DNA of 64,000 bases. It comes from Arthrobacter sp. YN. GTDB taxonomy: Bacteria > Actinomycetota > Actinomycetes > Actinomycetales > Micrococcaceae. The stretch is from positions 1,674,001 to 1,738,000 of the forward strand of contig NZ_CP022436.1 in the NCBI RefSeq assembly GCF_002224285.1. Reading direction: 5' to 3'. Shown here piece after piece: positions 1 to 64,000 of this stretch. The position numbers and the translations under genes were made by a program. Position 1 is the first letter of the stretch; each line of letters begins with the position of its first letter. The notes beneath the pieces are model-generated. The model was given only the letters and a program-made list of their open reading frames with translations, was not told where the DNA came from and searched no databases.

Positions 1-554
1 TCGACGGCGTGCGCTTCGGCATGCGCGTCCTGCCCAAGGACGGTCCCATGACCATCGAGCGCGTCATGGGTGCGACCCGTGCCGCAGGCTTCGGCGAAGA
101 AGTGAAGCGCCGCATCATCCTCGGTACCTACGCCTTGAGCGCCGGCTACTACGACGCCTACTATGGCTCAGCTCAGAAGGTCCGCACGCTGATCCAGCGT
201 GACTTCGACGCAGCTTTTGCGAAGGCCGACGTCCTGATCTCGCCCACGGCGCCCACCACGGCGTTCAAGCTGGGGGAGAAGCTGGATGATCCTCTGGCGA
301 TGTACCTGAACGACGTCGCCACCATCCCCGCCAACCTCGCTGGCATCCCGGGCTTGTCACTGCCGGGTGGCCTGGCTGACGAAGACGGCCTGCCTGTTGG
401 CATCCAGTTGCTGGCTCCTGCCCGCCAGGATGCCCGCCTGTACCGCGTGGGTGCGGTCCTCGAATCCATGCTCGAAGAGAAGTGGGGCGGTCCGATGCTT
501 GCGCAGGCGCCTGCTCTCGGTGCAGTATCCAACACCGCCGGAGGTTCCAACTAA
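1..554 (+). CDS. gatA: Aspartyl/glutamyl-tRNA(Asn/Gln) amidotransferase subunit A, C-terminal part
   Basis: This is the last ~184 codons of an open frame that enters from the left edge. It matches the C-terminal end of the amidase-signature subunit GatA, which releases ammonia from glutamine for transamidation of mischarged Glu-tRNA(Gln) and Asp-tRNA(Asn). Visible are the late GatA segments [23 protein letters not shown] and [10 protein letters not shown]. The catalytic Ser-Ser-Lys part lies outside the window. The TAA stop overlaps the ATG of gatB by one base (TAATG), so the two are translationally coupled. The identity rests on these segments and on the adjoining gatB. Confidence 0.95.
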
Positions 555-2062
555 TGTCCGTCGACGCAACCCTGAGCTTCGAAGAGGCCATGGAGAAGTA
601 CGATCCCGTCCTGGGGTTCGAGGTCCACGTGGAACTCAACACCAAGACCAAGATGTTCTCCTCCGCGCCGAACGTCTTCGGTGACGAGCCGAACACCAAC
701 GTCAACGAGGTTGACCTGGGCATGCCCGGCGTCCTGCCGGTAGTGAACAAGACGGCTGTGGAGTCCTCCATCAAGATCGGCCTTGCCCTGAACTGCAAGA
801 TTGCCGAGTCTTGCCGCTTTGCCCGGAAGAACTACTTCTACCCGGACACCCCCAAGAACTTCCAGACCTCGCAGTACGACGAACCGATCGCCTACGACGG
901 TTACCTCGACATCGAGCTCGAGGACGGCACGGTCTTCCGCGTGGAAATCGAACGCGCCCACATGGAGGAAGACGCTGGCAAGCTGACCCACATGGGTGGC
1001 GCTGCAGGGCGCATCCAGGGTGCCGACTACTCGCTGGTGGACTACAACCGTTCCGGTGTGCCGCTGGTGGAAATCGTCACCAAGCCGATCGAGGGCGCCG
1101 GCAGCCGTGCGCCGGAGCTGGCCAAGGCGTACGTCGCTGCTGTTCGCGAGATCGTGAAGAACCTTGGTGTTTCCGATGCCAAGATGGAGCGCGGCAACGT
1201 CCGCTGCGACGCCAACGTTTCCCTGCGCCCGCACGGCCGGGAACGCTTCGGTATCCGTTCGGAAACCAAGAACGTGAACTCGCTGCGCGCCGTCGAACAT
1301 GCCGTCCGCTACGAGATCCAGCGCCACGCTGCCGTTCTGGACTCTGGCGAGCCGGTCATCCAGGAGACGCGCCACTGGCATGAGGACACGCGTTCGACGA
1401 CGTCCGGCCGGCCCAAGTCCGACGCCGACGATTACCGCTACTTCCCGGAGCCGGACCTGGTTCCGGTTGTCGCCTCCCGAGAGTGGGTGGAGGAACTCCG
1501 CGCCACCCTTCCCGAGCCGCCGGCCGAGCGTCGCAAGCGCCTCAAGGAAGCCTGGGGCTACTCGGATCTGGAATTCCGCGATGTGGTGAACGCCGGTGTC
1601 ATGGACTCTATTGAGGAAACCATCGCAGCCGGTGCATCCGCAGATGTTGCCCGCAAGTGGTGGATGGGCGAGATCGTCGGCCGCGCCAAGGTGGCCGACG
1701 TCGATCCTTCCGAGCTCGGTGTCACGCCGCAGGTCATCGTGGAGCTGAACAAGCTGGTAGAAGACGGCAAGATCAACAACAAGATGGCCACCCAGGTCCT
1801 TGACGGCGTCCTCGCCGGCGAAGGAACCCCGGCGGAGATCGTGGAGAAGCGCGGCCTTGCCGTGGTGTCCGACGACGGTCCCCTCCTGGAAGCCATCGAC
1901 GCAGCACTGGCAGCACAGCCGGATGTCGCGGAGAAGATCCGAGGCGGCAAGGTCCAGGCCATCGGCGCGATTGTTGGCGGCGTGATGAAGGCCACCCGCG
2001 GCCAGGCTGACGCTGGACGAGTCCGTGAACTCATCCTGGAGAAGCTCGGCGTCGAGGGCTAA
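554..2062 (+). CDS. gatB: Aspartyl/glutamyl-tRNA(Asn/Gln) amidotransferase subunit B
   Basis: A 502-residue GatB, the tRNA-binding and kinase-like subunit of the GatCAB amidotransferase, which phosphorylates the mischarged aminoacyl group and uses ammonia from GatA. The N-terminal signature [17 protein letters not shown] and the metal-site region [16 protein letters not shown] are clear. The C-terminal YqeY-like tail ends with the typical [17 protein letters not shown] segment. The ATG at 554 is preferred over an upstream in-frame ATG because it overlaps the gatA stop and starts exactly at the conserved N-terminus. A strong terminator follows, so this closes the gat operon. Confidence 0.97.
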
Positions 2063-2079
2063 CACCCGTTGTTTCCATC

Positions 2080-2116
2080 AAAGTAGGCCGCAGTTTTACT
2101 GCGGCCTACTTTGCTT
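2080..2116 (+). terminator. Rho-independent terminator after gatB
   Basis: A perfect 14-bp inverted repeat (AAAGTAGGCCGCAG at 2080-2093 and its complement at 2099-2112) with a 5-nt loop is followed by a short T-rich run. It lies 18 nt after the gatB stop. Confidence 0.9.
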
Positions 2117-2135
2117 TTGGGCGCACAATGGATGC

Positions 2136-2693
2136 ATGGCCACACTCTCACCGGGCCTCCGGAAGGCCCTCCTTGCCGGCGGAATCGCCGTCGCCCTGAC
2201 CGGTGGCGGGGCCGCCGCTGTCTGGGCGGGCACCCAAGCCAGCCCCTCGCCGTCGAGCGCTTCTGCCTCACCCGGCCCGTCCGTGTCCGCGAAAGCCAAG
2301 TCCACTGAGGGCCGTGGCCAAGCAATTCATGGAGAGCACGTGGTGAAGCAGCAAGACGGGACGTACCGCACGGTGGTCACGCAGACCGGAACCATCGAAG
2401 CGGCCAGTGTTTCAGAGGTGACCGTGAGAAGCGACGACGGCTTCACGCAGCGCTACGCGATCACCGCGGACACCCGGATTTCCACAGTTCCTCCCGACCT
2501 TCCCGGGCACAGGAACGGCAGGGGTAAGCCATCCCTGCCCGTAGCTACCGCTGCCGACCTCAAGTCCGGCGATACCGTGCGAATCAGCGGCACTCGGGAG
2601 GGCGATACAGTGGCGGCTTCCAGGGTAGTGGCCGGACAACTGCCGGCCGGCCTCAAGGGCGGACACGGGCACAGGGGACACGGCCCCAAGTAG
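2136..2693 (+). CDS. Small secreted protein with C-terminal beta domain (DUF5666-like), unknown function
   Basis: A 185-residue protein starting at the ATG at 2136, just after the gatB terminator. It has a signal-peptide-like N-terminus (KALLAGGIAVALTGGGAAAVWAG, about residues 9-31), then a Ser/Pro/Ala-rich linker. A compact domain follows with alternating strands (TGTIEAAS, DGFTQRYAI, LKSGDTVRISG, VVAGQLP) of the kind found in DUF5666/OB-fold-like exported proteins. The tail GGHGHRGHGPK is Gly/His-rich and could bind metal. No catalytic motif is visible. It converges on the FGE gene with no bases between the two stop codons. The domain assignment is tentative. Confidence 0.75.
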   Translation: MATLSPGLRKALLAGGIAVALTGGGAAAVWAGTQASPSPSSASASPGPSVSAKAKSTEGRGQAIHGEHVVKQQDGTYRTVVTQTGTIEAASVSEVTVRSDDGFTQRYAITADTRISTVPPDLPGHRNGRGKPSLPVATAADLKSGDTVRISGTREGDTVAASRVVAGQLPAGLKGGHGHRGHGPK

Positions 2694-3689
2694 TCACAGG
2701 GCCACAGTTCTGAAGCCCAGATTGCCGCTGGCTGAGTCCGGGGTGTTCGAGCTCCGCGCAGCCAGGCGATAGCGGTTGCAGTAGGACTCGTGGCAGAGGT
2801 ATGAGCCACCGCGCATCACCCTGCCCCGGCCGATGGTGGGCCCCTGCGGGTCCTCGACCGTTCCCTGCGCCAGGCAGGTTTTGTAGTACTTGGGCAGGAA
2901 CCAGTCGCTGCACCATTCCCACACATTCCCGCTGGTTTGGTAGAGCCCGTAACCGTTGGGGCTGAAGGACCTGGCGGGTGCGGTGGTGAGGTAGCCGTCG
3001 TCTTCGGTGTTGCGGGACGGGAAATCGCCTTGCCAGATGTTGCAATTGTGCGCGGCGGTGCCTGATGGGTTGTTGTGGAGCTCGTCGCCCCACGGGTATC
3101 GCCGTCCCGCCACCCCGCCGCGGGCCGCGTATTCCCATTCGGCTTCCGTCGGTAGTCGTCGGCCGGCCCATTCGCAGTACGCGAGGGCGTCGTTGTGCGA
3201 CACGTGGGTCACCGGGTGGTCCGGGATGTTTTCCCACTTCGAGAGGGGCCCGGCCGGGTGCGCCCAGTCGGCGCCGCGGACGTTAAGCCACCACGGGACG
3301 TTGTTGACCCGGTTGAGAATGTCATGCGGACTGGCTTTCACGGCGAGGTGGAACACCGCTGATGTACCAAAGATCTCCGACTCGGTGCGGTGGCCGGTGG
3401 CGTCGATAAACTGTGCGAACTCCTGGTTGGTCACTGTTGTGGCGCTGATCCGGAATGGTGAGACGGCGACCTCGTGCAGCGGTGATTCGCCGTCGCCTTC
3501 ATAGCCCTCGTCGAAACGATCGCCCATGGTGAACGTCCCGCCGGGGATGTCGACGTCGTTGGTCTGGTGCGTATGGTTGGTCCCGGCTGTGCCGCTGGTC
3601 GGGTGTCCGCCCACCGCGCGCAGGGGGAGCGCCAGCCCCGGCGTCGAGTGTTCCCGGGCGCCGGCACCCGGGCTGCAGCAGTCTGCCAT
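2694..3689 (-). CDS. Formylglycine-generating enzyme (SUMF1/FGE sulfatase-modifying factor)
   Basis: A 331-residue FGE, which oxidises the cysteine of the sulfatase CxPxR motif to C-alpha-formylglycine in a copper- and oxygen-dependent reaction. The family block GGTFTMGD, the motif HVSHNDALAYCEWAG, the LPTEAEWEYAARGG segment and the active-site stretch GGSYLCHESYCNRYR (Cys about 299 and 304) match authentic FGEs, not EgtB/PvdO relatives. The start at 3689 has a good AGAAGG ribosome-binding site; an upstream in-frame extension has none. The N-terminus carries an extra MADCCSPG stretch with a Cys-Cys pair. No sulfatase gene is present in this window. Its promoter region is shared with the divergent sugar transporter. 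Confidence 0.93.
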   Translation of the reverse strand: MADCCSPGAGAREHSTPGLALPLRAVGGHPTSGTAGTNHTHQTNDVDIPGGTFTMGDRFDEGYEGDGESPLHEVAVSPFRISATTVTNQEFAQFIDATGHRTESEIFGTSAVFHLAVKASPHDILNRVNNVPWWLNVRGADWAHPAGPLSKWENIPDHPVTHVSHNDALAYCEWAGRRLPTEAEWEYAARGGVAGRRYPWGDELHNNPSGTAAHNCNIWQGDFPSRNTEDDGYLTTAPARSFSPNGYGLYQTSGNVWEWCSDWFLPKYYKTCLAQGTVEDPQGPTIGRGRVMRGGSYLCHESYCNRYRLAARSSNTPDSASGNLGFRTVAL

Positions 3690-3914
3690 GTCCACCTTCT
3701 GTCTATAAACCAACTGCTTGTACTTTAGCGGGGTGCGGTGGCCTGCCACACGCTCCTTCCCAAACCCCACGGGTGGACCGCTTTCCGCCGCGCACTCCGG
3801 CGTCGCACCCCGACTCCAAGCAAACCCGCGGCCTTCCCTAAGTGACGAAATGTGATTTCTGCACTCAGTTTCGATCATGATCTTGCAAAAAGAGATGCGG
3901 GTCACTTATGGTTT

Positions 3915-3928
3915 GTTAAACGGTTAAC
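3915..3928. promoter_or_regulatory. Candidate LacI-type operator before the sugar transporter
   Basis: GTTAAACGGTTAAC is an imperfect palindrome (12 of 14 positions symmetric) with a central CG, the usual form of LacI-family operators. It lies 54 bp before the first permease start. A perfect GATCATGATC palindrome sits at 3873-3882. The LacI regulator encoded in the same operon is the obvious candidate to bind here. Confidence 0.5.
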
Positions 3929-3981
3929 GAGCGTGGCTTGGATCACATTGATGATTCCGGCTCGGCACTTGAGGAGACACC

Positions 3982-5016
3982 ATGAACTCGACGACGGAAC
4001 AGGCTCCGGCATTGCCCGAAGCCCGCCGGGTCGCAGCGCCGGCACGGGGGAGCGCCCCTGGGGGAGGATCAAAGAAGCGGAAACGGAGCAAGGCCCCGCA
4101 ACAGAGTTTCCGGTCCCGCCTGCGACGCGACAAGCAGATGCTGCTCATGATGGTCCCGGGTGTGGCCTTCCTGCTGCTCTTCTTCTACATCCCCATCCTG
4201 GGCAACGTCATCGCGTTCCAGGACTACCAGCCGTACTTGGGCATCGGAGACAGCTTGTGGGTCGGCTGGCAGAACTTCGTGGACCTGTTCGGGAATCCGG
4301 ACTTCGTCCACGCGTTCTGGAACACCCTGTACTTGGCCGCCTGGCAGCTGGTCTTCCTGTTCCCGGTGCCGCTGGTACTGGCGCTGATTGTTGATTCACT
4401 GATCAGTACCAGGGTTCGGCGGATCTTCCAGAGCATCGCCTACCTGCCGCACTTCCTTTCCTGGGTGCTTGTCATCGCGTTCTTCCAGCAGATGTTGGGC
4501 GGCGCTGGTTTCGTCAACAACCTGCTGAGGGACTGGGGCATGGATCCCATTCCCTTCATGACCAACCCGGAAACCTTTCCCGTCATGGTGGTCGTCCAGA
4601 TGATCTGGAAAGACGCCGGCTGGGCAATGATCATCTTCCTGGCAGCCCTCGCAAGCATTGACGCTTCGCTCTACGAAGCTGCGGCGGCTGACGGGGCCGG
4701 CCGCTGGCGCCGGATGTGGCACATCACCCTTCCCGGGTTGAGGCCCGTGATCGTGCTCCTGCTGATCCTGCGCATCGGCGACATCCTCTCAGTCGGCTTT
4801 GAACAGTTCATCCTCCAGCGCGACGCTGTGGGCGCCGGGGCCGCAGAAGTGCTGGACACCTTCACCTACTACACCGGCGTAGTAGGAGGTGGCTGGAGCT
4901 CAGGTGCTGCAGCCGGCCTCGCCAAGGGCGTGGTCAGCGCCCTGCTGATCTACGGCGCCAACAAACTTGCCCACCGCTTCGGCGAAGACGGAATCTTCGC
5001 AAAACAAGTGCGCTGA
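3982..5016 (+). CDS. Carbohydrate ABC transporter permease (LplB/UgpA-like, CUT1)
   Basis: A 344-residue inner-membrane permease. After a long Lys/Arg-rich cytoplasmic N-terminus (residues 1-50) comes TM1 (MLLMMVPGVAFLLLFFYIP), followed by about five further membrane segments. The ATPase-docking EAA loop is YEAAAADGAGRWRRMWHITLP near residues 229-249. The Shine-Dalgarno GAGGAG stands directly before the ATG. It is the first gene of an operon with a second permease, a binding protein, a LacI regulator and an oxidoreductase. No ATP-binding subunit is encoded, so it must share one, as CUT1 systems of actinobacteria do with MsiK. The substrate is not visible from the sequence; a complex oligosaccharide is likely because of the large binding protein. 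Confidence 0.92.
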   Translation: MNSTTEQAPALPEARRVAAPARGSAPGGGSKKRKRSKAPQQSFRSRLRRDKQMLLMMVPGVAFLLLFFYIPILGNVIAFQDYQPYLGIGDSLWVGWQNFVDLFGNPDFVHAFWNTLYLAAWQLVFLFPVPLVLALIVDSLISTRVRRIFQSIAYLPHFLSWVLVIAFFQQMLGGAGFVNNLLRDWGMDPIPFMTNPETFPVMVVVQMIWKDAGWAMIIFLAALASIDASLYEAAAADGAGRWRRMWHITLPGLRPVIVLLLILRIGDILSVGFEQFILQRDAVGAGAAEVLDTFTYYTGVVGGGWSSGAAAGLAKGVVSALLIYGANKLAHRFGEDGIFAKQVR

Positions 5017-5058
5017 CAGCCACGCTGACCCGCGCGCCTGCCGCACAAGGAGAACCCC

Positions 5059-5982
5059 ATGGCAACAACACTTTTTACCAGGAAACCCCGGGAGCTTAGC
5101 TACAACCCCAAGCGCCCGGTGTGGAAGGAGAAGCCTTCCGCCCTTTACCAAACGATCAAAGCGATAGTCCTGATCGTCTTCAGCCTGTCCATCCTCACGC
5201 CCATCCTGCTGGTGGTGTCGACATCCCTCGCTGACACCGAACAACTGGTGAAGGCAGGCGGCTTCGTACTCTGGCCCGAACGTCCCACGCTGGAGGCCTA
5301 CGCCACCATCTTCAAAGGCCCCATGGTGCTGCAATCGCTCGGCGTCAGCATGCTGGTCACCGCGGTGGGCACCATCCTGGCCCTCTTCGTGACCATCACT
5401 ATGGCCTACGCCACCAGCCGCACCGTGCTCTTTGGCCGTCCCGTGATTCTCGCTGTCCTGTTTACGCTCCTGTTTGCGCCTGGCCTGATCCCGTCGTTCC
5501 TGATGATCCGTCAACTGGGCCTGCTCGATTCTTTGTGGTCGCTGATCCTCCCGGGCATCTTTGGAGCCTTCAACTTTGTGGTGATGCGATCGTTCTTCAT
5601 GAACATTCCGGGCGAACTGATCGAAAGTGCCAGGATCGACGGCGCCAACGACTGGCAAATCCTGTGGCGCATCGTGATGCCACTGTCCAAAGCCGTGATC
5701 GCCGTCGTCGGGCTGTTCTACGCCGTCGGGTTCTGGAACTCGTTCTTCAACGCGCTGCTTTACATCAACGATCACAGCAAGTGGCCCATCCAGCTTTTGC
5801 TCCGCAACTTCGTGGTCCAGGGCAGTGGCGCGGCGGACCAACTGGGAATCACCACCACCCCGCCGCCGCAGTCCATCCAGATGGCCGTAGTTGTCGTGGC
5901 ATTGGTCCCGATCCTGATGGTCTACCCGTTCCTCCAGAAGCACTTTGCCAAGGGCGTCATCACCGGCGCCGTCAAGGGCTAG
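5059..5982 (+). CDS. Carbohydrate ABC transporter permease (LplC/UgpE-like, CUT1)
   Basis: A 307-residue second permease subunit that would pair with the upstream permease. It has about six TM segments (TM1 TIKAIVLIVFSLSILTPILL near residue 30). Its EAA loop is LIESARIDGANDWQILWRIV near residue 187, and the C-terminus ends in KHFAKGVITGAVKG, typical of LplC-type permeases. The start ATG at 5059 follows AAGGAGAA. It is 42 nt downstream of the first permease and 76 nt upstream of the binding-protein start. Confidence 0.92.
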   Translation: MATTLFTRKPRELSYNPKRPVWKEKPSALYQTIKAIVLIVFSLSILTPILLVVSTSLADTEQLVKAGGFVLWPERPTLEAYATIFKGPMVLQSLGVSMLVTAVGTILALFVTITMAYATSRTVLFGRPVILAVLFTLLFAPGLIPSFLMIRQLGLLDSLWSLILPGIFGAFNFVVMRSFFMNIPGELIESARIDGANDWQILWRIVMPLSKAVIAVVGLFYAVGFWNSFFNALLYINDHSKWPIQLLLRNFVVQGSGAADQLGITTTPPPQSIQMAVVVVALVPILMVYPFLQKHFAKGVITGAVKG

Positions 5983-6058
5983 CCCCCCTCCCAAAGTCCA
6001 GAAAAACCCAACGCACTCAAACCTCAGAGAAAAGCAAGTAACCAGAAAGGGTTATGCC

Positions 6059-7717
6059 ATGACGAGCACTACCTCTCAGGCTGGATTCAGCCGCCGCGGT
6101 TTCCTTGGCCTCGCTGGCTTGGCCGTGACCGCTGCAGGCTTGTCCGCCTGCGGTGGTGGCGGAACCGCGAGCAACGGAGGCGCCGCTGCCTCCGCGTCGG
6201 TCAAGTTGCCCACCTATAAAGAATTCACCGGCGTCACCCCGGACATCGCGGGCAACGCCAAGGGCCTCCAAGCCGGCTACTTCAAGCTGCCCACTGCTGT
6301 GCAGTCCGTGAAGACGCAGCCGCTCAAGGGCAAGGTGACCGGCCTGACCGAAACCTTCGACACCATGAGCCCGGGCCTGAAGGACAACCCCTTCTGGCAG
6401 CGGCTCAACGCCAAGCTTGGCGGGGACCTGGAGCTCCAGATCGCCGAAGACATTGGAGACGGCTACCCGGCCAAATTTGCCACCGTTCTGGCCAGCAACG
6501 ATCTCCCGGACATGATGTGGGTTCCACCGAACCAGGGCATCCCCAACGTCGGTCCCATGCTGGAGGCCAAATTCCAGGACCTGACGCCGTACCTCTCCGG
6601 TGACGCCGTGCTGGAGTACCCCAACCTGGCTGCACTGAAGCCCGATTCCTGGAAGACCGCCGTCGTGAACGGCAAGATCTGGGGAGCTCCCATCCCCAGT
6701 ACCCCGTTCGGCCAGGTGTACTTGGGAAACCATGACATGTGGTCCAAGGTTGGTGGCTTTGAAGCTTCCAGTGCCGACGAATTCCTGGAGAAGGCCAAGG
6801 AACTGACCCGTCCCGGTGACCAGCAATATGCGCTGGAGCCGGCCTACATCAACGCCCTCCACATGGTCACGGAATGGTTTGGCGCCCCCAACAGCTGGGC
6901 CGTCAACAAGGACCGCACCCTGACCCACCTGTATGAAACCGACGAATACCTGGCCGGTGTGGAGTTCACTGCCAAGATGTTCGCGGCCGGTGTGTTCTAC
7001 CCGGACTCCAAGGCCACGGACATCCGATCCCGTGTGGCAAACGGCAGTGTGGCCGCGCAGGTTGTGGTGGGCCCGCACGATATCCGCAGCTACCGTGCCC
7101 TGAACAAGACCGCCCGGTTCGATGTCCTCATTCCGTTCAGTGCCGACGGCAAGGTCAAGCCTGTGTACGACATGGGCTATGGCACCGTAGGTTTCACGCC
7201 GTTCAAGAAGGCCGAAGAGGGCAAGATCCGCGAACTGCTGGCGCTCATCAACTACCTGTCGGCGCCGTTTGGCACGGTGGAGTACATGCAGAAGAACTTT
7301 GGCGAGCTCGGCGAGGACTACACCATCGACGCCTCGGGCAACCCGGCGCGCACCGAAACGGGAACCACCAACGCACCTGGCCTCGTCTCGGCGCTGAACA
7401 TCATGTCCAGCCCGGAGAACGTCATCTTCAACCCGGGATTCGACGACGACACCCGGTACGTCAGCCAGCAGGAGGAGAAGCTCCTCGAATTCGCGTGGCG
7501 CAACCCCACCAACGGTTCCTACTCGGACACCAATGCCAAGGTGGGAGCGAAGATCACCAAGCAGCTTCGCGACAAGGTGGTGGACATCATCACCGGCCGC
7601 GCCAAGATCGACGAGCTCAAGGATGCCGTCAAACGCTGGAAGAGCGAAGGCGGCGACAAGATGCGCGATGAGTACCAGGCCGCGTTGGACCCCAACGTCC
7701 CGGTGTTCAGAAGCTAG
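6059..7717 (+). CDS. Extracellular sugar-binding lipoprotein of the ABC transporter (LipO-like)
   Basis: A 552-residue solute-binding protein. The N-terminus reads FSRRGFLGLAGLAV followed by the lipobox LSAC, so it has Tat-like twin arginines plus a lipoprotein cleavage/lipidation cysteine near residue 30. The mature part is larger than the usual ~420-residue CUT1 receptors and resembles the LipO/YtcQ class that works with LplB/LplC permeases, often on oligosaccharides. The ATG at 6059 follows AGAAAGG; an upstream in-frame ATG would overlap the previous gene and lacks a signal peptide. Ligand unknown; galacto-N-biose or larger O-glycan fragments are a guess from the GH101 gene 9 kb away. Confidence 0.9.
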   Translation: MTSTTSQAGFSRRGFLGLAGLAVTAAGLSACGGGGTASNGGAAASASVKLPTYKEFTGVTPDIAGNAKGLQAGYFKLPTAVQSVKTQPLKGKVTGLTETFDTMSPGLKDNPFWQRLNAKLGGDLELQIAEDIGDGYPAKFATVLASNDLPDMMWVPPNQGIPNVGPMLEAKFQDLTPYLSGDAVLEYPNLAALKPDSWKTAVVNGKIWGAPIPSTPFGQVYLGNHDMWSKVGGFEASSADEFLEKAKELTRPGDQQYALEPAYINALHMVTEWFGAPNSWAVNKDRTLTHLYETDEYLAGVEFTAKMFAAGVFYPDSKATDIRSRVANGSVAAQVVVGPHDIRSYRALNKTARFDVLIPFSADGKVKPVYDMGYGTVGFTPFKKAEEGKIRELLALINYLSAPFGTVEYMQKNFGELGEDYTIDASGNPARTETGTTNAPGLVSALNIMSSPENVIFNPGFDDDTRYVSQQEEKLLEFAWRNPTNGSYSDTNAKVGAKITKQLRDKVVDIITGRAKIDELKDAVKRWKSEGGDKMRDEYQAALDPNVPVFRS

Positions 7718-7773
7718 CCTCAAACCAACAACGAACCAACGCGCCAAGACACAGAAGACCAGCAGGGGGAACC

Positions 7774-8826
7774 ATGGCAAAAGCAAGCACCACCGGAGTC
7801 CGGCCCACCATCCGCATGGTGGCCGAACTGGCAGGAGTGTCCACGGCCACGGTCTCCTACGTGCTGTCCGGGCGCCGCGGTGACGGCGGACCGGGAGTCT
7901 CGGACCCGACGGCGGAAAAGGTCAAGGCGGCTGCGGAGCGGCTGGGCTACCGCCCCAACCAGGCGGCCCGGGCCATCCGGACAGGCCGCACCAATACCGT
8001 GATCCTGTCGCTGACCATGCTGTCCGATCCTTGGTCCCTGTCCGTGATCGAGGCCGTTCAAAAGGCGGCCGGTCCTTTGGGAATCACACCGATGATCCTT
8101 GGAGACGCCGACTGGGTCAAAGTGCTCGGCACGCACAACGCCGATGCCGTGTTCGTTGACGCCGTCCGTCCTGACCAGCAGGGTGCCTTGCGCAAGCTGG
8201 CAGAGCACGGAACCACCCTGGTGGTTTTTGACGAAGAGGTCGCAGCGGACGGCTTTGACGTCATTCGATCCATCGCAGGGCCAGGCTGCCGCATGGCCGT
8301 GGAGCACTTGCTCCACGGCCATCGCAGGATTGCTTGCCTGACTCCTGCCACGGCGGCCGGCACGTCCGGCGGCACGCGGTACCGGGCCTACGCCGAGGCG
8401 CTGGAGCAGGCGGGCATTCCGGAACGCGAGGACTACGTGGGGTTGTTCGATGGCACCAGCGCAGGGGCATATGCCGCCGCGACCCGGGTGCTCAGCATGC
8501 CGGACCGGCCAACTGCCATCTATGCCACCACGGATTATGCAGCCGTCAGCGCCATCAATGCGGCCCAGCGTTTAGGTCTATCCGTAGGCGCCGATGTGGA
8601 CGTCATCGGCGTGGGCAACACCGTGGAGGGTGAACGGATGTCGCCCTCGCTCAGCACCGTAGGTCCAGTGGATTTCTTCGACAAGCTGGCCAGGCTGCTC
8701 CTGCGACGGGCAACTGGCCCTGTTGACACCACCGCAGCGGAGGAACCGGACGTCCTGGACTTCCCGTGGCACTTGTTCGTGCGTGAATCGGCGCCGCACC
8801 GCAGCGCCGCAACCAGACTTTACTAA
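7774..8826 (+). CDS. LacI-family transcriptional regulator
   Basis: A 350-residue regulator with an N-terminal LacI helix-turn-helix (IRMVAELAGVSTATVSYVLSG, about residues 10-30). The hinge helix region GYRPNQAARAIRTGRTNT and a periplasmic-binding-protein-like effector domain follow. Between the HTH and hinge it has a slightly expanded loop (GRRGDGGPGVSDPT). It starts 56 nt after the binding-protein gene, preceded by AGGGGGA. It is likely a local repressor of the transporter operon, responding to the imported sugar or a breakdown product. Confidence 0.93.
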   Translation: MAKASTTGVRPTIRMVAELAGVSTATVSYVLSGRRGDGGPGVSDPTAEKVKAAAERLGYRPNQAARAIRTGRTNTVILSLTMLSDPWSLSVIEAVQKAAGPLGITPMILGDADWVKVLGTHNADAVFVDAVRPDQQGALRKLAEHGTTLVVFDEEVAADGFDVIRSIAGPGCRMAVEHLLHGHRRIACLTPATAAGTSGGTRYRAYAEALEQAGIPEREDYVGLFDGTSAGAYAAATRVLSMPDRPTAIYATTDYAAVSAINAAQRLGLSVGADVDVIGVGNTVEGERMSPSLSTVGPVDFFDKLARLLLRRATGPVDTTAAEEPDVLDFPWHLFVRESAPHRSAATRLY

Positions 8827-8852
8827 GAAACAGAAGAAGGAAATTGCACACC

Positions 8853-10037
8853 ATGGAAAAGGATTTGAAGGTTGGCATCGTAGGTTTCGGCCTGCGTTCA
8901 GGGCTATGGAAACATGCCCACAAGCCAGGCCAGGGCTCTGAGGTCACCGTTGTCTGCGACCTCAGCGAACGAGGCCGGGCCGATGCTGCAGAACGGATCC
9001 CCACCGCCCGGGTCACCGGGGATCTGGAAGAACTCCTGAGCAGTGGGATTGACGCCGTCCTGGTCCTGACCCCCGATAACCAGCACGCCGCCGTCGCGGT
9101 CCGTACGCTCAAGGCGGGCATCCCCACCTTCTGCGAGAAGCCGCTGGACATCACCATTGAGGCTGCGGACCGGATCCTGGCGACGGCTTACGACACCGGC
9201 ACGCGCTTGTACGTGGGCCACAATATGCGGCACATGCCGGTTGTAGTACAGATGCGCCAACTCATCGAGGACGGCAGGATTGGCGAGGTCAAGGCTGTCT
9301 GGTGCCGTCACTTCGTGGGTCACGGTGGTGACTATTACTTCAAGGATTGGCATGCCCAGCGCGCCAACGTCACCTCACTTCTGCTCCAAAAAGGCGCCCA
9401 CGACATCGACGTGATCCACTGGCTTGCCGGGGGCTACACCAAGCGGGTTGCCGCCGTCGGTGATCTCGCGGTCTACGGTGACGTCGCGAACCGCAGCGAC
9501 AACGCCGGAAAGCGCATGGGTGACTGGTTCTCCATGGACAACTGGCCGCCCACGGAGCAGAAGGACCTGGCGGAAGTGATCGACGTCGAGGACATCTCCA
9601 TGATGAACATGGTGCTGGACAACGGTGTGCTTGCCTCCTACCAGCAGTGCCACTTCACCCCTGACTACTGGCGCAACTACACCGTCATCGGCACCAAGGG
9701 CCGCATCGAAAACCTCGGCGACGGACCTGGCGAGACCATCAATGTCTGGACCAGCCGGTCATCCGGCTACGCGGCACCGGACGAGGTCATTACCATCCAG
9801 GACGGCGAAGGTGGCCACGGTGGCGCGGATCCCCGCTTGATCGAGGAGTTCCTGCGCTTTGCGTCCCAGGGCGGCCAAACGCAGACCAGTCCCATTGCAG
9901 CCCGTCAGGCAGTCGTGGCCGGCATCCTTGCGGCGGAATCACTCCGCGGTGACGGCTCTGCGCGCGAGGTTCCGGAGCTCCCTGCCGGACTGGTGGACTA
10001 CTTCGACGCCGGCCAGCCCGCCCTGGTCCGGGACTGA
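8853..10037 (+). CDS. Gfo/Idh/MocA-family NAD(P)-dependent oxidoreductase
   Basis: A 394-residue protein with an N-terminal Rossmann fold (VGIVGFGLRSG), the family lysine motif CEKPLDI near residue 95, and the catalytic-region histidine in KGAHDIDVIHWL. Such enzymes oxidise or epimerise sugars and sugar derivatives; the related GH109 glycosidases use the same fold with bound NAD. Start at ATG 8853 fits the AGAAGGA site 12 nt upstream better than the in-frame TTG at 8844. It is the last gene of the transporter operon, 26 nt after the LacI gene, so it probably acts on the imported sugar. The exact reaction cannot be read from the sequence. Confidence 0.88.
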   Translation: MEKDLKVGIVGFGLRSGLWKHAHKPGQGSEVTVVCDLSERGRADAAERIPTARVTGDLEELLSSGIDAVLVLTPDNQHAAVAVRTLKAGIPTFCEKPLDITIEAADRILATAYDTGTRLYVGHNMRHMPVVVQMRQLIEDGRIGEVKAVWCRHFVGHGGDYYFKDWHAQRANVTSLLLQKGAHDIDVIHWLAGGYTKRVAAVGDLAVYGDVANRSDNAGKRMGDWFSMDNWPPTEQKDLAEVIDVEDISMMNMVLDNGVLASYQQCHFTPDYWRNYTVIGTKGRIENLGDGPGETINVWTSRSSGYAAPDEVITIQDGEGGHGGADPRLIEEFLRFASQGGQTQTSPIAARQAVVAGILAAESLRGDGSAREVPELPAGLVDYFDAGQPALVRD

Positions 10038-10047
10038 CCGCCCGCGG

Positions 10048-10986
10048 TCAGCGGGGGCCGGACAGCTCCACAAGCTCGGTCATGACGGTTTGAAGTGACT
10101 CGCAAACCGTCATGACCGATTTCCGTTTGAGTGTCTCCGGCCGGGCGAGGATGTCGATCTTGCGCACCGAATTCACGCCGGACAACGGACGCAGCACCAC
10201 TCCGGCATCCAACACCCGGCGCGCTGTGAACCGCGGCAAAAGCCCGATCGCCCCGCCCGCGGAAACCAGAGCCGCAACGGTCGAATAGTCGTTGATCCGG
10301 TGCAGCACCTCGGCCGGTCTGCCGCTGACGGCAACGACGGCGGCCAACACGTCCGCGGGGGAGTAGCCATCGCGGCTGGTCACCCAGGATTCACCCACGA
10401 CGTCGGATGGCTCCAGTTCCTGCCGGGCCGCCAGGGGGTGATCCGCCGGGAGGGCGATGTCCAGGGGCTCGTCTGCGAGTGGAATCACCGCCACCTTGTC
10501 CTCCGGCCATTGCGGGCTGTTGTCCATCCGGTGTGCCAAAACGAGGTCGTACCGTGCGGCCAACCCCGGGAAATCCTCCTGCGCCACATCCTCATCGGAC
10601 AGTCGCAGGCGGGGCGACTTCCCGCCGTCGGACGCTGTTCCGGACGCCAGCAGGGCCGCCAACGGCGCGAACAGCGCCTGCCCCGCGCTGTGGAACGCAC
10701 TCACGCTTACCGGCGCGTCCGGAGCATCGTGATAAGCGCCGATTGCTGCCCGCGCATCTGCCATGGCGTTCACGACGGCGGCACCTGCCTCGGCGAGGAC
10801 GCGGCCGGCGTCAGTCAGCACCAAAGCCCGGCCTTCTTTGCGGGTCAACGGCACATCCACCGATTTCTGCAGCAGTGCGAGCTGCTGGGAAACAGCCGAC
10901 GGAGTGACCATGAGCGTCTCGGCCACCGCTTTCACGCTGCCGAGGTCGCCAAGCTCACGAAGCATCTGCAACTGGTGTATTTCCAT
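10048..10986 (-). CDS. LysR-family transcriptional regulator, divergent to tdh-kbl
   Basis: A 312-residue LysR protein with an N-terminal winged HTH (LGSVKAVAETLMVTPSAVSQQLALLQKSV) and a two-lobed effector domain. The ATG at 10986 begins MEIHQLQML, the usual LysR N-terminus; a TTG six bases upstream is less likely. It is transcribed away from the threonine dehydrogenase gene across a 107-bp intergenic region containing perfect 12-bp direct repeats, the classic arrangement for a LysR regulator of its neighbour. It probably controls threonine degradation. The 3' end is 10 nt from the stop of the convergent oxidoreductase gene. Confidence 0.92.
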   Translation of the reverse strand: MEIHQLQMLRELGDLGSVKAVAETLMVTPSAVSQQLALLQKSVDVPLTRKEGRALVLTDAGRVLAEAGAAVVNAMADARAAIGAYHDAPDAPVSVSAFHSAGQALFAPLAALLASGTASDGGKSPRLRLSDEDVAQEDFPGLAARYDLVLAHRMDNSPQWPEDKVAVIPLADEPLDIALPADHPLAARQELEPSDVVGESWVTSRDGYSPADVLAAVVAVSGRPAEVLHRINDYSTVAALVSAGGAIGLLPRFTARRVLDAGVVLRPLSGVNSVRKIDILARPETLKRKSVMTVCESLQTVMTELVELSGPR

Positions 10987-10995
10987 TAGCAAATC

Positions 10996-11039
10996 CTAAA
11001 TCGTTGATTGAGAAGAATCTAGTTGTGCTAAATCGTTGA
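10996..11039. promoter_or_regulatory. 12-bp direct repeats in the LysR/tdh divergent promoter
   Basis: CTAAATCGTTGA occurs exactly at 10996-11007 and again at 11028-11039, with the starts 32 bp apart (three helical turns). The pair lies between the divergent LysR and tdh starts and is a candidate LysR binding region. Confidence 0.55.
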
Positions 11040-11093
11040 CGGGGCTCTAATGGACTCAGCAGCAGCGAAGCAGCCCCAGCAGTGAGGAATCCC

Positions 11094-12140
11094 ATGAAGG
11101 CTCTCTACAAATCCGGACCCCATGCAGGGTTCGAACTCGTCGAACGTCCAGAGCCCGAAGCGGGCCCCAGCGACGTCAAGATCCGTGTGATGACCACCGG
11201 TATCTGCGGCACCGACCTGCACATCCAGAGCTGGGACGCCTGGGCCCGGAGCATCATCGAGACGCCGCTGATCGCCGGCCACGAGTTCTATGGCGAAGTA
11301 GTGGAAATCGGCGACGACGTCCGCGACGTCAAGGTAGGGGACCGGGTCTCCGGCGAGGGCCATGTGGTCTGCGGAATCTGCCGCAACTGCCGCGCCGGAC
11401 GCCGCCAAATGTGCATCCACACCGTCTCCGTCGGCGTGCAGCGCGATGGTGCTTTTGCTGAATACGTCGTCATCCCGGAAACCAACGTCTGGGTTCACCA
11501 CGATGAATCCGTCACCCCGGAACTCGGTGCCATCTTCGATCCCTTCGGCAACGCCGTCCACACCGCGCTGAGCTTCCCGCTGGTCGGCGAGGACGTGCTG
11601 ATTACTGGCGCCGGACCCATCGGACTCATGGCCATCGCTGTCGCCCGCCACGCCGGTGCCCGCAAGATCGCCATCACGGACGTTTCAGCTCCACGGCTGG
11701 AACTCGCACGCCAGATGGGCGTTGACCTCGCCGTCGACGTCTCCAAGATGCGCGTCCGCGACGCCCAGCAGGAACTGGGGATGCGCGAAGGGTTTGATAT
11801 CGGCCTGGAAATGTCGGGACACCCCACCGCGCTGCCTGAGATGATCGACAACATGAACCACGGCGGCCGCATCGCCATGCTGGGCCTCCCCAGCCAATCC
11901 ATCGACATCGACTGGGGCAAGGTCGTCACGCACATGCTCACGCTCAAGGGCATTTACGGCCGCGAGATGTTTGAGACCTGGTACGCCATGAGCGCCATGC
12001 TGTCCTCCAACCCCGTGCTGCACCGAAACATCTCCGCGGTAGTCACCGACAAGCTCTCTGCCAAGGACTGGGAGAAGGGCTTCGAGATCGCCCGCAACGG
12101 CACTGGCGGCAAAGTGGTCCTCGACTGGACTGAACTGTAG
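11094..12140 (+). CDS. tdh: L-threonine 3-dehydrogenase
   Basis: A 348-residue zinc medium-chain dehydrogenase that oxidises L-threonine with NAD+ to 2-amino-3-ketobutyrate. The catalytic zinc motifs GICGTDLHI and [16 protein letters not shown], the four structural-zinc cysteines in [15 protein letters not shown], and the nucleotide-binding [12 protein letters not shown] are visible. [12 protein letters not shown] is the TDH-specific segment. Start at ATG 11094 follows GTGAGGA; an upstream GTG at 11082 lies inside that ribosome-binding site. kbl follows 54 nt downstream and completes the threonine-to-glycine pathway. Confidence 0.95.
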
Positions 12141-12194
12141 CTGGACCTGAACTGCACCCGGCACCCGGCCCCCTCAACTTTAGGAGCACCCCTT

Positions 12195-13388
12195 ATGTAC
12201 TCAGCCATTAAAGACCAGCTGCAAGGCGAACTGGACGAGATCCGCAGCGCTGGCCTCTTCAAGACCGAACGCCACATCGACTCCCCACAGGCCAGCCACA
12301 TCGCCGCAGGCCAGCTCGGCCAGCCCGCCAACAAAGTCCTGAACTTCTGCGCCAACAACTACCTGGGCCTGGCTGACCACCCGGACATCATCGCCGCAGC
12401 CAAGACCGCCATGGACGAGCGCGGCTTCGGCATGGCGTCCGTGCGGTTCATCTGCGGAACCCAGGACCTGCACCTGGAACTGGAGACCCGTGTCTCCAGG
12501 TTCCTGGGGACCGAAGACACCATCCTGTTCTCCAGCTGCTTCGACGCCAACGGCGGTGTGTTTGAGTCACTCTTTGGCCCCGAAGACGCCATCATCTCGG
12601 ACTCCCTGAACCATGCGTCCATCATTGACGGCATCCGCCTGAGCAAGGCCAAGCGCTTCCGCTACGCCAACCAGGACATGGCGGACCTCGAAGCAAAGCT
12701 GGTGGAGGCCGAGGGATCCCGCCGGAAGATCATCGTCACGGACGGCGTGTTCTCCATGGACGGGTACCTCGCGCCGCTTGAGGCCATTTGCGACCTTGCC
12801 GAGAAGCACGACGCCTTGGTCATGGTGGACGACTCCCACGCCGTCGGCTTCATGGGACCCACCGGTGCCGGCACCCCGGAGCACGCCGGCGTTTCCGAGC
12901 GTGTGGACATCTACACCGGAACGTTCGGCAAGGCCCTTGGCGGTGCGTCGGGCGGTTACGTTTCCGGCCGCGGCGAGATTGTGGCGATGCTCCGCCAGAA
13001 GGCGCGCCCGTACCTGTTCTCCAACTCCCTCGCACCGGCCATCGTTGCGGCCACCATCAAGGCGATCGAACTGGTCCAGGAATCCGGTGAACTCCGTACC
13101 CGCCTGTTCGAGAACGCTGCACTGTTCCGCCGCCGCATGAGCGAGGAAGGCTTCGAGCTCCTCGACGGCGAGCACGCCATCATCCCCGTCATGTTCGGTG
13201 ATGCCGTGGTTGCGGCCAAGGTAGCCGACGAAATGCTCAACAACGGCGTCTTTGTCACGGCTTTCAGCTTCCCCGTAGTGCCTAAGGGCGTGGCCCGGAT
13301 CCGCGTGCAGCTCTCCGCTGCGCACAGCGCGGACGACGTCGAAGCGTGCGTTCAGGCGTTCGTCAAGAGTCGCGCCGCGGTCGCCTAA
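12195..13388 (+). CDS. kbl: Glycine C-acetyltransferase (2-amino-3-ketobutyrate CoA ligase)
   Basis: A 397-residue PLP enzyme of the alpha-oxoamine synthase family that cleaves 2-amino-3-ketobutyrate with CoA into glycine and acetyl-CoA. Visible are [10 protein letters not shown] at the N-terminus, [20 protein letters not shown], and the PLP lysine in [14 protein letters not shown] near residue 245. Ribosome-binding site AGGAGCACC before the ATG. It forms a two-gene operon with tdh; the product of Tdh is its substrate. The 3' end runs into the 32-bp repeat region. Confidence 0.96.
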
Positions 13389-13499
13389 GGCCAAAGGTCT
13401 CTCACGTCCCACGGGCTTGCGGCCGATGCTCTCTCACGTCCCTCGGACTTGAGGCCGATGCTCTCTCACTTTCTTCACGACAGTGGGAGAGCATCGGCC
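13389..13499. repeat. 32-bp-periodic repeat array, left flank of the AAA ATPase, ending in a hairpin
   Basis: Three degenerate 32-bp units start at 13389, 13421 and 13453. Each contains TCTCTCAC at the same offset; units 2 and 3 share GGCCGATGCTCTCTCAC and units 1 and 2 share TCTCTCACGTCCC. The third core pairs with an inverted copy at 13483-13499 (GTGGGAGAGCATCGGCC) to make a 17-bp stem. It fills the whole space between the convergent kbl and AAA genes and may double as a bidirectional terminator. The same core, inverted, is found at 14281-14367. Confidence 0.8.
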
Positions 13500-14216
13500 C
13501 TATAGGTGCCGAAGGTATCTTTCCGGAGCGTCCAAGAATGAGCGCCAGTTGGTGATCAGGTCCAAGTCGGCCCATTGCCTGGGACGTAAGCCCCACTGCC
13601 CGACTTCAAGAATTTGGGCGCCCGGAAGGGCGGCCAGCAGGGGCGAGTGCGTAGACATAATGACTTGGGACTTGCCTCCAACCAACAGCTCCTTGAGAAC
13701 TGACAGCAGGCTGAGGCAGCCATTGAACGACAACGCTGATTCAGGCTCATCCAATACCCATAATCCGGGCCCGCGGAACCGGTCAACAGCGAGCTCAAGG
13801 AACGATTCGCCATGGGACATGTCGTGGAAGGGCAAGTCGCCGAACGTGCTGGGGTTCTTCTCCAGATAGGTGAAAAAACCATGCATGGTCTCAGCACGGA
13901 GGAAGTAACCACGCCTGCTGCTGCCGGCGTTGCGGATGAGTTGCAGGTGGTTGCCCAGTTCGGATTCCGTAGACCTTGTGGTGTGACGGGCTCCCGTTGA
14001 TCCGCCCTCCGGGGACAAACCGTAGGCCAAGGCGATGGCCTCCACCACTGTTGACTTACCAGAACCGTTTTCGCCCACGAGGATGGTTGCAGGAGGCAGA
14101 TCCAGACCTTGTTCCAGAAGCTGGGTTACCGGAGGCAAGCTGGCAGGCCACTGTTGGCGGTCCAGTGCGTTGGCGGGATCTTCTATCACCCGCTGAATGG
14201 GATGGTTGCGGTGCAT
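13500..14216 (-). CDS. Stand-alone AAA/ABC-type ATPase, unknown role
   Basis: A 238-residue soluble ATPase, complete by its motifs. Walker A is VGENGSGKST near residue 46, an ABC-like signature is MSHGESFLEL, Walker B is LWVLDEPESAL, and the H-loop is STHSPLLA. It has no membrane segments and no extra domain, like the small predicted ATPases of the COG3910 type. Such proteins occur alone or as parts of defence or toxin modules, but no partner gene lies beside it. It is bracketed by inverted arrays of 32-bp-periodic repeats, which suggests it may have moved as a unit. Start ATG at 14216; no strong Shine-Dalgarno is visible. Confidence 0.85.
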   Translation of the reverse strand: MHRNHPIQRVIEDPANALDRQQWPASLPPVTQLLEQGLDLPPATILVGENGSGKSTVVEAIALAYGLSPEGGSTGARHTTRSTESELGNHLQLIRNAGSSRRGYFLRAETMHGFFTYLEKNPSTFGDLPFHDMSHGESFLELAVDRFRGPGLWVLDEPESALSFNGCLSLLSVLKELLVGGKSQVIMSTHSPLLAALPGAQILEVGQWGLRPRQWADLDLITNWRSFLDAPERYLRHL

Positions 14217-14280
14217 GCCGTCATTGTTGCAGCCCCGGCAGACGTTGAGGCCGCAGGGACCCGCCGCGCATCACGAACGC

Positions 14281-14367
14281 GGGATGTGAGTGAGCGTTCG
14301 GCGGAAGGGCTTGGGATGTGAGAGAAGGTTTCGTTAAAGGGTGCGGGATGTGAGAGAGCATCGGTTC
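14281..14367. repeat. 32-bp-periodic repeat array, right flank of the AAA ATPase
   Basis: GGGATGTGAG starts at 14281, 14313 and 14345, exactly 32 bp apart. Each is followed by a related purine-rich stretch (TGAGCGTTCGG, AGAAGGTTTCG, AGAGCATCGG), then an unrelated ~11-bp spacer. The third copy, GTGAGAGAGCATCGG, is the exact reverse complement of the core in the left array. The array ends 15 bp before the oxidoreductase start at 14383, so it may also overlap that gene's promoter. Confidence 0.8.
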
Positions 14368-14382
14368 TGACAGGATGGAGCC

Positions 14383-15480
14383 ATGGCTTCGAATTATGAC
14401 GTGGTAATCGTAGGCGGTGGCATCGGGGGACTGTCCTTGGCGGCGGCTCTCGCGGGCAAGTGCACGGTTGCCCTTGTTGAGGCCGAGCAGTCCTTGGCCT
14501 TCCACACGTCGTCACGTTCGGCCCGGCAACTTATCCCCAGTTACGGTCCGGCAGTCGTGCAGGAGCTGACCATTCGAACCCTGGAAATGTTGGCGGCGCG
14601 CGATGCCCAGGCTGACGAACCCATCCTCACGCCACGCGGTTTCATGCTGGTAGGCGACGAAGAAACAGTCCACGCCGAGGCCAGCGGCAACATGCATGCC
14701 ATCACCCACGACGAAGCGATGCGACTTTGCCCGGTGCTCGACCCCGACTCATTTACAGCCGCAGGACTGGATAACGGCTCCTTCGGCTGCAACGCACCGC
14801 TCCTGCTTGAGGAACACCGCCGCACAGCGGAAGCTGCGGGCGTGGACATCATCACCGGAGCCAAGGTCCACTCCGCCCAACGATTGGGGAGCGGCTGGCA
14901 GGTGGGCGCGGGAACCGAAGGGTTCCAGTCCGGCGTCGTGGTTAACGCGGCAGGCGCGTGGGCGGACGAGCTGGCCGTCATCAGCGGGGTGGAGAAGCTG
15001 GGACTGCAGCCGTACCGACGGACGGCTGCCATCGTCAATGTTGATAGCCCCTTGACGCTGGAAACACCCATGGTGTGTGCCGCTGACGACACGTTCTATT
15101 TCCGCGCCGAGGGCAACCAGGTGCTGATTTCGCCGTCGGAATCCGTGCCGAGCGGGGCCGAGGACGCCAAGCCCTATGCAGGTGATGTGGAGGCCTTGAT
15201 CAGCAAACTCAACACCGTGACGTCCTTGGGAATCCATTCAGTGGACCGGGCGTGGACTGGCCTCCGGACAGAAGCTGCAGACGGGATTCCAGTGGTGGGG
15301 TTCGACGCGGAAGCACCGGGCTTCTTCTGGCTCGCAGGGCAAGGCGGCTACGGCTTCCAGACGTCGTCAGCCATCGCGGAGCTGGCCGCAGCACTCATCC
15401 TCGGCGACGTACAAGGCGACAGTCCGGAATCCCGGACAGCGGAGCAGTTGGCGGCCGTGCGTTGGTCCATCCGGCGCTGA
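14383..15480 (+). CDS. FAD-dependent oxidoreductase (glycine/D-amino acid oxidase family)
   Basis: A 365-residue DAO-type flavoprotein. The N-terminal dinucleotide fold VVIVGGGIGGLSLAAALAG (residues 6-24) binds FAD, VNAAGAWADELA is the family middle motif, and GFFWLAGQGGYGFQTSSAIAELAA is the C-terminal FAD contact. These enzymes oxidise amines such as D-amino acids, sarcosine or dimethylglycine; the substrate is not readable. AGGATGGAG precedes the ATG. hutI begins 11 nt after the stop, so the two are probably cotranscribed, which hints at amino-acid catabolism. Confidence 0.88.
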   Translation: MASNYDVVIVGGGIGGLSLAAALAGKCTVALVEAEQSLAFHTSSRSARQLIPSYGPAVVQELTIRTLEMLAARDAQADEPILTPRGFMLVGDEETVHAEASGNMHAITHDEAMRLCPVLDPDSFTAAGLDNGSFGCNAPLLLEEHRRTAEAAGVDIITGAKVHSAQRLGSGWQVGAGTEGFQSGVVVNAAGAWADELAVISGVEKLGLQPYRRTAAIVNVDSPLTLETPMVCAADDTFYFRAEGNQVLISPSESVPSGAEDAKPYAGDVEALISKLNTVTSLGIHSVDRAWTGLRTEAADGIPVVGFDAEAPGFFWLAGQGGYGFQTSSAIAELAAALILGDVQGDSPESRTAEQLAAVRWSIRR

Positions 15481-15491
15481 ACAATAGGGTC

Positions 15492-16730
15492 ATGAGCGGA
15501 ATCAGGAACGGGAACAGCGGCAGCACAGTCATCACCAACATCGGCGAACTGATGACCCAGGACCTTGAACACCGGGTCCTGAAGGACGCCGCGATGGTGA
15601 TCGAAGGAGAAAGGATTTCCTGGATCGGCGCTGCCAAAGACGCTCCGGCTGCCGACGCAATGGTCGACGCCGAAGGCCGCGCCGTCCTGCCGGGCTGGGT
15701 CGATTCACATTCCCATCTTGTTTTCGCAGGGGACCGCACTGCCGAGTTCGAAGCCCGCATGGCCGGGGAAAGCTACAGCGCAGGCGGGATCGCGGTCACC
15801 ACGGGTGCTACGCGCAGCGTCAGCGATGACGAACTCACCCGCCTCGTCCGGGATCGCGTGGCCGAGGCAGTCTCACAAGGGACCACGTACCTGGAGAGCA
15901 AGACCGGCTACGGGTTGGACGTCGAGAACGAGGCCCGCAGTGCCCGCATCGCCGCAGCCGAAGTGGACGAGGTCACCTTCCTGGGCGCGCACTTGGTCCC
16001 GAAGGGCTCCGATCCCGAGGAGTACACGGACCTGGTGTGTGGGCCCATGCTCGACGCCGTCCTCCCGCACGTTCGCTGGGCCGACGTCTTCTGCGAGCGG
16101 GGCGCGTTCACGGAGGACCAGTCCCGTCGGGTCCTGACTGCAGCGCGCGAGGCCGGTCTGGGCTTGAGGGTCCACGGGAACCAGTTGGGCGAGGGGCCAG
16201 GTGTTGCCCTGGCCGTAGAGTTCGCCGCAGCGAGTGTTGACCATGTCAACTACTTGTCGGACAAAAACATCCGGGACCTCGCGGGAACCTGGGCGGGCTG
16301 GGATCCGGCAACCGGAACGGGCACCAGGGGCACGGTGGCAACCTGCCTTCCCGCCTGTGACCTCTCCACCCGTCAGCCTCTGGCGCCAGGCCGTGAATTG
16401 ATCGACGCCGGCGTGCAGATCGCCCTGGCCGCCAACTGCAATCCGGGGACCTCGTACACCAGCTCCATGGCTTTCTGCGTCACCACTGCTGTGCTGCAAA
16501 TGCACTTGAGCGTCCACGAAGCCGTCCGGGCGGCAACGTACGGCGGCGCTTTGGCGTTGGGCCGGGAGTCAGGGAACGACGTCGACGGCGAACGGGCGGT
16601 GGGTTCGCTCGCCGTCGGACATCGGGCGGACCTGCACCTGCTCAAGGCACCGTCGGCCACGCACCTGGCTTACCGACCGGGGATCCCGTTGACTCATTCT
16701 GTGTGGCGGGCCGGGGTCCGGGCTGTCTAA
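15492..16730 (+). CDS. hutI: Imidazolonepropionase
   Basis: A 412-residue amidohydrolase that opens 4-imidazolone-5-propionate to N-formimino-L-glutamate in histidine degradation. The metal motif DSHSHLVFAGDR near residue 75, the substrate loop YLESKTGYGLD, and RVHGNQLGEG (metal histidine) are clear. At the position where most HutI proteins have an aspartate before NPGT, this one reads AANCNPGTS, so the usual metal ligand Asp appears as Asn. No other hut genes are nearby. The ATG at 15492 lies 11 nt after the preceding stop; a longer open frame upstream overlaps the oxidase gene and lacks homology. A terminator follows. Confidence 0.93.
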   Translation: MSGIRNGNSGSTVITNIGELMTQDLEHRVLKDAAMVIEGERISWIGAAKDAPAADAMVDAEGRAVLPGWVDSHSHLVFAGDRTAEFEARMAGESYSAGGIAVTTGATRSVSDDELTRLVRDRVAEAVSQGTTYLESKTGYGLDVENEARSARIAAAEVDEVTFLGAHLVPKGSDPEEYTDLVCGPMLDAVLPHVRWADVFCERGAFTEDQSRRVLTAAREAGLGLRVHGNQLGEGPGVALAVEFAAASVDHVNYLSDKNIRDLAGTWAGWDPATGTGTRGTVATCLPACDLSTRQPLAPGRELIDAGVQIALAANCNPGTSYTSSMAFCVTTAVLQMHLSVHEAVRAATYGGALALGRESGNDVDGERAVGSLAVGHRADLHLLKAPSATHLAYRPGIPLTHSVWRAGVRAV

Positions 16731-16738
16731 CAGAACAC

Positions 16739-16780
16739 AAAACAGGGGCAGTGTTCCGGTAGGAACACCGCCCCTGTTTG
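16739..16780. terminator. Bidirectional terminator between hutI and the GH101 gene
   Basis: AACAGGGGCAGTGTTCC pairs with GGAACACCGCCCCTGTT around a GGTA loop with one internal mismatch, flanked by A-rich and T-rich runs. It sits between the convergent stops at 16730 and 16796 and would work on both strands. Confidence 0.9.
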
Positions 16781-16795
16781 TGGGGGATGAAGGGA

Positions 16796-19700
16796 CTACG
16801 CGCAGCTGAACTTCGCGTCGGCCCAGTCGCCCCAGTCATCGCCGGCGTCGTCGCCGTTCTTGTCAGCGACCAGCTCGACGTTGCGGACACCGGTGATGTC
16901 CACGGTGAGGGGGAGCGCGGCGGAGTCGGCGCTCAGGACGGGGGTCCGCAACAGTTCGCGCCCATCGCCCTTGACAATAAACACCACGGAACCGTGCAGG
17001 CCCTTGTTCAGCTTCGCGTCGTCCACTCCCACCACGGCGGTGAAGGCGTTGCACTTGGCCTCCGTGGCGATGCTGATCTTGGAGTCGGCATGGACGCCGA
17101 TGCCCTTGGAGTACACGACGCCGTCCAGCCGCAGTGCGGGCCCGTCGCCGGCGTTCTGCTCACCGTTGGCCCGGTCCCGTTCTGCAGGTCCCCAACCGTT
17201 GGTGCTGCCGATCCAGGGCAGGTCGGAGGCGAACACGGTGCCCGACAGGACGGGTGCCGGCGGCTCCTGCGAGGTGGTGGAACAAGTGAATTTGGCGTCG
17301 GCCCAGTCCGCGTGGTCGTTGCCGTTGGAATCACCGGCATCGTTGGCCACCAGTTCCACGTACTGGGCACCGGTGACGTCCACCGTGAGTGGCAGGGGAG
17401 CGCTCGCAGCGCCCAGAACCGGTGTGGTCACCTTGGTGGTGCCATCGGCAACCACGGAGAACTTCACGCTTCCCCGCGTCGGTTGGGCGTCGTCGATGCC
17501 CACGGTCGCGGTGAAGGCGGTGCAGTAGCCGCCCAGGTAGTAGCGGACGGTACCGTTGGCGTGGGCTCCCAAGCCCTTGGCGTAAACAGTGCCGTTCAGC
17601 GTGAGCGGAGTGCCGTCACCGGCTCCGGTTCCACCATTGGACTGGTCCTTTTCCACTGGACCCCAGCCATTGGTGGCGCTGACCCACGGGTGGTCGCTGG
17701 CGAATACGGTGGCCTGCGGAGGCTTGGGCAGCGTCCGGACGGCCGTGGTGGTGCTGATGGTTCGGCTGCCTGCGGGCTGCGGGGTCGTGTTGTAGTTGGC
17801 CGTCGCCGTGATGGGGTAGTCGCCGTCAGCCGAAGCCGGCGCGGTGACCTTCCACGTGGTGGTCAAGGTGCCCCCGGCGGGCAGCGTCGAGGCCGTTGCG
17901 GGCGTGGATGGTGTTGCCGTCCACCCCTCGGGCAGTCCCAGCGACACGGTCAGATCATTGATGGCTGCCGGTTCGTCGGATACAAACGTGGTGACGAAGT
18001 CCTGGGCCTTGCCCTGCTGGACCACATCGCCCTGGAGCGCCGCCGAGAGCTGCGCGCAGGCCGGGACGGATTCGGACGCGCCGAGATCCTCCACCAGGAA
18101 GTTGTCCAGGGTGAAGTCCGAACCATCAGTACTGCCCGTGCGCTGCAGTCCCACAAAGTAGTCTCCGCAGAATCCGGTATCCAGGGTCTGCTCGAACCGT
18201 GTGGTTGACGTCGCGGCCTCGATCGCCTGGCTGCCCGTCACTGCGGGTCCGGCTTGGGAGTCGTAGCCGGAAACCCAGGCGTATTGGCCGTCCTTGGAGT
18301 TTTGGTAGTCGAAGGAAATCTTGTACTTGTGGCCCGCCTGGAACGGAACTGTGGCCTCCGTGGTCCGGTACACCATGCCCGGTCCGCCGTCGGGTGCGCG
18401 GTTTTCGTCGTGCGCGATCAGCGACCACGTTCCGTCCAGTACTTCGTCGATCACGTTGGTGTGCCAGCCCTTTTGGGTGAAGGGTTCGTTACGTTCGGTG
18501 ATGTGCGTGCGCGGGTCCGTGGAGCCGCCGGCATCGCCCTTCACGAAGGGTCCCCAGCCTTGGTCCACGTTTTCGAAGTCCTCGCTGAGCACGCCGGTGG
18601 TGGCCACCCTGGCGGTTTTCACCGCACGGAAGTCGTCGACGCGCACTGTTGCGTCGCCGTCGGCCGCTGTGACGGTGACCTTGGCCTTGGTGTTCTTGTG
18701 GGGAACGTCCACCAGGACGCGGATGCGCTGGAAGGCTGTCCCGTGTTTCTCGTCGCCGGCCACGAAATTCCCGGCGTTGGAAGAATCAATGGTGACGCTT
18801 TCGGTCTTGCCGCTGATGTCCACGGAGAGCGTGGTGGGACGGGTCTTGCCGGGCTGGATTTCCACCCAGGCGCTCACTGATTGGGTTCCGGCGTCCAGCT
18901 TCACTTCCTGGCTGATCGACGACGGCGTTGCCCCCAATTCGGCGAAGCGGCGGCCCTTGTCATCGCGGACCTGCGTGACGGTGCCGGCGGGGTTCCATGG
19001 GGAGAGGTCTGCGCCGTTGAAACCGGGATCGTTGAAGGCCGTCCCTGCGCCGAAGTTGGCCTTCTTCGGCAGCTCAGCCTTGTTGTTCTTCGGAGCCAGG
19101 ACATAGGGCTGTTTGGCGTCGGCCGTGACGGCGACCTGTCCGTTGACCACGGGCACGTCGGCGACCTTCACGCGGCCGTTGTCCGTCAGCTTGAAGAGCT
19201 CCAAGGAGCCGGCCTTGGCGAACTCCTTGGTGAGCGTCCACGTGGTGGCGCCACCGGCAGGGTTGTAGTGGTAGAGCTTGTCTGCCGTACCGTTTTCCTT
19301 GGAAGACCACGGGAGCAAGTAGGTTCCACCCTGCAGGACGGAGGTGCCGCCTACGGTGATATTGCGTTCTGCTGCCGTGTTTCCGGTGACGGAAACCCCA
19401 TCGGCGAGGTCGATCCGGTCTGCCGTCCACTTGGTGATCTGGTGGTGCTGCAGGAATTTCGCAGGCACGTTGGCCGTCCACACGTTCTCGCTGAACGCAT
19501 TGAAGTCGTTCTGCCCGGTCCAGCCTTCGAACTCCACAATATGGCTCACGCCAAGCTTTGGATCGGGGTTCCAGACGTCCGACTGGGTGTTGTTGATGAA
19601 ACGCAGGATCTGCGAGTTGATGCCCTTGTTGGTGGAGCCGCCGTACTTCTCATCGTTGGCCCAGTGGGACCAGGTGTTGTTCCGGGAGAGGTGGTCTGCC

Positions 19701-21202
19701 CATTCAGAGCCCACCCGGAAGCCGTTCTTGACCAGTTCCTGCTGCAGGCGCTCGGCGAGCCAGCCGAACTCGTAGTAGACGTCCACGTACACGAAGTCCA
19801 GGTTCTTGTCCGTGGCTTCGCGTAGTTCCTTGATGCGCTGGGCGAGCTTGCCGGAATTAATGTCCTCGCGCTGGTTCATGTAGTAGGACTGGTCCAGCCA
19901 GTTCCATCCCAGTCCCTTGTCCGCGCGCAACAGGTCCTCGCTGAAGGACTTGGCTTCCGGATAGATCTCCGTGGCATTGATGTGGACGCCGAAACCGGCA
20001 TTCCAGTCCTTGCCTTCCTTCACCAGCGTGTTGAGGTCCTCCAGACCGCCTGCACGGGTGTTGAAGTTGTTGCCGTAGTCCGTGTTGGCGGAGTCGTGCC
20101 CCTCGCTGGTGTAGCCCTTGAGCATGGCCACCTGCCCCAGTCCGTCGGTGGCCAGGGCGATGCGCTTGACGTCATCCAGGGTCCTCAGGAACGGGTGGGT
20201 TGCCTGCGAAGCAAAGTTGAACGGGATGTGCGTGATCACGTTGTCCGGCGTTTGCTCGGCCTTGTTGGGGTTGACCTGGATGGACCTCATGGCGACCGCC
20301 GCGTCCTGCCAGTCCACGCCGCCGTCGGCATTGGCATCGCTGGTGATGGCCACGCGGGTCCACGGAAGTTCCTCGGTGGTTGCGGAGCCTTCTGCGCGGT
20401 ACAGCCACTGGCCGCTGGCGATACCCATGGATACGCCGCCGGCTCCGTCGCTGACGGCTTGGCGCCAGAAGCGTCCGCGGTCCTTCGCGCCCGGGCCCGA
20501 CGACGTGTCGTACAGGGCATTGGACTCCACAGCGGCGCCCAAGGTGGCGGTATTTGCCAGTGCATAGGCGGAGCTCTTGGCGGTGGCGTCGAGGGGAGTC
20601 GCCGGGGTGATGGGCGTGAATTCGTCACCGCTGACACTGCGGTCCACGGACAGGTTGGCCGTCGAGACCTGCGCACCGGGCTGGGTGGATCCGACGGTCA
20701 CCAGGTTCAGCCGGGGGAGTTGCAAGGTTTTGACCTGGTGATCAGCGGAGTCCTTGATCTCCGTGACGTTGAAGGACACCACGTTTTTCTTAACCGAGAG
20801 CCGGGCTTTGATCACGGTGTTGCCGAAATCCGGAACGGTCAGCACGTACTCCCGGGCGTCGTTTCCGGACCCGGTGGAGGAACCGGTCACCGTATATTCC
20901 ACGCCATTGAGGGTGATGGTGCTGAGCCGGGTGACGGTACCGTCCAGGTGCGCCTTCGTGGCAGCGTCGGTGTAGCCGAGGACCTGCGGGAAGGTGGTGG
21001 AGACCTCCACGGCGAACTGGCCGGAGGTGATGACGGCAGCATCGATAGCACTGGCGATGTCTGCTTGCTGGGCGAACGGAGCGAAAGGGGAGGATGGGGC
21101 CGCGTTGGCAGGATGTACTGCCAGCAGGCCGAGTGAGGATGAGGCGACGACGCAGGCCAAACTCAGCGATGCGAGGCGTCTGGGGGATGACAAGCCGGGC
21201 AT
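16796..21202 (-). CDS. Secreted endo-alpha-N-acetylgalactosaminidase (GH101) with NPCBM modules
   Basis: A 1468-residue exported glycosidase. GH101 enzymes release the core-1 disaccharide Gal-beta-1,3-GalNAc from Ser/Thr of mucin-type glycoproteins. The start at 21202 has AAGGAG six bases upstream; signal peptide residues 1-35 (LASLSLACVVASSSLG then ANAAP). The catalytic part holds DANADGGVDWQDAA near residue 289, the likely nucleophile in DFVYVDVYYEFGW near 470, and the likely acid/base in GSEWADHLS near 497. After beta-rich modules come a NEW3-like domain (about 1071-1147) and two NPCBM-type carbohydrate-binding domains (about 1162-1307 and 1321-1467), each with FASD.PW, NGWGP and ADWADAKF-like motifs. 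No LPXTG or membrane anchor, so it should be free. Divergent from the agaS-like operon. Confidence 0.93.
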   Translation of the reverse strand: MPGLSSPRRLASLSLACVVASSSLGLLAVHPANAAPSSPFAPFAQQADIASAIDAAVITSGQFAVEVSTTFPQVLGYTDAATKAHLDGTVTRLSTITLNGVEYTVTGSSTGSGNDAREYVLTVPDFGNTVIKARLSVKKNVVSFNVTEIKDSADHQVKTLQLPRLNLVTVGSTQPGAQVSTANLSVDRSVSGDEFTPITPATPLDATAKSSAYALANTATLGAAVESNALYDTSSGPGAKDRGRFWRQAVSDGAGGVSMGIASGQWLYRAEGSATTEELPWTRVAITSDANADGGVDWQDAAVAMRSIQVNPNKAEQTPDNVITHIPFNFASQATHPFLRTLDDVKRIALATDGLGQVAMLKGYTSEGHDSANTDYGNNFNTRAGGLEDLNTLVKEGKDWNAGFGVHINATEIYPEAKSFSEDLLRADKGLGWNWLDQSYYMNQREDINSGKLAQRIKELREATDKNLDFVYVDVYYEFGWLAERLQQELVKNGFRVGSEWADHLSRNNTWSHWANDEKYGGSTNKGINSQILRFINNTQSDVWNPDPKLGVSHIVEFEGWTGQNDFNAFSENVWTANVPAKFLQHHQITKWTADRIDLADGVSVTGNTAAERNITVGGTSVLQGGTYLLPWSSKENGTADKLYHYNPAGGATTWTLTKEFAKAGSLELFKLTDNGRVKVADVPVVNGQVAVTADAKQPYVLAPKNNKAELPKKANFGAGTAFNDPGFNGADLSPWNPAGTVTQVRDDKGRRFAELGATPSSISQEVKLDAGTQSVSAWVEIQPGKTRPTTLSVDISGKTESVTIDSSNAGNFVAGDEKHGTAFQRIRVLVDVPHKNTKAKVTVTAADGDATVRVDDFRAVKTARVATTGVLSEDFENVDQGWGPFVKGDAGGSTDPRTHITERNEPFTQKGWHTNVIDEVLDGTWSLIAHDENRAPDGGPGMVYRTTEATVPFQAGHKYKISFDYQNSKDGQYAWVSGYDSQAGPAVTGSQAIEAATSTTRFEQTLDTGFCGDYFVGLQRTGSTDGSDFTLDNFLVEDLGASESVPACAQLSAALQGDVVQQGKAQDFVTTFVSDEPAAINDLTVSLGLPEGWTATPSTPATASTLPAGGTLTTTWKVTAPASADGDYPITATANYNTTPQPAGSRTISTTTAVRTLPKPPQATVFASDHPWVSATNGWGPVEKDQSNGGTGAGDGTPLTLNGTVYAKGLGAHANGTVRYYLGGYCTAFTATVGIDDAQPTRGSVKFSVVADGTTKVTTPVLGAASAPLPLTVDVTGAQYVELVANDAGDSNGNDHADWADAKFTCSTTSQEPPAPVLSGTVFASDLPWIGSTNGWGPAERDRANGEQNAGDGPALRLDGVVYSKGIGVHADSKISIATEAKCNAFTAVVGVDDAKLNKGLHGSVVFIVKGDGRELLRTPVLSADSAALPLTVDITGVRNVELVADKNGDDAGDDWGDWADAKFSCA

Positions 21203-21280
21203 TATGCTCCTTCTTGATTTTTCCAAGCGAATAACGATCATGTTCTTGCGGACTGTCTAAGACTGCTGCACAGGACAGAA

Positions 21281-21307
21281 GTTGACAAGAGTTAACAAGC
21301 AGTTAAC
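21281..21307. promoter_or_regulatory. Triple GTTRAC repeat upstream of GH101
   Basis: GTTGACAAGA, GTTAACAAGC and GTTAAC start at 21281, 21291 and 21302, that is, 10-11 bp apart on one helical face, 80-105 bp upstream of the GH101 start. GTTAAC also forms the half-sites of the palindrome before the sugar transporter (3915-3928). Candidate regulator site; no direct proof. Confidence 0.4.
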
Positions 21308-21402
21308 TTAAATGCACATCCCGGCACACGCTTACCGCGGTCCGACGGCCATTCCCGCTGTGTGCGGTTAATGAGCAGACTTCCCCCGCGGATGATCCTT
21401 GT

Positions 21403-21455
21403 GAGATCGAAAATGATCGTTTAGTGTTTCTATAGATCAGAAAACGTCATTAAGC
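21403..21455. promoter_or_regulatory. Candidate operator/promoter region of the agaS-like operon
   Basis: The 274-bp region between the divergent GH101 and agaS-like genes contains two related A-rich blocks, GATCGAAAATGATCG near 21406 and GATCAGAAAACGTCATTA near 21435, about 30 bp apart. They lie 25-70 bp before the agaS-like start and would suit the DeoR-family regulator at the end of the operon. The pairing with that regulator is inference. Confidence 0.4.
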
Positions 21456-21476
21456 TGAGCGGGAGCGGAACACACG

Positions 21477-22394
21477 ATGAGCGAGAACACACTGGGCGCC
21501 TTCATGGAGGAAGAGCTGGTTTCCCAGCCCGACGTATGGCAGCGGGCTGTAGAGCAAGCCCGTGCCGAGGACTTGCTTCCGGCTGACGGAAAGCGCATCG
21601 CCGTGATCGGTTGCGGGACCTCCTGGTTCATGGCGCAGAGCTACGCGGCCGCCCGCGAATCCGCCGGGAAGGGCGTCACCGATGCCTTCGCCGCGTCCGA
21701 AGCTTTCCTTAACAGCAACAGCGCCGATCGCCAGTACGACGCCGTTGTGGCCATTACGCGGTCAGGAACCACCACTGAGGTACTTGAGATCCTGGCTGAG
21801 CTTCAGGGGATCGTCCCCACCGTGGCAATCATCGGCGACACCACCTCCCCGATCATCGAACTGGCAGATGCCGTGATCGGACTGCAGTACGCCGATGAGC
21901 GTTCGGTAGTTCAGACCCGTTTTGCGACCACAGCGCTGGTCTACCTGCTGACCAGCCTTGACATCGATGTGCAGCAGGCCATCGATGATGCCCGCGACGC
22001 TGTGAGCGCGCGGGTTCCGCAGGAACTCCTGGATGCCGAGCAGTTCACCTTCCTCGGCACTGGATGGACGGTTGGGCTGGCCCACGAGGCAGGCCTGAAA
22101 ATGCGCGAGGCTGTACAGGGATGGACCGAGTCCTATCCCGCCATGGAGTACCGGCATGGGCCCATCTCCATCGCGGCTCCGGGCCGCGTCACCTGGTTGT
22201 TCGGTGCCCAGCCTGAAGGGCTGGACGCCGACATGGCCGTCACCGGCGCCCTCTACATCCATACCGACAAGCACCCGTTGGCTGAGCTGGCCAGGGTTCA
22301 CAAGGTCACCTTGGAGCGTGCGCGCGTCCGTGGACTGAATCCCGATCTGCCCCGCAACCTGACGCGCTCCGTCATTCTCAACGCCTCCGCCTAG
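21477..22394 (+). CDS. SIS-domain sugar-phosphate isomerase/deaminase (AgaS/GlmS-C-like)
   Basis: A 305-residue protein with two SIS folds. Motifs are VIGCGTSWFMAQSYA near residue 44 (phosphosugar loop), ITRSGTTTEVLE near 97, FLGTGWTVGLAHEAGLKMREA near 190, and MEYRHGPIS near 224. In GalNAc pathways the AgaS enzyme turns galactosamine-6-phosphate into tagatose-6-phosphate and ammonia. At 305 residues it is shorter than the ~380-residue AgaS of enterobacteria and lacks an obvious glutaminase domain, so it is not a full GlmS. It leads an operon with ROK and PfkB kinases, an aldolase and a DeoR regulator. The AgaS role is inferred from this context. Confidence 0.82.
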   Translation: MSENTLGAFMEEELVSQPDVWQRAVEQARAEDLLPADGKRIAVIGCGTSWFMAQSYAAARESAGKGVTDAFAASEAFLNSNSADRQYDAVVAITRSGTTTEVLEILAELQGIVPTVAIIGDTTSPIIELADAVIGLQYADERSVVQTRFATTALVYLLTSLDIDVQQAIDDARDAVSARVPQELLDAEQFTFLGTGWTVGLAHEAGLKMREAVQGWTESYPAMEYRHGPISIAAPGRVTWLFGAQPEGLDADMAVTGALYIHTDKHPLAELARVHKVTLERARVRGLNPDLPRNLTRSVILNASA

Positions 22395-22403
22395 GCACCC
22401 GTC

Positions 22404-23327
22404 ATGGTTCTCGGAGCCGCAGAATCACCGGTCCTCTCCTTCGACGTTGGCGGGACTGACATCAAAGCCGGCTTGGTGGATGCCAGGGGAAACGTCCTGG
22501 GCATGCGCCGCGTCCCTACGCCATTGGATCCTGCTCGCCCCGGCGAAGCGATCCTGGACAGGCTGGCCGAGCTTAAAATCGAACTGTCGACCGAATTCCC
22601 GGAGGCCACCGCCAAAGCGGCCGGCATCATCGTCCCGGGCATCGTGGACTCCGTGGCCGGCATCGGTGTCTATTCGGCCAACCTCGGCTGGCGTAATTTC
22701 CCGTTCACGGCCGAAGCCGAAAAGCGGCTGGGGATTCCGGTGGCGTTTGATCATGATGTCCGGTCCGCTGCGGCCGTAGAACACACCTTTGGTGGGTCCA
22801 AAGAGTTCAAGGACGTTGTGGTGATGGTGGTGGGGACCGGCATCGCCGCAGCCGTTTTCTCCGGTGGCAAGGCGGTCACCGCTGGCGGCTTCGCCGGTGA
22901 GCTCGGCCATGCCCAGGTCCCGGACCCCGACGCCGGACCTGGCTCCACGGGCTCCACCATCCTGGAAGCAGTCGGTTCGGCCGGTGCCATCGCCAAGCGC
23001 TACTACAAGGCGTCCGGGAACAGGGTGAACGGTGCCCGCGGTGTCCTGCTCAGGGCCGAAGGCGGCGACGAACTGGCCGCACGCATCTGGGCCGATGCCG
23101 TGGATGCCCTCGCCTTCACCATCTGCCAGTGCGTCAACATCATAGGAACCGAAGCGGTGGTGATCGGCGGCGGCCTGGCTGAAGCCGGCGACGAACTGCT
23201 GGAGCCCCTCCGGACCAAGGTGGACGGCATCCTTGACTTCCAGCGACGCCCACAGCTGATCCGGGCCGAACTGGGGCAAGACGCCGGCCTTTTGGGTGCG
23301 GCTTTGAACGCACGGGCACTCCTGTGA
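22404..23327 (+). CDS. ROK-family sugar kinase lacking the usual zinc-binding cysteines
   Basis: A 307-residue ROK kinase with the phosphate-1 motif LSFDVGGTDIKAGLVD, the catalytic-region VAFDHDVRSAAAVEH, and GTGIAAAVFSGGK. The position following GELGH normally carries the CxCGxxGCxE zinc motif, but here reads AQVPDPDAGPGSTGSTILE without any cysteine; the metal histidine of GELGH is kept. Probable role: phosphorylation of N-acetylgalactosamine or a related hexose(amine) at C6, feeding the SIS isomerase. It starts 9 nt after the isomerase gene and its stop overlaps the next start by 4 nt (GTGA). Confidence 0.85.
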   Translation: MVLGAAESPVLSFDVGGTDIKAGLVDARGNVLGMRRVPTPLDPARPGEAILDRLAELKIELSTEFPEATAKAAGIIVPGIVDSVAGIGVYSANLGWRNFPFTAEAEKRLGIPVAFDHDVRSAAAVEHTFGGSKEFKDVVVMVVGTGIAAAVFSGGKAVTAGGFAGELGHAQVPDPDAGPGSTGSTILEAVGSAGAIAKRYYKASGNRVNGARGVLLRAEGGDELAARIWADAVDALAFTICQCVNIIGTEAVVIGGGLAEAGDELLEPLRTKVDGILDFQRRPQLIRAELGQDAGLLGAALNARALL

Positions 23328-24304
23328 GCAGCACAATGAAGCGAGCCAACGTGAACCGCATCATCACCGTCACCGCCAATCCGGCCATCGACATGACCTA
23401 TACCGTGCAGGGAATCACCGAGGGCGCCAGCCACCGTGTACCCACTCCTTTGAGCCGGGCCGGCGGCAAGGGCATCAACGTTGCCCGTGTGACCCACCAA
23501 CTGGGCTACCCTGTCCTGGCCATCGCACCCACCGGAGGCGCCGCAGGGCAGACCCTCGCAGCTGAGCTCTGGACCAGCGGCGTTCCCCACGCCCTGGTGG
23601 GAGTCGCCGCCGAGACCCGCCGCAGCATCGCCTTGGTGGACACCGTCGCCGGCGAAACGTCCATCTTCAACGAGGAGGGCCAGGCACTCCTGCCGGACGA
23701 CTGGCGCGCACTCCGGATTGCGGTGGTTGAGGCCGTCAGCGGAAACCGAAACCTCCCGGCCTCCGTCCTGGTCGGTTCGGGAAGCCTGCCGCCGGGTGCT
23801 CCAGCAGATTTCTATCCGGAGCTGGTGCGCCTGGCCCACGACGCCGGTATCCCGGCCATCATCGATACCTCCGGTCCCGGAATCATCGCCGCAGCCAAAG
23901 CGGGCGCGGACATCCTCAAACCGAATCATCACGAGTTGGCCGAAGCGACCGGGGAATCCAGCCTGGAAGCAGCCGCCCTCGCCCTGATCGACATGGGTGC
24001 CCGAACGGTACTGGTCAGTGCCGGGGCAGACGGCATGCTCGCCTTCGATCATGCCGCTCCCGGCGGCTACTGGAGCGCGCGCCTGCCTGAAGCGCTGAGG
24101 GGCAACCCCACAGGGGCGGGCGACGCCGGTGTGGCGGCTGCCGCCGTCGCACTCGCCGAAGGCATCACGGAACCGCGCGAAATACTCCGCCGGGCCACCG
24201 CGTGGTCCGCCGCTGCCGTGCTCATGCCGGCCGCCGGCGAAATTTCACCGCGGTACCAGGAACTTCAAGACCAACTGATCGTGACATGGAAGGAGACCCG
24301 GTGA
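23324..24304 (+). CDS. PfkB-family phosphosugar kinase (tagatose-6-P / fructose-1-P kinase type)
   Basis: A 326-residue ribokinase-superfamily enzyme resembling LacC/FruK. The N-terminus ITVTANPAIDMTYTV is typical of phosphosugar kinases, GGKGINVARVTHQLGYPV is the substrate-binding signature, and NPTGAGDAGVAA near residue 265 holds the catalytic Asp. In this operon it would phosphorylate tagatose-6-phosphate to tagatose-1,6-bisphosphate. The start is given as GTG at 23324, which overlaps the ROK stop (GTGA); ATG at 23336 is an alternative. It ends with the same 4-nt overlap into the aldolase gene, indicating translational coupling. Confidence 0.87.
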   Translation: MSSTMKRANVNRIITVTANPAIDMTYTVQGITEGASHRVPTPLSRAGGKGINVARVTHQLGYPVLAIAPTGGAAGQTLAAELWTSGVPHALVGVAAETRRSIALVDTVAGETSIFNEEGQALLPDDWRALRIAVVEAVSGNRNLPASVLVGSGSLPPGAPADFYPELVRLAHDAGIPAIIDTSGPGIIAAAKAGADILKPNHHELAEATGESSLEAAALALIDMGARTVLVSAGADGMLAFDHAAPGGYWSARLPEALRGNPTGAGDAGVAAAAVALAEGITEPREILRRATAWSAAAVLMPAAGEISPRYQELQDQLIVTWKETR

Positions 24305-25140
24305 CCCTGGTCAACACACGGGAACTCATGGACAGGGCCGCGGCTTCCGGCGCAGGCCAAGGTGCGTTCAACATCATTCATATCGAAACAGCCGAGGGCC
24401 TGGTGGCCGGAGCCGAAGCGGCAGGTGTTCCGTTGATCCTGCAGATCTCCGAGAACTGCGCCAAGTACCACGGTGGGCTCGAACCGATTGCGTCAGCCGC
24501 CCTGGCGATCGCCCGCTCCGCCGCCGTCCCGGTCGCCCTGCACCTGGACCATGCGGAGTCCGAGGACCTCGCTCTGGCTGCGGTCGACCTTGGGTTCGGC
24601 TCGGTCATGTACGACGGCGCACATCTGCCCTACGAGTGGAACGTCGAAGTCACCCAACGTGTCGCCGCCTACGCCCACCAGCGCGGCGTTTACGTCGAGG
24701 CCGAGCTCGGCAAAGTGGGGGGCAAAGACGGTGCCCATGCCCCGGGCGTCCGGACCGACCCCGCCGAGGCCCAGGCTTTCGTTGAGGCCACCGGTGTGGA
24801 CGCGCTCGCTGTGGCTGTTGGTTCCTCCCACGCCATGACCGAACGAAGCGCCGCACTGGACCTCCACCTGATCACCCGCCTGAAGTCCGCGGTCGGAAAA
24901 CCGTTGGTCCTTCACGGCTCCTCAGGCGTCACAGATGAGATGCTCGTAGCCGCTATCGGCGCGGGTATGACTAAAATCAACGTATCCACACATTTGAACG
25001 GGTTCTTTACCCGCGCCGTCCGTGAGTACCTCGATGCCAACCCTGCAGTGGTGGATTCCCGGAAGTACCTCAAGGCCGGCCGGGATGCCCTTGTGCTGGA
25101 GTCCGCACGTATGCTGACGCTGTTCGCCAAAGCGAAATAG
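24301..25140 (+). CDS. Class II aldolase, GatY/KbaY type (tagatose-bisphosphate aldolase)
   Basis: A 279-residue zinc-dependent aldolase. Visible are VALHLDHAES (zinc His and catalytic Asp), EAELGKVGGKDG (zinc-side Glu and phosphate loop), VGSSHAM (zinc His region; family consensus usually GTxHG), LHGSSGVTDEML and TKINVSTHLN. It should cleave tagatose-1,6-bisphosphate (or fructose-1,6-bisphosphate) to dihydroxyacetone phosphate and glyceraldehyde-3-phosphate. The GTG start has AAGGAG seven bases upstream and overlaps the PfkB stop; an in-frame ATG at 24286 overlaps that Shine-Dalgarno. Tagatose specificity is inferred from the operon. Confidence 0.87.
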   Translation: MTLVNTRELMDRAAASGAGQGAFNIIHIETAEGLVAGAEAAGVPLILQISENCAKYHGGLEPIASAALAIARSAAVPVALHLDHAESEDLALAAVDLGFGSVMYDGAHLPYEWNVEVTQRVAAYAHQRGVYVEAELGKVGGKDGAHAPGVRTDPAEAQAFVEATGVDALAVAVGSSHAMTERSAALDLHLITRLKSAVGKPLVLHGSSGVTDEMLVAAIGAGMTKINVSTHLNGFFTRAVREYLDANPAVVDSRKYLKAGRDALVLESARMLTLFAKAK

Positions 25141-25164
25141 CTCCGAACCCGCGAAAGGCTCGTC

Positions 25165-25956
25165 ATGACGCGCACCGATCGGCTGACCGCCATCCTCGAT
25201 CTCCTGGCCGAGTCCGGCCATGTGGAAGTCGAGGACATCGTGACGCGTCTGGGCGTGTCACCAGCCACGGCCCGTCGAGACCTCGACAGCCTCGCCAAGC
25301 AAAGGTTGCTCAGCCGGACCAGGGGTGGCGCCACCACCGGATCGGTGGCCTATGACCTCCCGGGCCGCTACAACCGTGACGACCACGCCCAGGCCAAGCA
25401 GGACATTGCCCAGGCCGCGTCCGCGCTGATCCGACCCGGGGCCGTGATTGGCCTCAGCGGCGGCACCACCAACACCGCGCTGGCCCAGTTGCTCTCCACC
25501 CGTGAAGACCTCAACGCCCCGTCCAACAGGCCCACGCTGACGGTGGTGACCAACGCCATCAACATTGCCTCGCAACTGGCGGTCCGGCCCAACATCAAGA
25601 TCATGGTCACCGGCGGCATCCTGAATCCACGCTCCTACGAGCTCGTGGGCCCCTACACGGACGTGATCATGCAGAAAGTTGCTTTGGACATTGCGTTTAT
25701 CGGCGTCAATGGTGTTGACCCGGACCTCGGTCCCACCATCACCGACGAAGGCGAAGCCATGGTCAACACCGTGATGGCACGGCGCGCCACGGAGTCCTAC
25801 GTGGTGGCTGACTCCTCCAAAGTGGGCCGCCGCTCCTTCGCTGCCATGGCGGGTTACGACTTCAGGCACCTCATCACCGATGCCGGAATCAGCGCCGAGG
25901 ACAAGGCCGCCTTCGAAGCCAAGGGCACGGAAGTCATCGTCGCATCCGCCGGCTAG
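25165..25956 (+). CDS. DeoR-family transcriptional regulator
   Basis: A 263-residue DeoR regulator with an N-terminal HTH (VEVEDIVTRLGVSPATARRDLDSL, about residues 14-37) followed by the characteristic RTRGGA turn. A phosphosugar-sensing domain follows with VIGLSGGTTNTAL, VTGGILNPRSYELVGP and VADSSKVGRRSFAAM. It is the last gene of the GalNAc-type operon, 24 nt after the aldolase gene, with GCGAAAGGCTCGTC before the ATG. It probably represses the operon and is released by a phosphorylated intermediate. Its 3' end overlaps the convergent phosphatase gene by 23 bp. Confidence 0.92.
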   Translation: MTRTDRLTAILDLLAESGHVEVEDIVTRLGVSPATARRDLDSLAKQRLLSRTRGGATTGSVAYDLPGRYNRDDHAQAKQDIAQAASALIRPGAVIGLSGGTTNTALAQLLSTREDLNAPSNRPTLTVVTNAINIASQLAVRPNIKIMVTGGILNPRSYELVGPYTDVIMQKVALDIAFIGVNGVDPDLGPTITDEGEAMVNTVMARRATESYVVADSSKVGRRSFAAMAGYDFRHLITDAGISAEDKAAFEAKGTEVIVASAG

Positions 25957-26671
25957 CACCGGCGAGCTGGGTGCGCCGCCTGAACCGCATTCTGGGCGCG
26001 TGCAGCACCGAATCGTCAACATCCCTGGGCACCCACTGGCTGAACGGTGAATCGAGGCTGTACTGGCCGTCGTCGTTCATCATCAGTGTGCGCAACTCAG
26101 CGTTGTCCGGGTTGTTGAGGGATTCGAAGTACTCAACCGTCCAATGGAACCAGCGCATGCAGAACAGGCGCATGGTCAGTCCGTGCGTCACCAGGAGAGC
26201 GTTCGGCGCATACGTGGGCTTTTGCCAGTGGCGGTAGAGCGTCTCCATGAAGGACGACACGCGGTCGTACACATCCGAACCGGATTCACCCTCGCGGAAC
26301 CGGTAGAAGAAGTGGCCGTAGAGGTTGCGGAGCTCCTTTTGGTCCTCGATCTCCCCGGCAATCTGGAAGTTGGCCCAGTCCTGCTCACGAAGCCTGGGTT
26401 CCTCAATGACCCGTTCTATCAACGAGCCCAGATTCAATGCCTCCAAGGTCTGGTACGCCCTCAGATACGGTGAAACGTAGACGCAGACCTGTTGCCCGTC
26501 GAGCTTGCGGCGAAGGTCTTCACCGGCAATGCGGGCTTGCTCCACGCCGAGTTCCGTGAGGGGGATCCGGTAGTCCGGCACACGGTTGTAGATGGACGTG
26601 TCGGCGTTCGCGGCGGACTGGCCGTGCCGGATCATGAAAATTCTCGCTGGGGCACCCATCCCACCAAGCAT
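25934..26671 (-). CDS. Histidine phosphatase (phosphoglycerate mutase) family protein
   Basis: A 245-residue branch-1 histidine phosphatase. The phospho-histidine motif is FMIRHGQSAANADTS near residue 14, and a second histidine lies in LLVTHGLTMRLFC. The extended C-terminal part (FHWTVEYFESLNNPDNAEL) is typical of actinobacterial and fungal homologues of unknown substrate. ATG at 26671 is used; ATG at 26659 is equally possible because neither has a strong ribosome-binding site. The 3' end lies antisense to the last 23 bp of the DeoR gene. Only 50 bp separate it from the divergent CPBP gene. Confidence 0.88.
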   Translation of the reverse strand: MLGGMGAPARIFMIRHGQSAANADTSIYNRVPDYRIPLTELGVEQARIAGEDLRRKLDGQQVCVYVSPYLRAYQTLEALNLGSLIERVIEEPRLREQDWANFQIAGEIEDQKELRNLYGHFFYRFREGESGSDVYDRVSSFMETLYRHWQKPTYAPNALLVTHGLTMRLFCMRWFHWTVEYFESLNNPDNAELRTLMMNDDGQYSLDSPFSQWVPRDVDDSVLHAPRMRFRRRTQLAGASRRMRR

Positions 26672-26721
26672 AGGTGCGTGGTTCCCGGCATAGTGGCAGG
26701 AACTGCGGGCAAGATAGGTAC

Positions 26722-27495
26722 ATGTTCCTTGCTTCCCACCGACGGCTGCGCGCCGAAGTACTTATTGTGCTGGGCCTGTCCCTGGGCCAGTCGGCCGTCT
26801 ATTCCGTGGTGCAACTTCTGGACAAGATGACGCGGGCTCCCTTGGCCGACGCCACCTCAACCCTGAACCGGTCCCAAAGCACCCGCGAGTACTTTGACCT
26901 CACCTACCAACTGCTGGACATCATCTTCGCCCTGGTGCCTGTGGCCCTGGTGTTCTACTTCCTGTCCTCGCATCTCCAGTCAAACCGCGACGGCGACAAC
27001 GGCTCGGCATTCGCCCGGCTCGGCTTCAACTTCGCCCGGCCGGGCAAGGACCTGCTCCACGGTGTGGGACTTGCTGCCGTGATCGGAATTCCGTCTCTGG
27101 GCCTCTACGCCGCCGGCCGGGCACTGGGCATCACCACGGCGATTGTCCCCAGCGGGCTGGACGCCTACTGGTGGACCGTACCAGTGCTCATCCTCTCGGC
27201 CGTGCGGCACGCGATCGTGGAAGAAGTGATCGTGGTGGGCTACCTCATGGACCGCTTCGGGAAGTTCGGCTGGAGCATGCCCGTGGCCATTGTGGTCAGC
27301 GCCGTCCTGCGGGGGAGCTACCACCTGTACCAAGGTTTTGGGCCGTTCATCGGCAACGTGGTCATGGGTTTGGTGTTCGCGTGGATCTATACCAAGACCA
27401 AGCGGGTGATGCCCTTGGTGATTGCCCACGCGTTGCTGGACATCGTGGCGTTTGTGGGCTTCAGCCTGTTCGGCAAGGCGATGGGACTGGGGTAG
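26722..27495 (+). CDS. CPBP-family intramembrane metalloprotease
   Basis: A 257-residue multi-pass membrane protein of the CAAX-protease/bacteriocin-processing (CPBP) family. The core motifs are AIVEEVIVVGYLMDRFG (motif 1, Glu-Glu), VLRGSYHLYQGFG (motif 2, His) and IAHALLDIVAF (motif 3, His/Asp). About six to eight TM segments are visible. ATG at 26722 follows AAGATAGG; longer in-frame upstream sequence is unlikely. Substrate unknown. No bacteriocin genes are nearby. A strong hairpin terminator lies 16 nt downstream. Confidence 0.88.
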   Translation: MFLASHRRLRAEVLIVLGLSLGQSAVYSVVQLLDKMTRAPLADATSTLNRSQSTREYFDLTYQLLDIIFALVPVALVFYFLSSHLQSNRDGDNGSAFARLGFNFARPGKDLLHGVGLAAVIGIPSLGLYAAGRALGITTAIVPSGLDAYWWTVPVLILSAVRHAIVEEVIVVGYLMDRFGKFGWSMPVAIVVSAVLRGSYHLYQGFGPFIGNVVMGLVFAWIYTKTKRVMPLVIAHALLDIVAFVGFSLFGKAMGLG

Positions 27496-27511
27496 GGCGC
27501 TTAAAAATATC

Positions 27512-27560
27512 CGGCCGCCATCGGTGGGTGACGTCATTGGCACCCGCTGATGGCGGCCGA
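27512..27560. terminator. Terminator hairpin between CPBP and VOC genes
   Basis: CGGCCGCCATCGGTGGGTG (27512-27530) pairs with CACCCGCTGATGGCGGCCG (27541-27559), 16 of 19 positions, with an A-rich run before and AAGTTCTT after. It sits between the convergent stops at 27495 and 27617. Confidence 0.75.
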
Positions 27561-27616
27561 AGTTCTTACCGGACAGGGATGGCCGGTGCCGGGACGAGCC
27601 CGGTTGGACGGGGCGG

Positions 27617-28255
27617 TCAGATGGTGACGGCTCCGGAGGCGGTTTCGAAAGTTACTGACATGATTCCCGGAGTGCCGTGCGGTGCCATCCACTGGACAGC
27701 GACGTCCTCAAGCGGCTTTTCCACCGGTTCTCCGAGCCATTCGGTGACGCGTTCCGCCGAGCCCGCAATGGTGAGGCTGGACATCTTGACGTCGCTTTCG
27801 TAGATCCTGGACGGGTGCAGCGAGGGGTCGCCCTCCCACTTGAGCAAGTACGGAACCTGGGGATCTGCGATCAATCCCAGGATGCCGATCTGCTGCCACA
27901 CCAGTTCGCGGCCGTCAGGGAACTTGCGGTTGCCCGGAACAGCGGAGCGGCCAAGGCGGTCCTCAAACGGTGCCAGGTCGTCAACAGCGACGCACCAGCC
28001 CATCCAGCCACCACCGGCGGCCGAGCGGGCACGAACTGCCTGGCCAAAAGGCGCTTTGTCGGAAGCAGGGTGGTCCAGGACCTCCACCACTTCCAGGTAC
28101 TTGTTATCCGCAAGGGGAATGATCATGTTCCGGGTACCGAAGCGCGGGTGCACTCCGCCCCGGACAGCGTCCACTCCCAGTGCCGCGGAAATTCGTTCGG
28201 TAGTGGCCAGAAGGCCATCTCGTTCACAGGCGTAAGAGACGTGATCCATGCGCAT
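27617..28255 (-). CDS. VOC (glyoxalase-like) family protein
   Basis: A 212-residue protein of the vicinal-oxygen-chelate superfamily, glyoxalase-like domain type. The N-terminus MDHVSYACERDGLL carries the first metal-ligand His, and HPRFGTRNMIIPLADNKYLEVVEVL is a typical second strand pair of the domain. No reaction can be assigned. The upstream 90 bases in frame lack a start with a ribosome-binding site; ATGs at 28255 and 28249 are both plausible starts. It is divergent from metY across 225 bp. Confidence 0.8.
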   Translation of the reverse strand: MRMDHVSYACERDGLLATTERISAALGVDAVRGGVHPRFGTRNMIIPLADNKYLEVVEVLDHPASDKAPFGQAVRARSAAGGGWMGWCVAVDDLAPFEDRLGRSAVPGNRKFPDGRELVWQQIGILGLIADPQVPYLLKWEGDPSLHPSRIYESDVKMSSLTIAGSAERVTEWLGEPVEKPLEDVAVQWMAPHGTPGIMSVTFETASGAVTI

Positions 28256-28390
28256 GGCTTCATCTTGGCACTTTGTGATCGGGGTCTCAGCTAAGTCAAC
28301 CCTAACTAAGGTGGGATGTGTATAACCGGTGCCGTGTGGCGTCATGCAGGGACGCTGAAAGACCGAAAGATTCCACCGGCGTCACAAAGC

Positions 28391-28419
28391 TGTCCAAGGC
28401 TCCGGACACTTCCTAGACT
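28391..28419 (+). promoter_or_regulatory. Putative metY promoter
   Basis: TGTCCA, 17 bp, then TAGACT at 28414-28419. The block TTCCTAGACT also occurs before metX (29964-29972), suggesting a shared -10 context for the two methionine genes. No riboswitch is seen in the ~55-nt leader. Confidence 0.4.
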
Positions 28420-28480
28420 GGCCCCAGCTCACATGCAGCCCGTTTCCACAGAACCCATGCGCCACGAACAGGAGAACTCC

Positions 28481-29797
28481 ATGTCCCAAGGATGGTCTTT
28501 CGAAACCCGCCAGATCCACGCCGGTCAGGAGCCTGACTCTGCCACGGGAGCACGGGCATTGCCGATCTACCAGACCACGTCCTTTGTGTTCCCCAGCGCC
28601 GAGAGCGCAGCCAACCGGTTTGCCTTGGCCGAGCTCGCACCCATCTACACCCGGATCGGCAACCCGACGCAGGATGCCGTGGAGCAGCGGATCGCGAGCC
28701 TCGAAGGCGGCTTGGGAGCGCTCCTGCTGAGCTCCGGCCAGGCCGCGGAGACCTTCGCCATCCTCAACATCGCGGAGGCCGGCGACCACATCGTGGCGAG
28801 CCCCAGCCTGTATGGCGGTACTTACAACCTTCTGGCGCACACCCTGAAGAAGTTCGGCATCTCGGTGACCTTCGTAGAGGACCCGGACAACCTGGACCAG
28901 TGGCGTGACGCCGTCCAGCCGAATACCAAACTGTTCTTCGGCGAGGTTGTTTCCAACCCGCGCCAGGACGTACTGGACATTGAGGGCGTCGCCCGCACCG
29001 CCCACGAGGCCGGCGTGCCACTTATCGTCGACAACACACTGTCCACTCCCTACCTCATCCGTCCCATCGAGTGGGGCGCCGACATCGTGGTCCACTCCGC
29101 CACCAAGTATCTTGGCGGTCACGGTTCTGCCATCGCCGGCGTGATTGTGGACTCAGGCAACTTCGACTTCGGCAAGGACCCGGAGCGCTTCCCGGGTTTC
29201 AATACTCCGGACCCCAGCTACAACGGACTGGTGTACGCCCGCGATCTTGGCAAGGGCGGTGCGCTCGGCGCAAACCTTTCCTACGTCCTGAAGGCGCGGG
29301 TCCAGCTTCTTCGCGACCTCGGTTCCGCTGTGTCCCCGTTCAACGCTTTCCTGATCGCCCAGGGGCTGGAGACGCTGAGCCTGCGCGTCGAACGTCACGT
29401 AGCCAACGCCACCAAGGTGGCCGAGTGGCTGGAAGCCCACGGCGACGTCGAATCGGTCGCCTATGCGGGTCTGCCGTCCAGCCCGTGGTATGACCGTGGC
29501 CGGAAGTACGGTCCCCAAGGCACCGGCGCCATTGTTGCCTTCAACATCAAGGGCGGCGTTGAGGCGGGCAAGCGCTTCGTGGACGGACTGGAACTGCATT
29601 CGCATGTTGCCAACATCGGCGACGTCCGCTCGCTGGTCATCCACCCGGCGTCCACTACGCACAGCCAGCTGACGGTGGAGCAGCAGCTGGTGGCCGGCGT
29701 GAACCCCGGCTTGGTCCGCTTGTCCGTAGGGATTGAGCACGTGGATGACATCATCGCCGACCTCGAAGCAGGCTTCCGGGCCGCCAAGGGAGCCTGA
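28481..29797 (+). CDS. metY: O-acetylhomoserine aminocarboxypropyltransferase (sulfhydrylase)
   Basis: A 438-residue PLP enzyme of the Cys/Met metabolism family that makes homocysteine from O-acetylhomoserine and sulfide. Visible are ETRQIHAGQEPDSATGARALPIYQTTSF-type N-terminal motifs, GDHIVASPSLYGGTYNLL, and the PLP lysine in VVHSATKYLGGHG near residue 210. The long C-terminal part with IHPASTTHSQL distinguishes OAH sulfhydrylases from cystathionine enzymes. AGGAGAAC precedes the ATG at 28481. metX, which makes its substrate, lies 317 nt downstream behind its own terminator and riboswitch. Confidence 0.94.
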   Translation: MSQGWSFETRQIHAGQEPDSATGARALPIYQTTSFVFPSAESAANRFALAELAPIYTRIGNPTQDAVEQRIASLEGGLGALLLSSGQAAETFAILNIAEAGDHIVASPSLYGGTYNLLAHTLKKFGISVTFVEDPDNLDQWRDAVQPNTKLFFGEVVSNPRQDVLDIEGVARTAHEAGVPLIVDNTLSTPYLIRPIEWGADIVVHSATKYLGGHGSAIAGVIVDSGNFDFGKDPERFPGFNTPDPSYNGLVYARDLGKGGALGANLSYVLKARVQLLRDLGSAVSPFNAFLIAQGLETLSLRVERHVANATKVAEWLEAHGDVESVAYAGLPSSPWYDRGRKYGPQGTGAIVAFNIKGGVEAGKRFVDGLELHSHVANIGDVRSLVIHPASTTHSQLTVEQQLVAGVNPGLVRLSVGIEHVDDIIADLEAGFRAAKGA

Positions 29798-29843
29798 ACC
29801 CGGAGCTGAAAGCCAGGGCGGGACTGCGCCTGACGCCTTTCCT

Positions 29844-29886
29844 GGAATGCCGCCCGGACCGACGATTATTCGACGGGCGGCATTCC
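29844..29886 (+). terminator. Hairpin after metY
   Basis: A 13-bp inverted repeat (GGAATGCCGCCCG at 29844-29856 and its complement at 29874-29886) with a 17-nt loop, 46 nt after the metY stop. Only a weak T run follows, so termination strength is uncertain. Confidence 0.6.
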
Positions 29887-29981
29887 GGAGTGCTGCTTTG
29901 TGAACGAAAACGCCCTGAACCGTCACACTGATGTCACATTCTTCGCCATAAGCGCCCTGTATTTCCTAGACTCTTCGTATT

Positions 29982-30100
29982 AGGTCATGAGTGCCAGCGC
30001 ATAGCCCCGGCTTGCTGGCCGGCAACCCTCCTCCGCGGTGGGGTGCCCCGGGTGAAGACCTGGCCTGTTCGCACGCAAGGCGACGGGCAAGCGCGAGGTT
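29982..30100 (+). ncRNA. SAM-IV riboswitch upstream of metX
   Basis: The stretch beginning GGTCATGAGTGCCAGCGC, continuing through CCCCGGCTTGCTGGCCGGCA, ACCCTCC, GGTGGGGTGCCCC and GGGTGAAGACCTGG, matches the conserved core of the actinobacterial SAM-IV class, including the closing GGTC/GACC helix. It ends 15-20 nt before the metX ATG, so S-adenosylmethionine binding would most likely block translation initiation. Assignment rests on the conserved core recalled from the family, not on a covariance search. Confidence 0.85.
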
Positions 30101-30114
30101 AAGGTGTCAAAGGA

Positions 30115-31236
30115 ATGACCATTACTGCTGCAGCACTTCCAAAATCCGGGGAAGAAGACGGAACCGTCAAGTACGCCGCCATTGGGCCGCTGGACCTTGA
30201 AGCGGGCGGATTCCTGCCCGACGTCGTCCTCGCCTATGAGACCTGGGGGCAGCTGAACGCCGATGCCTCCAATGCCGTGCTCATCCAGCATGCCCTCACG
30301 GGCAGCACGCACGTTGCCCGGGGAGCTACGGACGAAGAAGGATGGTGGGAGCAGTTGGTAGGCCCCGGTGCCACCATCGACACCAACAGGTTCTTTGTCA
30401 TCTCCATCAACATCGTGGGTGGCTGCTACGGCAGCACCGGACCGTCCTCGGAGGCGCCGGACGGCCGTCCTTGGGGCTCCCGGTTCCCCCTGGTCACCCT
30501 GCGCGACAGCACCGAGGCCGAGGCGCGCCTGGCTGAAGCCCTGGGAATCGAGGCCTGGCACGCCGTGTTGGGCGGTTCGATGGGCGGCGCCCGCGCGTTG
30601 GAATGGGCAGCGACCTTCCCGGAGCGGGTGAAGCGCTGCGCCGTGATATCCGTGGGTGCCTACAGTACGGCCGAGCAGATCGCCTTTGCACAGGCCCAAA
30701 CCCTGGCCATTCGCCAGGACCCGAACTTCAACAACGGCGATTACTACGGTGGCGCGGCCCCTGAGCACGGGCTCGCCTTGGCCCGGCGCATCGCCCACAT
30801 CACCTACCGCTCGGCGTTGGAGTTGGATTTCCGCTTCGGCCGCGAAGCCCAGCACCAGGAGACACCACTGGCCGCTGCGGTCCTGGGGGAGCGTGGCCGC
30901 TATCAGGTGGAGAGCTACCTTGACCACCAGGGAACAAAGCTCGTCCGACGATTTGACGCCAACAGCTACATCGCCATCACCGAAGCCCTGATGTCCCACG
31001 ACGTCGCACGCGGCCGTGGATCGCTGGAGGCAGCATTGTCGCGCACCACTGCGGAGTTCTTCGTTGCGGCGGTGGACAGCGACAGGTTGTATTTCCCGGC
31101 GCAATCCCGGGAATTGGCGGCAGCCCTGCCGGGTGATGTTCCGGTTCACGTCATTGAGGCGCCGATCGGCCACGACGGGTTCCTGACGGAAATCGGCCAG
31201 CTCTCAGCACAGCTCCGCGGAGCCTTCTTCGCCTAG
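30115..31236 (+). CDS. metX: Homoserine O-acetyltransferase
   Basis: A 373-residue alpha/beta-hydrolase-fold enzyme that acetylates homoserine with acetyl-CoA for methionine synthesis. Family marks are LAYETWGQLNADASNAVLI, LTGSTHV, the nucleophile elbow VLGGSMGGARALEWA with Ser near residue 154, and the C-terminal GHDGFLTEI carrying the catalytic His. Ribosome-binding site AAAGGA just before the ATG lies at the end of the SAM-IV riboswitch, which fits control of translation by S-adenosylmethionine. It works with metY upstream. Confidence 0.95.
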   Translation: MTITAAALPKSGEEDGTVKYAAIGPLDLEAGGFLPDVVLAYETWGQLNADASNAVLIQHALTGSTHVARGATDEEGWWEQLVGPGATIDTNRFFVISINIVGGCYGSTGPSSEAPDGRPWGSRFPLVTLRDSTEAEARLAEALGIEAWHAVLGGSMGGARALEWAATFPERVKRCAVISVGAYSTAEQIAFAQAQTLAIRQDPNFNNGDYYGGAAPEHGLALARRIAHITYRSALELDFRFGREAQHQETPLAAAVLGERGRYQVESYLDHQGTKLVRRFDANSYIAITEALMSHDVARGRGSLEAALSRTTAEFFVAAVDSDRLYFPAQSRELAAALPGDVPVHVIEAPIGHDGFLTEIGQLSAQLRGAFFA

Positions 31237-31275
31237 ATTGAGTCTCGGCTGCAGGGCGCCGTGTGGGCCGCCGGC

Positions 31276-31728
31276 CTAGCCATTCATGATGTCGCCGCGT
31301 TGCTTCATGTAATCCTCCATGGCGATCTCCCCGTTGCTGAACTTTGCGTCCAGCTCTGCCAGCTTGCGGGCGCGGTAGCCTTGCGGCTCCGAACCGTTGG
31401 TGGCGGGGAAGGGCGCGGGGGATGAAGGGTTCGACGGCGCCCCGGACTGCGGTGTGTCATCCACAGGGCGGATGATGGTCGGCTCGGTCGGATAGCCCGG
31501 GTAGTTCTGTAAGGGGTAGTCCTGTCCCGGGTGATCCTGTCCCCGGTAATCCTGCTGAGGGTAGTCCTGCTGTGCCGGATAGCCGGGGCCGGGCAGGTTC
31601 TGTTGGGGATAGCCGGGGCCGCGGAAGTTCCCGTTCTGGATCCGTCGCGCCCGGGAGCGGTTGTACATGCGGATCCCGAGCGGAATCAGCCACGAGCAGA
31701 CGATGATCCAGAAGATCAGATTGTTCAC
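31276..31728 (-). CDS. Small membrane protein with Tyr/Pro/Gln repeats and SHOCT domain
   Basis: A 150-residue protein. Residues 1-20 form one membrane segment (NNLIFWIIVCSWLIPLGI) followed by a basic NRSRARR stop-transfer. The middle is low-complexity with five-residue near repeats (QDYRG, QDHPG, QDYPL, QNYPG). The C-terminal ~30 residues (KLAELDAKFSNGEIAMEDY) match the SHOCT motif, a short oligomerisation helix pair often found after membrane segments. Function unknown. No operon partner; convergent with metX. Confidence 0.8.
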   Translation of the reverse strand: MNNLIFWIIVCSWLIPLGIRMYNRSRARRIQNGNFRGPGYPQQNLPGPGYPAQQDYPQQDYRGQDHPGQDYPLQNYPGYPTEPTIIRPVDDTPQSGAPSNPSSPAPFPATNGSEPQGYRARKLAELDAKFSNGEIAMEDYMKQRGDIMNG

Positions 31729-31805
31729 AGTGCAGGCCTCCTAGGTCTTATCCCAGCTTAGCCCCGTCGTACGGCGTGAACTCCGGGCGCCTTCAGTGAA
31801 CCTTT

Positions 31806-32993
31806 TCAGAGGAGCCGGGCTTCCATGCCCAGGAACTGCCCATAGCGTTCCACTTCGGCGTCCAGGGCCATCTGTTCGGGAGGGCTTGCGGGCTGGTTCA
31901 TGCGGACATCCAGTTGGCAGGCTCCGCCGGAGAAACCATGGCGCCACCATCCGGCCAACCTGCCATCCAGCAGGACCACGTGCATGGGCCCGTTGTCCTC
32001 GGGGAAATATGGGGCTGTCCCGCCGAGGTAGTGCCGGGACTGCGAATAGCCCATGACATATTCGTCGTAGCACTGGATGAGGTCGATGCGGGGGAGTCCT
32101 GCGTCATGCGGACGCGAACGGCCCCCGTCGTTGGTGAGCTCGCCGACGTCTTCCGGGGCCAGGTAAAACTCCACGCCGTCCATGGCGAGCGATGCCAGCG
32201 AGCCCGGCGACAGCTTCCCAGCCACCTGGAGGCCCAGTTTTACATCCTTCATGGTCAGCCCTGACCACACGGCGCAGTCCTTGATGGTGGCGGGTCCGCG
32301 GCTGCCGAAGTACCGGAGCACCAACGTCCCCAAGGCCTCTTCACGGTCCTCCCCGGCCAACGGCGTACGAACGAAACCGGGAACGCGCTCCTCGAAGAGA
32401 GCGTACGTCTGTTTCAGGGCGCCCCCGGCAGAGCGGATGGGGGCGCCGCTCACCAGGATGCGACTGACCTCGGCGTGCATGAGGTGGTAGATAAACCCCA
32501 GGCCCTTGCTGGGTAAGCCGGCCTGTCCCAGGACCTCAGCCAGTTCTTCGCGTGTCTTGTGGGCGCCGTCGGCTACGGCTGAGGCCAGGATCCGGCCACT
32601 GAGTGCGGACGTTTCTTCGTCCACTCCTGTTTGGCGGTACATGCCTTTGTTTCCCTGATGCAGCCGGTCCGCGGAGAGCCCCATCAGCCAGCCGAGGTCG
32701 TCCCGGTGCACAAAGTGCCACGTGGGGCGCAGGATGTGCGTCCGCAGGATGGTTCCATCGGCAACGGCTTGTTCCACGTCGGAGGAAGTGGAAGCGGATG
32801 TCCTTTGTGCAAGGGTCCACCGCGCATACGGAAATTCCTGGGACTGGACTGCCAGCAGGTTGCTGACCACGTCTCCGGCGGTCCCGGACAAGGGAGCCCG
32901 CAGTTGCTGCCGTCGCAGGCGCAGGCGCCGGACGTTCTCCGCGAAGGGGGAGGCGTTATCCGACACTGCGGCCCCCGAAGCTGCGGCCCCCAA
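31806..32993 (-). CDS. Winged-helix AlkZ-like DNA-binding protein (HTH_42 family)
   Basis: A 395-residue protein of the family that includes the AlkZ/YcaQ interstrand-crosslink and alkyl-purine DNA glycosylases. The characteristic N-terminal NLLAVQSQEFPYAR carries a Q-x-Q motif at the place of the AlkZ catalytic glutamines, followed by ILRTHILRPTWHFVH, a family hallmark. Three winged-helix modules are expected. The glycosylase role is inferred from family. Start taken as TTG at 32993 with AGGG seven bases upstream; GTG at 32966 is an alternative. It follows the SGNH hydrolase gene by 40 nt on the same strand. Confidence 0.78.
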   Translation of the reverse strand: MGAAASGAAVSDNASPFAENVRRLRLRRQQLRAPLSGTAGDVVSNLLAVQSQEFPYARWTLAQRTSASTSSDVEQAVADGTILRTHILRPTWHFVHRDDLGWLMGLSADRLHQGNKGMYRQTGVDEETSALSGRILASAVADGAHKTREELAEVLGQAGLPSKGLGFIYHLMHAEVSRILVSGAPIRSAGGALKQTYALFEERVPGFVRTPLAGEDREEALGTLVLRYFGSRGPATIKDCAVWSGLTMKDVKLGLQVAGKLSPGSLASLAMDGVEFYLAPEDVGELTNDGGRSRPHDAGLPRIDLIQCYDEYVMGYSQSRHYLGGTAPYFPEDNGPMHVVLLDGRLAGWWRHGFSGGACQLDVRMNQPASPPEQMALDAEVERYGQFLGMEARLL

Positions 32994-33033
32994 GAAACCC
33001 TGCCGGCACCATCGCCGTCACCTTAACGTCGCC

Positions 33034-33876
33034 CTAGCGCCGCGGAAGCAAAGTGCCACTGGGGCCGAAGACGGGGCCCGGCGTCGGACGCTTTGGCGTG
33101 ATGCCGTCACCGGAGGACTGGTGCCGGAGCCTTCGGATAACCCACGGAACAAAGTACTCGCGCGCCCAGACAAGGTCCGAGGAGCGGGCCTCGCGCCACG
33201 TCCGCGGAGGCAGAGGCTTGGGCATCAAGGGCTCAAGGGTGTGTTGGACGTTCAGTGCCTCCAGGACCATCATGGCGATGGTGTGGTGGCCCAGCGGCGA
33301 GAAGTGCAGGCGGTCCGCATCCCACATCTGGGAATCCGCCAACTGCCGCAAGGACCACATGTCTGCAATGATGGCGTCGTGGCGTGCGGCCACGGTCCTG
33401 AGGTTCTCGTTATAGATGGCCACCTTGCCGCGGATGCGCCCCAGTACGGAGGCTGCGGTGTCCGGGCCGTTGAAGAGCACCACGGTGGCGCCGCCAGAGC
33501 TTAGCTCTCCCACTGCGGTATCGAGCTTTTCGGCCAGCAGGTCGGGGTCGCCCCCGGGTCGGATGAGGTCGTTGCCGCCGGCTGAGATGGACACGAGGTC
33601 AGGCTGCAGTTCCAGGCAGTGGCCTACTTGTTCATCGATGATCTGCTGGAGCAACCTGCCACGGATGGCAAGGTTGGCATAGGCAAAGTCTTCCTGCCCG
33701 CGGCCCAGTTCCTCGGCCACCCGATCTGCCCAACCGCGGTGACCGCCGGGGTTCCGGGACTCGGGGTCGCCGATGCCCTCCGTGAAGGAGTCACCCAGCG
33801 CCACGTAACGGGTCCAGGGGTGTCGCTGTAGAGGATCGCCGGGTTTCAACAACTGATTGTTCTCACTCACGCTCAT
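33034..33876 (-). CDS. SGNH/GDSL-family hydrolase
   Basis: A 280-residue cytoplasmic-type esterase/lipase without signal peptide. Block I is VALGDSFTEGIGD (Ser nucleophile near residue 29), block III ISAGGNDLIRPGGD (oxyanion Gly/Asn), and block V DRLHFSPLGHHTIA (Asp/His pair). Start at 33876 follows GAGGGGGCAGGAT. The C-terminal ~60 residues are rich in Arg/Pro and unassigned. The divergent phospholipase/carboxylesterase gene starts 70 bp away. Substrate unknown. Confidence 0.9.
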   Translation of the reverse strand: MSVSENNQLLKPGDPLQRHPWTRYVALGDSFTEGIGDPESRNPGGHRGWADRVAEELGRGQEDFAYANLAIRGRLLQQIIDEQVGHCLELQPDLVSISAGGNDLIRPGGDPDLLAEKLDTAVGELSSGGATVVLFNGPDTAASVLGRIRGKVAIYNENLRTVAARHDAIIADMWSLRQLADSQMWDADRLHFSPLGHHTIAMMVLEALNVQHTLEPLMPKPLPPRTWREARSSDLVWAREYFVPWVIRRLRHQSSGDGITPKRPTPGPVFGPSGTLLPRR

Positions 33877-33946
33877 ATCCTGCCCCCTCACGGCGAACCT
33901 ACGCCACCGTAGGTTGTTACTTGTGGGTAACTGCAAGAATGGAACC

Positions 33947-34597
33947 ATGACTGAAGCCCCCGCATTCCCCGCGCCTGTTGTCCTGTGGTCCCATGACGAA
34001 GCCGAGCGTGCAGGCAAGCCGCTCCTGGTCCTGCTGCACGGTTACGGATCCAATGAGGACGACCTTTTCAGCCTGGCAGGGTTGCTGCCTGACGGATTCG
34101 TGGTGGCGGCCCTTCGTGCGCCGATGCCCATGGGACCTGGCTTCACGTGGTTCCCGCTCACGGCATCCATCGACTACTCCCTGGATGCCGTGAAACTCGC
34201 GGCCGAGTACGCCCTTGAGTGGCTGGACACGGTCAAGGCCAACCACTCTTCGGTCACCCTGCTTGGCTTCTCCATGGGGATGGCCATGGCGACCACCATG
34301 TTCCGCTACCGTCCCGCGGACTTTGCCGCCGTCGTCGGGCTTTCAGGCTTTGTGATCGACGCCGGCGCTGACGCCGCCTTCCGGGACTACGAACTGGACG
34401 GATCGGTGCCCATGTTCTGGGGCCGGGACCAGCAGGATCCCGTCATCACCCAGGACAAGATCGACTACACCATGGGGTGGGTGCGCAAGCACGTTGACCT
34501 GACCAAGGTGCTCTACACGGGAATGTGGCATGGCATCAACCAGCAGGAGATCGGCCACGTGGGCGAGTTCCTGACCCATAAAGTCCTGACTGACTGA
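33947..34597 (+). CDS. Alpha/beta hydrolase, phospholipase/carboxylesterase family
   Basis: A 216-residue hydrolase of the YpfH/EstB-type serine esterases. LLVLLHGYGSNEDDL supplies the oxyanion loop, LLGFSMGMAMA the nucleophile elbow (Ser near residue 106), QDPVIT the acid and MWHGINQ the His. The start at 33947 follows AAGAATGGAACC. Its last codons and stop lie inside a TGAC tandem repeat, which gives successive in-frame stops. Substrate unknown. Confidence 0.9.
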   Translation: MTEAPAFPAPVVLWSHDEAERAGKPLLVLLHGYGSNEDDLFSLAGLLPDGFVVAALRAPMPMGPGFTWFPLTASIDYSLDAVKLAAEYALEWLDTVKANHSSVTLLGFSMGMAMATTMFRYRPADFAAVVGLSGFVIDAGADAAFRDYELDGSVPMFWGRDQQDPVITQDKIDYTMGWVRKHVDLTKVLYTGMWHGINQQEIGHVGEFLTHKVLTD

Positions 34598-34614
34598 CTG
34601 ACTGACTGACTGAC
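34587..34614. repeat. Seven tandem TGAC units over the esterase stop codon
   Basis: TGAC is repeated seven times without error. The esterase frame reads into it and stops at the first in-frame TGA (34595-34597). The frame repeats every three units (12 bp), so any change in copy number still leaves a stop. Confidence 0.9.
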
Positions 34615-34617
34615 GCA

Positions 34618-34675
34618 GTTTTTGTACAGGTAACGCCCCTAAGAGTCGTTCAAAAGGGCGTTATCTGTACAAAAC
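34618..34675. terminator. Bidirectional terminator between the esterase and S4-protein genes
   Basis: TTTTGTACAGGTAACGCCC (34619-34637) pairs with GGGCGTTATCTGTACAAAA after a 17-nt loop, with one G-T wobble. T runs on both strands suit the convergent genes ending at 34597 and 34684. Confidence 0.85.
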
Positions 34676-34683
34676 CCGGGGCG

Positions 34684-34911
34684 TCAGGCGGCGGCGATCC
34701 GGACCGTCTGCCCGTTGACCGTCACGGTGTCGCCAACGTGGAGCTGGCGGCCGCGGCGGTCGTCGATCTCACCGTTGACCTTGACCAAGCCGCTTTTGAT
34801 GAGTTCCGTGGCCTCGACCCCGTCCTCGACGAGGTTGGCAAGCTTCAGCAGCTGGCCCAAGCGGATCATGTCGTCGCGGATGGGGATTTCTTCGATTTCC
34901 GGAGTGCTCAT
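34684..34911 (-). CDS. S4-domain RNA-binding protein (YaaA/RlbA-like)
   Basis: A 75-residue single-domain protein. The S4 motif is visible as IRLGQLLKLANLVEDGVEATELIKSG and LVKVNGEIDDRRGRQLHVGDTV, nearly the whole protein. Such small proteins bind structured RNA, often rRNA. Start ATG at 34911. It is transcribed toward the esterase gene and separated from it by a terminator. Confidence 0.88.
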   Translation of the reverse strand: MSTPEIEEIPIRDDMIRLGQLLKLANLVEDGVEATELIKSGLVKVNGEIDDRRGRQLHVGDTVTVNGQTVRIAAA

Positions 34912-34934
34912 ACAGCAATGATGCCTGAAGTAGT

Positions 34935-35939
34935 GTGGTGACAGTGCCGCAGCCTTCTCCCCGTCCCACCCTTCCGCTCGCCGTTGGCCTCCCTATCGCC
35001 GTAGCAACAGGCTTGGTTATCCCGCTCCAAGCGAGGATCAACGGGGCCCTCGGCGCGAAACTGGACGACGGGATCGCCGCATCAGTGGTGAGCTTCACCA
35101 TAGGGCTTCTGCTGATCGCAGCCATTTCACTGGCAACCCCCAGGGGGAGGGCGGGCCTGCAGCGCATCATCCCCGCTGTCCGGAACCGCAGCTTTCCCCG
35201 CTTTTACGTTATGGCCGGGGCTATCGGTGCGCTGTTCGTCTTTGCCCAGTCGTTCACGGTCGCCCTGCTCGGTGTCGCCTTGTTCACAGTCGCGGCCGTC
35301 ACCGGACAAACGCTGAGTGGATTACTTGTGGACCGGATGGGCATCGGTCCCGGCGGTCAACGCGCCATTACGGGAGTGCGCGTGATCGGCAGCGTCCTCA
35401 CCGTGGCTGCCGTCGCCTGGGCTGTCTCGCCGCGGTTCGGTGGGGATGCGGACATCGCCTCGCTGCTGCTTCCGGTCCTCCTGCCACTCGCGGCAGGTTT
35501 CTTCATGAGTTTCCAGCAGGCCATGAACGGAACTGCCACCGTCCACTACGGAACACCCATTGCCGCCACCCTGGTCAATTTCATCGCCGGATCGGCCATT
35601 CTGTGGATCGCGTGGCTCATCAAGCTGGCCGTTGCCGGGCCGGGAAATCCGCTGCCCGGTGAGTGGTGGTACTACCTCGGCGGTCCCATGGGCTGCCTCT
35701 TCATCGGCCTGGCGGCACTCTTGGTCAGGAGCCTCGGCGTACTGATTACCGGCTTGGGCATGATTGCCGGGCAGCTGGTGGGCTCGTTGGTGCTCGACGT
35801 CGTGATCCCCAGTCCCGGCGCGGTGGTCGCCTTGCCCACGGTGCTGGGTACGGTCCTGACGCTGGCCGCGATCATCGTGGCAACCCTGCCGTGGCCCAAA
35901 GGCGCCTTTGCACGGAGAGGCCCGGCCAAAGGCCGGTAG
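34935..35939 (+). CDS. DMT-superfamily transporter, YdcZ/DUF606 type
   Basis: A ~334-residue membrane protein with about ten TM segments in two homologous halves. Each half begins with a motif like PLQARINGALGAKL (first) and FQQAMNGTATVHYG (second), the paired signature of the YdcZ (DUF606) branch. Substrate unknown. Several adjacent GTG codons (34935, 34938, 34944) could be the start; the first is given. The promoter must lie in or near the 23-bp space to the divergent S4 gene. Confidence 0.83.
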   Translation: MVTVPQPSPRPTLPLAVGLPIAVATGLVIPLQARINGALGAKLDDGIAASVVSFTIGLLLIAAISLATPRGRAGLQRIIPAVRNRSFPRFYVMAGAIGALFVFAQSFTVALLGVALFTVAAVTGQTLSGLLVDRMGIGPGGQRAITGVRVIGSVLTVAAVAWAVSPRFGGDADIASLLLPVLLPLAAGFFMSFQQAMNGTATVHYGTPIAATLVNFIAGSAILWIAWLIKLAVAGPGNPLPGEWWYYLGGPMGCLFIGLAALLVRSLGVLITGLGMIAGQLVGSLVLDVVIPSPGAVVALPTVLGTVLTLAAIIVATLPWPKGAFARRGPAKGR

Positions 35940-36083
35940 GGTAGGAGTCGCAGCACTTTCAGGTATCTTCGGGTACTTGCAGCAAACTTTCCCCCAGCAC
36001 CCCGCCGGACAACCTCGTCCGGAATCCGGGGCAAACCACCGCGGACCGCACCCAGCGGCCCTGTAGAACAAATGGAGTTACCC

Positions 36084-37469
36084 ATGGCAGCAAAATCCGT
36101 CCTTGACCAGGTCATTTCCCTCTCCAAGCGGAGGGGCTTTGTCTTCCAGGCCGGTGAAATCTATGGTGGCTCCCGTTCTGCGTGGGACTACGGTCCCCTC
36201 GGTGCTGAACTGAAGGAAAACATCAAGCGCCAGTGGTGGCAGAGCATGGTCCGCGGCCGTGAGGACGTAGTAGGCCTGGACTCCTCCGTGATCCTTCCCC
36301 GGCAGGTATGGGAAGCATCCGGCCACGTGGACGTCTTCTCCGACCCCCTGGTTGAATGCCTTTCCTGCCACAAGCGCTACCGTGCCGACCACCTCGAAGA
36401 AGAGTATGAGGAAAAGAAGGGCCGCCCGGCAGAAAACGGCCTGAAGGACATCGCCTGCGCCAATTGTGGCACCCGTGGCGAGTGGACCGAGCCGCAGGAA
36501 TTCTCCGGCCTCCTGAAGACCTTCCTCGGCCCGGTGGCCAGTGACGAAGGCATGCACTACCTGCGTCCGGAAACCGCCCAGGGCATCTTCGTGAACTTCA
36601 ACAACGTGCTCACCACGTCCCGGAAGAAGCCGCCGTTCGGCATTGGCCAGATCGGCAAGTCCTTCCGCAACGAAATCACGCCGGGCAACTTCATTTTCCG
36701 TACCCGCGAGTTCGAGCAGATGGAGATGGAATTCTTCGTCGAGCCCGGTACGGATGAAGAGTGGCACCAGTACTGGATGAAGGAACGCATGTCCTGGTAC
36801 ACGGACCTGGGCATCCGCGAGGAGAACCTCCGTTTCTTCGAACACCCGCTGGAGAAGCTCAGCCACTACTCCAAGGGCACCACGGACATCGAATACCGCT
36901 TCGGTTTCCAGGGCTCCGAGTGGGGCGAGCTCGAAGGCGTCGCCAACCGCACCGACTTTGACTTGTCAACGCACGCCAAGGCCTCCGGCACGGACCTGAG
37001 CTACTTCAACCAGGCCACCAACGAGCGCTACACCCCGTACGTGATCGAGCCCGCCGCAGGCCTGACCCGCTCGTTCATGGCCTTCCTGATCGACGCCTAC
37101 ACCGAAGATGAGGCACCCAACGCCAAGGGCGGCGTCGACGTCCGTACCGTCCTGAAGCTGGATCCGCGCCTTGCCCCGGTCAAGGCCGCCGTGCTGCCGC
37201 TGAGCCGTAACGAGGACCTGTCTCCGAAGGCCAAGGCGCTGGGCGCACAGCTGCGCAAGAACTGGAACATCGACTTCGACGACGCCGGTGCGATCGGCCG
37301 CCGCTACCGTCGCCAGGATGAAATCGGTACTCCGTTCTGCATCACCGTGGACTTCGACACCCTGGAAGACCAGGCCGTCACCATCCGTGAACGCGACACC
37401 ATGAGCCAGGAACGCGTGTCCTTGGACAAGGTTGAGGGCTACCTTGCAGCACGCCTGATCGGCGCCTAG
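36084..37469 (+). CDS. glyS: Glycyl-tRNA synthetase (dimeric, alpha2 type)
   Basis: A 461-residue class II synthetase of the eukaryote/archaea-like alpha2 type used by actinobacteria. Visible are [18 protein letters not shown] at the N-terminus, the insertion with CLSCHK and [10 protein letters not shown] (possible zinc ligands), motif 2 [25 protein letters not shown], and motif 3 near [13 protein letters not shown]. The ATG at 36084 follows GGAG; an in-frame ATG at 36072 overlaps that site. The ~144-nt leader shows no T-box hallmark that I can recognise. Confidence 0.96.
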
Positions 37470-37471
37470 CC

Positions 37472-38434
37472 ATGGCTTTGGAGTACCGCGAATGGAAGGA
37501 GGGCGACGACCTCGCCCTCCTGGAAATCTGGGGCGGCCCGGAGACCCTTCCCGCTGAGCAGTTCCGTGCGGCCCTGGCGCCGTCCAGCAACCAACCCTGG
37601 CGCCGCTGCATCGTGGCCGAAGACGTGGTCGACGGTGTGCGCATCCCCGTAGCCGCCGGCGTGGTCCACGAGGCATCCCTGCACCCCGAGCGACTCTGGG
37701 CGTACATCGAGGTTGCCAGGGACCACCGCCGTGAAGGCGTAGGCGCCACTCTGCTGACCATGCTTCGGCGTGAAGCGGGGAACTCGCCGTCGGGCGTTTC
37801 CAAGCTGCGCAGCAAGGTGGAGCCGGACACCGCCGGTGAGGCCTTCGCTGCGGCAGCGGGACTTGCGCCCATCCAGCGGTCGCAACTGGTGGTAGTGGAG
37901 CCCGAACCACTGTCCTTGCCGCGGTTCGGTGACGGTTCCGAGGAAGCCGCGTCCGAGCGCGTGGAGGACCTGGCTACGGGGTCGGTTGAGTTGAGTGACG
38001 TTGTGGGCAAGTACTACTCGCACGTCCACCACTGGGACAGCCCTGGGGAGCTCAGCATCGCCACAGTGCAGCGCTTGTTCCTGCATGACCTGACCGGAGC
38101 CCATGGCGCGATCGTGCTGCGCGCGCCCAAAGCCAGTGCTTTTGGCCAAGGCATTCCAGCAACCCGCAAGGGCAAAATCCAGGCCTTCGCCATCAGCTAC
38201 GCCCAGGGCAACTCGGACGAACCGTCGGATGTTTTCCTGGGGCATGACCCCCAGCTGTCAGCCGACGACGCAGCGGCGGCGGTGCGTGATCTCTTGGCGC
38301 TCATCGCTTACCAGCACCCGGTGCTGCTGGAAGTGGACGAATCCATGACGGCCCTCCGGACGGTTCTGGGGCCACTGCTGGAATCGGGCAAGGCCCATGT
38401 GCGCGGCGCGGATACGTTGATCGTCAGCGACTGA
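37472..38434 (+). CDS. GNAT-family N-acetyltransferase, two-domain
   Basis: A 320-residue protein with two GNAT-like halves. The first holds WAYIEVARDHRREGVGATLLTML, the acetyl-CoA pyrophosphate loop, near residues 73-95. The second half resembles a degenerate GNAT domain (GAIVLRAPKASAFGQGIPATRKGK). The ATG lies 2 nt after the glyS stop, so it is probably cotranscribed. Substrate unknown. A terminator hairpin follows. Confidence 0.8.
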   Translation: MALEYREWKEGDDLALLEIWGGPETLPAEQFRAALAPSSNQPWRRCIVAEDVVDGVRIPVAAGVVHEASLHPERLWAYIEVARDHRREGVGATLLTMLRREAGNSPSGVSKLRSKVEPDTAGEAFAAAAGLAPIQRSQLVVVEPEPLSLPRFGDGSEEAASERVEDLATGSVELSDVVGKYYSHVHHWDSPGELSIATVQRLFLHDLTGAHGAIVLRAPKASAFGQGIPATRKGKIQAFAISYAQGNSDEPSDVFLGHDPQLSADDAAAAVRDLLALIAYQHPVLLEVDESMTALRTVLGPLLESGKAHVRGADTLIVSD

Positions 38435-38451
38435 CCAGTATTTGTCCACGG

Positions 38452-38497
38452 GATCCCGTGCTGCCTGCATCATGCGGGCGGCACGGGATCTTGTGCT
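38452..38497 (+). terminator. Terminator after the glyS-acetyltransferase pair
   Basis: GATCCCGTGCTGCC (38452-38465) pairs with GGCGGCACGGGATC (38477-38490), 14 bp with one wobble, followed by TTGTGCTTT. Confidence 0.75.
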
Positions 38498-38562
38498 TTA
38501 TGGCTGAACTCTGCAGTGGGCCTGGTCCCGCGTAGGGTTAAGGGCATGAGGTTTTGCTGCTG

Positions 38563-40080
38563 ATGGGCCACGGTCACTCCCACGGACATTCTGAAGGTTC
38601 CGAGCCAACACCGCAGGCCCTTGCCTCGCGGAAGAGGGCCAACTGGATTCTGGCGGCCATACTGGTTCCGCTGGGCGTCCTGACGCTCGTGGCCATGATG
38701 GTCATGTGGCCTTCCGGAAGCCGGGAGGGAATCACGTTCTCGAGCCCCTACCAGGCTGCCCCGGGCGTTACTTTCGATACCGGGAAAATCCAAAGGGTGG
38801 TGGTGGAAAGCTGCACGCAGACTGGCCAAACCGACACGGGACAGCCAAACACCGGACAGCCCAACACCGGGCAATCCGACCCCAACCAGGGCGGGCAGGC
38901 CGGCGGTTCGCAGTGCACCTTCGCTTTCACCGAGCCGGACAAGGGCGGGGACGTGGTCAAGGTGGTCATCAACCCTGATGTGGCCATGTCCCATGGCGTG
39001 GACGTGGGGGACTCCATTCGGTACCTCAACCTGTCTGCGGTCCAAGGCGCCAACGCGGGCAGCGGGGCTCCGGCCTACGTCTTCGTGGACTTCGTCCGAA
39101 ACATTCCCATCGCCATCCTGGCCATCGTCTACGCAGCCGTGGTCATTGCTGTGGCCCGTTGGCGCGGCTTCCGGGCGCTCCTTGGGCTGGTGGGTGCCTA
39201 CTTCGTCCTGGTGAGCTTCATCCTGCCGGGCTTGGTGGAGGGCAAGCCACCGCTGCTGCTGGCGTTGGTGGGGTCCACGGTGATCATGATCGGGGTCCTG
39301 TACTTCGCGCACGGATTCTCGGCGCGAACATCCACGGCATTGCTGGGCACCATTTTCGGGCTCAGCATTACGGCGCTGTTGGCGGCCTGGGCTACCGACG
39401 CCGCCAACCTGGCGGGCGTGGGAAACCACGATGCCTCCACTCTGGTGAACATGTCACCCCAGATCTCCATCTCCGGGATCATCCTCTGCGGCCTCATCAT
39501 TTCCGGCCTCGGCGTGCTCAACGACGTCACCATCACCCAGTCATCTGCCGTGTGGGAACTGTATGAACTGGCGCCCAACACCACGGCCCGCAAGCTGTTC
39601 ACCTCGGCCATGCGGATCGGCCGGGACCACATCGCCTCCACGGTGTACACCATTGCCTTCGCCTACGCTGGCGCCGCCCTGCCGATCCTCATCATCGTGA
39701 TGCTCTACGATCGCCCGCTCGATGAAGCGCTGACCAGCGCCGAACTGTCCGAGGAAGTCATCCGTACCCTGGTGGGTTCCATCGGGCTCGTCCTTGCCAT
39801 CCCGGTCACCACGCTGATCGCGGTCCTGGTGGTCAAAGCCACCGGCGTGAAGCGCCTCGCCACTGCGGGCGGGCCGTCAGTGACTGCCGACGAGCTGAAC
39901 GATACCGGTGCGCTGGCCGCAGCCGCCGCCGTCGTGGGTTCCGTCCCCCAAGGCAAGCAAAAGACGCAGGACGCGCTCGACGCCGGTCCCAGCCTTGACG
40001 GTCCCGGCCAGCCGGCGCGTCCGGGGAGCCGCCGCGCCCAGCGGGAAGCGGAGCGGCATGGCAGGGACGAAACGAAGTAG
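38563..40080 (+). CDS. YibE/F-family multi-pass membrane protein
   Basis: A 505-residue membrane protein with a His-rich N-terminus (GHGHSHGHSEGS). After the first TM comes an extracytoplasmic segment bearing a Gln/Thr/Pro repeat (TGQTDTGQPNTGQPNTGQSD). About eight more TM segments follow, including the YibE/F block GVLNDVTITQSSAVWELYE. Function in the family is not established; a role in ion or solute transport is assumed. The ATG at 38563 suits the GAGG site 11 nt upstream better than the in-frame TTG at 38554. Confidence 0.85.
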   Translation: MGHGHSHGHSEGSEPTPQALASRKRANWILAAILVPLGVLTLVAMMVMWPSGSREGITFSSPYQAAPGVTFDTGKIQRVVVESCTQTGQTDTGQPNTGQPNTGQSDPNQGGQAGGSQCTFAFTEPDKGGDVVKVVINPDVAMSHGVDVGDSIRYLNLSAVQGANAGSGAPAYVFVDFVRNIPIAILAIVYAAVVIAVARWRGFRALLGLVGAYFVLVSFILPGLVEGKPPLLLALVGSTVIMIGVLYFAHGFSARTSTALLGTIFGLSITALLAAWATDAANLAGVGNHDASTLVNMSPQISISGIILCGLIISGLGVLNDVTITQSSAVWELYELAPNTTARKLFTSAMRIGRDHIASTVYTIAFAYAGAALPILIIVMLYDRPLDEALTSAELSEEVIRTLVGSIGLVLAIPVTTLIAVLVVKATGVKRLATAGGPSVTADELNDTGALAAAAAVVGSVPQGKQKTQDALDAGPSLDGPGQPARPGSRRAQREAERHGRDETK

Positions 40081-40216
40081 CGCTGCATCCGGTCCTTGTT
40101 CGCTCGACTCGTCAGACAGTGCAGAACTGGTTGCCGGACCGTGCAGAACAGGGCGAACGGGGTCGGATTCCGGCAGGGTATCCCGCCGATTTGCCTCGCT
40201 TTGCAACAATGGATAG

Positions 40217-41398
40217 GTGACTGTAGTAGCAACGCCCCCCGCACCAAAGCTCGAGCTCCCGCCCTTGAAGCTCGGCGGGATCACCGTGGACACCCCGGTG
40301 ATCCTTGCCCCCATGGCGGGCATCACCAACTCGGCCTTCCGCAGGCTCTGCCGTGAATACGGTGGCGGCATGTACGTGGCCGAGATGGTCACTTCCCGTG
40401 CCCTGGTGGAACGGACGCCGGAATCGTTGCGCATCATCTCGCACGATGAGGACGAGAAAGTCCGTTCCGTGCAGCTCTACGGTGTGGATCCGGTGACCGT
40501 AGGTGCCGCAGTGCGGATGCTCGTAGACGAGGACCGCGCGGATCACATTGACCTGAACTTTGGCTGCCCCGTGCCCAAAGTCACCCGGCGCGGTGGCGGC
40601 TCGGCGCTCCCGTGGAAGATCGATCTCTTCACCTCCATTGTGCAGACGGCGGTGAAGGAAGCGTCCAAGGGCGGTATCCCGCTGACCATCAAGATGCGCA
40701 AGGGCATCGACGAGGACCACCTGACGTACCTCGACGCCGGCCGCATCGCCCGCGACGCAGGCGTGGCCGCCGTCGCCCTTCATGGACGCACGGCCGCCCA
40801 GTTCTATTCCGGGCAGGCCGACTGGTCTGCCATCGCCCGTCTCCGCGAAGCCCTCCCGGATATCCCCGTGCTGGGCAACGGCGACATCTGGTCGGCCGAG
40901 GATGCCGTCCGCATGGTGCGGGAGACCGGGGTGGATGGCGTGGTGGTTGGCCGCGGTTGCCAGGGCCGTCCGTGGCTGTTCGGGGACCTGCAGGCAGCTT
41001 TTGAAGGCAGCGACCAGCGGCACCGCCCCGGACTCCGTGAAGTCGCCGAGGGCGTTTACCGGCACGCCGAGCTCATGGTGGAGACCTTCGGCAACGACGA
41101 ATACAAGGCGCTCCGCGAAATCCGCAAGCACATGGCCTGGTACTTCAAGGGCTACGTGGTGGGCGGCGAGCTCCGCGCCAAACTGGCTACGGTCCCCACC
41201 CTTGAGGTGCTGCGCGAGTACCTCGATGAACTGGACATGGACTCGCCGTACCCGGGAGTCGATTCCGAGGGACCCCGCGGCCGCGCCGGCTCGCCCAAGA
41301 AGCCGGCCTTGCCCAAGGACTGGCTGGTGAGCCGTCAGCTGAACGCTGAACAGAGCGCGGATATCTCGGCTGCGGAGCTGGACGTTTCGGGCGGCTAG
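40217..41398 (+). CDS. dusB: tRNA-dihydrouridine synthase
   Basis: A 393-residue FMN enzyme that reduces uridines in the tRNA D-loop. LAPMAGITNSAFRRLC is the FMN-binding start, LNFGCPVPKVTRRGGGSAL holds the catalytic Cys (near residue 117), and ALHGRTAAQFYSG and VLGNGDIWSAEDA complete the barrel signatures. The start GTG at 40217 is preceded by AATGGATAG. It lies upstream of dgt and dnaG, a gene order seen widely in actinobacteria. Confidence 0.94.
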   Translation: MTVVATPPAPKLELPPLKLGGITVDTPVILAPMAGITNSAFRRLCREYGGGMYVAEMVTSRALVERTPESLRIISHDEDEKVRSVQLYGVDPVTVGAAVRMLVDEDRADHIDLNFGCPVPKVTRRGGGSALPWKIDLFTSIVQTAVKEASKGGIPLTIKMRKGIDEDHLTYLDAGRIARDAGVAAVALHGRTAAQFYSGQADWSAIARLREALPDIPVLGNGDIWSAEDAVRMVRETGVDGVVVGRGCQGRPWLFGDLQAAFEGSDQRHRPGLREVAEGVYRHAELMVETFGNDEYKALREIRKHMAWYFKGYVVGGELRAKLATVPTLEVLREYLDELDMDSPYPGVDSEGPRGRAGSPKKPALPKDWLVSRQLNAEQSADISAAELDVSGG

Positions 41399-41462
41399 CC
41401 TCACACGTGTAAGACTGACTCAAGAAGCTCCATACCCCGGCGCTTGAAGGAGGCAGATACCC

Positions 41463-42779
41463 ATGGGAACCGAAGCGATACTTGGCCACGACGGGACGAC
41501 CCACGATTTTGTGCTGGCCATCCCCGGTTACGCCGAGGCAGATTCCGCGCGGTGGGTTGAAGAGCCGCGCAAGAGCAACTATCGCTCCGATTTTGAACGG
41601 GACCGCGCCAGGGTCCTGCACTCTTCGGCCCTGCGCAGGCTCGGTGCAAAAACACAGGTGGTTGCCCCGGACACTGATGACTTTGTCCGCACCCGGCTCA
41701 CGCACAGCCTGGAAGTGGCCCAGGTGGGCCGTGAACTGGGACGTTCCCTTGGCTGCGATCCGGACGTGGTGGACACCGCGTGCCTGAGCCACGACCTCGG
41801 CCACCCGCCCTTCGGCCACAACGGCGAGTCCGCGCTGAATGAAGTGGCGCACACCATTGGTGGTTTCGAAGGCAACGCCCAGACATTGCGCCTGCTGACC
41901 CGGCTCGAACCCAAAGTGCTCGCCGAGGACGGCCGGCCGGCAGGGCTCAACCTGACCCGCGCCAGCCTTGACGCCGCGTCCAAATACCCGTGGTCCGCCG
42001 TCGACGCTCCCGTCATCCATGGCCACCGCACCAGCAAGTTCGGCGCCTACGAGGACGATCTTCCGGTCTTTGAATGGCTGCGCGAGGGCGCCCCCGGGAA
42101 CCGCTCCTGCATCGAAGCCCAGGTGATGGACCTGGCGGACGACATTTCCTACTCGGTCCACGACGTCGAGGACGCGATCGTAGCCGGTCACTTCCAGCTC
42201 AAATGGATGGACAACCCGGACCATCGGGCGCGCGTGGTGGGCTACACCAAACAGTGGTACCTGCCGCACAACGACCCCGCCGAAATCGATGCCGCCCTGG
42301 CCCGGCTGGAAGCCACCAAGGTCTGGGTCCGCGAGGCGGATGGCAGCCGTAAATCGATGGCCGCCCTGAAGGATATGACCAGCCAGTTGATCGGCCGGTT
42401 CTGCCAAAGCGCCATGGAAACCACGCGGGCCCACTTTGGCCCGGCCAACCTGACCCGCTATGACGCAGAACTCATGGTTCCCGAGGACACCGTCACCGAA
42501 ATCGCGGTGCTCAAGGGCTTGGCCACCACGTTTGTCATCTCCACAGACCACCGCCAGCCCGTGTACGAGCGCCAGCGCGAAGTGCTGCACGCACTCGTGG
42601 GTGTTTTGAACGCCTCCGGCGACCGCCACCTGGAGCCGATGTTCGCCGCGGACTGGCGTGACGCCGCCGACGACGGTGCCCGCTTGCGTGTGGTGATCGA
42701 CCAGGTCGCATCGCTGACGGACGTCTCCGCGCTGGCCGTCTACGAACGCCTTGTGGGCAGCCTTCCGTCACTCTGGTAA
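41463..42779 (+). CDS. dgt: Deoxyguanosinetriphosphate triphosphohydrolase-like protein
   Basis: A 438-residue HD-domain dNTPase that would remove triphosphate from dGTP or other dNTPs. The metal ligands lie in RLTHSLEVAQVGRELG and the HD pair in CLSHDLGHPPFGHNGE near residues 109-124, with a third in LADDISYSVHDVEDA. Start ATG at 41463, preceded by GAAGGAGGCAGATACCC, a strong site. 64 nt after dusB and 59 nt before dnaG. Confidence 0.93.
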   Translation: MGTEAILGHDGTTHDFVLAIPGYAEADSARWVEEPRKSNYRSDFERDRARVLHSSALRRLGAKTQVVAPDTDDFVRTRLTHSLEVAQVGRELGRSLGCDPDVVDTACLSHDLGHPPFGHNGESALNEVAHTIGGFEGNAQTLRLLTRLEPKVLAEDGRPAGLNLTRASLDAASKYPWSAVDAPVIHGHRTSKFGAYEDDLPVFEWLREGAPGNRSCIEAQVMDLADDISYSVHDVEDAIVAGHFQLKWMDNPDHRARVVGYTKQWYLPHNDPAEIDAALARLEATKVWVREADGSRKSMAALKDMTSQLIGRFCQSAMETTRAHFGPANLTRYDAELMVPEDTVTEIAVLKGLATTFVISTDHRQPVYERQREVLHALVGVLNASGDRHLEPMFAADWRDAADDGARLRVVIDQVASLTDVSALAVYERLVGSLPSLW

Positions 42780-42838
42780 CTCTGGAGCCGCTGACGTTAA
42801 CGGCGGGGACTCTGGGGGCAAGCGACTAGGATGGTGAC

Positions 42839-44728
42839 GTGGCTGGCCTGATCAAACGTGAAGATATCGACGAAGTACGCCAGCGCACGGATATCAAGGA
42901 AGTCGTTGACGGTTACGTCACCCTCAAGGGCGCCGGGCTGGGGAGTTTCAAGGGCCTGTGCCCCTTCCACGACGAACGCTCGCCCTCTTTCACTGTTCGC
43001 CCGCAAGTGGGCAGGTACCACTGCTTCGGCTGCGGCGAGGACGGCGATGCCATCTCCTTCGTCCAGAAGATGGACCACAGCTCCTTCCACGAGGCTGTCG
43101 AGAAGCTTGCCGCCAGGATCGGCTACGAGCTGCGTTACGAGGACGGCGGCACCGGTCCCAGCCGCGAGGAAGTGGGAAAGCGACAGCGTCTGTTGGACGC
43201 CCACAAGATCGCCGACGAGTTCTTCCGCGCCCAGCTGCTGACCCCCGGCGCGGCCGAAGGGCGCAACTTCCTCGATGGCCGCGGTTTCGACCGCGCCGCT
43301 GCCGAGCATTTTGGCGTGGGATATGCGCCCCAAGGCTGGGACGCATTGCTGAAGCACCTCCGCGGACGCGGGTTCACGGATGCTGAGTTGAAACTCACAG
43401 GGATGTTCTCCGAAGGAAACCGGGGCATCTATGACCGCTTCCGGGGGAGGCTCATCTGGCCCATCCGCGACATCGCCGGGGACACCATCGGATTCGGCGC
43501 CCGCAAGCTCTACGAGGACGATCAAGGCCCCAAGTACCTGAACACCCCGGAAACCACACTCTACAAAAAGTCCCAGGTCCTCTACGGGATCGACATCGCC
43601 AAGCGGAACATCGCCAAGGAACGGCAACTGGTGGTGGTGGAAGGGTACACGGACGTCATGGCCTGCCACCTGGCAGGAGTCACGACGGCGGTAGCCACCT
43701 GCGGTACTGCGTTCGGCACCGAACACATCAAGGTAGCCCGGCGGCTCCTTTCGGACGACGGCAGCGGCGGCGAGGTCATCTTCACCTTCGACGGCGACGC
43801 CGCAGGACAGAAGGCCGCCCTGAGGGCCTTCGAGGAAGACCAGCGGTTCACGGCCCAGACGTACGTCGCCGTGGAACCCTCCGGCGCGGATCCCTGCGAT
43901 CTTCGCCAGCTCAAGGGCGACGCCGCGGTACGCGACCTCATCGGTACCCGGAAGCCCCTCTTTGAGTTCGCCATCCGGGCCACGCTTCGCCGGCACAACC
44001 TGGACACGGTGGAAGGCCGCGTGGCGGCACTGCGCGAAGCCGCCCCCGTGGTGGCGCAGATCAGGGATTCCGCCACGAGGCCCGGCTACACGCGCAACCT
44101 GGCCGGCTGGCTGGGTATGCCTATCGAGGAAGTCAGCAGCTACGTTGGGGCGGCCGCCAAGCGCGCCGCATCCGGTGGCAATGCGTCTGCTCCGGCCGGC
44201 CCAGGCGGGCAATCGGCCGCGTCAGCCCCGCCGTCGAGCAGTCCTGTGTTTCAACGGCCCGATCCCAGGGACCCCATCGCAGGTATGGAACGCCAGGCGC
44301 TGGAAGTTGTCCTCCAGGAGCCGGGGGTGCTGGGCGGGGGAGCCTGGGAGCGTTTCGAGGCCTCGCACTTCGCCACCCCTGCGTATGCGGCGGTCCACAC
44401 GGCCGTGCGGGCTGCCGGACTTGGCCACGCGGCTGATCCTGTGGCGTGGGTGGAGCAGGTACGCCAGGAAGTTCCCGAACCTTTGCGGCCCTTGGTGTCC
44501 GAGTTGGCAGTGACACCCTTGCCCGCCAGTACACCGGAGGCCATGCAGCGGTACTGCCGCGACATCCTGGCCCGCCTCTTCGAGCTGCAGATCACCCGTA
44601 TCAAGGCAGACAAGATGGGCCAGCTGCAACGCCTGGATGCAGGAGCCAATCCGGAAGAATTCCAGCGGCTGAATCGTGAGCTGATGCTGCTGGAAATGGA
44701 GCGCCGGTCCTTGCGATCGGACGGCTGA
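42839..44728 (+). CDS. dnaG: DNA primase
   Basis: A 629-residue primase that makes RNA primers at the replication fork. The CHC2 zinc finger (CPFHDERSPSF then HCFGCGEDGDA, residues 40-64), the catalytic-core entry GRGFDRAAAEHFGVGYAP, and the Toprim glutamate motif VVVEGYTDVMACH near residue 262 are visible. The C-terminal part after a Pro/Ser/Ala-rich linker (about 445-470) is the DnaB-interaction region. GTG start at 42839. Ends 53 nt before the first tRNA-Asn. Confidence 0.96.
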   Translation: MAGLIKREDIDEVRQRTDIKEVVDGYVTLKGAGLGSFKGLCPFHDERSPSFTVRPQVGRYHCFGCGEDGDAISFVQKMDHSSFHEAVEKLAARIGYELRYEDGGTGPSREEVGKRQRLLDAHKIADEFFRAQLLTPGAAEGRNFLDGRGFDRAAAEHFGVGYAPQGWDALLKHLRGRGFTDAELKLTGMFSEGNRGIYDRFRGRLIWPIRDIAGDTIGFGARKLYEDDQGPKYLNTPETTLYKKSQVLYGIDIAKRNIAKERQLVVVEGYTDVMACHLAGVTTAVATCGTAFGTEHIKVARRLLSDDGSGGEVIFTFDGDAAGQKAALRAFEEDQRFTAQTYVAVEPSGADPCDLRQLKGDAAVRDLIGTRKPLFEFAIRATLRRHNLDTVEGRVAALREAAPVVAQIRDSATRPGYTRNLAGWLGMPIEEVSSYVGAAAKRAASGGNASAPAGPGGQSAASAPPSSSPVFQRPDPRDPIAGMERQALEVVLQEPGVLGGGAWERFEASHFATPAYAAVHTAVRAAGLGHAADPVAWVEQVRQEVPEPLRPLVSELAVTPLPASTPEAMQRYCRDILARLFELQITRIKADKMGQLQRLDAGANPEEFQRLNRELMLLEMERRSLRSDG

Positions 44729-44781
44729 GAACCTCGATTTCGTTTTCCGGCGGGCCCCTGTTAAGCTAGTAACCGCTTCAT

Positions 44782-44854
44782 TCCTCCGTAGCTCAATTGG
44801 CAGAGCATTCGACTGTTAATCGAAGGGTTACTGGTTCAAGTCCAGTCGGAGGAG
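44782..44854 (+). tRNA. tRNA-Asn (GTT), copy 1
   Basis: A 73-nt cloverleaf: acceptor TCCTCCG/CGGAGGA with discriminator G, D arm GCTC...GAGC, anticodon arm TTCGA-CTGTTAA-TCGAA with GTT at 44815-44817, and T arm CTGG-TTCAAGT-CCAG. No CCA is encoded. A -10-like TTAAGCT lies at 44761-44767. Confidence 0.97.
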
Positions 44855-44859
44855 CGCAC

Positions 44860-44898
44860 AATACCCCCGTTCCGAGTTTTCGGAGCGGGGGTATTTTT
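44860..44898 (+). terminator. Terminator after tRNA-Asn copy 1
   Basis: ATACCCCCGTTCCGA pairs with TCGGAGCGGGGGTAT (one mismatch), followed by TTTTTAT, directly downstream of the first tRNA-Asn. Confidence 0.85.
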
Positions 44899-44970
44899 AT
44901 ACCCCCGTGGGGTATGCGGAGTCGATTTCGCATTCCGGTAGAACCTTTGCTAAAGTCATAACCGCTTCAT

Positions 44971-45043
44971 TCCTCCGTAGCTCAATTGGCAGAGCATTCG
45001 ACTGTTAATCGAAGGGTTACTGGTTCAAGTCCAGTCGGAGGAG
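44971..45043 (+). tRNA. tRNA-Asn (GTT), copy 2
   Basis: Identical to the first tRNA-Asn over its whole length, with anticodon GTT at 45004-45006. The identity extends 12 bp upstream (TAACCGCTTCAT), and the promoter region is related (GATTTCG, then CTAAAGT), so the repeat unit of 189 bp includes its own promoter. No CCA encoded. Confidence 0.97.
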
Positions 45044-45051
45044 CATCAGAA

Positions 45052-45093
45052 CCCCGCATCGGCGTCACGCCGGTGCGGGGTTCATCTTTTCCT
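45052..45093 (+). terminator. Terminator after tRNA-Asn copy 2
   Basis: GAACCCCGCATCGGCGT pairs with ACGCCGGTGCGGGGTTC around a short loop, followed by ATCTTTT. It overlaps the stop region of the convergent hypothetical gene. Confidence 0.8.
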
Positions 45094-45499
45094 AGACGAA
45101 ATCCATCTCCACCTGCAGGAAACGGGCGGCCTCGGCCACAGCTGCCAGGAACGAATCCTGCTCAGTGGGCGGGGTCCTGGGGTCGCGCGGATGCCACTCG
45201 TGCGGGGCTGAGTAGACGCGGGTGAAGCCGCCACCGGGCGGGGCATAGAAGATTCCGAATCGCTGGACCGGCCACTCAGGGGAAGTCTCCGGCGCAACCA
45301 GCAGGGCGGCGTCGGCCTCGGGGTTGTACCACTGGGCGATGGGTCGCCGGCGGTCGTCCGTAAAGAGGCCTGCGGCGTAGAGGGCAGCCGACTGGGGGCT
45401 GGTCACCGAGCACAGACGGTCCCACCACAGCGGCAGGATGCGTTCATCCCGACGCTGCCAGGGTGCCGGAAGCGGCTGCAGCTCTTGCCAATGTGGCAC
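45092..45499 (-). CDS. Hypothetical protein, Trp/Pro-rich
   Basis: A 135-residue soluble protein that I do not recognise. It is rich in Trp and Pro (WQELQPLPAPW, ILPLWWDRL, EWHPRDPRTPP) and has no signal peptide, TM segment or catalytic motif that I can see. ATG at 45499. It is located between the tRNA-Asn pair and the esterase/MprF-like pair on the same strand as the latter, 44 nt after the esterase stop. It may be a lineage-restricted protein. Confidence 0.6.
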   Translation of the reverse strand: MPHWQELQPLPAPWQRRDERILPLWWDRLCSVTSPQSAALYAAGLFTDDRRRPIAQWYNPEADAALLVAPETSPEWPVQRFGIFYAPPGGGFTRVYSAPHEWHPRDPRTPPTEQDSFLAAVAEAARFLQVEMDFV

Positions 45500-45543
45500 A
45501 CCTCAACTTTATCGCCGGTGCGGGGCGCGCGACAGGGGAAGCC

Positions 45544-46827
45544 CTAGCGGGAGAGTCCCAACCGGGGGTAAAGCACCTCGAAACCTTTGGTCAGGCCATC
45601 GTTGAGGGCCAGTCCCACGTGACCGCCGTTGGGGACCTCGTAATAGGTCACCGTCATGCCGGCCGACCGCGCCGCGGCGGAGACAGCTTTTGCGGCGGCC
45701 ACATACGTCACGTCGTCGGAGCCGACAGTGAAAACGGCCGTCGTATCAGGGAATTGCTTGCCTTTCATGATGTTGATGGGCTTCTGGGCGTCGTAGTCCG
45801 CCTGATTGCCGCCGAAAATGGTTGCGAGGTTGCCCGCGGGGTCTTCGGCTCCCGGGAACTCTTCACCGGAGATGTCCACCACGTTGCCCCACATCTTCGG
45901 GTACTTGACGGCGAAGGAGATGGCGCACTGGCCGCCGTTGGAGTAACCGGCGATGGTCCAATGCTCCCGATCCGGGAGGATGGTGAGGTTGGCTTTGGCC
46001 CAGTTCACCACGTCCTCATTGATGTACTTCTCCACGTTGCCGTACTTGGCGGTGTCCAAACAGAGGTTGTCGTTCTCATCCGGGCCGATCTGGTCAGCCA
46101 CGATCGCAATCGGCGCCAGGCCGTTGTTCTTCGCCGCGAATTCATCCAGTGCTGCCGAGACGTACTGGGGGTCGGGAAGGCCGGGTTGGCCCATCATGAG
46201 GACGAACAGTGGCAGCCGGGGCGGATTGTCCGTCAGGGCTGCGGGAGGCAGGTAGATGCCGGCGGGCCTGGCGTCAAAGCCGGAGGCCGTTGCCGGTATC
46301 ACCTGGGTGCCCACCTTGCCCTTGGACGGCATGGTGGCCGGGGGTTTCCAGCTTTGCCAGAGTGGTCCTGCCGGTATGGACGCATCAGGGTTGGGCTTGT
46401 TCAACTGAATGGCGCCCTCAGTGGAAATCCCCAGGGCCGAGCCCAAGGTCTTGTTCAGCCCGAACTCGGTGTTGATGCCCAGCCCCGCGACGAGGACAAA
46501 AACGGGGATGGAGACTGCAGCCACCACTTTCCGCCACGCACGGCTGTGGCGGAAGCTGACCACGGACAGTCCCAGCGCGGCGAAGCAGGAGATGGCCCAG
46601 AACCATACGCGCGGAGTCAGGCCAACATGGAAGACGTCCATGACGTCCTCGATGATCCACACAGTCAGCCACCCCAGCAGCGCAGCGGACACAACGGCAA
46701 TGATCGCGGTCAGCGCCCACCGGGCGGACGGCCTGAGGAAAAGCACCAGGAAGAACACGACGCCGATCGCCCCGGCAATGGTCATGACTACGGGGCCGCT
46801 GATCTCAACTTTCAGGAGGTCGTCCAT
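45544..46827 (-). CDS. Membrane-anchored Ag85/esterase-D-like alpha/beta hydrolase
   Basis: A 427-residue protein. The first ~130 residues hold four TM segments (GPVVMTIAGAIGVVFFLVLF, LTAIIAVVSAALLGWLTV, RVWFWAISCFAALGLSVV, VVAAVSIPVFVLVAG). The rest is an extracytoplasmic hydrolase with the nucleophile elbow IAGYSNGGQCA near residue 293 and a candidate His in PNGGHVG near 408, resembling the mycolyltransferase/esterase-D group. Start at 46827; it begins 22 nt after the stop of the MprF-like gene on the same strand, so the two form an operon. Such esterases beside aminoacyl-lipid synthases can remove the amino acid from the lipid; that role is inferred. Confidence 0.82.
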   Translation of the reverse strand: MDDLLKVEISGPVVMTIAGAIGVVFFLVLFLRPSARWALTAIIAVVSAALLGWLTVWIIEDVMDVFHVGLTPRVWFWAISCFAALGLSVVSFRHSRAWRKVVAAVSIPVFVLVAGLGINTEFGLNKTLGSALGISTEGAIQLNKPNPDASIPAGPLWQSWKPPATMPSKGKVGTQVIPATASGFDARPAGIYLPPAALTDNPPRLPLFVLMMGQPGLPDPQYVSAALDEFAAKNNGLAPIAIVADQIGPDENDNLCLDTAKYGNVEKYINEDVVNWAKANLTILPDREHWTIAGYSNGGQCAISFAVKYPKMWGNVVDISGEEFPGAEDPAGNLATIFGGNQADYDAQKPINIMKGKQFPDTTAVFTVGSDDVTYVAAAKAVSAAARSAGMTVTYYEVPNGGHVGLALNDGLTKGFEVLYPRLGLSR

Positions 46828-46849
46828 GGTTAGGAACTCCGCCCGCTTC

Positions 46850-49348
46850 TCATGCTGCGGGCTCCCTGATGACCATTTGGCGCAGGAGGCCTGCGCTTTG
46901 CGCGGGGGAGAGGCCCGGCAGGTAGGCGGAGCCCACCGCGATGCCAATGGATGGTAAGGCCAAAGGGTCCTGGTAGTACATGTACAGGGTGCGGTGCTCG
47001 GGTTGGAACCGCGACTTGAAAGCGGCCAGGGACTTGAAGCCATACATGGGCTCCAAAGCATTGCCGAGCAGCGCCAGGACGCGGTCCAGGGAGCTCCGGT
47101 CACCCTCCACGGTGTCAGCCCCGGCATTGGCAAGGGGCGAGCCGGACAAGGAGATCTGGGGGACTTCTTCCTTGAAGTGGGTCACGGCCGAGGCAATGAG
47201 GAACTCCATGACGCCCTTGAAACCGGTGGTCCGCCGCCGCATGAAGTCCAAGGTCCATCCCGAGATGACGCCGTTGCGGAACACGGGCAACCAACTGGTG
47301 ACTCCATGGACCAAGCCCTCGTCGTCCAGGGCCACGCAGCAGAGGACTTCGGGATCTTTCAGCTCATTCAAACCTCCCAGGGTAAAACCCATTTCCGGGA
47401 GGGCTTTGTCCGCGACCCACTCTTCGGAGATCTCTGCCAGTTGAGCCCTGACTCCCGGCGGCATCCCCTGGTAGGGATACCAATGGTCCTTGATGGAGAG
47501 CTTCTCTGCCCGGTTAAGGGCGGTACGCACGTTCTGCCATTCCTTGCCCTTGAAGGTCATGGCCTGGACGTTGAGAAGGGTTTCTTCCGCCACTTCCAGC
47601 TTGCGGAACCCACGGGGGAGGAGCGGGCCGTCCAGGTCTGCAGTGGCTGAGTAGAAGCACGGGGTGAGTCCCAGGCCGGCGCAGTGCTTCAGGAACCCCG
47701 TGGCGGCTTCAGCGTGGTGCTCTTCAGCCCCGAAGGGACCCGCAACCGTCAAGGCCACGCCGTTGTGCACTTGATACGCAACGCCGGCCTTCCGGTCCGG
47801 TGTGAACCAGTACTGGTTGTTGTCCCATAAGGACATCCAGGACAGCGTGCCGCCGCCGTGATGGAGCAACACCCGGGTGTGCCCCAGATCAGCCTCCGGA
47901 TCCATGGCAAGCATCCTGAACCGCCGGAAGTTGTTCAGGACCAGCACCAGGATGCAGAGCCAGATGATGTCCCCGCCCAGCCCGTACACCACGGTGCTCA
48001 GCAGGCCTTGGGGAAGGGCCACCACAAACGGAACAGGGAAGGGGACCAGGATGTGTGTCAACTGCCCTGCAAGGTCCCACAGAGTGGAACGTCCCGGATT
48101 GCCTTCGACGAACCAGAACGCCACATAGAGAACTATTGCGGCGACTGCCAGGATCAGGGAGGTCCTGCCCAGGACCCTGTATCCGGCGTCGCTGGACTCC
48201 ACCCGGAACTTGTGGCGGTTGGCCAACAGCAATGCCACGATGATCACCGGTGCGAGGACCGCGGGAACTGCATAAAGCAGGAGGTAGCCGACATCGTCAT
48301 CGCCCAGAGCGACGTCCGGATCGGTGACGTATTGGACGATGGACAGGACGGTCACTGCTGCGAGATACGCCTGAATCACCAATGTCAGGCGGTAGGCGAG
48401 CCGGCGGCCGCGGCGGAGTCCCTCGGCGCAAACAAGCAGCAGGAGAACCGGAATCAGTGTAAGGATTGCTGCGCCGAAGCTTTGGACGCCTACGATGCCC
48501 TGCAAGGTGACGCAGTTGGTGTCGTTGTTGCAGGCCTCCTTGACTTCATCGGCGTCGGGGCTGGCTTGGAGCATAACCTCCGAGACCACGGACAAAGGGC
48601 CTATTTCCCACGTGCCGGTGAGTTGTGTGAGCAAAGGTCCCACTGCGAAGACACCCACCACAGTGCCCACCAGAAAGCGGGTCTCACGGAGAGTCGAGGA
48701 ATGCAGTGATCCTGCCCTGCGGCGGAGCATCAGGGACTGGACGGCCCAGCCCGCCAGGATGCCCATCACGGCTCCGGCCAGCGCCTGAAGGGTTTGGGCC
48801 ACTCCCACAAACAGGGCAAACATCAGCGTCGCGGCCAGCAGCCACGTCCTCAGCCGACGGCGCCACAGTGCGTCCAGTGCCGCCGTCGCGCATCCCAGCG
48901 CGGCCGCAGCGCCGCCGTAAGCTCCAACAACGTATTCGCCGCCCAGGAAGCTGAGCCACTGATCGCTGGCATCGGTTCCGAACGCCACAAGCGCCACCAG
49001 AACCAGGGCGCTGAGGGCCGAGCCCGCCACGAACGCTGCAAGCGCCAGCCATGGGCCCATGACACGCTCGGCGATTCCCACTCCCACCAGGATCGCGGCC
49101 GTGCAGGCAAGGTAGTCCAACAGGGAAGAAGCAAAGAACGCCGACGTGAAAATTGACCACCATGGCCCTGGCTCCACTGCCAATCCCAGCCCCACTTGGT
49201 CCAGCAACGCCTCGCTGGGTCCATTCAACAGGCTCCCTGTCGCAGCCCCCAGGATCAACAGCAGTACTGCCAGGCCCAGTGTCAGTGGCAGCCGGCGCAC
49301 CGTTGCCAGGCCGCGGACACCGCCCCGCAATCCACCAGCCGCGCTCAT
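46850..49348 (-). CDS. MprF-like aminoacyl-lipid synthase (DUF2156) with N-terminal pseudo-rhomboid domain
   Basis: An 832-residue membrane protein. Residues about 55-210 read like a rhomboid: WWSIFTSAFF and GIAERVMG match the L1 loop and TM2 of rhomboids, but the catalytic GxSG position reads GAYGGAAAALG (143-153) and the His position reads LAGAVMGILAG (190-200), so neither Ser nor His is present. About eight more TM segments follow. The cytoplasmic C-terminus (about 488-790) is the DUF2156 aminoacyl-tRNA-dependent lipid transferase domain, with TFKGKEWQNVRTALNRAEK and GVTSWLPVF. It would add an amino acid to phosphatidylglycerol or another lipid. The ATG at 49348 is used. The esterase gene follows 22 nt downstream. 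Confidence 0.83.
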   Translation of the reverse strand: MSAAGGLRGGVRGLATVRRLPLTLGLAVLLLILGAATGSLLNGPSEALLDQVGLGLAVEPGPWWSIFTSAFFASSLLDYLACTAAILVGVGIAERVMGPWLALAAFVAGSALSALVLVALVAFGTDASDQWLSFLGGEYVVGAYGGAAAALGCATAALDALWRRRLRTWLLAATLMFALFVGVAQTLQALAGAVMGILAGWAVQSLMLRRRAGSLHSSTLRETRFLVGTVVGVFAVGPLLTQLTGTWEIGPLSVVSEVMLQASPDADEVKEACNNDTNCVTLQGIVGVQSFGAAILTLIPVLLLLVCAEGLRRGRRLAYRLTLVIQAYLAAVTVLSIVQYVTDPDVALGDDDVGYLLLYAVPAVLAPVIIVALLLANRHKFRVESSDAGYRVLGRTSLILAVAAIVLYVAFWFVEGNPGRSTLWDLAGQLTHILVPFPVPFVVALPQGLLSTVVYGLGGDIIWLCILVLVLNNFRRFRMLAMDPEADLGHTRVLLHHGGGTLSWMSLWDNNQYWFTPDRKAGVAYQVHNGVALTVAGPFGAEEHHAEAATGFLKHCAGLGLTPCFYSATADLDGPLLPRGFRKLEVAEETLLNVQAMTFKGKEWQNVRTALNRAEKLSIKDHWYPYQGMPPGVRAQLAEISEEWVADKALPEMGFTLGGLNELKDPEVLCCVALDDEGLVHGVTSWLPVFRNGVISGWTLDFMRRRTTGFKGVMEFLIASAVTHFKEEVPQISLSGSPLANAGADTVEGDRSSLDRVLALLGNALEPMYGFKSLAAFKSRFQPEHRTLYMYYQDPLALPSIGIAVGSAYLPGLSPAQSAGLLRQMVIREPAA

Positions 49349-49473
49349 GTGATGTCCCCTTCACCGGTCCGGCACCGGTTAGCCCGGCTGGCCACCATTC
49401 TGCCTTGCGGGACGCTCTAAGGGGAGAGGCTGGACAGTCCCGACGGCGGCGGGTCGCGTTTGGTGCGGTGGGT

Positions 49474-49653
49474 CTAGTCCCGTTTCCAAGGGCCGGGGTT
49501 CACCCGGTAAAGGACGGCGGCGCCAATCACGGCACCGAGAATCGCGCCGAACAGGGCGCTTCCTGCGGCGCGGCCGATGAGCGCGCCGGCAGTGGCGCCA
49601 AGCAGGGCGCCGAGGAAGAGGCCCCTGCCGTTGCGGTGCGGTTTCTTGGTCAT
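49474..49653 (-). CDS. Glycine-zipper membrane miniprotein, 59 residues
   Basis: A short open frame with ATG at 49653 and stop TAG at 49474-49476. The product starts MTKKPHRNGRG, then has a hydrophobic stretch (LFLGALLGATAGALIGRAAGSALFGAILGAVIGAAVLY) with Gly/Ala every few residues, a glycine-zipper pattern, and a charged tail NPGPWKRD. It should insert as a helical hairpin in the membrane. It lies between the exporter and MprF-like genes, all on the minus strand. Function unknown. Confidence 0.7.
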   Translation of the reverse strand: MTKKPHRNGRGLFLGALLGATAGALIGRAAGSALFGAILGAVIGAAVLYRVNPGPWKRD

Positions 49654-49676
49654 GGTGTCAGCCTACGGGTGGCTTC

Positions 49677-50906
49677 CTAATGGATGGAGGGAACGGTGCG
49701 GGGCCGGACCACCAGCCAGAGTGCGGCGATGGCCCCGGTGATGCACACAGCCATGACGGAGCCCATGGGAACAGCCGAGCTGACGCCCAGCCAGCCCACT
49801 ACCGGCGGGACAATTCCGGCCATCATGAACTGGGATGCCCCCAGGAGGGACGCTGCCGTGCCAGCCTGGGCGCCGTGATTGGCGAGGGACAGGACCTGGA
49901 CACAGGGGAACATGAACCCGGTGGCGCAGATGTAGAACCACAACGGAATGAGGATGCCCCAGAGTCCCACGTGCAAGAGGTCAAGCACCACGATCACGAG
50001 GGCAGTGAACAGCATGAACAACGTAGCCCCGGCCACGATCCACTGCGGGGCCACCCGCCTGATCAGGCGTGAACTGATCTGTACGCCCGCAACAATGCCC
50101 AGTGAATTGATGCCGAACAGGAGTCCGTATTCCTGCGGCGAGAATCCGTAAATGTCCTGGAACAGGAAAGTAGACGCGGAAAGGTAAGCGAACAAACCAC
50201 CGAAGTTCAGGCTTCCCACCAGCACCATGCCCACAAAGATCCGGTCCGTGAGGACCGATTTGTAGCGCTGTCCCACCGTGATGGTGGATTTGCCGCGCTG
50301 GGCTGCGGGCAGCGTCTCCCGGATGAAGAAGATGGAGGCAAGGATGACCAGCAACCCGTAGGCGGCCAGGAAGTAGAAAATACCGGGCCACGGGAAGACC
50401 AGCAGCAACTGCGATCCGATAACAGGGGCCAGGATGGGAGCAAGGCCGTTGACCAGTGACATCCTCGAGAACATGCGGACCATGGAATAGCCGTGGAAGA
50501 GGTCCCTGACCATGGCCATGGCCACTACGCCGCCGCCTGCGGCGCCGATGCCCATGAGGACGCGGAACAGGGACAGCATCCCGATGTCTGTTGCCAGCGC
50601 TGCACCGATCGAGGAACCGATGTGGACGGCGGTGGCAAGGATCAGCGGGAGCCGGCGCCCCACTTTATCGCTGAAGGGACCCACCACCAGTTGGCCAAGC
50701 CCGAAGCCTACGGTGGTTCCCGTCAGGGTGAGCTGGATGGCCGCAGCCGAGACGTCGAAACTCTCCTCCAGCGCCGGGAACGCCGGGAGGTAAAGGTCGA
50801 TCGTGAAGGGACCCAGCGCAGTCAGTGCACCCAACAGGAGAATGTAGACAAGTTTTTCGCGTCGGCTCAGGGAGTCGCCCGGAGCAATGGGAGAGGTCAC
50901 GATCAT
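49677..50906 (-). CDS. Bcr/CflA-family multidrug MFS exporter
   Basis: A 409-residue major-facilitator protein with 12 TM segments. FTIDLYLPAFPALEESFDVS at the start is characteristic of the Bcr/CflA branch, motif A is VVGPFSDKVGRRLPLI, and RVLMGIGAAGGGVVAMAMVRD is the motif B/C region. Likely a proton-driven drug or dipeptide exporter; substrate unknown. ATG at 50906. The miniprotein starts 24 nt after its stop, on the same strand. Confidence 0.9.
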   Translation of the reverse strand: MIVTSPIAPGDSLSRREKLVYILLLGALTALGPFTIDLYLPAFPALEESFDVSAAAIQLTLTGTTVGFGLGQLVVGPFSDKVGRRLPLILATAVHIGSSIGAALATDIGMLSLFRVLMGIGAAGGGVVAMAMVRDLFHGYSMVRMFSRMSLVNGLAPILAPVIGSQLLLVFPWPGIFYFLAAYGLLVILASIFFIRETLPAAQRGKSTITVGQRYKSVLTDRIFVGMVLVGSLNFGGLFAYLSASTFLFQDIYGFSPQEYGLLFGINSLGIVAGVQISSRLIRRVAPQWIVAGATLFMLFTALVIVVLDLLHVGLWGILIPLWFYICATGFMFPCVQVLSLANHGAQAGTAASLLGASQFMMAGIVPPVVGWLGVSSAVPMGSVMAVCITGAIAALWLVVRPRTVPSIH

Positions 50907-51080
50907 CTATCCTATGGCCCGGATCATATTTATTGGACGTATGACAGGCGCGCCGGAGTGTGGTCTCGAAAGTTCAGCAGGAACCTGAATGATAGCTTTG
51001 AGGACAGGTGTCCGCGGTGAGAGATTTCAGTCCGCGTTCGCCCCATACGATGCCCAGAGGAAAGCAGTTAGGCGGAACCC

Positions 51081-51929
51081 ATGAGTGGACGTCACACCGG
51101 CCGGACCAGTCAAGGACCTGCCATTCGCACTTTGCCGAAGACCCTCAAGCTCGTTGCACGGTTGGCCCCACGGCAAATCAACGACGAAATTGCCTTGGCA
51201 AAGGTGGAACTCAAACGCAAGGCCACCCAGGTTGGAATAGCCGGCGCGTTCTTTGGCGTGGCCCTTGTCTTCCTTGCGCTGTTGGTGATCGCCCTCGTTG
51301 TTGCCGCCATCCTGGGGCTGTCGACCATCATGCCGGGATGGCTCGCGGCGCTGATCGTCGCAGCGTTCTTCTTGATTATCGTGGCCATCGCATCCCTGAT
51401 TGGAATCGCCAAGTTCAAGAAGGCCATGCCCCTGGTGCCCGAGGACACCATCCGGGGCATCAAGCACGATCTTGGAATTGCCAAAGAGGGTTCAGCCTTC
51501 GATGAGTCCATCCTCGATCCCAACTCGCCCGCTGCCAAGGCGGCCAAGGCCGGGAAGGAAGCTGCAGCGGAGAAAGCCAAGGCAGAGAAGGCTGCGAAGG
51601 AAGCCGCCAAGGAAGCGGACGCCGTCAAGGCACCTACGGAAGCGGAGCTTCGCTCGCGCCTGAAGAAGCGCCGCGAACATCTGACGGGGGTCCGCGACGA
51701 GCTCGGCGAGCAGTTGGACGTCAAGAAGCAGGGGCAGGCCCTGCTGAACAGCGCCGGCGGGAAGTTCCAGGAGGGCAAGGAGTTCGCTGCAGCGAAGTTT
51801 GCCGACCTCGGAGACTCCGTCCCCGAAAGCCTCACCGAGCGGCTCGCCGCCCGGTGGAAGGACCTCGCCGCGTTTGCCACTGCTGCTGTGGTGTTCGTTG
51901 TTGCCCTGCGGAAGCTGCTGAAAAAGTAG
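51081..51929 (+). CDS. Phage-holin-family / DUF3618-like membrane protein with Ala/Lys coiled coil
   Basis: A 282-residue protein. Residues about 50-110 hold two long hydrophobic helices (GIAGAFFGVALVFLALLVIALVVAAILG and WLAALIVAAFFLIIVAIASLIGI), as in the actinobacterial Holin-X-like family. A long Ala/Lys/Glu-rich coiled-coil segment follows (about 153-200), then a conserved region containing RSRLKKRREHLTGVRDELGEQLDVKKQG, and a final TM (FATAAVVFVVALRKLL). Despite the family name it is usually chromosomal and not part of a phage. ATG at 51081; function unknown. Confidence 0.78.
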   Translation: MSGRHTGRTSQGPAIRTLPKTLKLVARLAPRQINDEIALAKVELKRKATQVGIAGAFFGVALVFLALLVIALVVAAILGLSTIMPGWLAALIVAAFFLIIVAIASLIGIAKFKKAMPLVPEDTIRGIKHDLGIAKEGSAFDESILDPNSPAAKAAKAGKEAAAEKAKAEKAAKEAAKEADAVKAPTEAELRSRLKKRREHLTGVRDELGEQLDVKKQGQALLNSAGGKFQEGKEFAAAKFADLGDSVPESLTERLAARWKDLAAFATAAVVFVVALRKLLKK

Positions 51930-51977
51930 GTAGATATCCGCAGCGCCAAACACTGACAACGAGGAAGGGGGACACGC

Positions 51978-52601
51978 GTGAAATTGATCGGTGCTGGTTC
52001 GAACCCTGACCGGCCGCAGGTTGACCACGACCTCATCTTCACTGTCCCCAACATCCTCACGGTCCTCCGCTTCATGGGGGTCCCGCTGTTCGTGTGGCTC
52101 GTTTTGTCGGAGCAGGAGTACGGCTTCGCCGTCCTGGTGCTTGTGATCATGGGCAGCACCGACTGGGTTGATGGCTACATCGCCCGGCGCTTCGACCAGA
52201 CCTCCAAGCTGGGCCGCATCCTGGATCCCATGGCGGATCGGGCCGCGCTGCTGGCCGTTGCCTTCACGCTGGCGATTGCCGGCGTCGTGCAGTGGTGGTA
52301 CCTGGCCGCGCTGTTGGTTCCGGACGCCATCCTGGCCATTGCTTCCCTGATCTACTTCCGCAGCCACCCGGACCTTCCAGTGAGCATCATTGGGAAAATC
52401 CGCACAGCGCTGTTGCTGCTCGGCACTCCGTTGCTTGTCCTCTCCAAATTGCCCATCCCGTTCACTGAGGTCTACTTCGTAGCCGCTTGGACGTTCCTGG
52501 GCTTCGGGCTGCTGGGACACTGGATTGCGGCCTACAACTATTTCTGGGCCATCTTGCGTAAGGGTAAAGAACTGAAAAACGACGACGGCGGACACGGCTG
52601 A
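51978..52601 (+). CDS. CDP-alcohol phosphatidyltransferase family protein
   Basis: A 207-residue membrane enzyme. The catalytic CDP-alcohol motif DG-x2-AR-x8-G-x3-D-x3-D is present as DGYIARRFDQTSKLGRILDPMAD near residues 58-80. It has about six TM segments and fits the PgsA/cardiolipin synthase group. It would couple CDP-diacylglycerol to glycerol-3-phosphate or phosphatidylglycerol; which one cannot be told. GTG start at 51978 follows GAGGAAGGGGGA. The stop overlaps the next start by one base. Confidence 0.87.
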   Translation: MKLIGAGSNPDRPQVDHDLIFTVPNILTVLRFMGVPLFVWLVLSEQEYGFAVLVLVIMGSTDWVDGYIARRFDQTSKLGRILDPMADRAALLAVAFTLAIAGVVQWWYLAALLVPDAILAIASLIYFRSHPDLPVSIIGKIRTALLLLGTPLLVLSKLPIPFTEVYFVAAWTFLGFGLLGHWIAAYNYFWAILRKGKELKNDDGGHG

Positions 52602-53505
52602 TGGTTTGGCTGGCAGTTTTTCTCGCGCTGCTCGGCGCATTTTTCCTCGCTATCGGCGCCCAGCGGCAGGGCAGCGCGGTCAAGGCCGATACGGGTGGCC
52701 TCGCGCTTAGCTCCCATGGCTTCGTGCGTCTCCTGCGCAACCCGCGGTGGATGCTTGGCCTGCTGTTCCTGACCCTGGGTATGGCACTGAATGCCGTCGC
52801 CTTGGTGTCTGCGCCCCTCACCGTGGTGCAACCTATTGGTGCCATTGCGCTGGTCATCACCACCGTGGTCAATGCCAAGGACCAGGGCCTGAGCATCAAT
52901 CGTGCAACGGTGGTGGCCATCAGCGCCTGTGTTACAGGGTCGGCATTGTTCGTCTTGCTGGCAGTGTTCGTCACCCAGGAGAACCACCAGGTCAACGCCG
53001 AGGACGAGCTGACAATCGTCCTGCTCCTCGCGCTGGCGGTGGGCGTCTTTGGAACGCTGGCGGTTCTTTTCAAGCACCGGATGAGCGCCTTCGTTTACAT
53101 CCTCGGGGCCGGCGTCCTGTTCGGCTTCGTGGCCGTGCTGACCCGCATTATCGGCAAGCACCTTCTTGATCCCAACGGGCTGTTCCTGCTCAACGTCCAG
53201 TGGTACACCCTCATAGCCATTGTGGCCGCCGGGGGTTGGGATCCTGGTTCGTGCAGAGTGCCTACTCCGGTGGCCCACCGGACCTGGTCATCGCCGGGCT
53301 GACTGTTATCGACCCCATGGTGGGCATCGCCATCGGCATTGTGATCCTTGGTGAGCTTCGTCCCGATGTCCACGCCGTGATGGCCATCGCCATGGCTGTG
53401 GCCGCTACGCTTGCTATCGTGGGGGTTATTGCCCTGAGCCGGCACCATCCGGAAGTCACCAAACGCAAGAAGGACGCAAAGGCGGCTGCAGCCAAGAAGG
53501 CCTAG
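52601..53505 (+). pseudogene. DMT-family permease, frameshifted near its C-terminus
   Basis: A drug/metabolite-transporter-type permease split by a single-base frameshift. The first frame gives 210 good residues (to YTLIAIVAAGG) and then ~20 unrelated residues to a stop at 53302. From the G run at 53231-53235 the -1 frame continues the same protein (GLGSWFVQSAYSGGPPDLVIAGLTVIDP) to 53505. Adding one G restores a ~300-residue, ten-TM permease. The gap between the frames is therefore a one-base loss in a homopolymer, either real or a sequencing error. The start overlaps the phosphatidyltransferase stop. Confidence 0.75.
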
Positions 53506-53614
53506 GGCATAGCTGTACCTTGCGCCGCCGCTGCACGCGGACCGGCAACCCGGCGACACCGCAGTATTGCCACAAGCAGTGCTGTCCGCACCGTGAACAT
53601 CAGGAGTTCTCCAC

Positions 53615-54811
53615 GTGACCATTCCCGACACCAACAAGCCCCTCACTCTTCTGATTGCTGCGGATACTTACCCGCCGCATGTCAACGGTGCCGCGCAGTT
53701 TGGCTACCGCCTGGCCAAGGGAATGACGGCACGAGGACACAACGTCCACGTGTTGGCCTGCCGTCCGGACACGGGCAAGAGCTTTACGGAGTTCCGCGAC
53801 GAAGCTACTGTTCACCGGCTCCGTTCCCATGGCGTTTTCACCCATGAGTACTTCCGCATTTGCTTCCCGTGGGAAATCAAGAAGGAAATCAGCCTGCTGT
53901 TCGACAAAGTCCAACCGGACGTCGTCCACATCCAAAGCCATTACATGATTGGCGAGCAGGTCCTGTACGAGGCCGTGAAGCGTGGCATCCGGGTTGTTGC
54001 CACCAACCACTTCATGCCGGAAAACCTGAATCCCTTCCTGCCGTTCCCGCAGTGGTTCAAGGACATCGTTGGCCGCATCTCCTGGAAGGACATGGGCAAG
54101 GTGATGAGCCAGGCCGATGTGGTCACCACGCCCACTCCACTCGCTGCCAAGGCCATGCACCAGCACGCGTTCCTGCGTAAGGTCCTGCCGCTCTCCAACG
54201 GCATTGATTCCTCGGCTTATGAACTCCAGCCCGGTGAGACCATCGAGCCGCATGCCAACCCCACGGTGCTGTTTGCCGGACGTCTGGCCGAAGAAAAGCA
54301 TGTCAACGTCCTGATCGACGCCGTGGCCAAGACGTCCCCGGCGTTGAACGTGCACCTGGAGATTGTTGGGGGCGGCGAAGTCCGGCCTGCCCTTGAGGCG
54401 CAGGTAGCGAAGCTGGGGCTGGGCGACAGGGTCAGGTTCCTCGGACTCGCTAGCGACGAAGACTTGCGCGAGGCCTACATCAAGGCCGACATTTTCTGCA
54501 TGCCCGGAACAGCCGAGCTCCAGTCACTGGTGACCCTGGAAGCCATGTCTGCTTCCACTCCGGTGCTGCTGGCCAACGCCATGGCCCTGCCGCATCTGGT
54601 CCGTGATGGTGAGAACGGCTATCTCTTCACGCCGAACAACAGTGATGAACTGGCAGCCAAGATCACCCAGCTGGTGGAGCTTCCCAAGCATGAGCTGGAA
54701 GCCATGGGCAAGCTGAGCCGCGAGATGGTGGAGCCCCACAGCATCAACGGCACGCTCCAGACGTTCGAGGACCTCTACCGCGGGGCTTCCTATGAGGACA
54801 TGGTGGTGTGA
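53615..54811 (+). CDS. Glycosyltransferase, GT4 family
   Basis: A 398-residue GT-B-fold glycosyltransferase of the PimB/MgtA-like mannosyltransferase type. The N-terminal domain begins LLIAADTYPPHVNGAAQFGYRLAKG, VLFAGRLAEEKHVNVLIDAV opens the donor-binding half, and the ExE-like STPVLLANAMALPHLVRDGENGYLF segment ends it. Donor and acceptor are not visible; GDP-mannose use in lipid glycosylation is a possibility. GTG start at 53615, following AGGAGTTCTCC. It stands near a CDP-alcohol phosphatidyltransferase gene, consistent with envelope lipid work. Confidence 0.85.
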   Translation: MTIPDTNKPLTLLIAADTYPPHVNGAAQFGYRLAKGMTARGHNVHVLACRPDTGKSFTEFRDEATVHRLRSHGVFTHEYFRICFPWEIKKEISLLFDKVQPDVVHIQSHYMIGEQVLYEAVKRGIRVVATNHFMPENLNPFLPFPQWFKDIVGRISWKDMGKVMSQADVVTTPTPLAAKAMHQHAFLRKVLPLSNGIDSSAYELQPGETIEPHANPTVLFAGRLAEEKHVNVLIDAVAKTSPALNVHLEIVGGGEVRPALEAQVAKLGLGDRVRFLGLASDEDLREAYIKADIFCMPGTAELQSLVTLEAMSASTPVLLANAMALPHLVRDGENGYLFTPNNSDELAAKITQLVELPKHELEAMGKLSREMVEPHSINGTLQTFEDLYRGASYEDMVV

Positions 54812-54895
54812 CAAAAGCACTCCCCGGCACCTACTAGAATTGCTGGAGTGCTTTGCCCGGAACTGCTGCTTTGCGGTGGCTCTTCCGGGCGTCAC

Positions 54896-54969
54896 GGGGC
54901 TATAGCTCAGCTGGTTAGAGCGCGGGACTCATAATCCTAAGGTCCTCGGTTCAAGTCCGAGTAGCCCTA
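54896..54969 (+). tRNA. tRNA with CAT anticodon (elongator Met or lysidine Ile2)
   Basis: A 74-nt cloverleaf with acceptor GGGGCTA/TAGCCCT, D arm GCTC-AGCTGGTTA-GAGC, anticodon loop CTCATAA with CAT at 54930-54932, and T arm CTCGG-TTCAAGT-CCGAG. No CCA encoded. The G1-U72 wobble and a weak lower anticodon stem (G28-U42, C27/A43) are unusual. The loop is shared by elongator tRNA-Met and by tRNA-Ile2; the sequence alone does not decide. Not initiator: no run of three G-C pairs at the base of the anticodon stem. Confidence 0.9.
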
Positions 54970-54978
54970 CATTTCACG

Positions 54979-55025
54979 CAAGAGCCGTGGCCGACAATCC
55001 ATGATTGTCGGCCACGGCTCTTTTG
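54979..55025 (+). terminator. Terminator after the CAT tRNA
   Basis: AAGAGCCGTGGCCGACAAT pairs perfectly with ATTGTCGGCCACGGCTCTT around CCATG, followed by TTTGCGTT. Confidence 0.9.
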
Positions 55026-55043
55026 CGTTCCCCCTGGGTGCGG

Positions 55044-55065
55044 TAAGTTACTCCTCAGTAACTTA
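55044..55065. promoter_or_regulatory. Perfect palindrome upstream of the acyl-CoA dehydrogenase
   Basis: TAAGTTACT and AGTAACTTA are exact inverted copies around CCTC, 38 bp before the start codon. The 22-bp size and position suit a TetR- or GntR-type operator of a fatty-acid or acyl-CoA regulator. Confidence 0.5.
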
Positions 55066-55102
55066 GTCTTGGTCGCAGGTGACCACCCTTGAAGGAGCGA
55101 AC

Positions 55103-56293
55103 ATGTCCAACGCTGCATTCGACGCCACCAACCTTCCGTATGCCGACGGCGACTTCTATGCCTTTGAGCAGATGCTGACAGGCAAAGAGCAGGATCGCCT
55201 GGCCGAGGTCCGCGAATTCCTGGCCCGCGAGGTCAAACCAATCGCCGTGGATTGCTGGAACCGTGGCGAGTTCCCCATGGATCTCATTCCCAAGCTCGGC
55301 GAACTGGACCTTGTCAGCCCTGTCCGCCGCCAGGGGTACTCCAACCTGTTCGCCGGAATGCTCCATGCGGAGGTGACCCGGGCGGATGCTTCCATTGCTA
55401 CCTTCATGGGTGTCCACGACGGCTTGTTCACCGGCTCCATTGAAGCCCTCGCTTCCCAGGAGCAGAAGGACGCCTGGCTCCCGGATATCTACTCACTGAA
55501 GAAGATCGGCGCTTTCGGCCTCACCGAACCGTTGGGCGGCTCTGATGTTGCCGGCGGCACCCGGACCACGGCCCAGCGCGACGGCGACACCTGGATCCTC
55601 AACGGCGCCAAGCGCTGGATCGGCAACGCTACTTTCTCCGACTGGGTGGTCATCTACGCCAAGGACGTGGCCGACAACCAGGTGAAGGCGTTCTTGGTGG
55701 ACACCGCGCTGCCCGGCTTCTCTGCGAGCAAGATCGAGAACAAGATCTCCCTTCGTACGGTCCAGAACGCGGACATCACCCTGGATAACGTGGTGGTGCC
55801 GGACTTCTTCAAACTTGCCAACGGCAACAGCTTCCGGGACACCAACAAGGTCCTCAAAGTCACGCGTTTGGCAGTCGCTTGGCAGGCAGTGGGGCTTCAA
55901 ATGGCAGCCTTCGACGTCGCCCGCAGCTACGCCGTCGAGCGTCAGCAGTTCGGACGGCCGCTGGCGGCTTTCCAGTTGGTGCAGAACCAGCTGGTCCAGA
56001 TCCTCGGGAACACCGTTGCTTCCATGGGCATGATGGTCCGTCTGGCCCAACTCGAAGACGCAGGTGTAGCCAAGGACGAGCAGTCAGCCTTGGCCAAGGC
56101 CTTCACCACCGCACGCATGCGCGAAAGCGTCGCCCTGGGCCGCAGCATCCTGGGCGGCAATGGGATCGTCACGGACTATGGGATGGCCAAGATCTTCTCC
56201 GATGCCGAGGCCATTTACTCCTACGAAGGCACGCACGAGATCAACACGCTGGTCACCGGCCGGGCCATCACGGGCGTCTCGGCCATCGTCTAA
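55103..56293 (+). CDS. Acyl-CoA dehydrogenase (glutaryl-CoA dehydrogenase-like)
   Basis: A 396-residue FAD enzyme oxidising an acyl-CoA to its enoyl form. Visible are GAFGLTEPLGGSDVAGGTRTTA (substrate/FAD region near residue 141), the second signature QQFGRPLAAFQLVQNQL, GGNGIVTDYGMAK, and the base-bearing YSYEGTHEINTLVTGRAITG near residue 374, where Glu is the likely general base as in glutaryl-CoA dehydrogenases. Start at 55103 follows GAAGGAG; GTG at 55079 is less likely. A perfect 22-bp palindrome sits upstream. Substrate is not certain. Confidence 0.9.
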   Translation: MSNAAFDATNLPYADGDFYAFEQMLTGKEQDRLAEVREFLAREVKPIAVDCWNRGEFPMDLIPKLGELDLVSPVRRQGYSNLFAGMLHAEVTRADASIATFMGVHDGLFTGSIEALASQEQKDAWLPDIYSLKKIGAFGLTEPLGGSDVAGGTRTTAQRDGDTWILNGAKRWIGNATFSDWVVIYAKDVADNQVKAFLVDTALPGFSASKIENKISLRTVQNADITLDNVVVPDFFKLANGNSFRDTNKVLKVTRLAVAWQAVGLQMAAFDVARSYAVERQQFGRPLAAFQLVQNQLVQILGNTVASMGMMVRLAQLEDAGVAKDEQSALAKAFTTARMRESVALGRSILGGNGIVTDYGMAKIFSDAEAIYSYEGTHEINTLVTGRAITGVSAIV

Positions 56294-56334
56294 ATAGTCC
56301 GCTGACCGGGGTGGTGTCCCGGATGGGTGGGGAC

Positions 56335-56844
56335 TCAGTAGAGCGGGAGCAGGATTGACGGGCGCAGGTCCGACACGAAGCCCAGCGGGTTCAGGTAGAC
56401 CTCGCCCCGGCGAACACCCCAATGCAGGCAGGTACTGACACCGCAATGTCCGGGTTCCACGGTCCCTATGGCCTTGCCCTTGCGGACGACGTCGCCGGCT
56501 TTGAGTTCGCTGGTCACGGGTTCGAAGCTGCTTTTGAGGCCATCGCCGTGATCGATGGTCAGTACCGGACGATCCACCACGACGCCGGCAAAGGTCACCA
56601 CGCCGTCCGACGGCGCGGTGACCTTTCCGCCGTCGGACGCTGGTCCCACATCCACGCCCCGATGGCCACTCAGCCACGGTTTGTCCGGGGGATCGAAGAT
56701 CCGAAGCACGCCGGGTTTGGGGGAGAGTGGCCAACTCCACCGGGCGGACGCCGGATCCGGCGCAGCCGGCACGGATGCGCCAAGTGCGCCCGCAGCCATT
56801 GCCACGGTAGCCAGCAGGGTCGTCAAGGACTTTGCGAGGGTCAT
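56335..56844 (-). CDS. M23-family peptidase-like exported protein, active site degenerate
   Basis: A 169-residue exported protein with signal peptide (KSLTTLLATVAMAAGALGASVPA) and a LytM/M23 fold. The first zinc motif is seen in GHRGVDVGP; the HxH motif appears as STCLHWGVRRGE, in which the first (catalytic) His is Cys while the second (zinc ligand) His is kept. So it may bind cell wall without cutting it, or use another mechanism. Start at 56844. Located just before the rpsB leader on the opposite strand. Short M23 proteins with CLHWG are common in actinobacteria. Confidence 0.82.
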   Translation of the reverse strand: MTLAKSLTTLLATVAMAAGALGASVPAAPDPASARWSWPLSPKPGVLRIFDPPDKPWLSGHRGVDVGPASDGGKVTAPSDGVVTFAGVVVDRPVLTIDHGDGLKSSFEPVTSELKAGDVVRKGKAIGTVEPGHCGVSTCLHWGVRRGEVYLNPLGFVSDLRPSILLPLY

Positions 56845-56984
56845 GGACCAAGCCTTCCGGGGAGCCCGCGGCGGGTCGATCCCCGGTCTTTCGTATGTGG
56901 ACAACGGGCTGCGATGGCGGTCAAACAGGTGGGGTCGCTGTAGTACACTTGGTGGAGCAGTTTGCTGTGCCCTCAAGCTTGTTC

Positions 56985-57251
56985 AGGAACATGTCTCATT
57001 CAGATATGTGAGGGTCCCAGGCTGACTACGCGTATCCAGCCCTCCACCAGCGAAGCCACGTGGCTTCAGGCTGCGGAGGATTGTGCCTCTTGCGGTCCGG
57101 ACAAGCCTTTGGCTTCACTCCGGATGAGAAGCGCAATGGATGCCAGGAGCCGCGCCCATCCGGGCAAAGGCTAAACAACCGTCAACTATTGGCAGGGTAA
57201 GAGCAGCCCCATGGGCTCTCTCATGAATGACCTGCCGGAAGGAGCGTCGGC
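56985..57251 (+). promoter_or_regulatory. Structured rpsB leader
   Basis: The ~270 nt before rpsB lack a gene but contain strong secondary structure. There is a perfect 16-bp palindrome GAAGCCACGTGGCTTC at 57052-57067, and a long compound hairpin at 57080-57137 with stems ATTGTGC/GCGCAAT, TCCGGA/TCCGGA and AAGCC/GGCTT. This could be a binding site for ribosomal protein S2 or another control element. The promoter would be near 56920-56950 (candidate TAGTACACT). Confidence 0.45.
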
Positions 57252-58154
57252 ATGCCCGTCGTAACTATGCGCCAGCTGCTTGACAGCGGCGTCCACTTTG
57301 GACACCAGACCCGTCGTTGGAACCCGAAGATGAAGCGATTCATCTTCACGGAGCGCAACGGCATCTACATCATTGACCTCCAGCAGTCGCTGTCCTACAT
57401 CGACCGCGCCTACGAGTTCGTCAAGGCTACTGTCGCCCACGGCGGCACCGTCCTGTTCGTCGGCACCAAGAAGCAGGCTCAGGAAGCAATTGCCGAGCAG
57501 GCTACCCGTGTTGGCCAGCCGTACGTCAACCAGCGTTGGTTGGGCGGTATGCTCACCAACTTCCAGACCGTCGCCAAGCGCATCCAGCGCATGAAGGAAC
57601 TCGAAGAGATCAACTTCGACGACGTCGCAGGCTCGGCTTACACCAAGAAGGAGCTCCTGCTCCTCAAGCGCGAACTCACCAAGCTTGAGTCCAACCTCGG
57701 TGGTATCCGCAACCTGACCAAGGCTCCCTCGGTTCTGTGGGTTGTTGACACCAAGAAGGAACACCTTGCTGTTGACGAAGCCAAGAAGCTGAACATCCCG
57801 GTTGTTGCCATCCTGGACACCAACTGCGATCCCGACGAAGTTGACTTCCCGATCCCGGGTAACGACGACGCCATCCGCTCCGTCAACCTGCTGACCCGCG
57901 TTGTTGCCGACGCTGTAGCTGAGGGCCTCATCGCCCGCAACCAGCGCGCAACGGGCACCACCGAGGCTCCGGAAGAGCCGCTGGCTGAGTGGGAGCGCGA
58001 GCTCCTCGAAGGCAGCAAGGCCGAAGAAGCAGCGGCAACCGAGGCTCCGGCGGCAGAAGCTCCCGCAGCTGAGGCTCCGGCAGCAGAAGCTCCCGCAGCT
58101 GAGGCTCCCGAAGCAACTGAAGCTGCAGCCGGCGAAGCCGAAGCAGCCAAGTAA
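57252..58154 (+). CDS. rpsB: Ribosomal protein S2 with Ala/Glu/Pro-rich tail
   Basis: A 300-residue S2 protein of the small ribosomal subunit. [22 protein letters not shown] at the start, [23 protein letters not shown] and [21 protein letters not shown] are classic S2 segments. After residue ~258 the tail is a run of [14 protein letters not shown] repeats, encoded by alternating near-identical 15-bp units. Such extensions are frequent in actinobacteria. Start ATG at 57252 after GGAAGGAGCGTCGGC. Upstream is the structured leader; downstream is tsf. Confidence 0.97.
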
Positions 58155-58168
58155 ATCTGGACCTTCCC

Positions 58169-58240
58169 TGATGCCGCAAACAGCATCGGGGGCAACTGAC
58201 AGGATGGCAGCTCACATGGTGGGCGGCCGTCCTGTCAGTC
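58169..58240 (+). promoter_or_regulatory. Hairpins between rpsB and tsf
   Basis: Two stems lie in the 120-nt gap: CCTGATGC/GCATCGGG near 58170-58188, and a perfect ACTGACAGGA/TCCTGTCAGT (58193-58202 with 58228-58237). No T run follows, so partial attenuation or RNA processing is more likely than full termination. Confidence 0.45.
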
Positions 58241-58274
58241 CGTAAACACACAAATTCTAGACAGAGGGGTTCAC

Positions 58275-59111
58275 ATGGCGAACTACACTGCTGCTGACAT
58301 CAAGGCCCTGCGCGAGCGCACCGGCGCCGGCATGATGGACGTCAAGAAGGCTCTTGACGAAGCTAACGGTGACGCCGAGAAGGCCATCGAGATCATCCGC
58401 ATCAAGGGCCTCAAGGGCGCTACCAAGCGCGAAGGCCGTTCGACTGCTGAAGGCCTGGTTGCTGCCAAGGTCAACGGCGGCGTTGGCGTAATGATCGAGG
58501 TCAACTGCGAAACTGACTTCGTTGCCAAGGCTGACAAGTTCATCCAGCTGGCTGACAAGGTCCTCAACGTTGCAGTCGAGTCCGGCGCAGCCGATCTCGA
58601 GACCCTGCTGGCCACCGAGGTCGACGGCAAGCCGTTGTCCGAGGTTGTTGTCGAAGAGGGCGCTGTCCTCGGCGAAAAGGTTGTTGTCCGTCGTATCTCC
58701 CGCGTTGAGGGAACCACGGTTGACGCCTACCTGCACAAGACGTCCAAGGACCTCCCGGCCCAGGTCGGCGTCCTGTTCGCTGTTGACGGTGAAGGCGAAG
58801 CCGCTGCCACCGCCGCGCACGACATCGCTGTCCACGTTGCAGCCATGGCTCCGAACTACCTGACCCGCGACGACGTTCCGGCCGAACTGGTCGAGTCCGA
58901 GCGACGCATCGCCGAAGAGACCGCCAAGGCTGAAGGCAAGCCCGAAGCTGCTCTTTCGAAGATCGTTGAAGGCCGCGTTACGGGCTTCTACAAGGGCGAA
59001 GTTCTGGTTGACCAGGCATTCGCCAAGGATTCCAAGAAGACTGTTGCACAGGTCCTCGAAGAAGCCGGCGTCAAGGCAACCGCAGTAACCCGTTTCCGCG
59101 TAGGAAACTAG
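58275..59111 (+). CDS. tsf: Elongation factor Ts
   Basis: A 278-residue EF-Ts, the nucleotide-exchange factor for EF-Tu. The N-terminal UBA-like domain LRERTGAGMMDVKKALDEANGD is clear, followed by IEVNCETDFVAK, the core segment contacting EF-Tu. The C-terminal coiled coil and short tail (TVAQVLEEAGVKATAVTRFRVG) complete it. ATG at 58275, GAGGGGTTCAC before it. A terminator follows. Confidence 0.97.
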   Translation: MANYTAADIKALRERTGAGMMDVKKALDEANGDAEKAIEIIRIKGLKGATKREGRSTAEGLVAAKVNGGVGVMIEVNCETDFVAKADKFIQLADKVLNVAVESGAADLETLLATEVDGKPLSEVVVEEGAVLGEKVVVRRISRVEGTTVDAYLHKTSKDLPAQVGVLFAVDGEGEAAATAAHDIAVHVAAMAPNYLTRDDVPAELVESERRIAEETAKAEGKPEAALSKIVEGRVTGFYKGEVLVDQAFAKDSKKTVAQVLEEAGVKATAVTRFRVGN

Positions 59112-59116
59112 TAATT

Positions 59117-59158
59117 CATGAAAAGGGGTGGTCACTTCGGTGGCCGCCCCTTTTTCAT
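59117..59158 (+). terminator. Terminator after tsf
   Basis: GAAAAGGGGTGGTCAC pairs with GTGGCCGCCCCTTTTTC around TTCG, an extra-stable tetraloop. Confidence 0.85.
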
Positions 59159-59231
59159 GCACCCGTCCGGGTAGTACCTGCGCGGACCCACAGCACGATA
59201 ATCTAGCCAGAGTCCACCAACGGGAGGCACC

Positions 59232-59969
59232 ATGGAAACCGTCAACACTGCAATCCAGCCCGAGAAGACCCGCCGACGTGTACTTCTGAAACTTTCCGGT
59301 GAGGTCATCGGCGGAGGCAAGCTCGGCGTCGATCCTGAAACCGTCCGGGCCATCGCCAAGCAGATCGCCGCAGCTGTCTCCGACGTCGAGGTGGCAATCG
59401 TCGTAGGTGGAGGTAACTTCTTCCGCGGCGCAGAGCTGTCGCAGAGCGGCATGGACCGTTCCCGCGCCGACTACATGGGCATGCTCGGCACGGTCATGAA
59501 CTGCCTGGCCCTGCAGGACTTCCTGGAGCAGGCAGGCGTTGAAACCCGCGTCCAGAGCGCCATCACGATGGGCCAGGTTGCCGAGGCCTACATTCCCCGC
59601 CGTGCCATCCGCCACATGGAGAAGGGCCGCGTCGTCATCTTCGGTGCAGGCGCCGGACTGCCCTACTTCTCCACTGATACCGTGGCAGCCCAGCGTGCCC
59701 TCGAAGTCCATGCCGACGTGGTCCTCATGGCCAAGAGCGGTGTGGATGGCGTCTACACTGCCGATCCCAAGAAAGACCCCACAGCCGAGAAGCTGGATGT
59801 CCTCAGCTACGACGACGCCCTGCGCCGGGACATCCGCGTCATGGACCAGACGGCCATGACCATGTGCAAGGACAACAAACTGTCCATGGTGGTCTTCGGC
59901 ATGGAAGGCGAGGGCAACGTTACCCGTGCCATCCTCGGCGAGACGCTGGGAACCCGGGTTACTCCCTAG
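59232..59969 (+). CDS. pyrH: UMP kinase
   Basis: A 245-residue bacterial UMP kinase of the amino-acid-kinase fold, making UDP from [43 protein letters not shown] and [16 protein letters not shown] are the conserved blocks. Start ATG at 59232 after GGGAGGCACC. It follows the tsf terminator by 73 nt and so has its own promoter (TAATCTAG near 59200 is a candidate). Confidence 0.97.
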
Positions 59970-60071
59970 CAAGGGCTAGGATATTTCTAGGACCTTCCGC
60001 CTCTCACGGCGGATCTTTACTGTGCACTGCGGCCTGCATGAGGGCAGCAACTTATTTCTGAGGAGAAACCC

Positions 60072-60629
60072 GTGATCGAAGAGACCTTGCTCGAAGCCGG
60101 CGAAAAGATGGACAAGGCGGTTGAGGTAGCCAAGGACGATTTCGCCACGATCCGTACGGGTCGGGCGAACCCCGGTCTCTACAACAAGGTGATTGTCGAG
60201 TACTACGGCACCCCCACGCCGCTCCAGCAGTTGGCTTCCTTCGGTGTTCCCGACGCCCGGACCATCCTCATCACGCCCTACGACAAAACCGCTCTGCGCG
60301 ACATTGAGAAGGCGTTGAGCGATTCCGAGGTTGGTGCCAACCCCTCGAACGACGGCAACGTCATCCGCGTGACCATTCCTGAACTCACCAAGGAGCGTCG
60401 CAAGGAGTACGTCAAGATTGTCAAGGGCAAGGGTGAGGATGCCAAGGTCTCCATCCGCAGCATCCGCCGCAAGGCAAAGGACACCCTGGACAAGCTCGTC
60501 AAGGACGGCGAAGCCGGCGAAGATGAGGGTGCCCGCGCTGAGAAGGAGCTCGACGCCCTGACCAAGCAGCACGTTGACAGCATCGACGAGCTGCTCAAGC
60601 GCAAGGAAGCCGAGCTGCTCGAGGTCTGA
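60072..60629 (+). CDS. frr: Ribosome recycling factor
   Basis: A 185-residue RRF, which splits the post-termination ribosome with EF-G. The three-helix domain shows [30 protein letters not shown], and the second conserved block is [34 protein letters not shown] start at 60072 following GAGGAGAAACCC. The TGA stop overlaps the cdsA ATG by one base. Confidence 0.97.
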
Positions 60630-61564
60630 TGAACCAGGCTGAGCCGGCACCCGCTGGACGGGTCCCGACACGCGATACCCCTCAGCGCGCCAGGCGCGTA
60701 CGGACGAACCCCACGCCAAAGGCCGGCCGGAACCTCCCGGCGGCCATCGGCGTCGGGCTTTCCATGCTTTTGGCGGTTTTGGGCGGACTGCTTTTCCTCC
60801 CCTTGGGATTCGTCCTGCTCACCACGGCATTTGCTGTGTTGGGTGTGTGGGAAGTTTTCCGGGCCCTCGAAGCCCAGGGCACCAGGATGCCGATCATCCC
60901 CGTGATGGTTGGCAGCCTGGTGATGCCGGTATCGGCCTATTTTGGCGGCCTTGAAGGTTTGCTGTTCACCATGACGGCGAGTTCCGTGGCCGTCCTGCTG
61001 TGGCGCTCCATCGAGAGCGCCGCTGGAGCGCCGCGGAGCGTGTTCGCCGGTGTGTTCACCCTGGCGTGGATTCCTTTCCTCATCAGCTTCGCGTCGCTGT
61101 CCTTGCACACCACCAGCGGCCCCACCCCTGTGGGCTTTTGGCCGGACGGGATCCCCGAAGGGGCATGGCAGATTGCGTCCATGCTGCTGTTGGTTGTTTC
61201 CAACGACACGTTTGGGTACATCGTTGGGGCGTCCTTCGGGAAGCACCCCATGGCTCCAAAAATCAGTCCCAAAAAGTCGTGGGAGGGTTTCGCGGGGTCG
61301 GTGGGTGGAGCCATGCTGATTGGCGTCCTGGCCTGTATCTTCCTCCTCGACAAGCCCTGGTGGGTGGGCTTGCTCCTGGCCGTTGGCATGGTGGCCGCAG
61401 CTACGGCAGGCGACCTCGCCGAGTCCATGGTCAAACGTGAACTGGGCGTCAAGGACATGAGCAGTATCCTGCCTGGCCACGGTGGCGTCATGGACCGCCT
61501 GGACTCCATTGTGTTCGCGGCCCCTGTAGCCTATGTTCTGTTCGCGCTGCTCAGCGGCGTCTGA
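60629..61564 (+). CDS. cdsA: Phosphatidate cytidylyltransferase
   Basis: A 311-residue membrane enzyme making CDP-diacylglycerol from phosphatidate and CTP. About eight TM segments follow a basic, Pro-rich N-terminus (residues 1-35). The family signature is VKRELGVKDMSSILPGHGGVMDRLDS near residue 268-293. It starts within the frr stop (ATGA) and so is translationally coupled. The product feeds the CDP-alcohol phosphatidyltransferase at 51978-52601. Confidence 0.95.
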   Translation: MNQAEPAPAGRVPTRDTPQRARRVRTNPTPKAGRNLPAAIGVGLSMLLAVLGGLLFLPLGFVLLTTAFAVLGVWEVFRALEAQGTRMPIIPVMVGSLVMPVSAYFGGLEGLLFTMTASSVAVLLWRSIESAAGAPRSVFAGVFTLAWIPFLISFASLSLHTTSGPTPVGFWPDGIPEGAWQIASMLLLVVSNDTFGYIVGASFGKHPMAPKISPKKSWEGFAGSVGGAMLIGVLACIFLLDKPWWVGLLLAVGMVAAATAGDLAESMVKRELGVKDMSSILPGHGGVMDRLDSIVFAAPVAYVLFALLSGV

Positions 61565-61584
61565 CAATCAACGAAGGAAAATTA

Positions 61585-62169
61585 GTGTCCGTGGATATTC
61601 GACGCCAGATTCCCGCAACGTTCGATCGCGTGGAGCGCAGCAAGTACGGCTATAACGCCAAACAAGTTGACGAGTTCCTCCAGCGTGCCAGGACATCGTT
61701 CGAGAACCCCGTGGGTACCGCTGACCAGGTGGCCAGCGTGGACGTGCGGGACGTGGCCTTTGATCCCGTCAAAGGTGGGTACGACGCCCATAGCGTGGAC
61801 GCCGCCCTGGACCGTCTCGAGGATGCATTTGCACGCCGCGAGCGTGACGACCTGATCAGCCAGCAGGGCGAAGAAGCCTGGCTGCGCCAGATCGGCAAAC
61901 TCTCCGGCATCCTGCGGGGCCGCCTTCACCGGCCCGATGGCGAGCGGTTCCGTCGACCTTCCAGTAGGCGGGCGCGCAGCTACAACATCCAGGACGTGGA
62001 CGCCCTGTGTGCTGAACTGGTGGGATACCTTGAGCACGACCAGGTCCTGAGCGTGGACACTGTCCGCCGGGCCGTGTTCCGGGCGGCCAAGGGCGATGAA
62101 GGCTACGAAGAAGCCCAGGTGGACGCTTTCCTGGCCCGCGCCGTAGAGCTCATGGCGGCCATCGACTAA
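61585..62169 (+). CDS. DivIVA-like repeat protein
   Basis: A 194-residue protein with three short DivIVA-type segments: VERSKYGYNAKQVDEFLQRA (about 13-32), FDPVKGGYDAHSVDAALDRL (about 57-76) and AAKGDEGYEEAQVDAFLARA (about 168-187). The usual long coiled coil of DivIVA/Wag31 is missing; a basic stretch (GRLHRPDGERFRRPSSRRARS) is in the middle. GTG start at 61585, 20 nt after cdsA. Role in division or polar growth is suggested by the domain but not shown. Confidence 0.78.
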   Translation: MSVDIRRQIPATFDRVERSKYGYNAKQVDEFLQRARTSFENPVGTADQVASVDVRDVAFDPVKGGYDAHSVDAALDRLEDAFARRERDDLISQQGEEAWLRQIGKLSGILRGRLHRPDGERFRRPSSRRARSYNIQDVDALCAELVGYLEHDQVLSVDTVRRAVFRAAKGDEGYEEAQVDAFLARAVELMAAID

Positions 62170-62193
62170 TCCACACCCCGCTCATCGGGCGGG

Positions 62194-62886
62194 CTAGTGA
62201 GTGCTGGGGGAAACAGGCGGGTTGTTCTTCCACACTGCCATGTAGCGTCTGTGGCCGCGTGCCAGCGACGTGCCGAAGAAGGCCAGGGCGACCAGGACGG
62301 CCACGGGGACTGCCACCACGGGGGGAAGCCCGGCTGTCAGGAGTGCCGATCCCAGCAGCAGGGCGATCAAGGCCGAGTTGACGAACCCCATGAAGACCAT
62401 GCTGCTGCCAGCGACCTGGCTGAAGTCCGTCCGAACGCCCAGGAAGTAATACGTCCTTTTGGCGCCTTCTTCGTCATCGTGGGCGCCGGCCATCAGGTAC
62501 GGCCTTATGCCGGGATCCATGTCGACGTAGGCCGCCCGCAAGCGGTTCATCGCCAGGACGTACATCAGGTCCTCCATGCCCACACTCATGACGCGGACGT
62601 GAGTGAGCAGGCCAACCACAAGGTCGATACTGAGGACGGTCAGCGCGAAGGCCCTGAAGGCATCTGAAAACTGTGTGGCGTTACCCACCAGCGCCACACT
62701 CAACAGGCTTGCCGAAGTGAAGGTCAGGAACATGCTGATGCGGGTGAGGACTTCTCCTTGGGTGGTACTGCGTGAGGCGAGCAGGCTCCAGTGTTCGGTG
62801 GCCAGCAATTGCGCGCGGACACTCGGTGACAACTCCGTCGGTCTTGCCGGCGGCTCTGGGCTTGAGGCGCCCGGTTCCTCGGACAT
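62194..62886 (-). CDS. Hypothetical four-TM membrane protein
   Basis: A 230-residue protein. After an acidic Pro-rich N-terminus come two TM segments (RISMFLTFTSASLLSVALVG, FALTVLSIDLVVGLLTHVRV), a soluble loop of about 70 residues with MEDLMYVLAMNRLRAAYVDMDPGIRPYL, and two more TMs near the C-terminus. I do not recognise the family. ATG at 62886 is chosen; GTG at 62901 is an alternative. Downstream of the symporter gene on the same strand, 46 nt away. Confidence 0.7.
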   Translation of the reverse strand: MSEEPGASSPEPPARPTELSPSVRAQLLATEHWSLLASRSTTQGEVLTRISMFLTFTSASLLSVALVGNATQFSDAFRAFALTVLSIDLVVGLLTHVRVMSVGMEDLMYVLAMNRLRAAYVDMDPGIRPYLMAGAHDDEEGAKRTYYFLGVRTDFSQVAGSSMVFMGFVNSALIALLLGSALLTAGLPPVVAVPVAVLVALAFFGTSLARGHRRYMAVWKNNPPVSPSTH

Positions 62887-62931
62887 GGCGTCATTGTCCA
62901 CCCTGGCTGCTGCGCGGACAACAGGCCGGGC

Positions 62932-64000
62932 CTAGCGCTCGGTGACCACCGGCCGCTCCGGAACGTGCAGCCGCGACATGACGCGGTTCACAGACGCCGG
63001 CACACGGCTTTTCGTTGCAAGGGAAACGACCACCGTCACCGCGAACGCTGCCGGAACGCTCCACGCCGCCGGCTGGGCAAGCCACGCGGGTGCGTTTCCT
63101 GATCCCATGAGCGTACCCACCACCATGGCACCACCGCAGAGGAGTGCACCGGTCAGCATTCCGGCAATCGCACCGGCGTCGGTCAGGCCGCGCCACCAGA
63201 TTCCCAGGAGCAGGACCGGGCAGATGGTGGAGGCCGTGAACGCGAAGACCAGGCCAACGCTCCCGGCAAGGGCCAGGGTGTCGGTCATCAAGGCAAAGCC
63301 CAACGGCACGACGGCGGCCAGCACCGCTGCGAGGCGGAAGCCCTTGACGCTTCCGCCGAAGAGGTCCTGGCTGATGACGCCTGACAGCGAAACCACCAAC
63401 CCTGAGGTGGTGGACAGGAAAGCGGCGAAGGCTCCGGCGACGACGAGGGCGGAGAGAAGGTCTCCGGCGGTGCCCCCTATCAGCTTGCCGGGGAGCAGAA
63501 GGACCAAGGCATCGGCCTGGCCGGACTGTGCGAGTTCGGGCGCGAACATTCGTCCCACCGCGCCGGACACGGTGGGAAAAAGATAAAAGACGGAGAGCAG
63601 GCCCAGCACAATGAGTGTTGTTCTGCGGGCGGATTGCCCGTCCGGGTTGGTGTAGAACCGCACCAGGACGTGGGGCAGGCCCAGGGTTCCGAAGAGCAAC
63701 GCCACCAACAGGGAAATGTGCTGGTACGCGCCGGCGGAGGCCTGGCCGGTGGGGTTGATGGGAAGCGGCGCCTGGGGTGCCGTTCCGTTACCGGCCAGCA
63801 CCAGCAGCACGAAGACCACCGGAACTGCCAGGGCAGTCAGTTTCAACCAATATTGGAACGCCTGGACAAACGTGATGGAACGCATGCCACCTGCCACCAC
63901 GGTGAGGCACACCACCACAACAACCGCCGTCGAACCTACCCACGACGGCAGTCCGGTGGTGATGCGGATGGTGAGCGCCGCCCCGTGGAGTTGCGGGACG
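62932..64000 (-). CDS. Sodium:solute symporter (acetate permease ActP-like), C-terminal part
   Basis: The open frame continues past the right edge with no start in the window, so the N-terminus is missing. The visible ~355 residues have about nine TM segments. GGMRSITFVQAFQYWLKL is the SSS-family signature region, FGTLGLPHVLVRFYTNPD and AFLSTTSGLVVSLSGVISQD are hallmarks of the acetate/pyruvate-type symporters (ActP/MctC). A monocarboxylate substrate is likely. Stop TAG at 62932. Confidence 0.88.
   Translation of the reverse strand, partial: VPQLHGAALTIRITTGLPSWVGSTAVVVVVCLTVVAGGMRSITFVQAFQYWLKLTALAVPVVFVLLVLAGNGTAPQAPLPINPTGQASAGAYQHISLLVALLFGTLGLPHVLVRFYTNPDGQSARRTTLIVLGLLSVFYLFPTVSGAVGRMFAPELAQSGQADALVLLLPGKLIGGTAGDLLSALVVAGAFAAFLSTTSGLVVSLSGVISQDLFGGSVKGFRLAAVLAAVVPLGFALMTDTLALAGSVGLVFAFTASTICPVLLLGIWWRGLTDAGAIAGMLTGALLCGGAMVVGTLMGSGNAPAWLAQPAAWSVPAAFAVTVVVSLATKSRVPASVNRVMSRLHVPERPVVTER

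Follow-up and report, generated by a model that had tools for sequence, protein, structure and literature searches.

In Arthrobacter sp. YN, a gene for an endo-α-N-acetylgalactosaminidase of family GH101 and a divergent five-gene operon appear to form a module for the utilization of mucin-type (core 1) O-glycans, an interpretation to which we assign a probability of roughly 0.8. It draws on features that we observed directly: the genes and their domains, the aligned active-site residues, a conserved operon, the pairing of that operon with GH101, and partner genes in related loci and in this genome. The pathway for N-acetylgalactosamine (GalNAc) that we propose would be coupled to GH101 and built from partly non-orthologous enzymes. 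It would represent a testable route by which soil-type actinobacteria feed on animal mucin-type glycoproteins, a trait discussed mostly for gut bacteria. A search of titles and abstracts, with subscription papers outside its reach, revealed no description of a GH101-linked GalNAc operon in Micrococcaceae.

All six genes lie where a sequence-only reading of the 64-kb window (the whole stretch of DNA that was analyzed) had placed them. The GH101 gene occupies positions 16796..21241 on the minus strand and is divergent from an operon at 21477-25956 on the plus strand, which consists of genes for a SIS-domain protein (21477..22394; PF01380, 52.6 bits), a ROK-family kinase (22404..23327), a PfkB-family kinase (23324..24304), a class II (zinc) ketose-bisphosphate aldolase (24301..25140) and an AgaR-like regulator of the DeoR family (25165..25956; PF00455 and PF08220). 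The last four genes had been described as tightly joined, which is correct but too narrow, as all five are closely spaced: 9 nt separate the SIS and ROK genes, the next two junctions are 4-nt overlaps, and 24 nt separate the aldolase gene from that of the regulator. The start that we assign to the aldolase, a GTG at 24301 with AAGGAG upstream, is the one that overlaps the PfkB stop codon by 4 nt; the automatic open reading frame call had used an upstream GTG at 24202. The divergent promoter region (21242..21476) has a GC content of 0.50, as compared with 0.63 for the window. Directly past the GH101 stop codon is a terminator-like hairpin of 18 pairs (16740..16779, minus strand), a pattern match only, which suggests that GH101 is transcribed alone.

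As judged from its domains and from alignment of its catalytic acids, the 1481-aa product of the 16796-21241 gene is a GH101 endo-α-N-acetylgalactosaminidase. The catalytic domain, PF12905, was matched at 400.8 bits (Pfam cut-off, 25), and Pfam also assigned PF18080 (Gal_mutarotas_3), PF17451 (101C), PF17974 (GalBD_like), PF10633 (NEW3) and, in two stretches, PF08305 (NPCBM), with NEW3 and the two NPCBM domains at the C-terminus. Solved structures that it matches are 6qfo (459.8 bits), a fusion of EngBF, the enzyme of the same family from Bifidobacterium, and 3ecq (427.1 bits). Both catalytic acids are kept: D487 (codon at 19781..19783, minus strand) aligns with the nucleophile Asp of EngBF, which we take to be D789, and E513 (codon at 19703..19705, minus strand) aligns with its acid/base Glu, which we take to be E822. 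The N-terminus resembles a signal peptide by eye, and the enzyme is probably secreted; its predicted activity is the release of Gal-β-1,3-GalNAc from Ser/Thr.

The pairing of GH101 with the operon exceeds chance and recurs across the bacterial family, and can thus be regarded as a genuine trait and not a peculiarity of one strain. Among 345 family genomes, GH101 was found in 39 and an orthologue of the SIS gene in 94, and every one of the 39 GH101 genomes contained the SIS orthologue. The two genes were divergent in 31 of the 39, with 1.1-6.2 kb between domain matches, whereas in the remaining eight the SIS gene was 24-655 kb away or on another contig. To examine the operon itself we assembled 53 SIS loci, this window included, which comprise 52 distinct SIS sequences and 26 groups at 90% identity. 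(One record is present twice, as L071 and L149, both of which are counted, and locus L080, labelled 'Sporosarcina' and resembling Arthrobacter DNA, was kept.) Two loci were dropped as too short; in all 51 that had at least 4.5 kb downstream, ROK, PfkB and aldolase genes were found on the SIS strand within 12 kb. These counts, made by tblastn, reflect strand and distance and not gene order (picking genes by length and GC3 mis-called some, for example at L112 and L141). As the loci share a common descent, they do not count as independent events. Mucin-type glycan use had been called unexpected in a soil actinobacterium, a view that does not hold up: GH101 is present in 8 of 32 sampled genera of the family and in other actinobacteria, and Streptomyces genomes carrying it are already on record in the accessible text of PMC9120202.

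As 55 of the 94 genomes with the SIS gene lack GH101, the operon must also serve other sources and does not by itself mark an O-glycan locus. We see an even chance that it is a general operon for galactosamine or GalNAc from other sources, such as cell-wall or fungal galactosamine polymers or sulfated GalNAc glycans, and that GH101, added in some lineages, merely widens the diet. Such a role is favored by genome G137 (locus L111), in which hutI and the SIS gene are immediate neighbors with no GH101 in between, and by locus L127, in which sulfatase genes, ABC importer genes and the gene of a GH20-like enzyme accompany the operon. The divergent arrangement of GH101 and SIS genes within 6.2 kb, here and in 30 other GH101 genomes, argues instead for joint use. 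This explanation, however, mostly complements that of an O-glycan module and opposes it little.

The O-glycan module, supported by the co-occurrence and recurring divergent layout of its genes, is further supported by the presence of missing steps near related loci. In a Pseudarthrobacter metagenome-assembled genome (L077), a stretch of about 17 kb encompasses ABC importer genes, a GH35 gene, an aldolase-PfkB-ROK-SIS group, GH101, a DeoR gene, a sulfatase gene and a gene for a NagA-type deacetylase (212.6 bits, slightly below the cut-off of 225.65). Locus L140 (genome G158) carries a GH112 gene, which scores 885.8 bits with TIGR02336, along with GH101, ABC importer genes and a DeoR gene, its SIS operon being on another contig, and L138 combines GH101, ABC importer genes and a GH35 gene, with the SIS gene 81 kb away. 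A NagA-type gene is located no more than 12 kb from the SIS gene in 5 of the 53 loci (L077, L128, L130, L137 and L139). At L141 the operon adjoins a gene for a GH31 protein with an NPCBM domain, which had been falsely marked as GH101 in the locus count.

The deacetylase and the enzyme that splits the disaccharide had been expected elsewhere in the genome, and for nagA and a BgaC-like GH35 gene this proved to be the case. A single NagA-family gene exceeds the cut-off (C1:3281704; 226.5 bits against 225.65). There are three GH35 genes, among them one at C1:3543427; one of the three is 63% identical to that of L077, and the best solved relatives of its product are 4mad, 8h25 and 4e8c (370.7 bits for the last, which is presumably BgaC). 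A search of this genome for GH112 gave no match, the positive control, G158, scoring 602.2 bits. A sialidase gene is present. The importer that adjoins the operon in other genera appears to have no orthologue in this genome, as the solute-binding protein of L122, used as query, gave 19 matches, all of them weak (the best 29% identical, E 1.3e-19).

In the pathway that we propose, secreted GH101 would cut Gal-β-1,3-GalNAc from the Ser/Thr residues of glycoproteins. Either this disaccharide or its component sugars would be imported by a putative transporter, and the BgaC-like GH35 β-galactosidase, encoded elsewhere, would split the disaccharide. The ROK protein, a putative GalNAc 6-kinase, would then phosphorylate GalNAc at C6, and the sole NagA-family deacetylase past the cut-off, also encoded elsewhere, would deacetylate the product. 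The SIS protein, a putative galactosamine-6-phosphate deaminase/isomerase, would convert galactosamine-6-phosphate by deamination and isomerization to tagatose-6-phosphate, which the PfkB protein, a putative tagatose-6-phosphate kinase, would phosphorylate. Finally, the class II aldolase, a putative tagatose-1,6-bisphosphate aldolase, would cleave the PfkB product to triose phosphates. That the hexosamine isomerase is accompanied by a kinase and an aldolase of its own agrees better with a route through tagatose phosphates than with one through fructose phosphates. We infer the substrate specificities, the route of import and the inducer.

The kinases, isomerase, aldolase and regulator all fall below every substrate-specific equivalog cut-off. 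The ROK protein is a sugar kinase of its family (PF00480, 168.5 bits) with no DNA-binding domain listed in Pfam; the CxCGxxGC motif, which is typical of ROK proteins, is absent from it and is carried by 13 of 53 orthologues. The PfkB protein belongs to the 1-PFK subfamily (TIGR03168, 237.6 bits, cut-off 216.4), and its best solved relative is 2awd (117.3 bits), named a tagatose-6-phosphate kinase, but it scored 111.6 bits with the LacC model TIGR01231 (cut-off 409.55). Likewise, the aldolase (PF01116, 282.1 bits) passed the wider model TIGR00167 (218.4 bits, cut-off 215.6) and fell short of the GatY/KbaY model TIGR01858 (207.8 bits, cut-off 443.55), and the regulator, a member of the DeoR family, fell short of the AgaR model NF040755 (150.6 bits, cut-off 260). 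The SIS protein, for its part, scored 19.8 bits with the AgaS model TIGR02815 (cut-off 529.2). The enzyme names given in the sequence-only reading were therefore too strong, and the specificities that we propose for all five proteins are based on gene context.

By family cut-off the SIS protein is not AgaS, and it resembles instead the isomerase domain of GlmS (24% identity over 358 columns with the E. coli domain, E 1e-15), although it is a protein of 305 aa without a glutaminase domain. All 53 sequences, of which 52 are distinct, have E211, H227 and R297. In E. coli GlmS the aligned residues are E488, H504 and K603, such that the Schiff-base Lys603 is replaced by Arg. A bolder proposal, which we hold tentatively and at slightly less than even odds, is that this protein is the first member of a new family of galactosamine-6-phosphate deaminases/isomerases, not orthologous to the known ones, in which the Glu and His of GlmS are kept and the Lys has given way to an invariant Arg. 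Together with a ROK GalNAc kinase it would constitute a PTS-free GalNAc pathway, present in roughly one in four of the Micrococcaceae sampled, and GH101, inserted at one conserved spot, would have turned soil bacteria into O-glycan scavengers. The SIS protein, in which Arg stands where GlmS has Lys, is a recurring candidate for a non-AgaS galactosamine-6-phosphate isomerase that now goes under the labels 'FrlB-like' or 'SIS domain', and its correct labelling would make GalNAc use predictable in genomes in which the AgaS model gives no match.

The likeness to GlmS raises the alternative, which we consider improbable, of an operon for glucosamine (GlcNAc) in which the SIS protein is a glucosamine-6-phosphate deaminase of the GlmD/NagB-II type. 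Its best-scoring models are indeed GlmS (84.4 bits) and GlmD (NF041128, 77.5 bits), and the PfkB and aldolase proteins could use fructose phosphates. Both scores, however, are far below the cut-offs (381 and 580, respectively), a GlmD/NagB-II-type model (NF046059) gave 48 bits (cut-off 430), and a separate nagB gene over cut-off is present at C1:3270904. Moreover, from what is known of the pathway, fructose-6-phosphate would make a kinase and aldolase of the operon's own superfluous, and the linkage to GH101, together with GH112 or BgaC-like GH35 in relatives, points to GalNAc. Still less probable is a fructosamine (Amadori) deglycase operon, suggested by database names of close SIS homologues such as 'fructoselysine-6-P-deglycase FrlB-like' and by 24% identity with E. 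coli FrlB over 243 columns (E 7e-6). We rejected it, as the GlmS domain is the better match, the PfkB protein scored 23.1 bits with the model for the fructoselysine 6-kinase FrlD (cut-off 247), and the FrlB route, which yields glucose-6-phosphate, needs no aldolase. Least credible of all is degradation of sulfoquinovose, which likewise employs an isomerase together with a kinase and an aldolase for ketose phosphates. In the accessible text of PMC9594981, it is carried out by Arthrobacter spp. through a variant of sulfo-EMP with YihS/YihV/YihT orthologues, sulfo-EMP2 having a PF01116 aldolase, the PF02952 isomerase SqvD and a PF00365 kinase; the operon encodes PF01380, PF00480, PF00294 and PF01116 proteins, without PF02952 or PF00365, and we rejected the pathway on these families.

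The proposed O-glycan module can be compared with several known systems. Its proposed reaction sequence is that of the E. coli aga/kba operon for GalNAc and galactosamine (agaR, kbaZ, agaS, kbaY and agaI), with which it shares a DeoR-family repressor (31% identity with AgaR) and a class II aldolase (37% identity with KbaY over 268 columns). Unlike the E. coli cluster, it has a ROK kinase in place of PTS genes, the GlmS-like SIS protein in place of AgaS (25% identity over 267 columns), a PfkB kinase gene, a link to GH101 and no KbaZ-type gene. Bifidobacterium uses the GNB/LNB phosphorylase (GH112), which is found near GH101 in the family member L140, whereas for this genome, which lacks a GH112 match, we propose GH35 and an Aga-type pathway. 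In Streptococcus pneumoniae, SpGH101 and BgaC combine an endo-α-N-acetylgalactosaminidase with an intracellular β-1,3-galactosidase, a logic like that proposed here. The GH101 enzyme described here nonetheless differs in architecture (493.9 bits with model NF040533, cut-off 2900) and has no wall anchor, by eye, and the operon has no PTS gene. In the polysaccharide utilization locus BT4240-50 of B. theta, a GalNAc kinase shares a locus with mucin-O-glycan-processing enzymes, as proposed here, but the organization is different, and B. theta has no annotated GH101, as stated in the accessible text of PMC11992087.

Finally, we examined the divergent promoter region for sites of regulation. A simple scan found no σ70-type site within 16600-26700. 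A motif built from 29 of 52 upstream sequences (30 were picked for diversity, one of which was absent) identified a candidate DeoR operator at 21403..21422 (minus strand), with tandem CGATCA-type half-sites 10 bp apart. The motif scored 634.6, as compared with 363-384 in 10 shuffled sets, a comparison in which shuffling ignores common descent; the sites of 7 of the 29 sequences (L117, L128, L129, L141, L145, L147 and L148), several of them weak, were excluded from the operator model. A genome-wide scan with the 22-position model R1, in which 150 of 631 candidates were scored, had as its sole match at E ≤ 10 the operon's own site at 21403..21422 (E 1.72), and thus gave no indication of common control of nagA, GH35 or an importer. 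A hand-made pattern gave three scattered matches on nine other stretches of the genome. A second candidate operator, inverted with respect to the first, was read by eye at 21433..21452 (plus strand). Repression of the operon by the DeoR protein that it encodes, acting at tandem candidate sites in the divergent promoter, is probable.

The GH101 gene and the five-gene operon divergent from it (window 21477-25956, forward strand) are closely associated across the family. Among 345 genomes of the same family (32 genera), GH101 was found in 39 (8 genera) and an orthologue of the operon's SIS gene (E ≤ 1e-40) in 94 (16 genera). All 39 GH101 genomes carry SIS, and GH101 occurs in none of the 251 family genomes without SIS (Fisher p 8e-26, for genomes that are not independent of one another); likewise, all eight GH101 genera fall within the 16 SIS genera (p about 0.001 by hand calculation). 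The two genes are divergent in 31 of the 39, with domain matches 1.1-6.2 kb apart (the widest spacing, in genome G143, has other genes in between); in six they share a contig at a distance of 24-655 kb, and in two they lie on separate contigs. GH101 is absent from 55 of the 94 SIS genomes. We consider it likely (a probability of about 0.8) that the whole is a GH101-coupled module for O-glycan and GalNAc utilization, in which secreted GH101 would free Gal-β-1,3-GalNAc and the operon would catabolize GalNAc via tagatose phosphates.

The GH101 gene (16796-21241, reverse strand) encodes a 1481-residue protein that matches PF12905 at 400.8 bits and, in a profile search, contains Gal_mutarotas_3, 101C, GalBD_like, NEW3, and two stretches of NPCBM domains. 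It aligns with the EngBF fusion 6qfo (459.8 bits) and with structure 3ecq (427.1 bits), which we take to be S. pneumoniae SpGH101. In the EngBF alignment, D487 and E513 coincide with the GH101 nucleophile and acid/base, respectively; their spacing is 26 residues as against 33 (counted by hand) in EngBF, so that the D487-E513 stretch is 7 residues shorter in the window protein. The N-terminus resembles a signal peptide by eye, and a terminator-like hairpin (pattern match) directly follows the stop codon. The sequence-only reading had regarded mucin-type glycan use as unexpected in a soil actinobacterium, but this view is not supported: Streptomyces genomes with GH101, from strains that the paper terms commensal, appear in PMC9120202, and we found GH101 loci from Streptomyces, Nonomuraea, Kribbella, and Agromyces. 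GH101 in actinobacteria outside gut groups was already known.

A 235-bp intergenic gap (50% GC) separates GH101 from the operon, whose genes follow in the order SIS, ROK, PfkB, class II aldolase, and DeoR. The first junction is a gap of 9 nt and the last one of 24 nt; at the two in between, the genes overlap by 4 nt. The aldolase start is at 24301, versus 24202 in the automated ORF call. The 3′ end of the DeoR gene overlaps that of a convergent histidine-phosphatase gene by 23 nt (25934-25956). Among 53 SIS loci including the window (52 distinct SIS sequences, 26 groups at 90% identity), two were too short and were left out; in all 51 with enough downstream sequence, SIS, ROK, PfkB, and aldolase matches lie on the same strand within 12 kb. 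SIS is 88-99% identical to 120 homologues among the matches listed, and those that are named are mostly from Paenarthrobacter or Arthrobacter; on this basis we assign the window to the family Micrococcaceae. Near the operon in 20 fetched GH101-less loci are hutI (13 loci) and tdh with kbl (8 loci), and thus the operon often sits at the window's chromosomal spot; in one genome (G137) hutI adjoins SIS with no GH101 in between. A locus recorded as Sporosarcina beigongshangi REN13 matches Arthrobacter loci in gene order, SIS (77%), and TDH (84%); the database entry could carry a wrong name or contaminating DNA.

Related loci contain enzymes for steps missing from the window. In a Pseudarthrobacter MAG (locus L077), about 17 kb holds ABC importer genes, GH35, aldolase-PfkB-ROK-SIS, GH101, DeoR, a sulfatase, and a NagA-type deacetylase. 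Locus L140 has a single run (7031-18881) of GH101, ABC importer genes, a DeoR gene, and the galacto-N-biose phosphorylase GH112 (TIGR02336, 885.8 bits; cut-off 560.3). This run is a phosphorolytic form of the trait, like that of Bifidobacterium; the SIS homologue of that genome (G158; 55%) is on another contig. L138 combines GH101 with ABC importer genes and GH35, and L142 combines GH35 with GH101. In L141 the operon is directly followed by a GH31 protein that also carries NEW3 and NPCBM domains (14346-18215), a candidate α-GalNAcase; family GH31 has a reported member with such an activity (PMC11992087). Five of the 53 loci have a NagA-type gene no more than 12 kb from SIS. In a comparison of 17 solute-binding proteins, nine operon-linked ones from six genera form one group (57-97% pairwise identity), which the remaining eight do not resemble. 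Among the sugars considered, GalNAc-containing glycans fit these neighbours best. The SIS operon of L127 (5030-17944) is flanked by two sulfatase-like genes (the second assigned by Pfam), after which come ABC importer genes and then a GH20-like enzyme; this is probably a sulfated GalNAc glycan version. A DUF5107 protein (L108, 6742-8691, assigned by Pfam; L096, 7908-9920) adjoins GH101 and ABC importer genes, an arrangement common to Amycolatopsis and Catelliglobosispora.

The strain's own genome is one contig of 5.06 Mb (C1), of which the window is bases 1674001-1738000. The deacetylase and a disaccharide-splitting enzyme had been predicted to lie elsewhere. The candidate for the first is a single NagA-family gene (C1:3281704), which exceeds its cut-off narrowly (226.5 versus 225.65 bits), and a separate nagB is at C1:3270904. 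For the second, the candidate is a BgaC-like GH35; GH112 had no match in the genome by a search that was positive in the control G158. One of three GH35 genes (C1:3543427) is 63% identical to that of L077; the solved structures that match it best are 4mad, 8h25, and 4e8c, which represent the β-1,3-galactosidases BgaC and L. casei LBCZ_0230. Titles of papers on both are in the reference list of PMC11739564. A sialidase gene lies at C1:697490 (nearest 1eut, 401.4 bits). A search of the genome found no orthologue of the operon-linked importer (best match 29% identity). On paper, the route thus lacks nothing but a named importer. A large subtilase gene follows the sialidase gene (L183 7485-13638, within C1:690000-705000); sialidase, subtilase, and GH101 could jointly strip and digest sialylated glycoproteins. 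Arthrobacter ureafaciens sialidase serves as a reagent in PMC11992087. A separate cluster (L181 3928-11228, within C1:4396000-4415900) combines a sulfatase, ABC importer genes, and a ROK kinase with a deaminase of NagB type that is 34% identical to E. coli AgaI; it perhaps encodes a sulfated amino-sugar pathway. A GH42 match split over two frames (L163 9438-10540; C1:1269437-1270539) may be a frameshifted gene.

Family cut-offs do not settle the specificity of the operon enzymes. PfkB exceeds that for the 1-PFK subfamily only and the aldolase that for TIGR00167 only; the aldolase is 37% identical to KbaY, with the zinc and catalytic residues aligned, and DeoR is AgaR-like, yet under the AgaR cut-off. 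SIS falls below the cut-offs for AgaS (19.8 versus 529.2), GlmD (77.5 versus 580), and NagB-II (48 versus 430). Its nearest relative is the isomerase domain of GlmS (24% over 358 columns, E 1e-15), with weaker matches to AgaS (E 1e-6) and FrlB (E 7e-6). The GlmS active-site residues E488, H504, and K603, the last being the Schiff-base lysine, correspond in the alignment to E211, H227, and R297, each invariant in 53 of 53 SIS sequences. Loss of the lysine with retention of the Glu/His pair would fit an enzyme that does not run GlmS synthesis, and we infer that SIS deaminates galactosamine-6-phosphate. More tentatively, and with slightly more doubt than belief, we propose that SIS represents a new, non-orthologous galactosamine-6-phosphate deaminase/isomerase family within a PTS-free GalNAc pathway into which GH101 is plugged. 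AgaS-type GalNAc pathways are well described (PMC5583593); among papers judged by title or abstract, none describes a GH101-linked, ROK-containing GalNAc operon without AgaS.

Finally, an EM search of 29 SIS upstream sequences, picked for diversity from 52, revealed a tandem repeat of C(G/A)(A/T)TCA half-sites about 10 bp apart. Its score was 634.6 versus 363-384 in ten shuffled sets, which ignore common descent; the 29 sites include several weak ones, and the later model excludes seven of the 29. In the window, the repeat is a candidate operator at 21403-21422, and an inverted copy at 21433-21452 is a second. Searched against the own genome at E ≤ 10 (150 of 631 candidates scored), the operator model matched the operon's own site alone (E 1.72), so that a modest reading would be local autoregulation of the operon.
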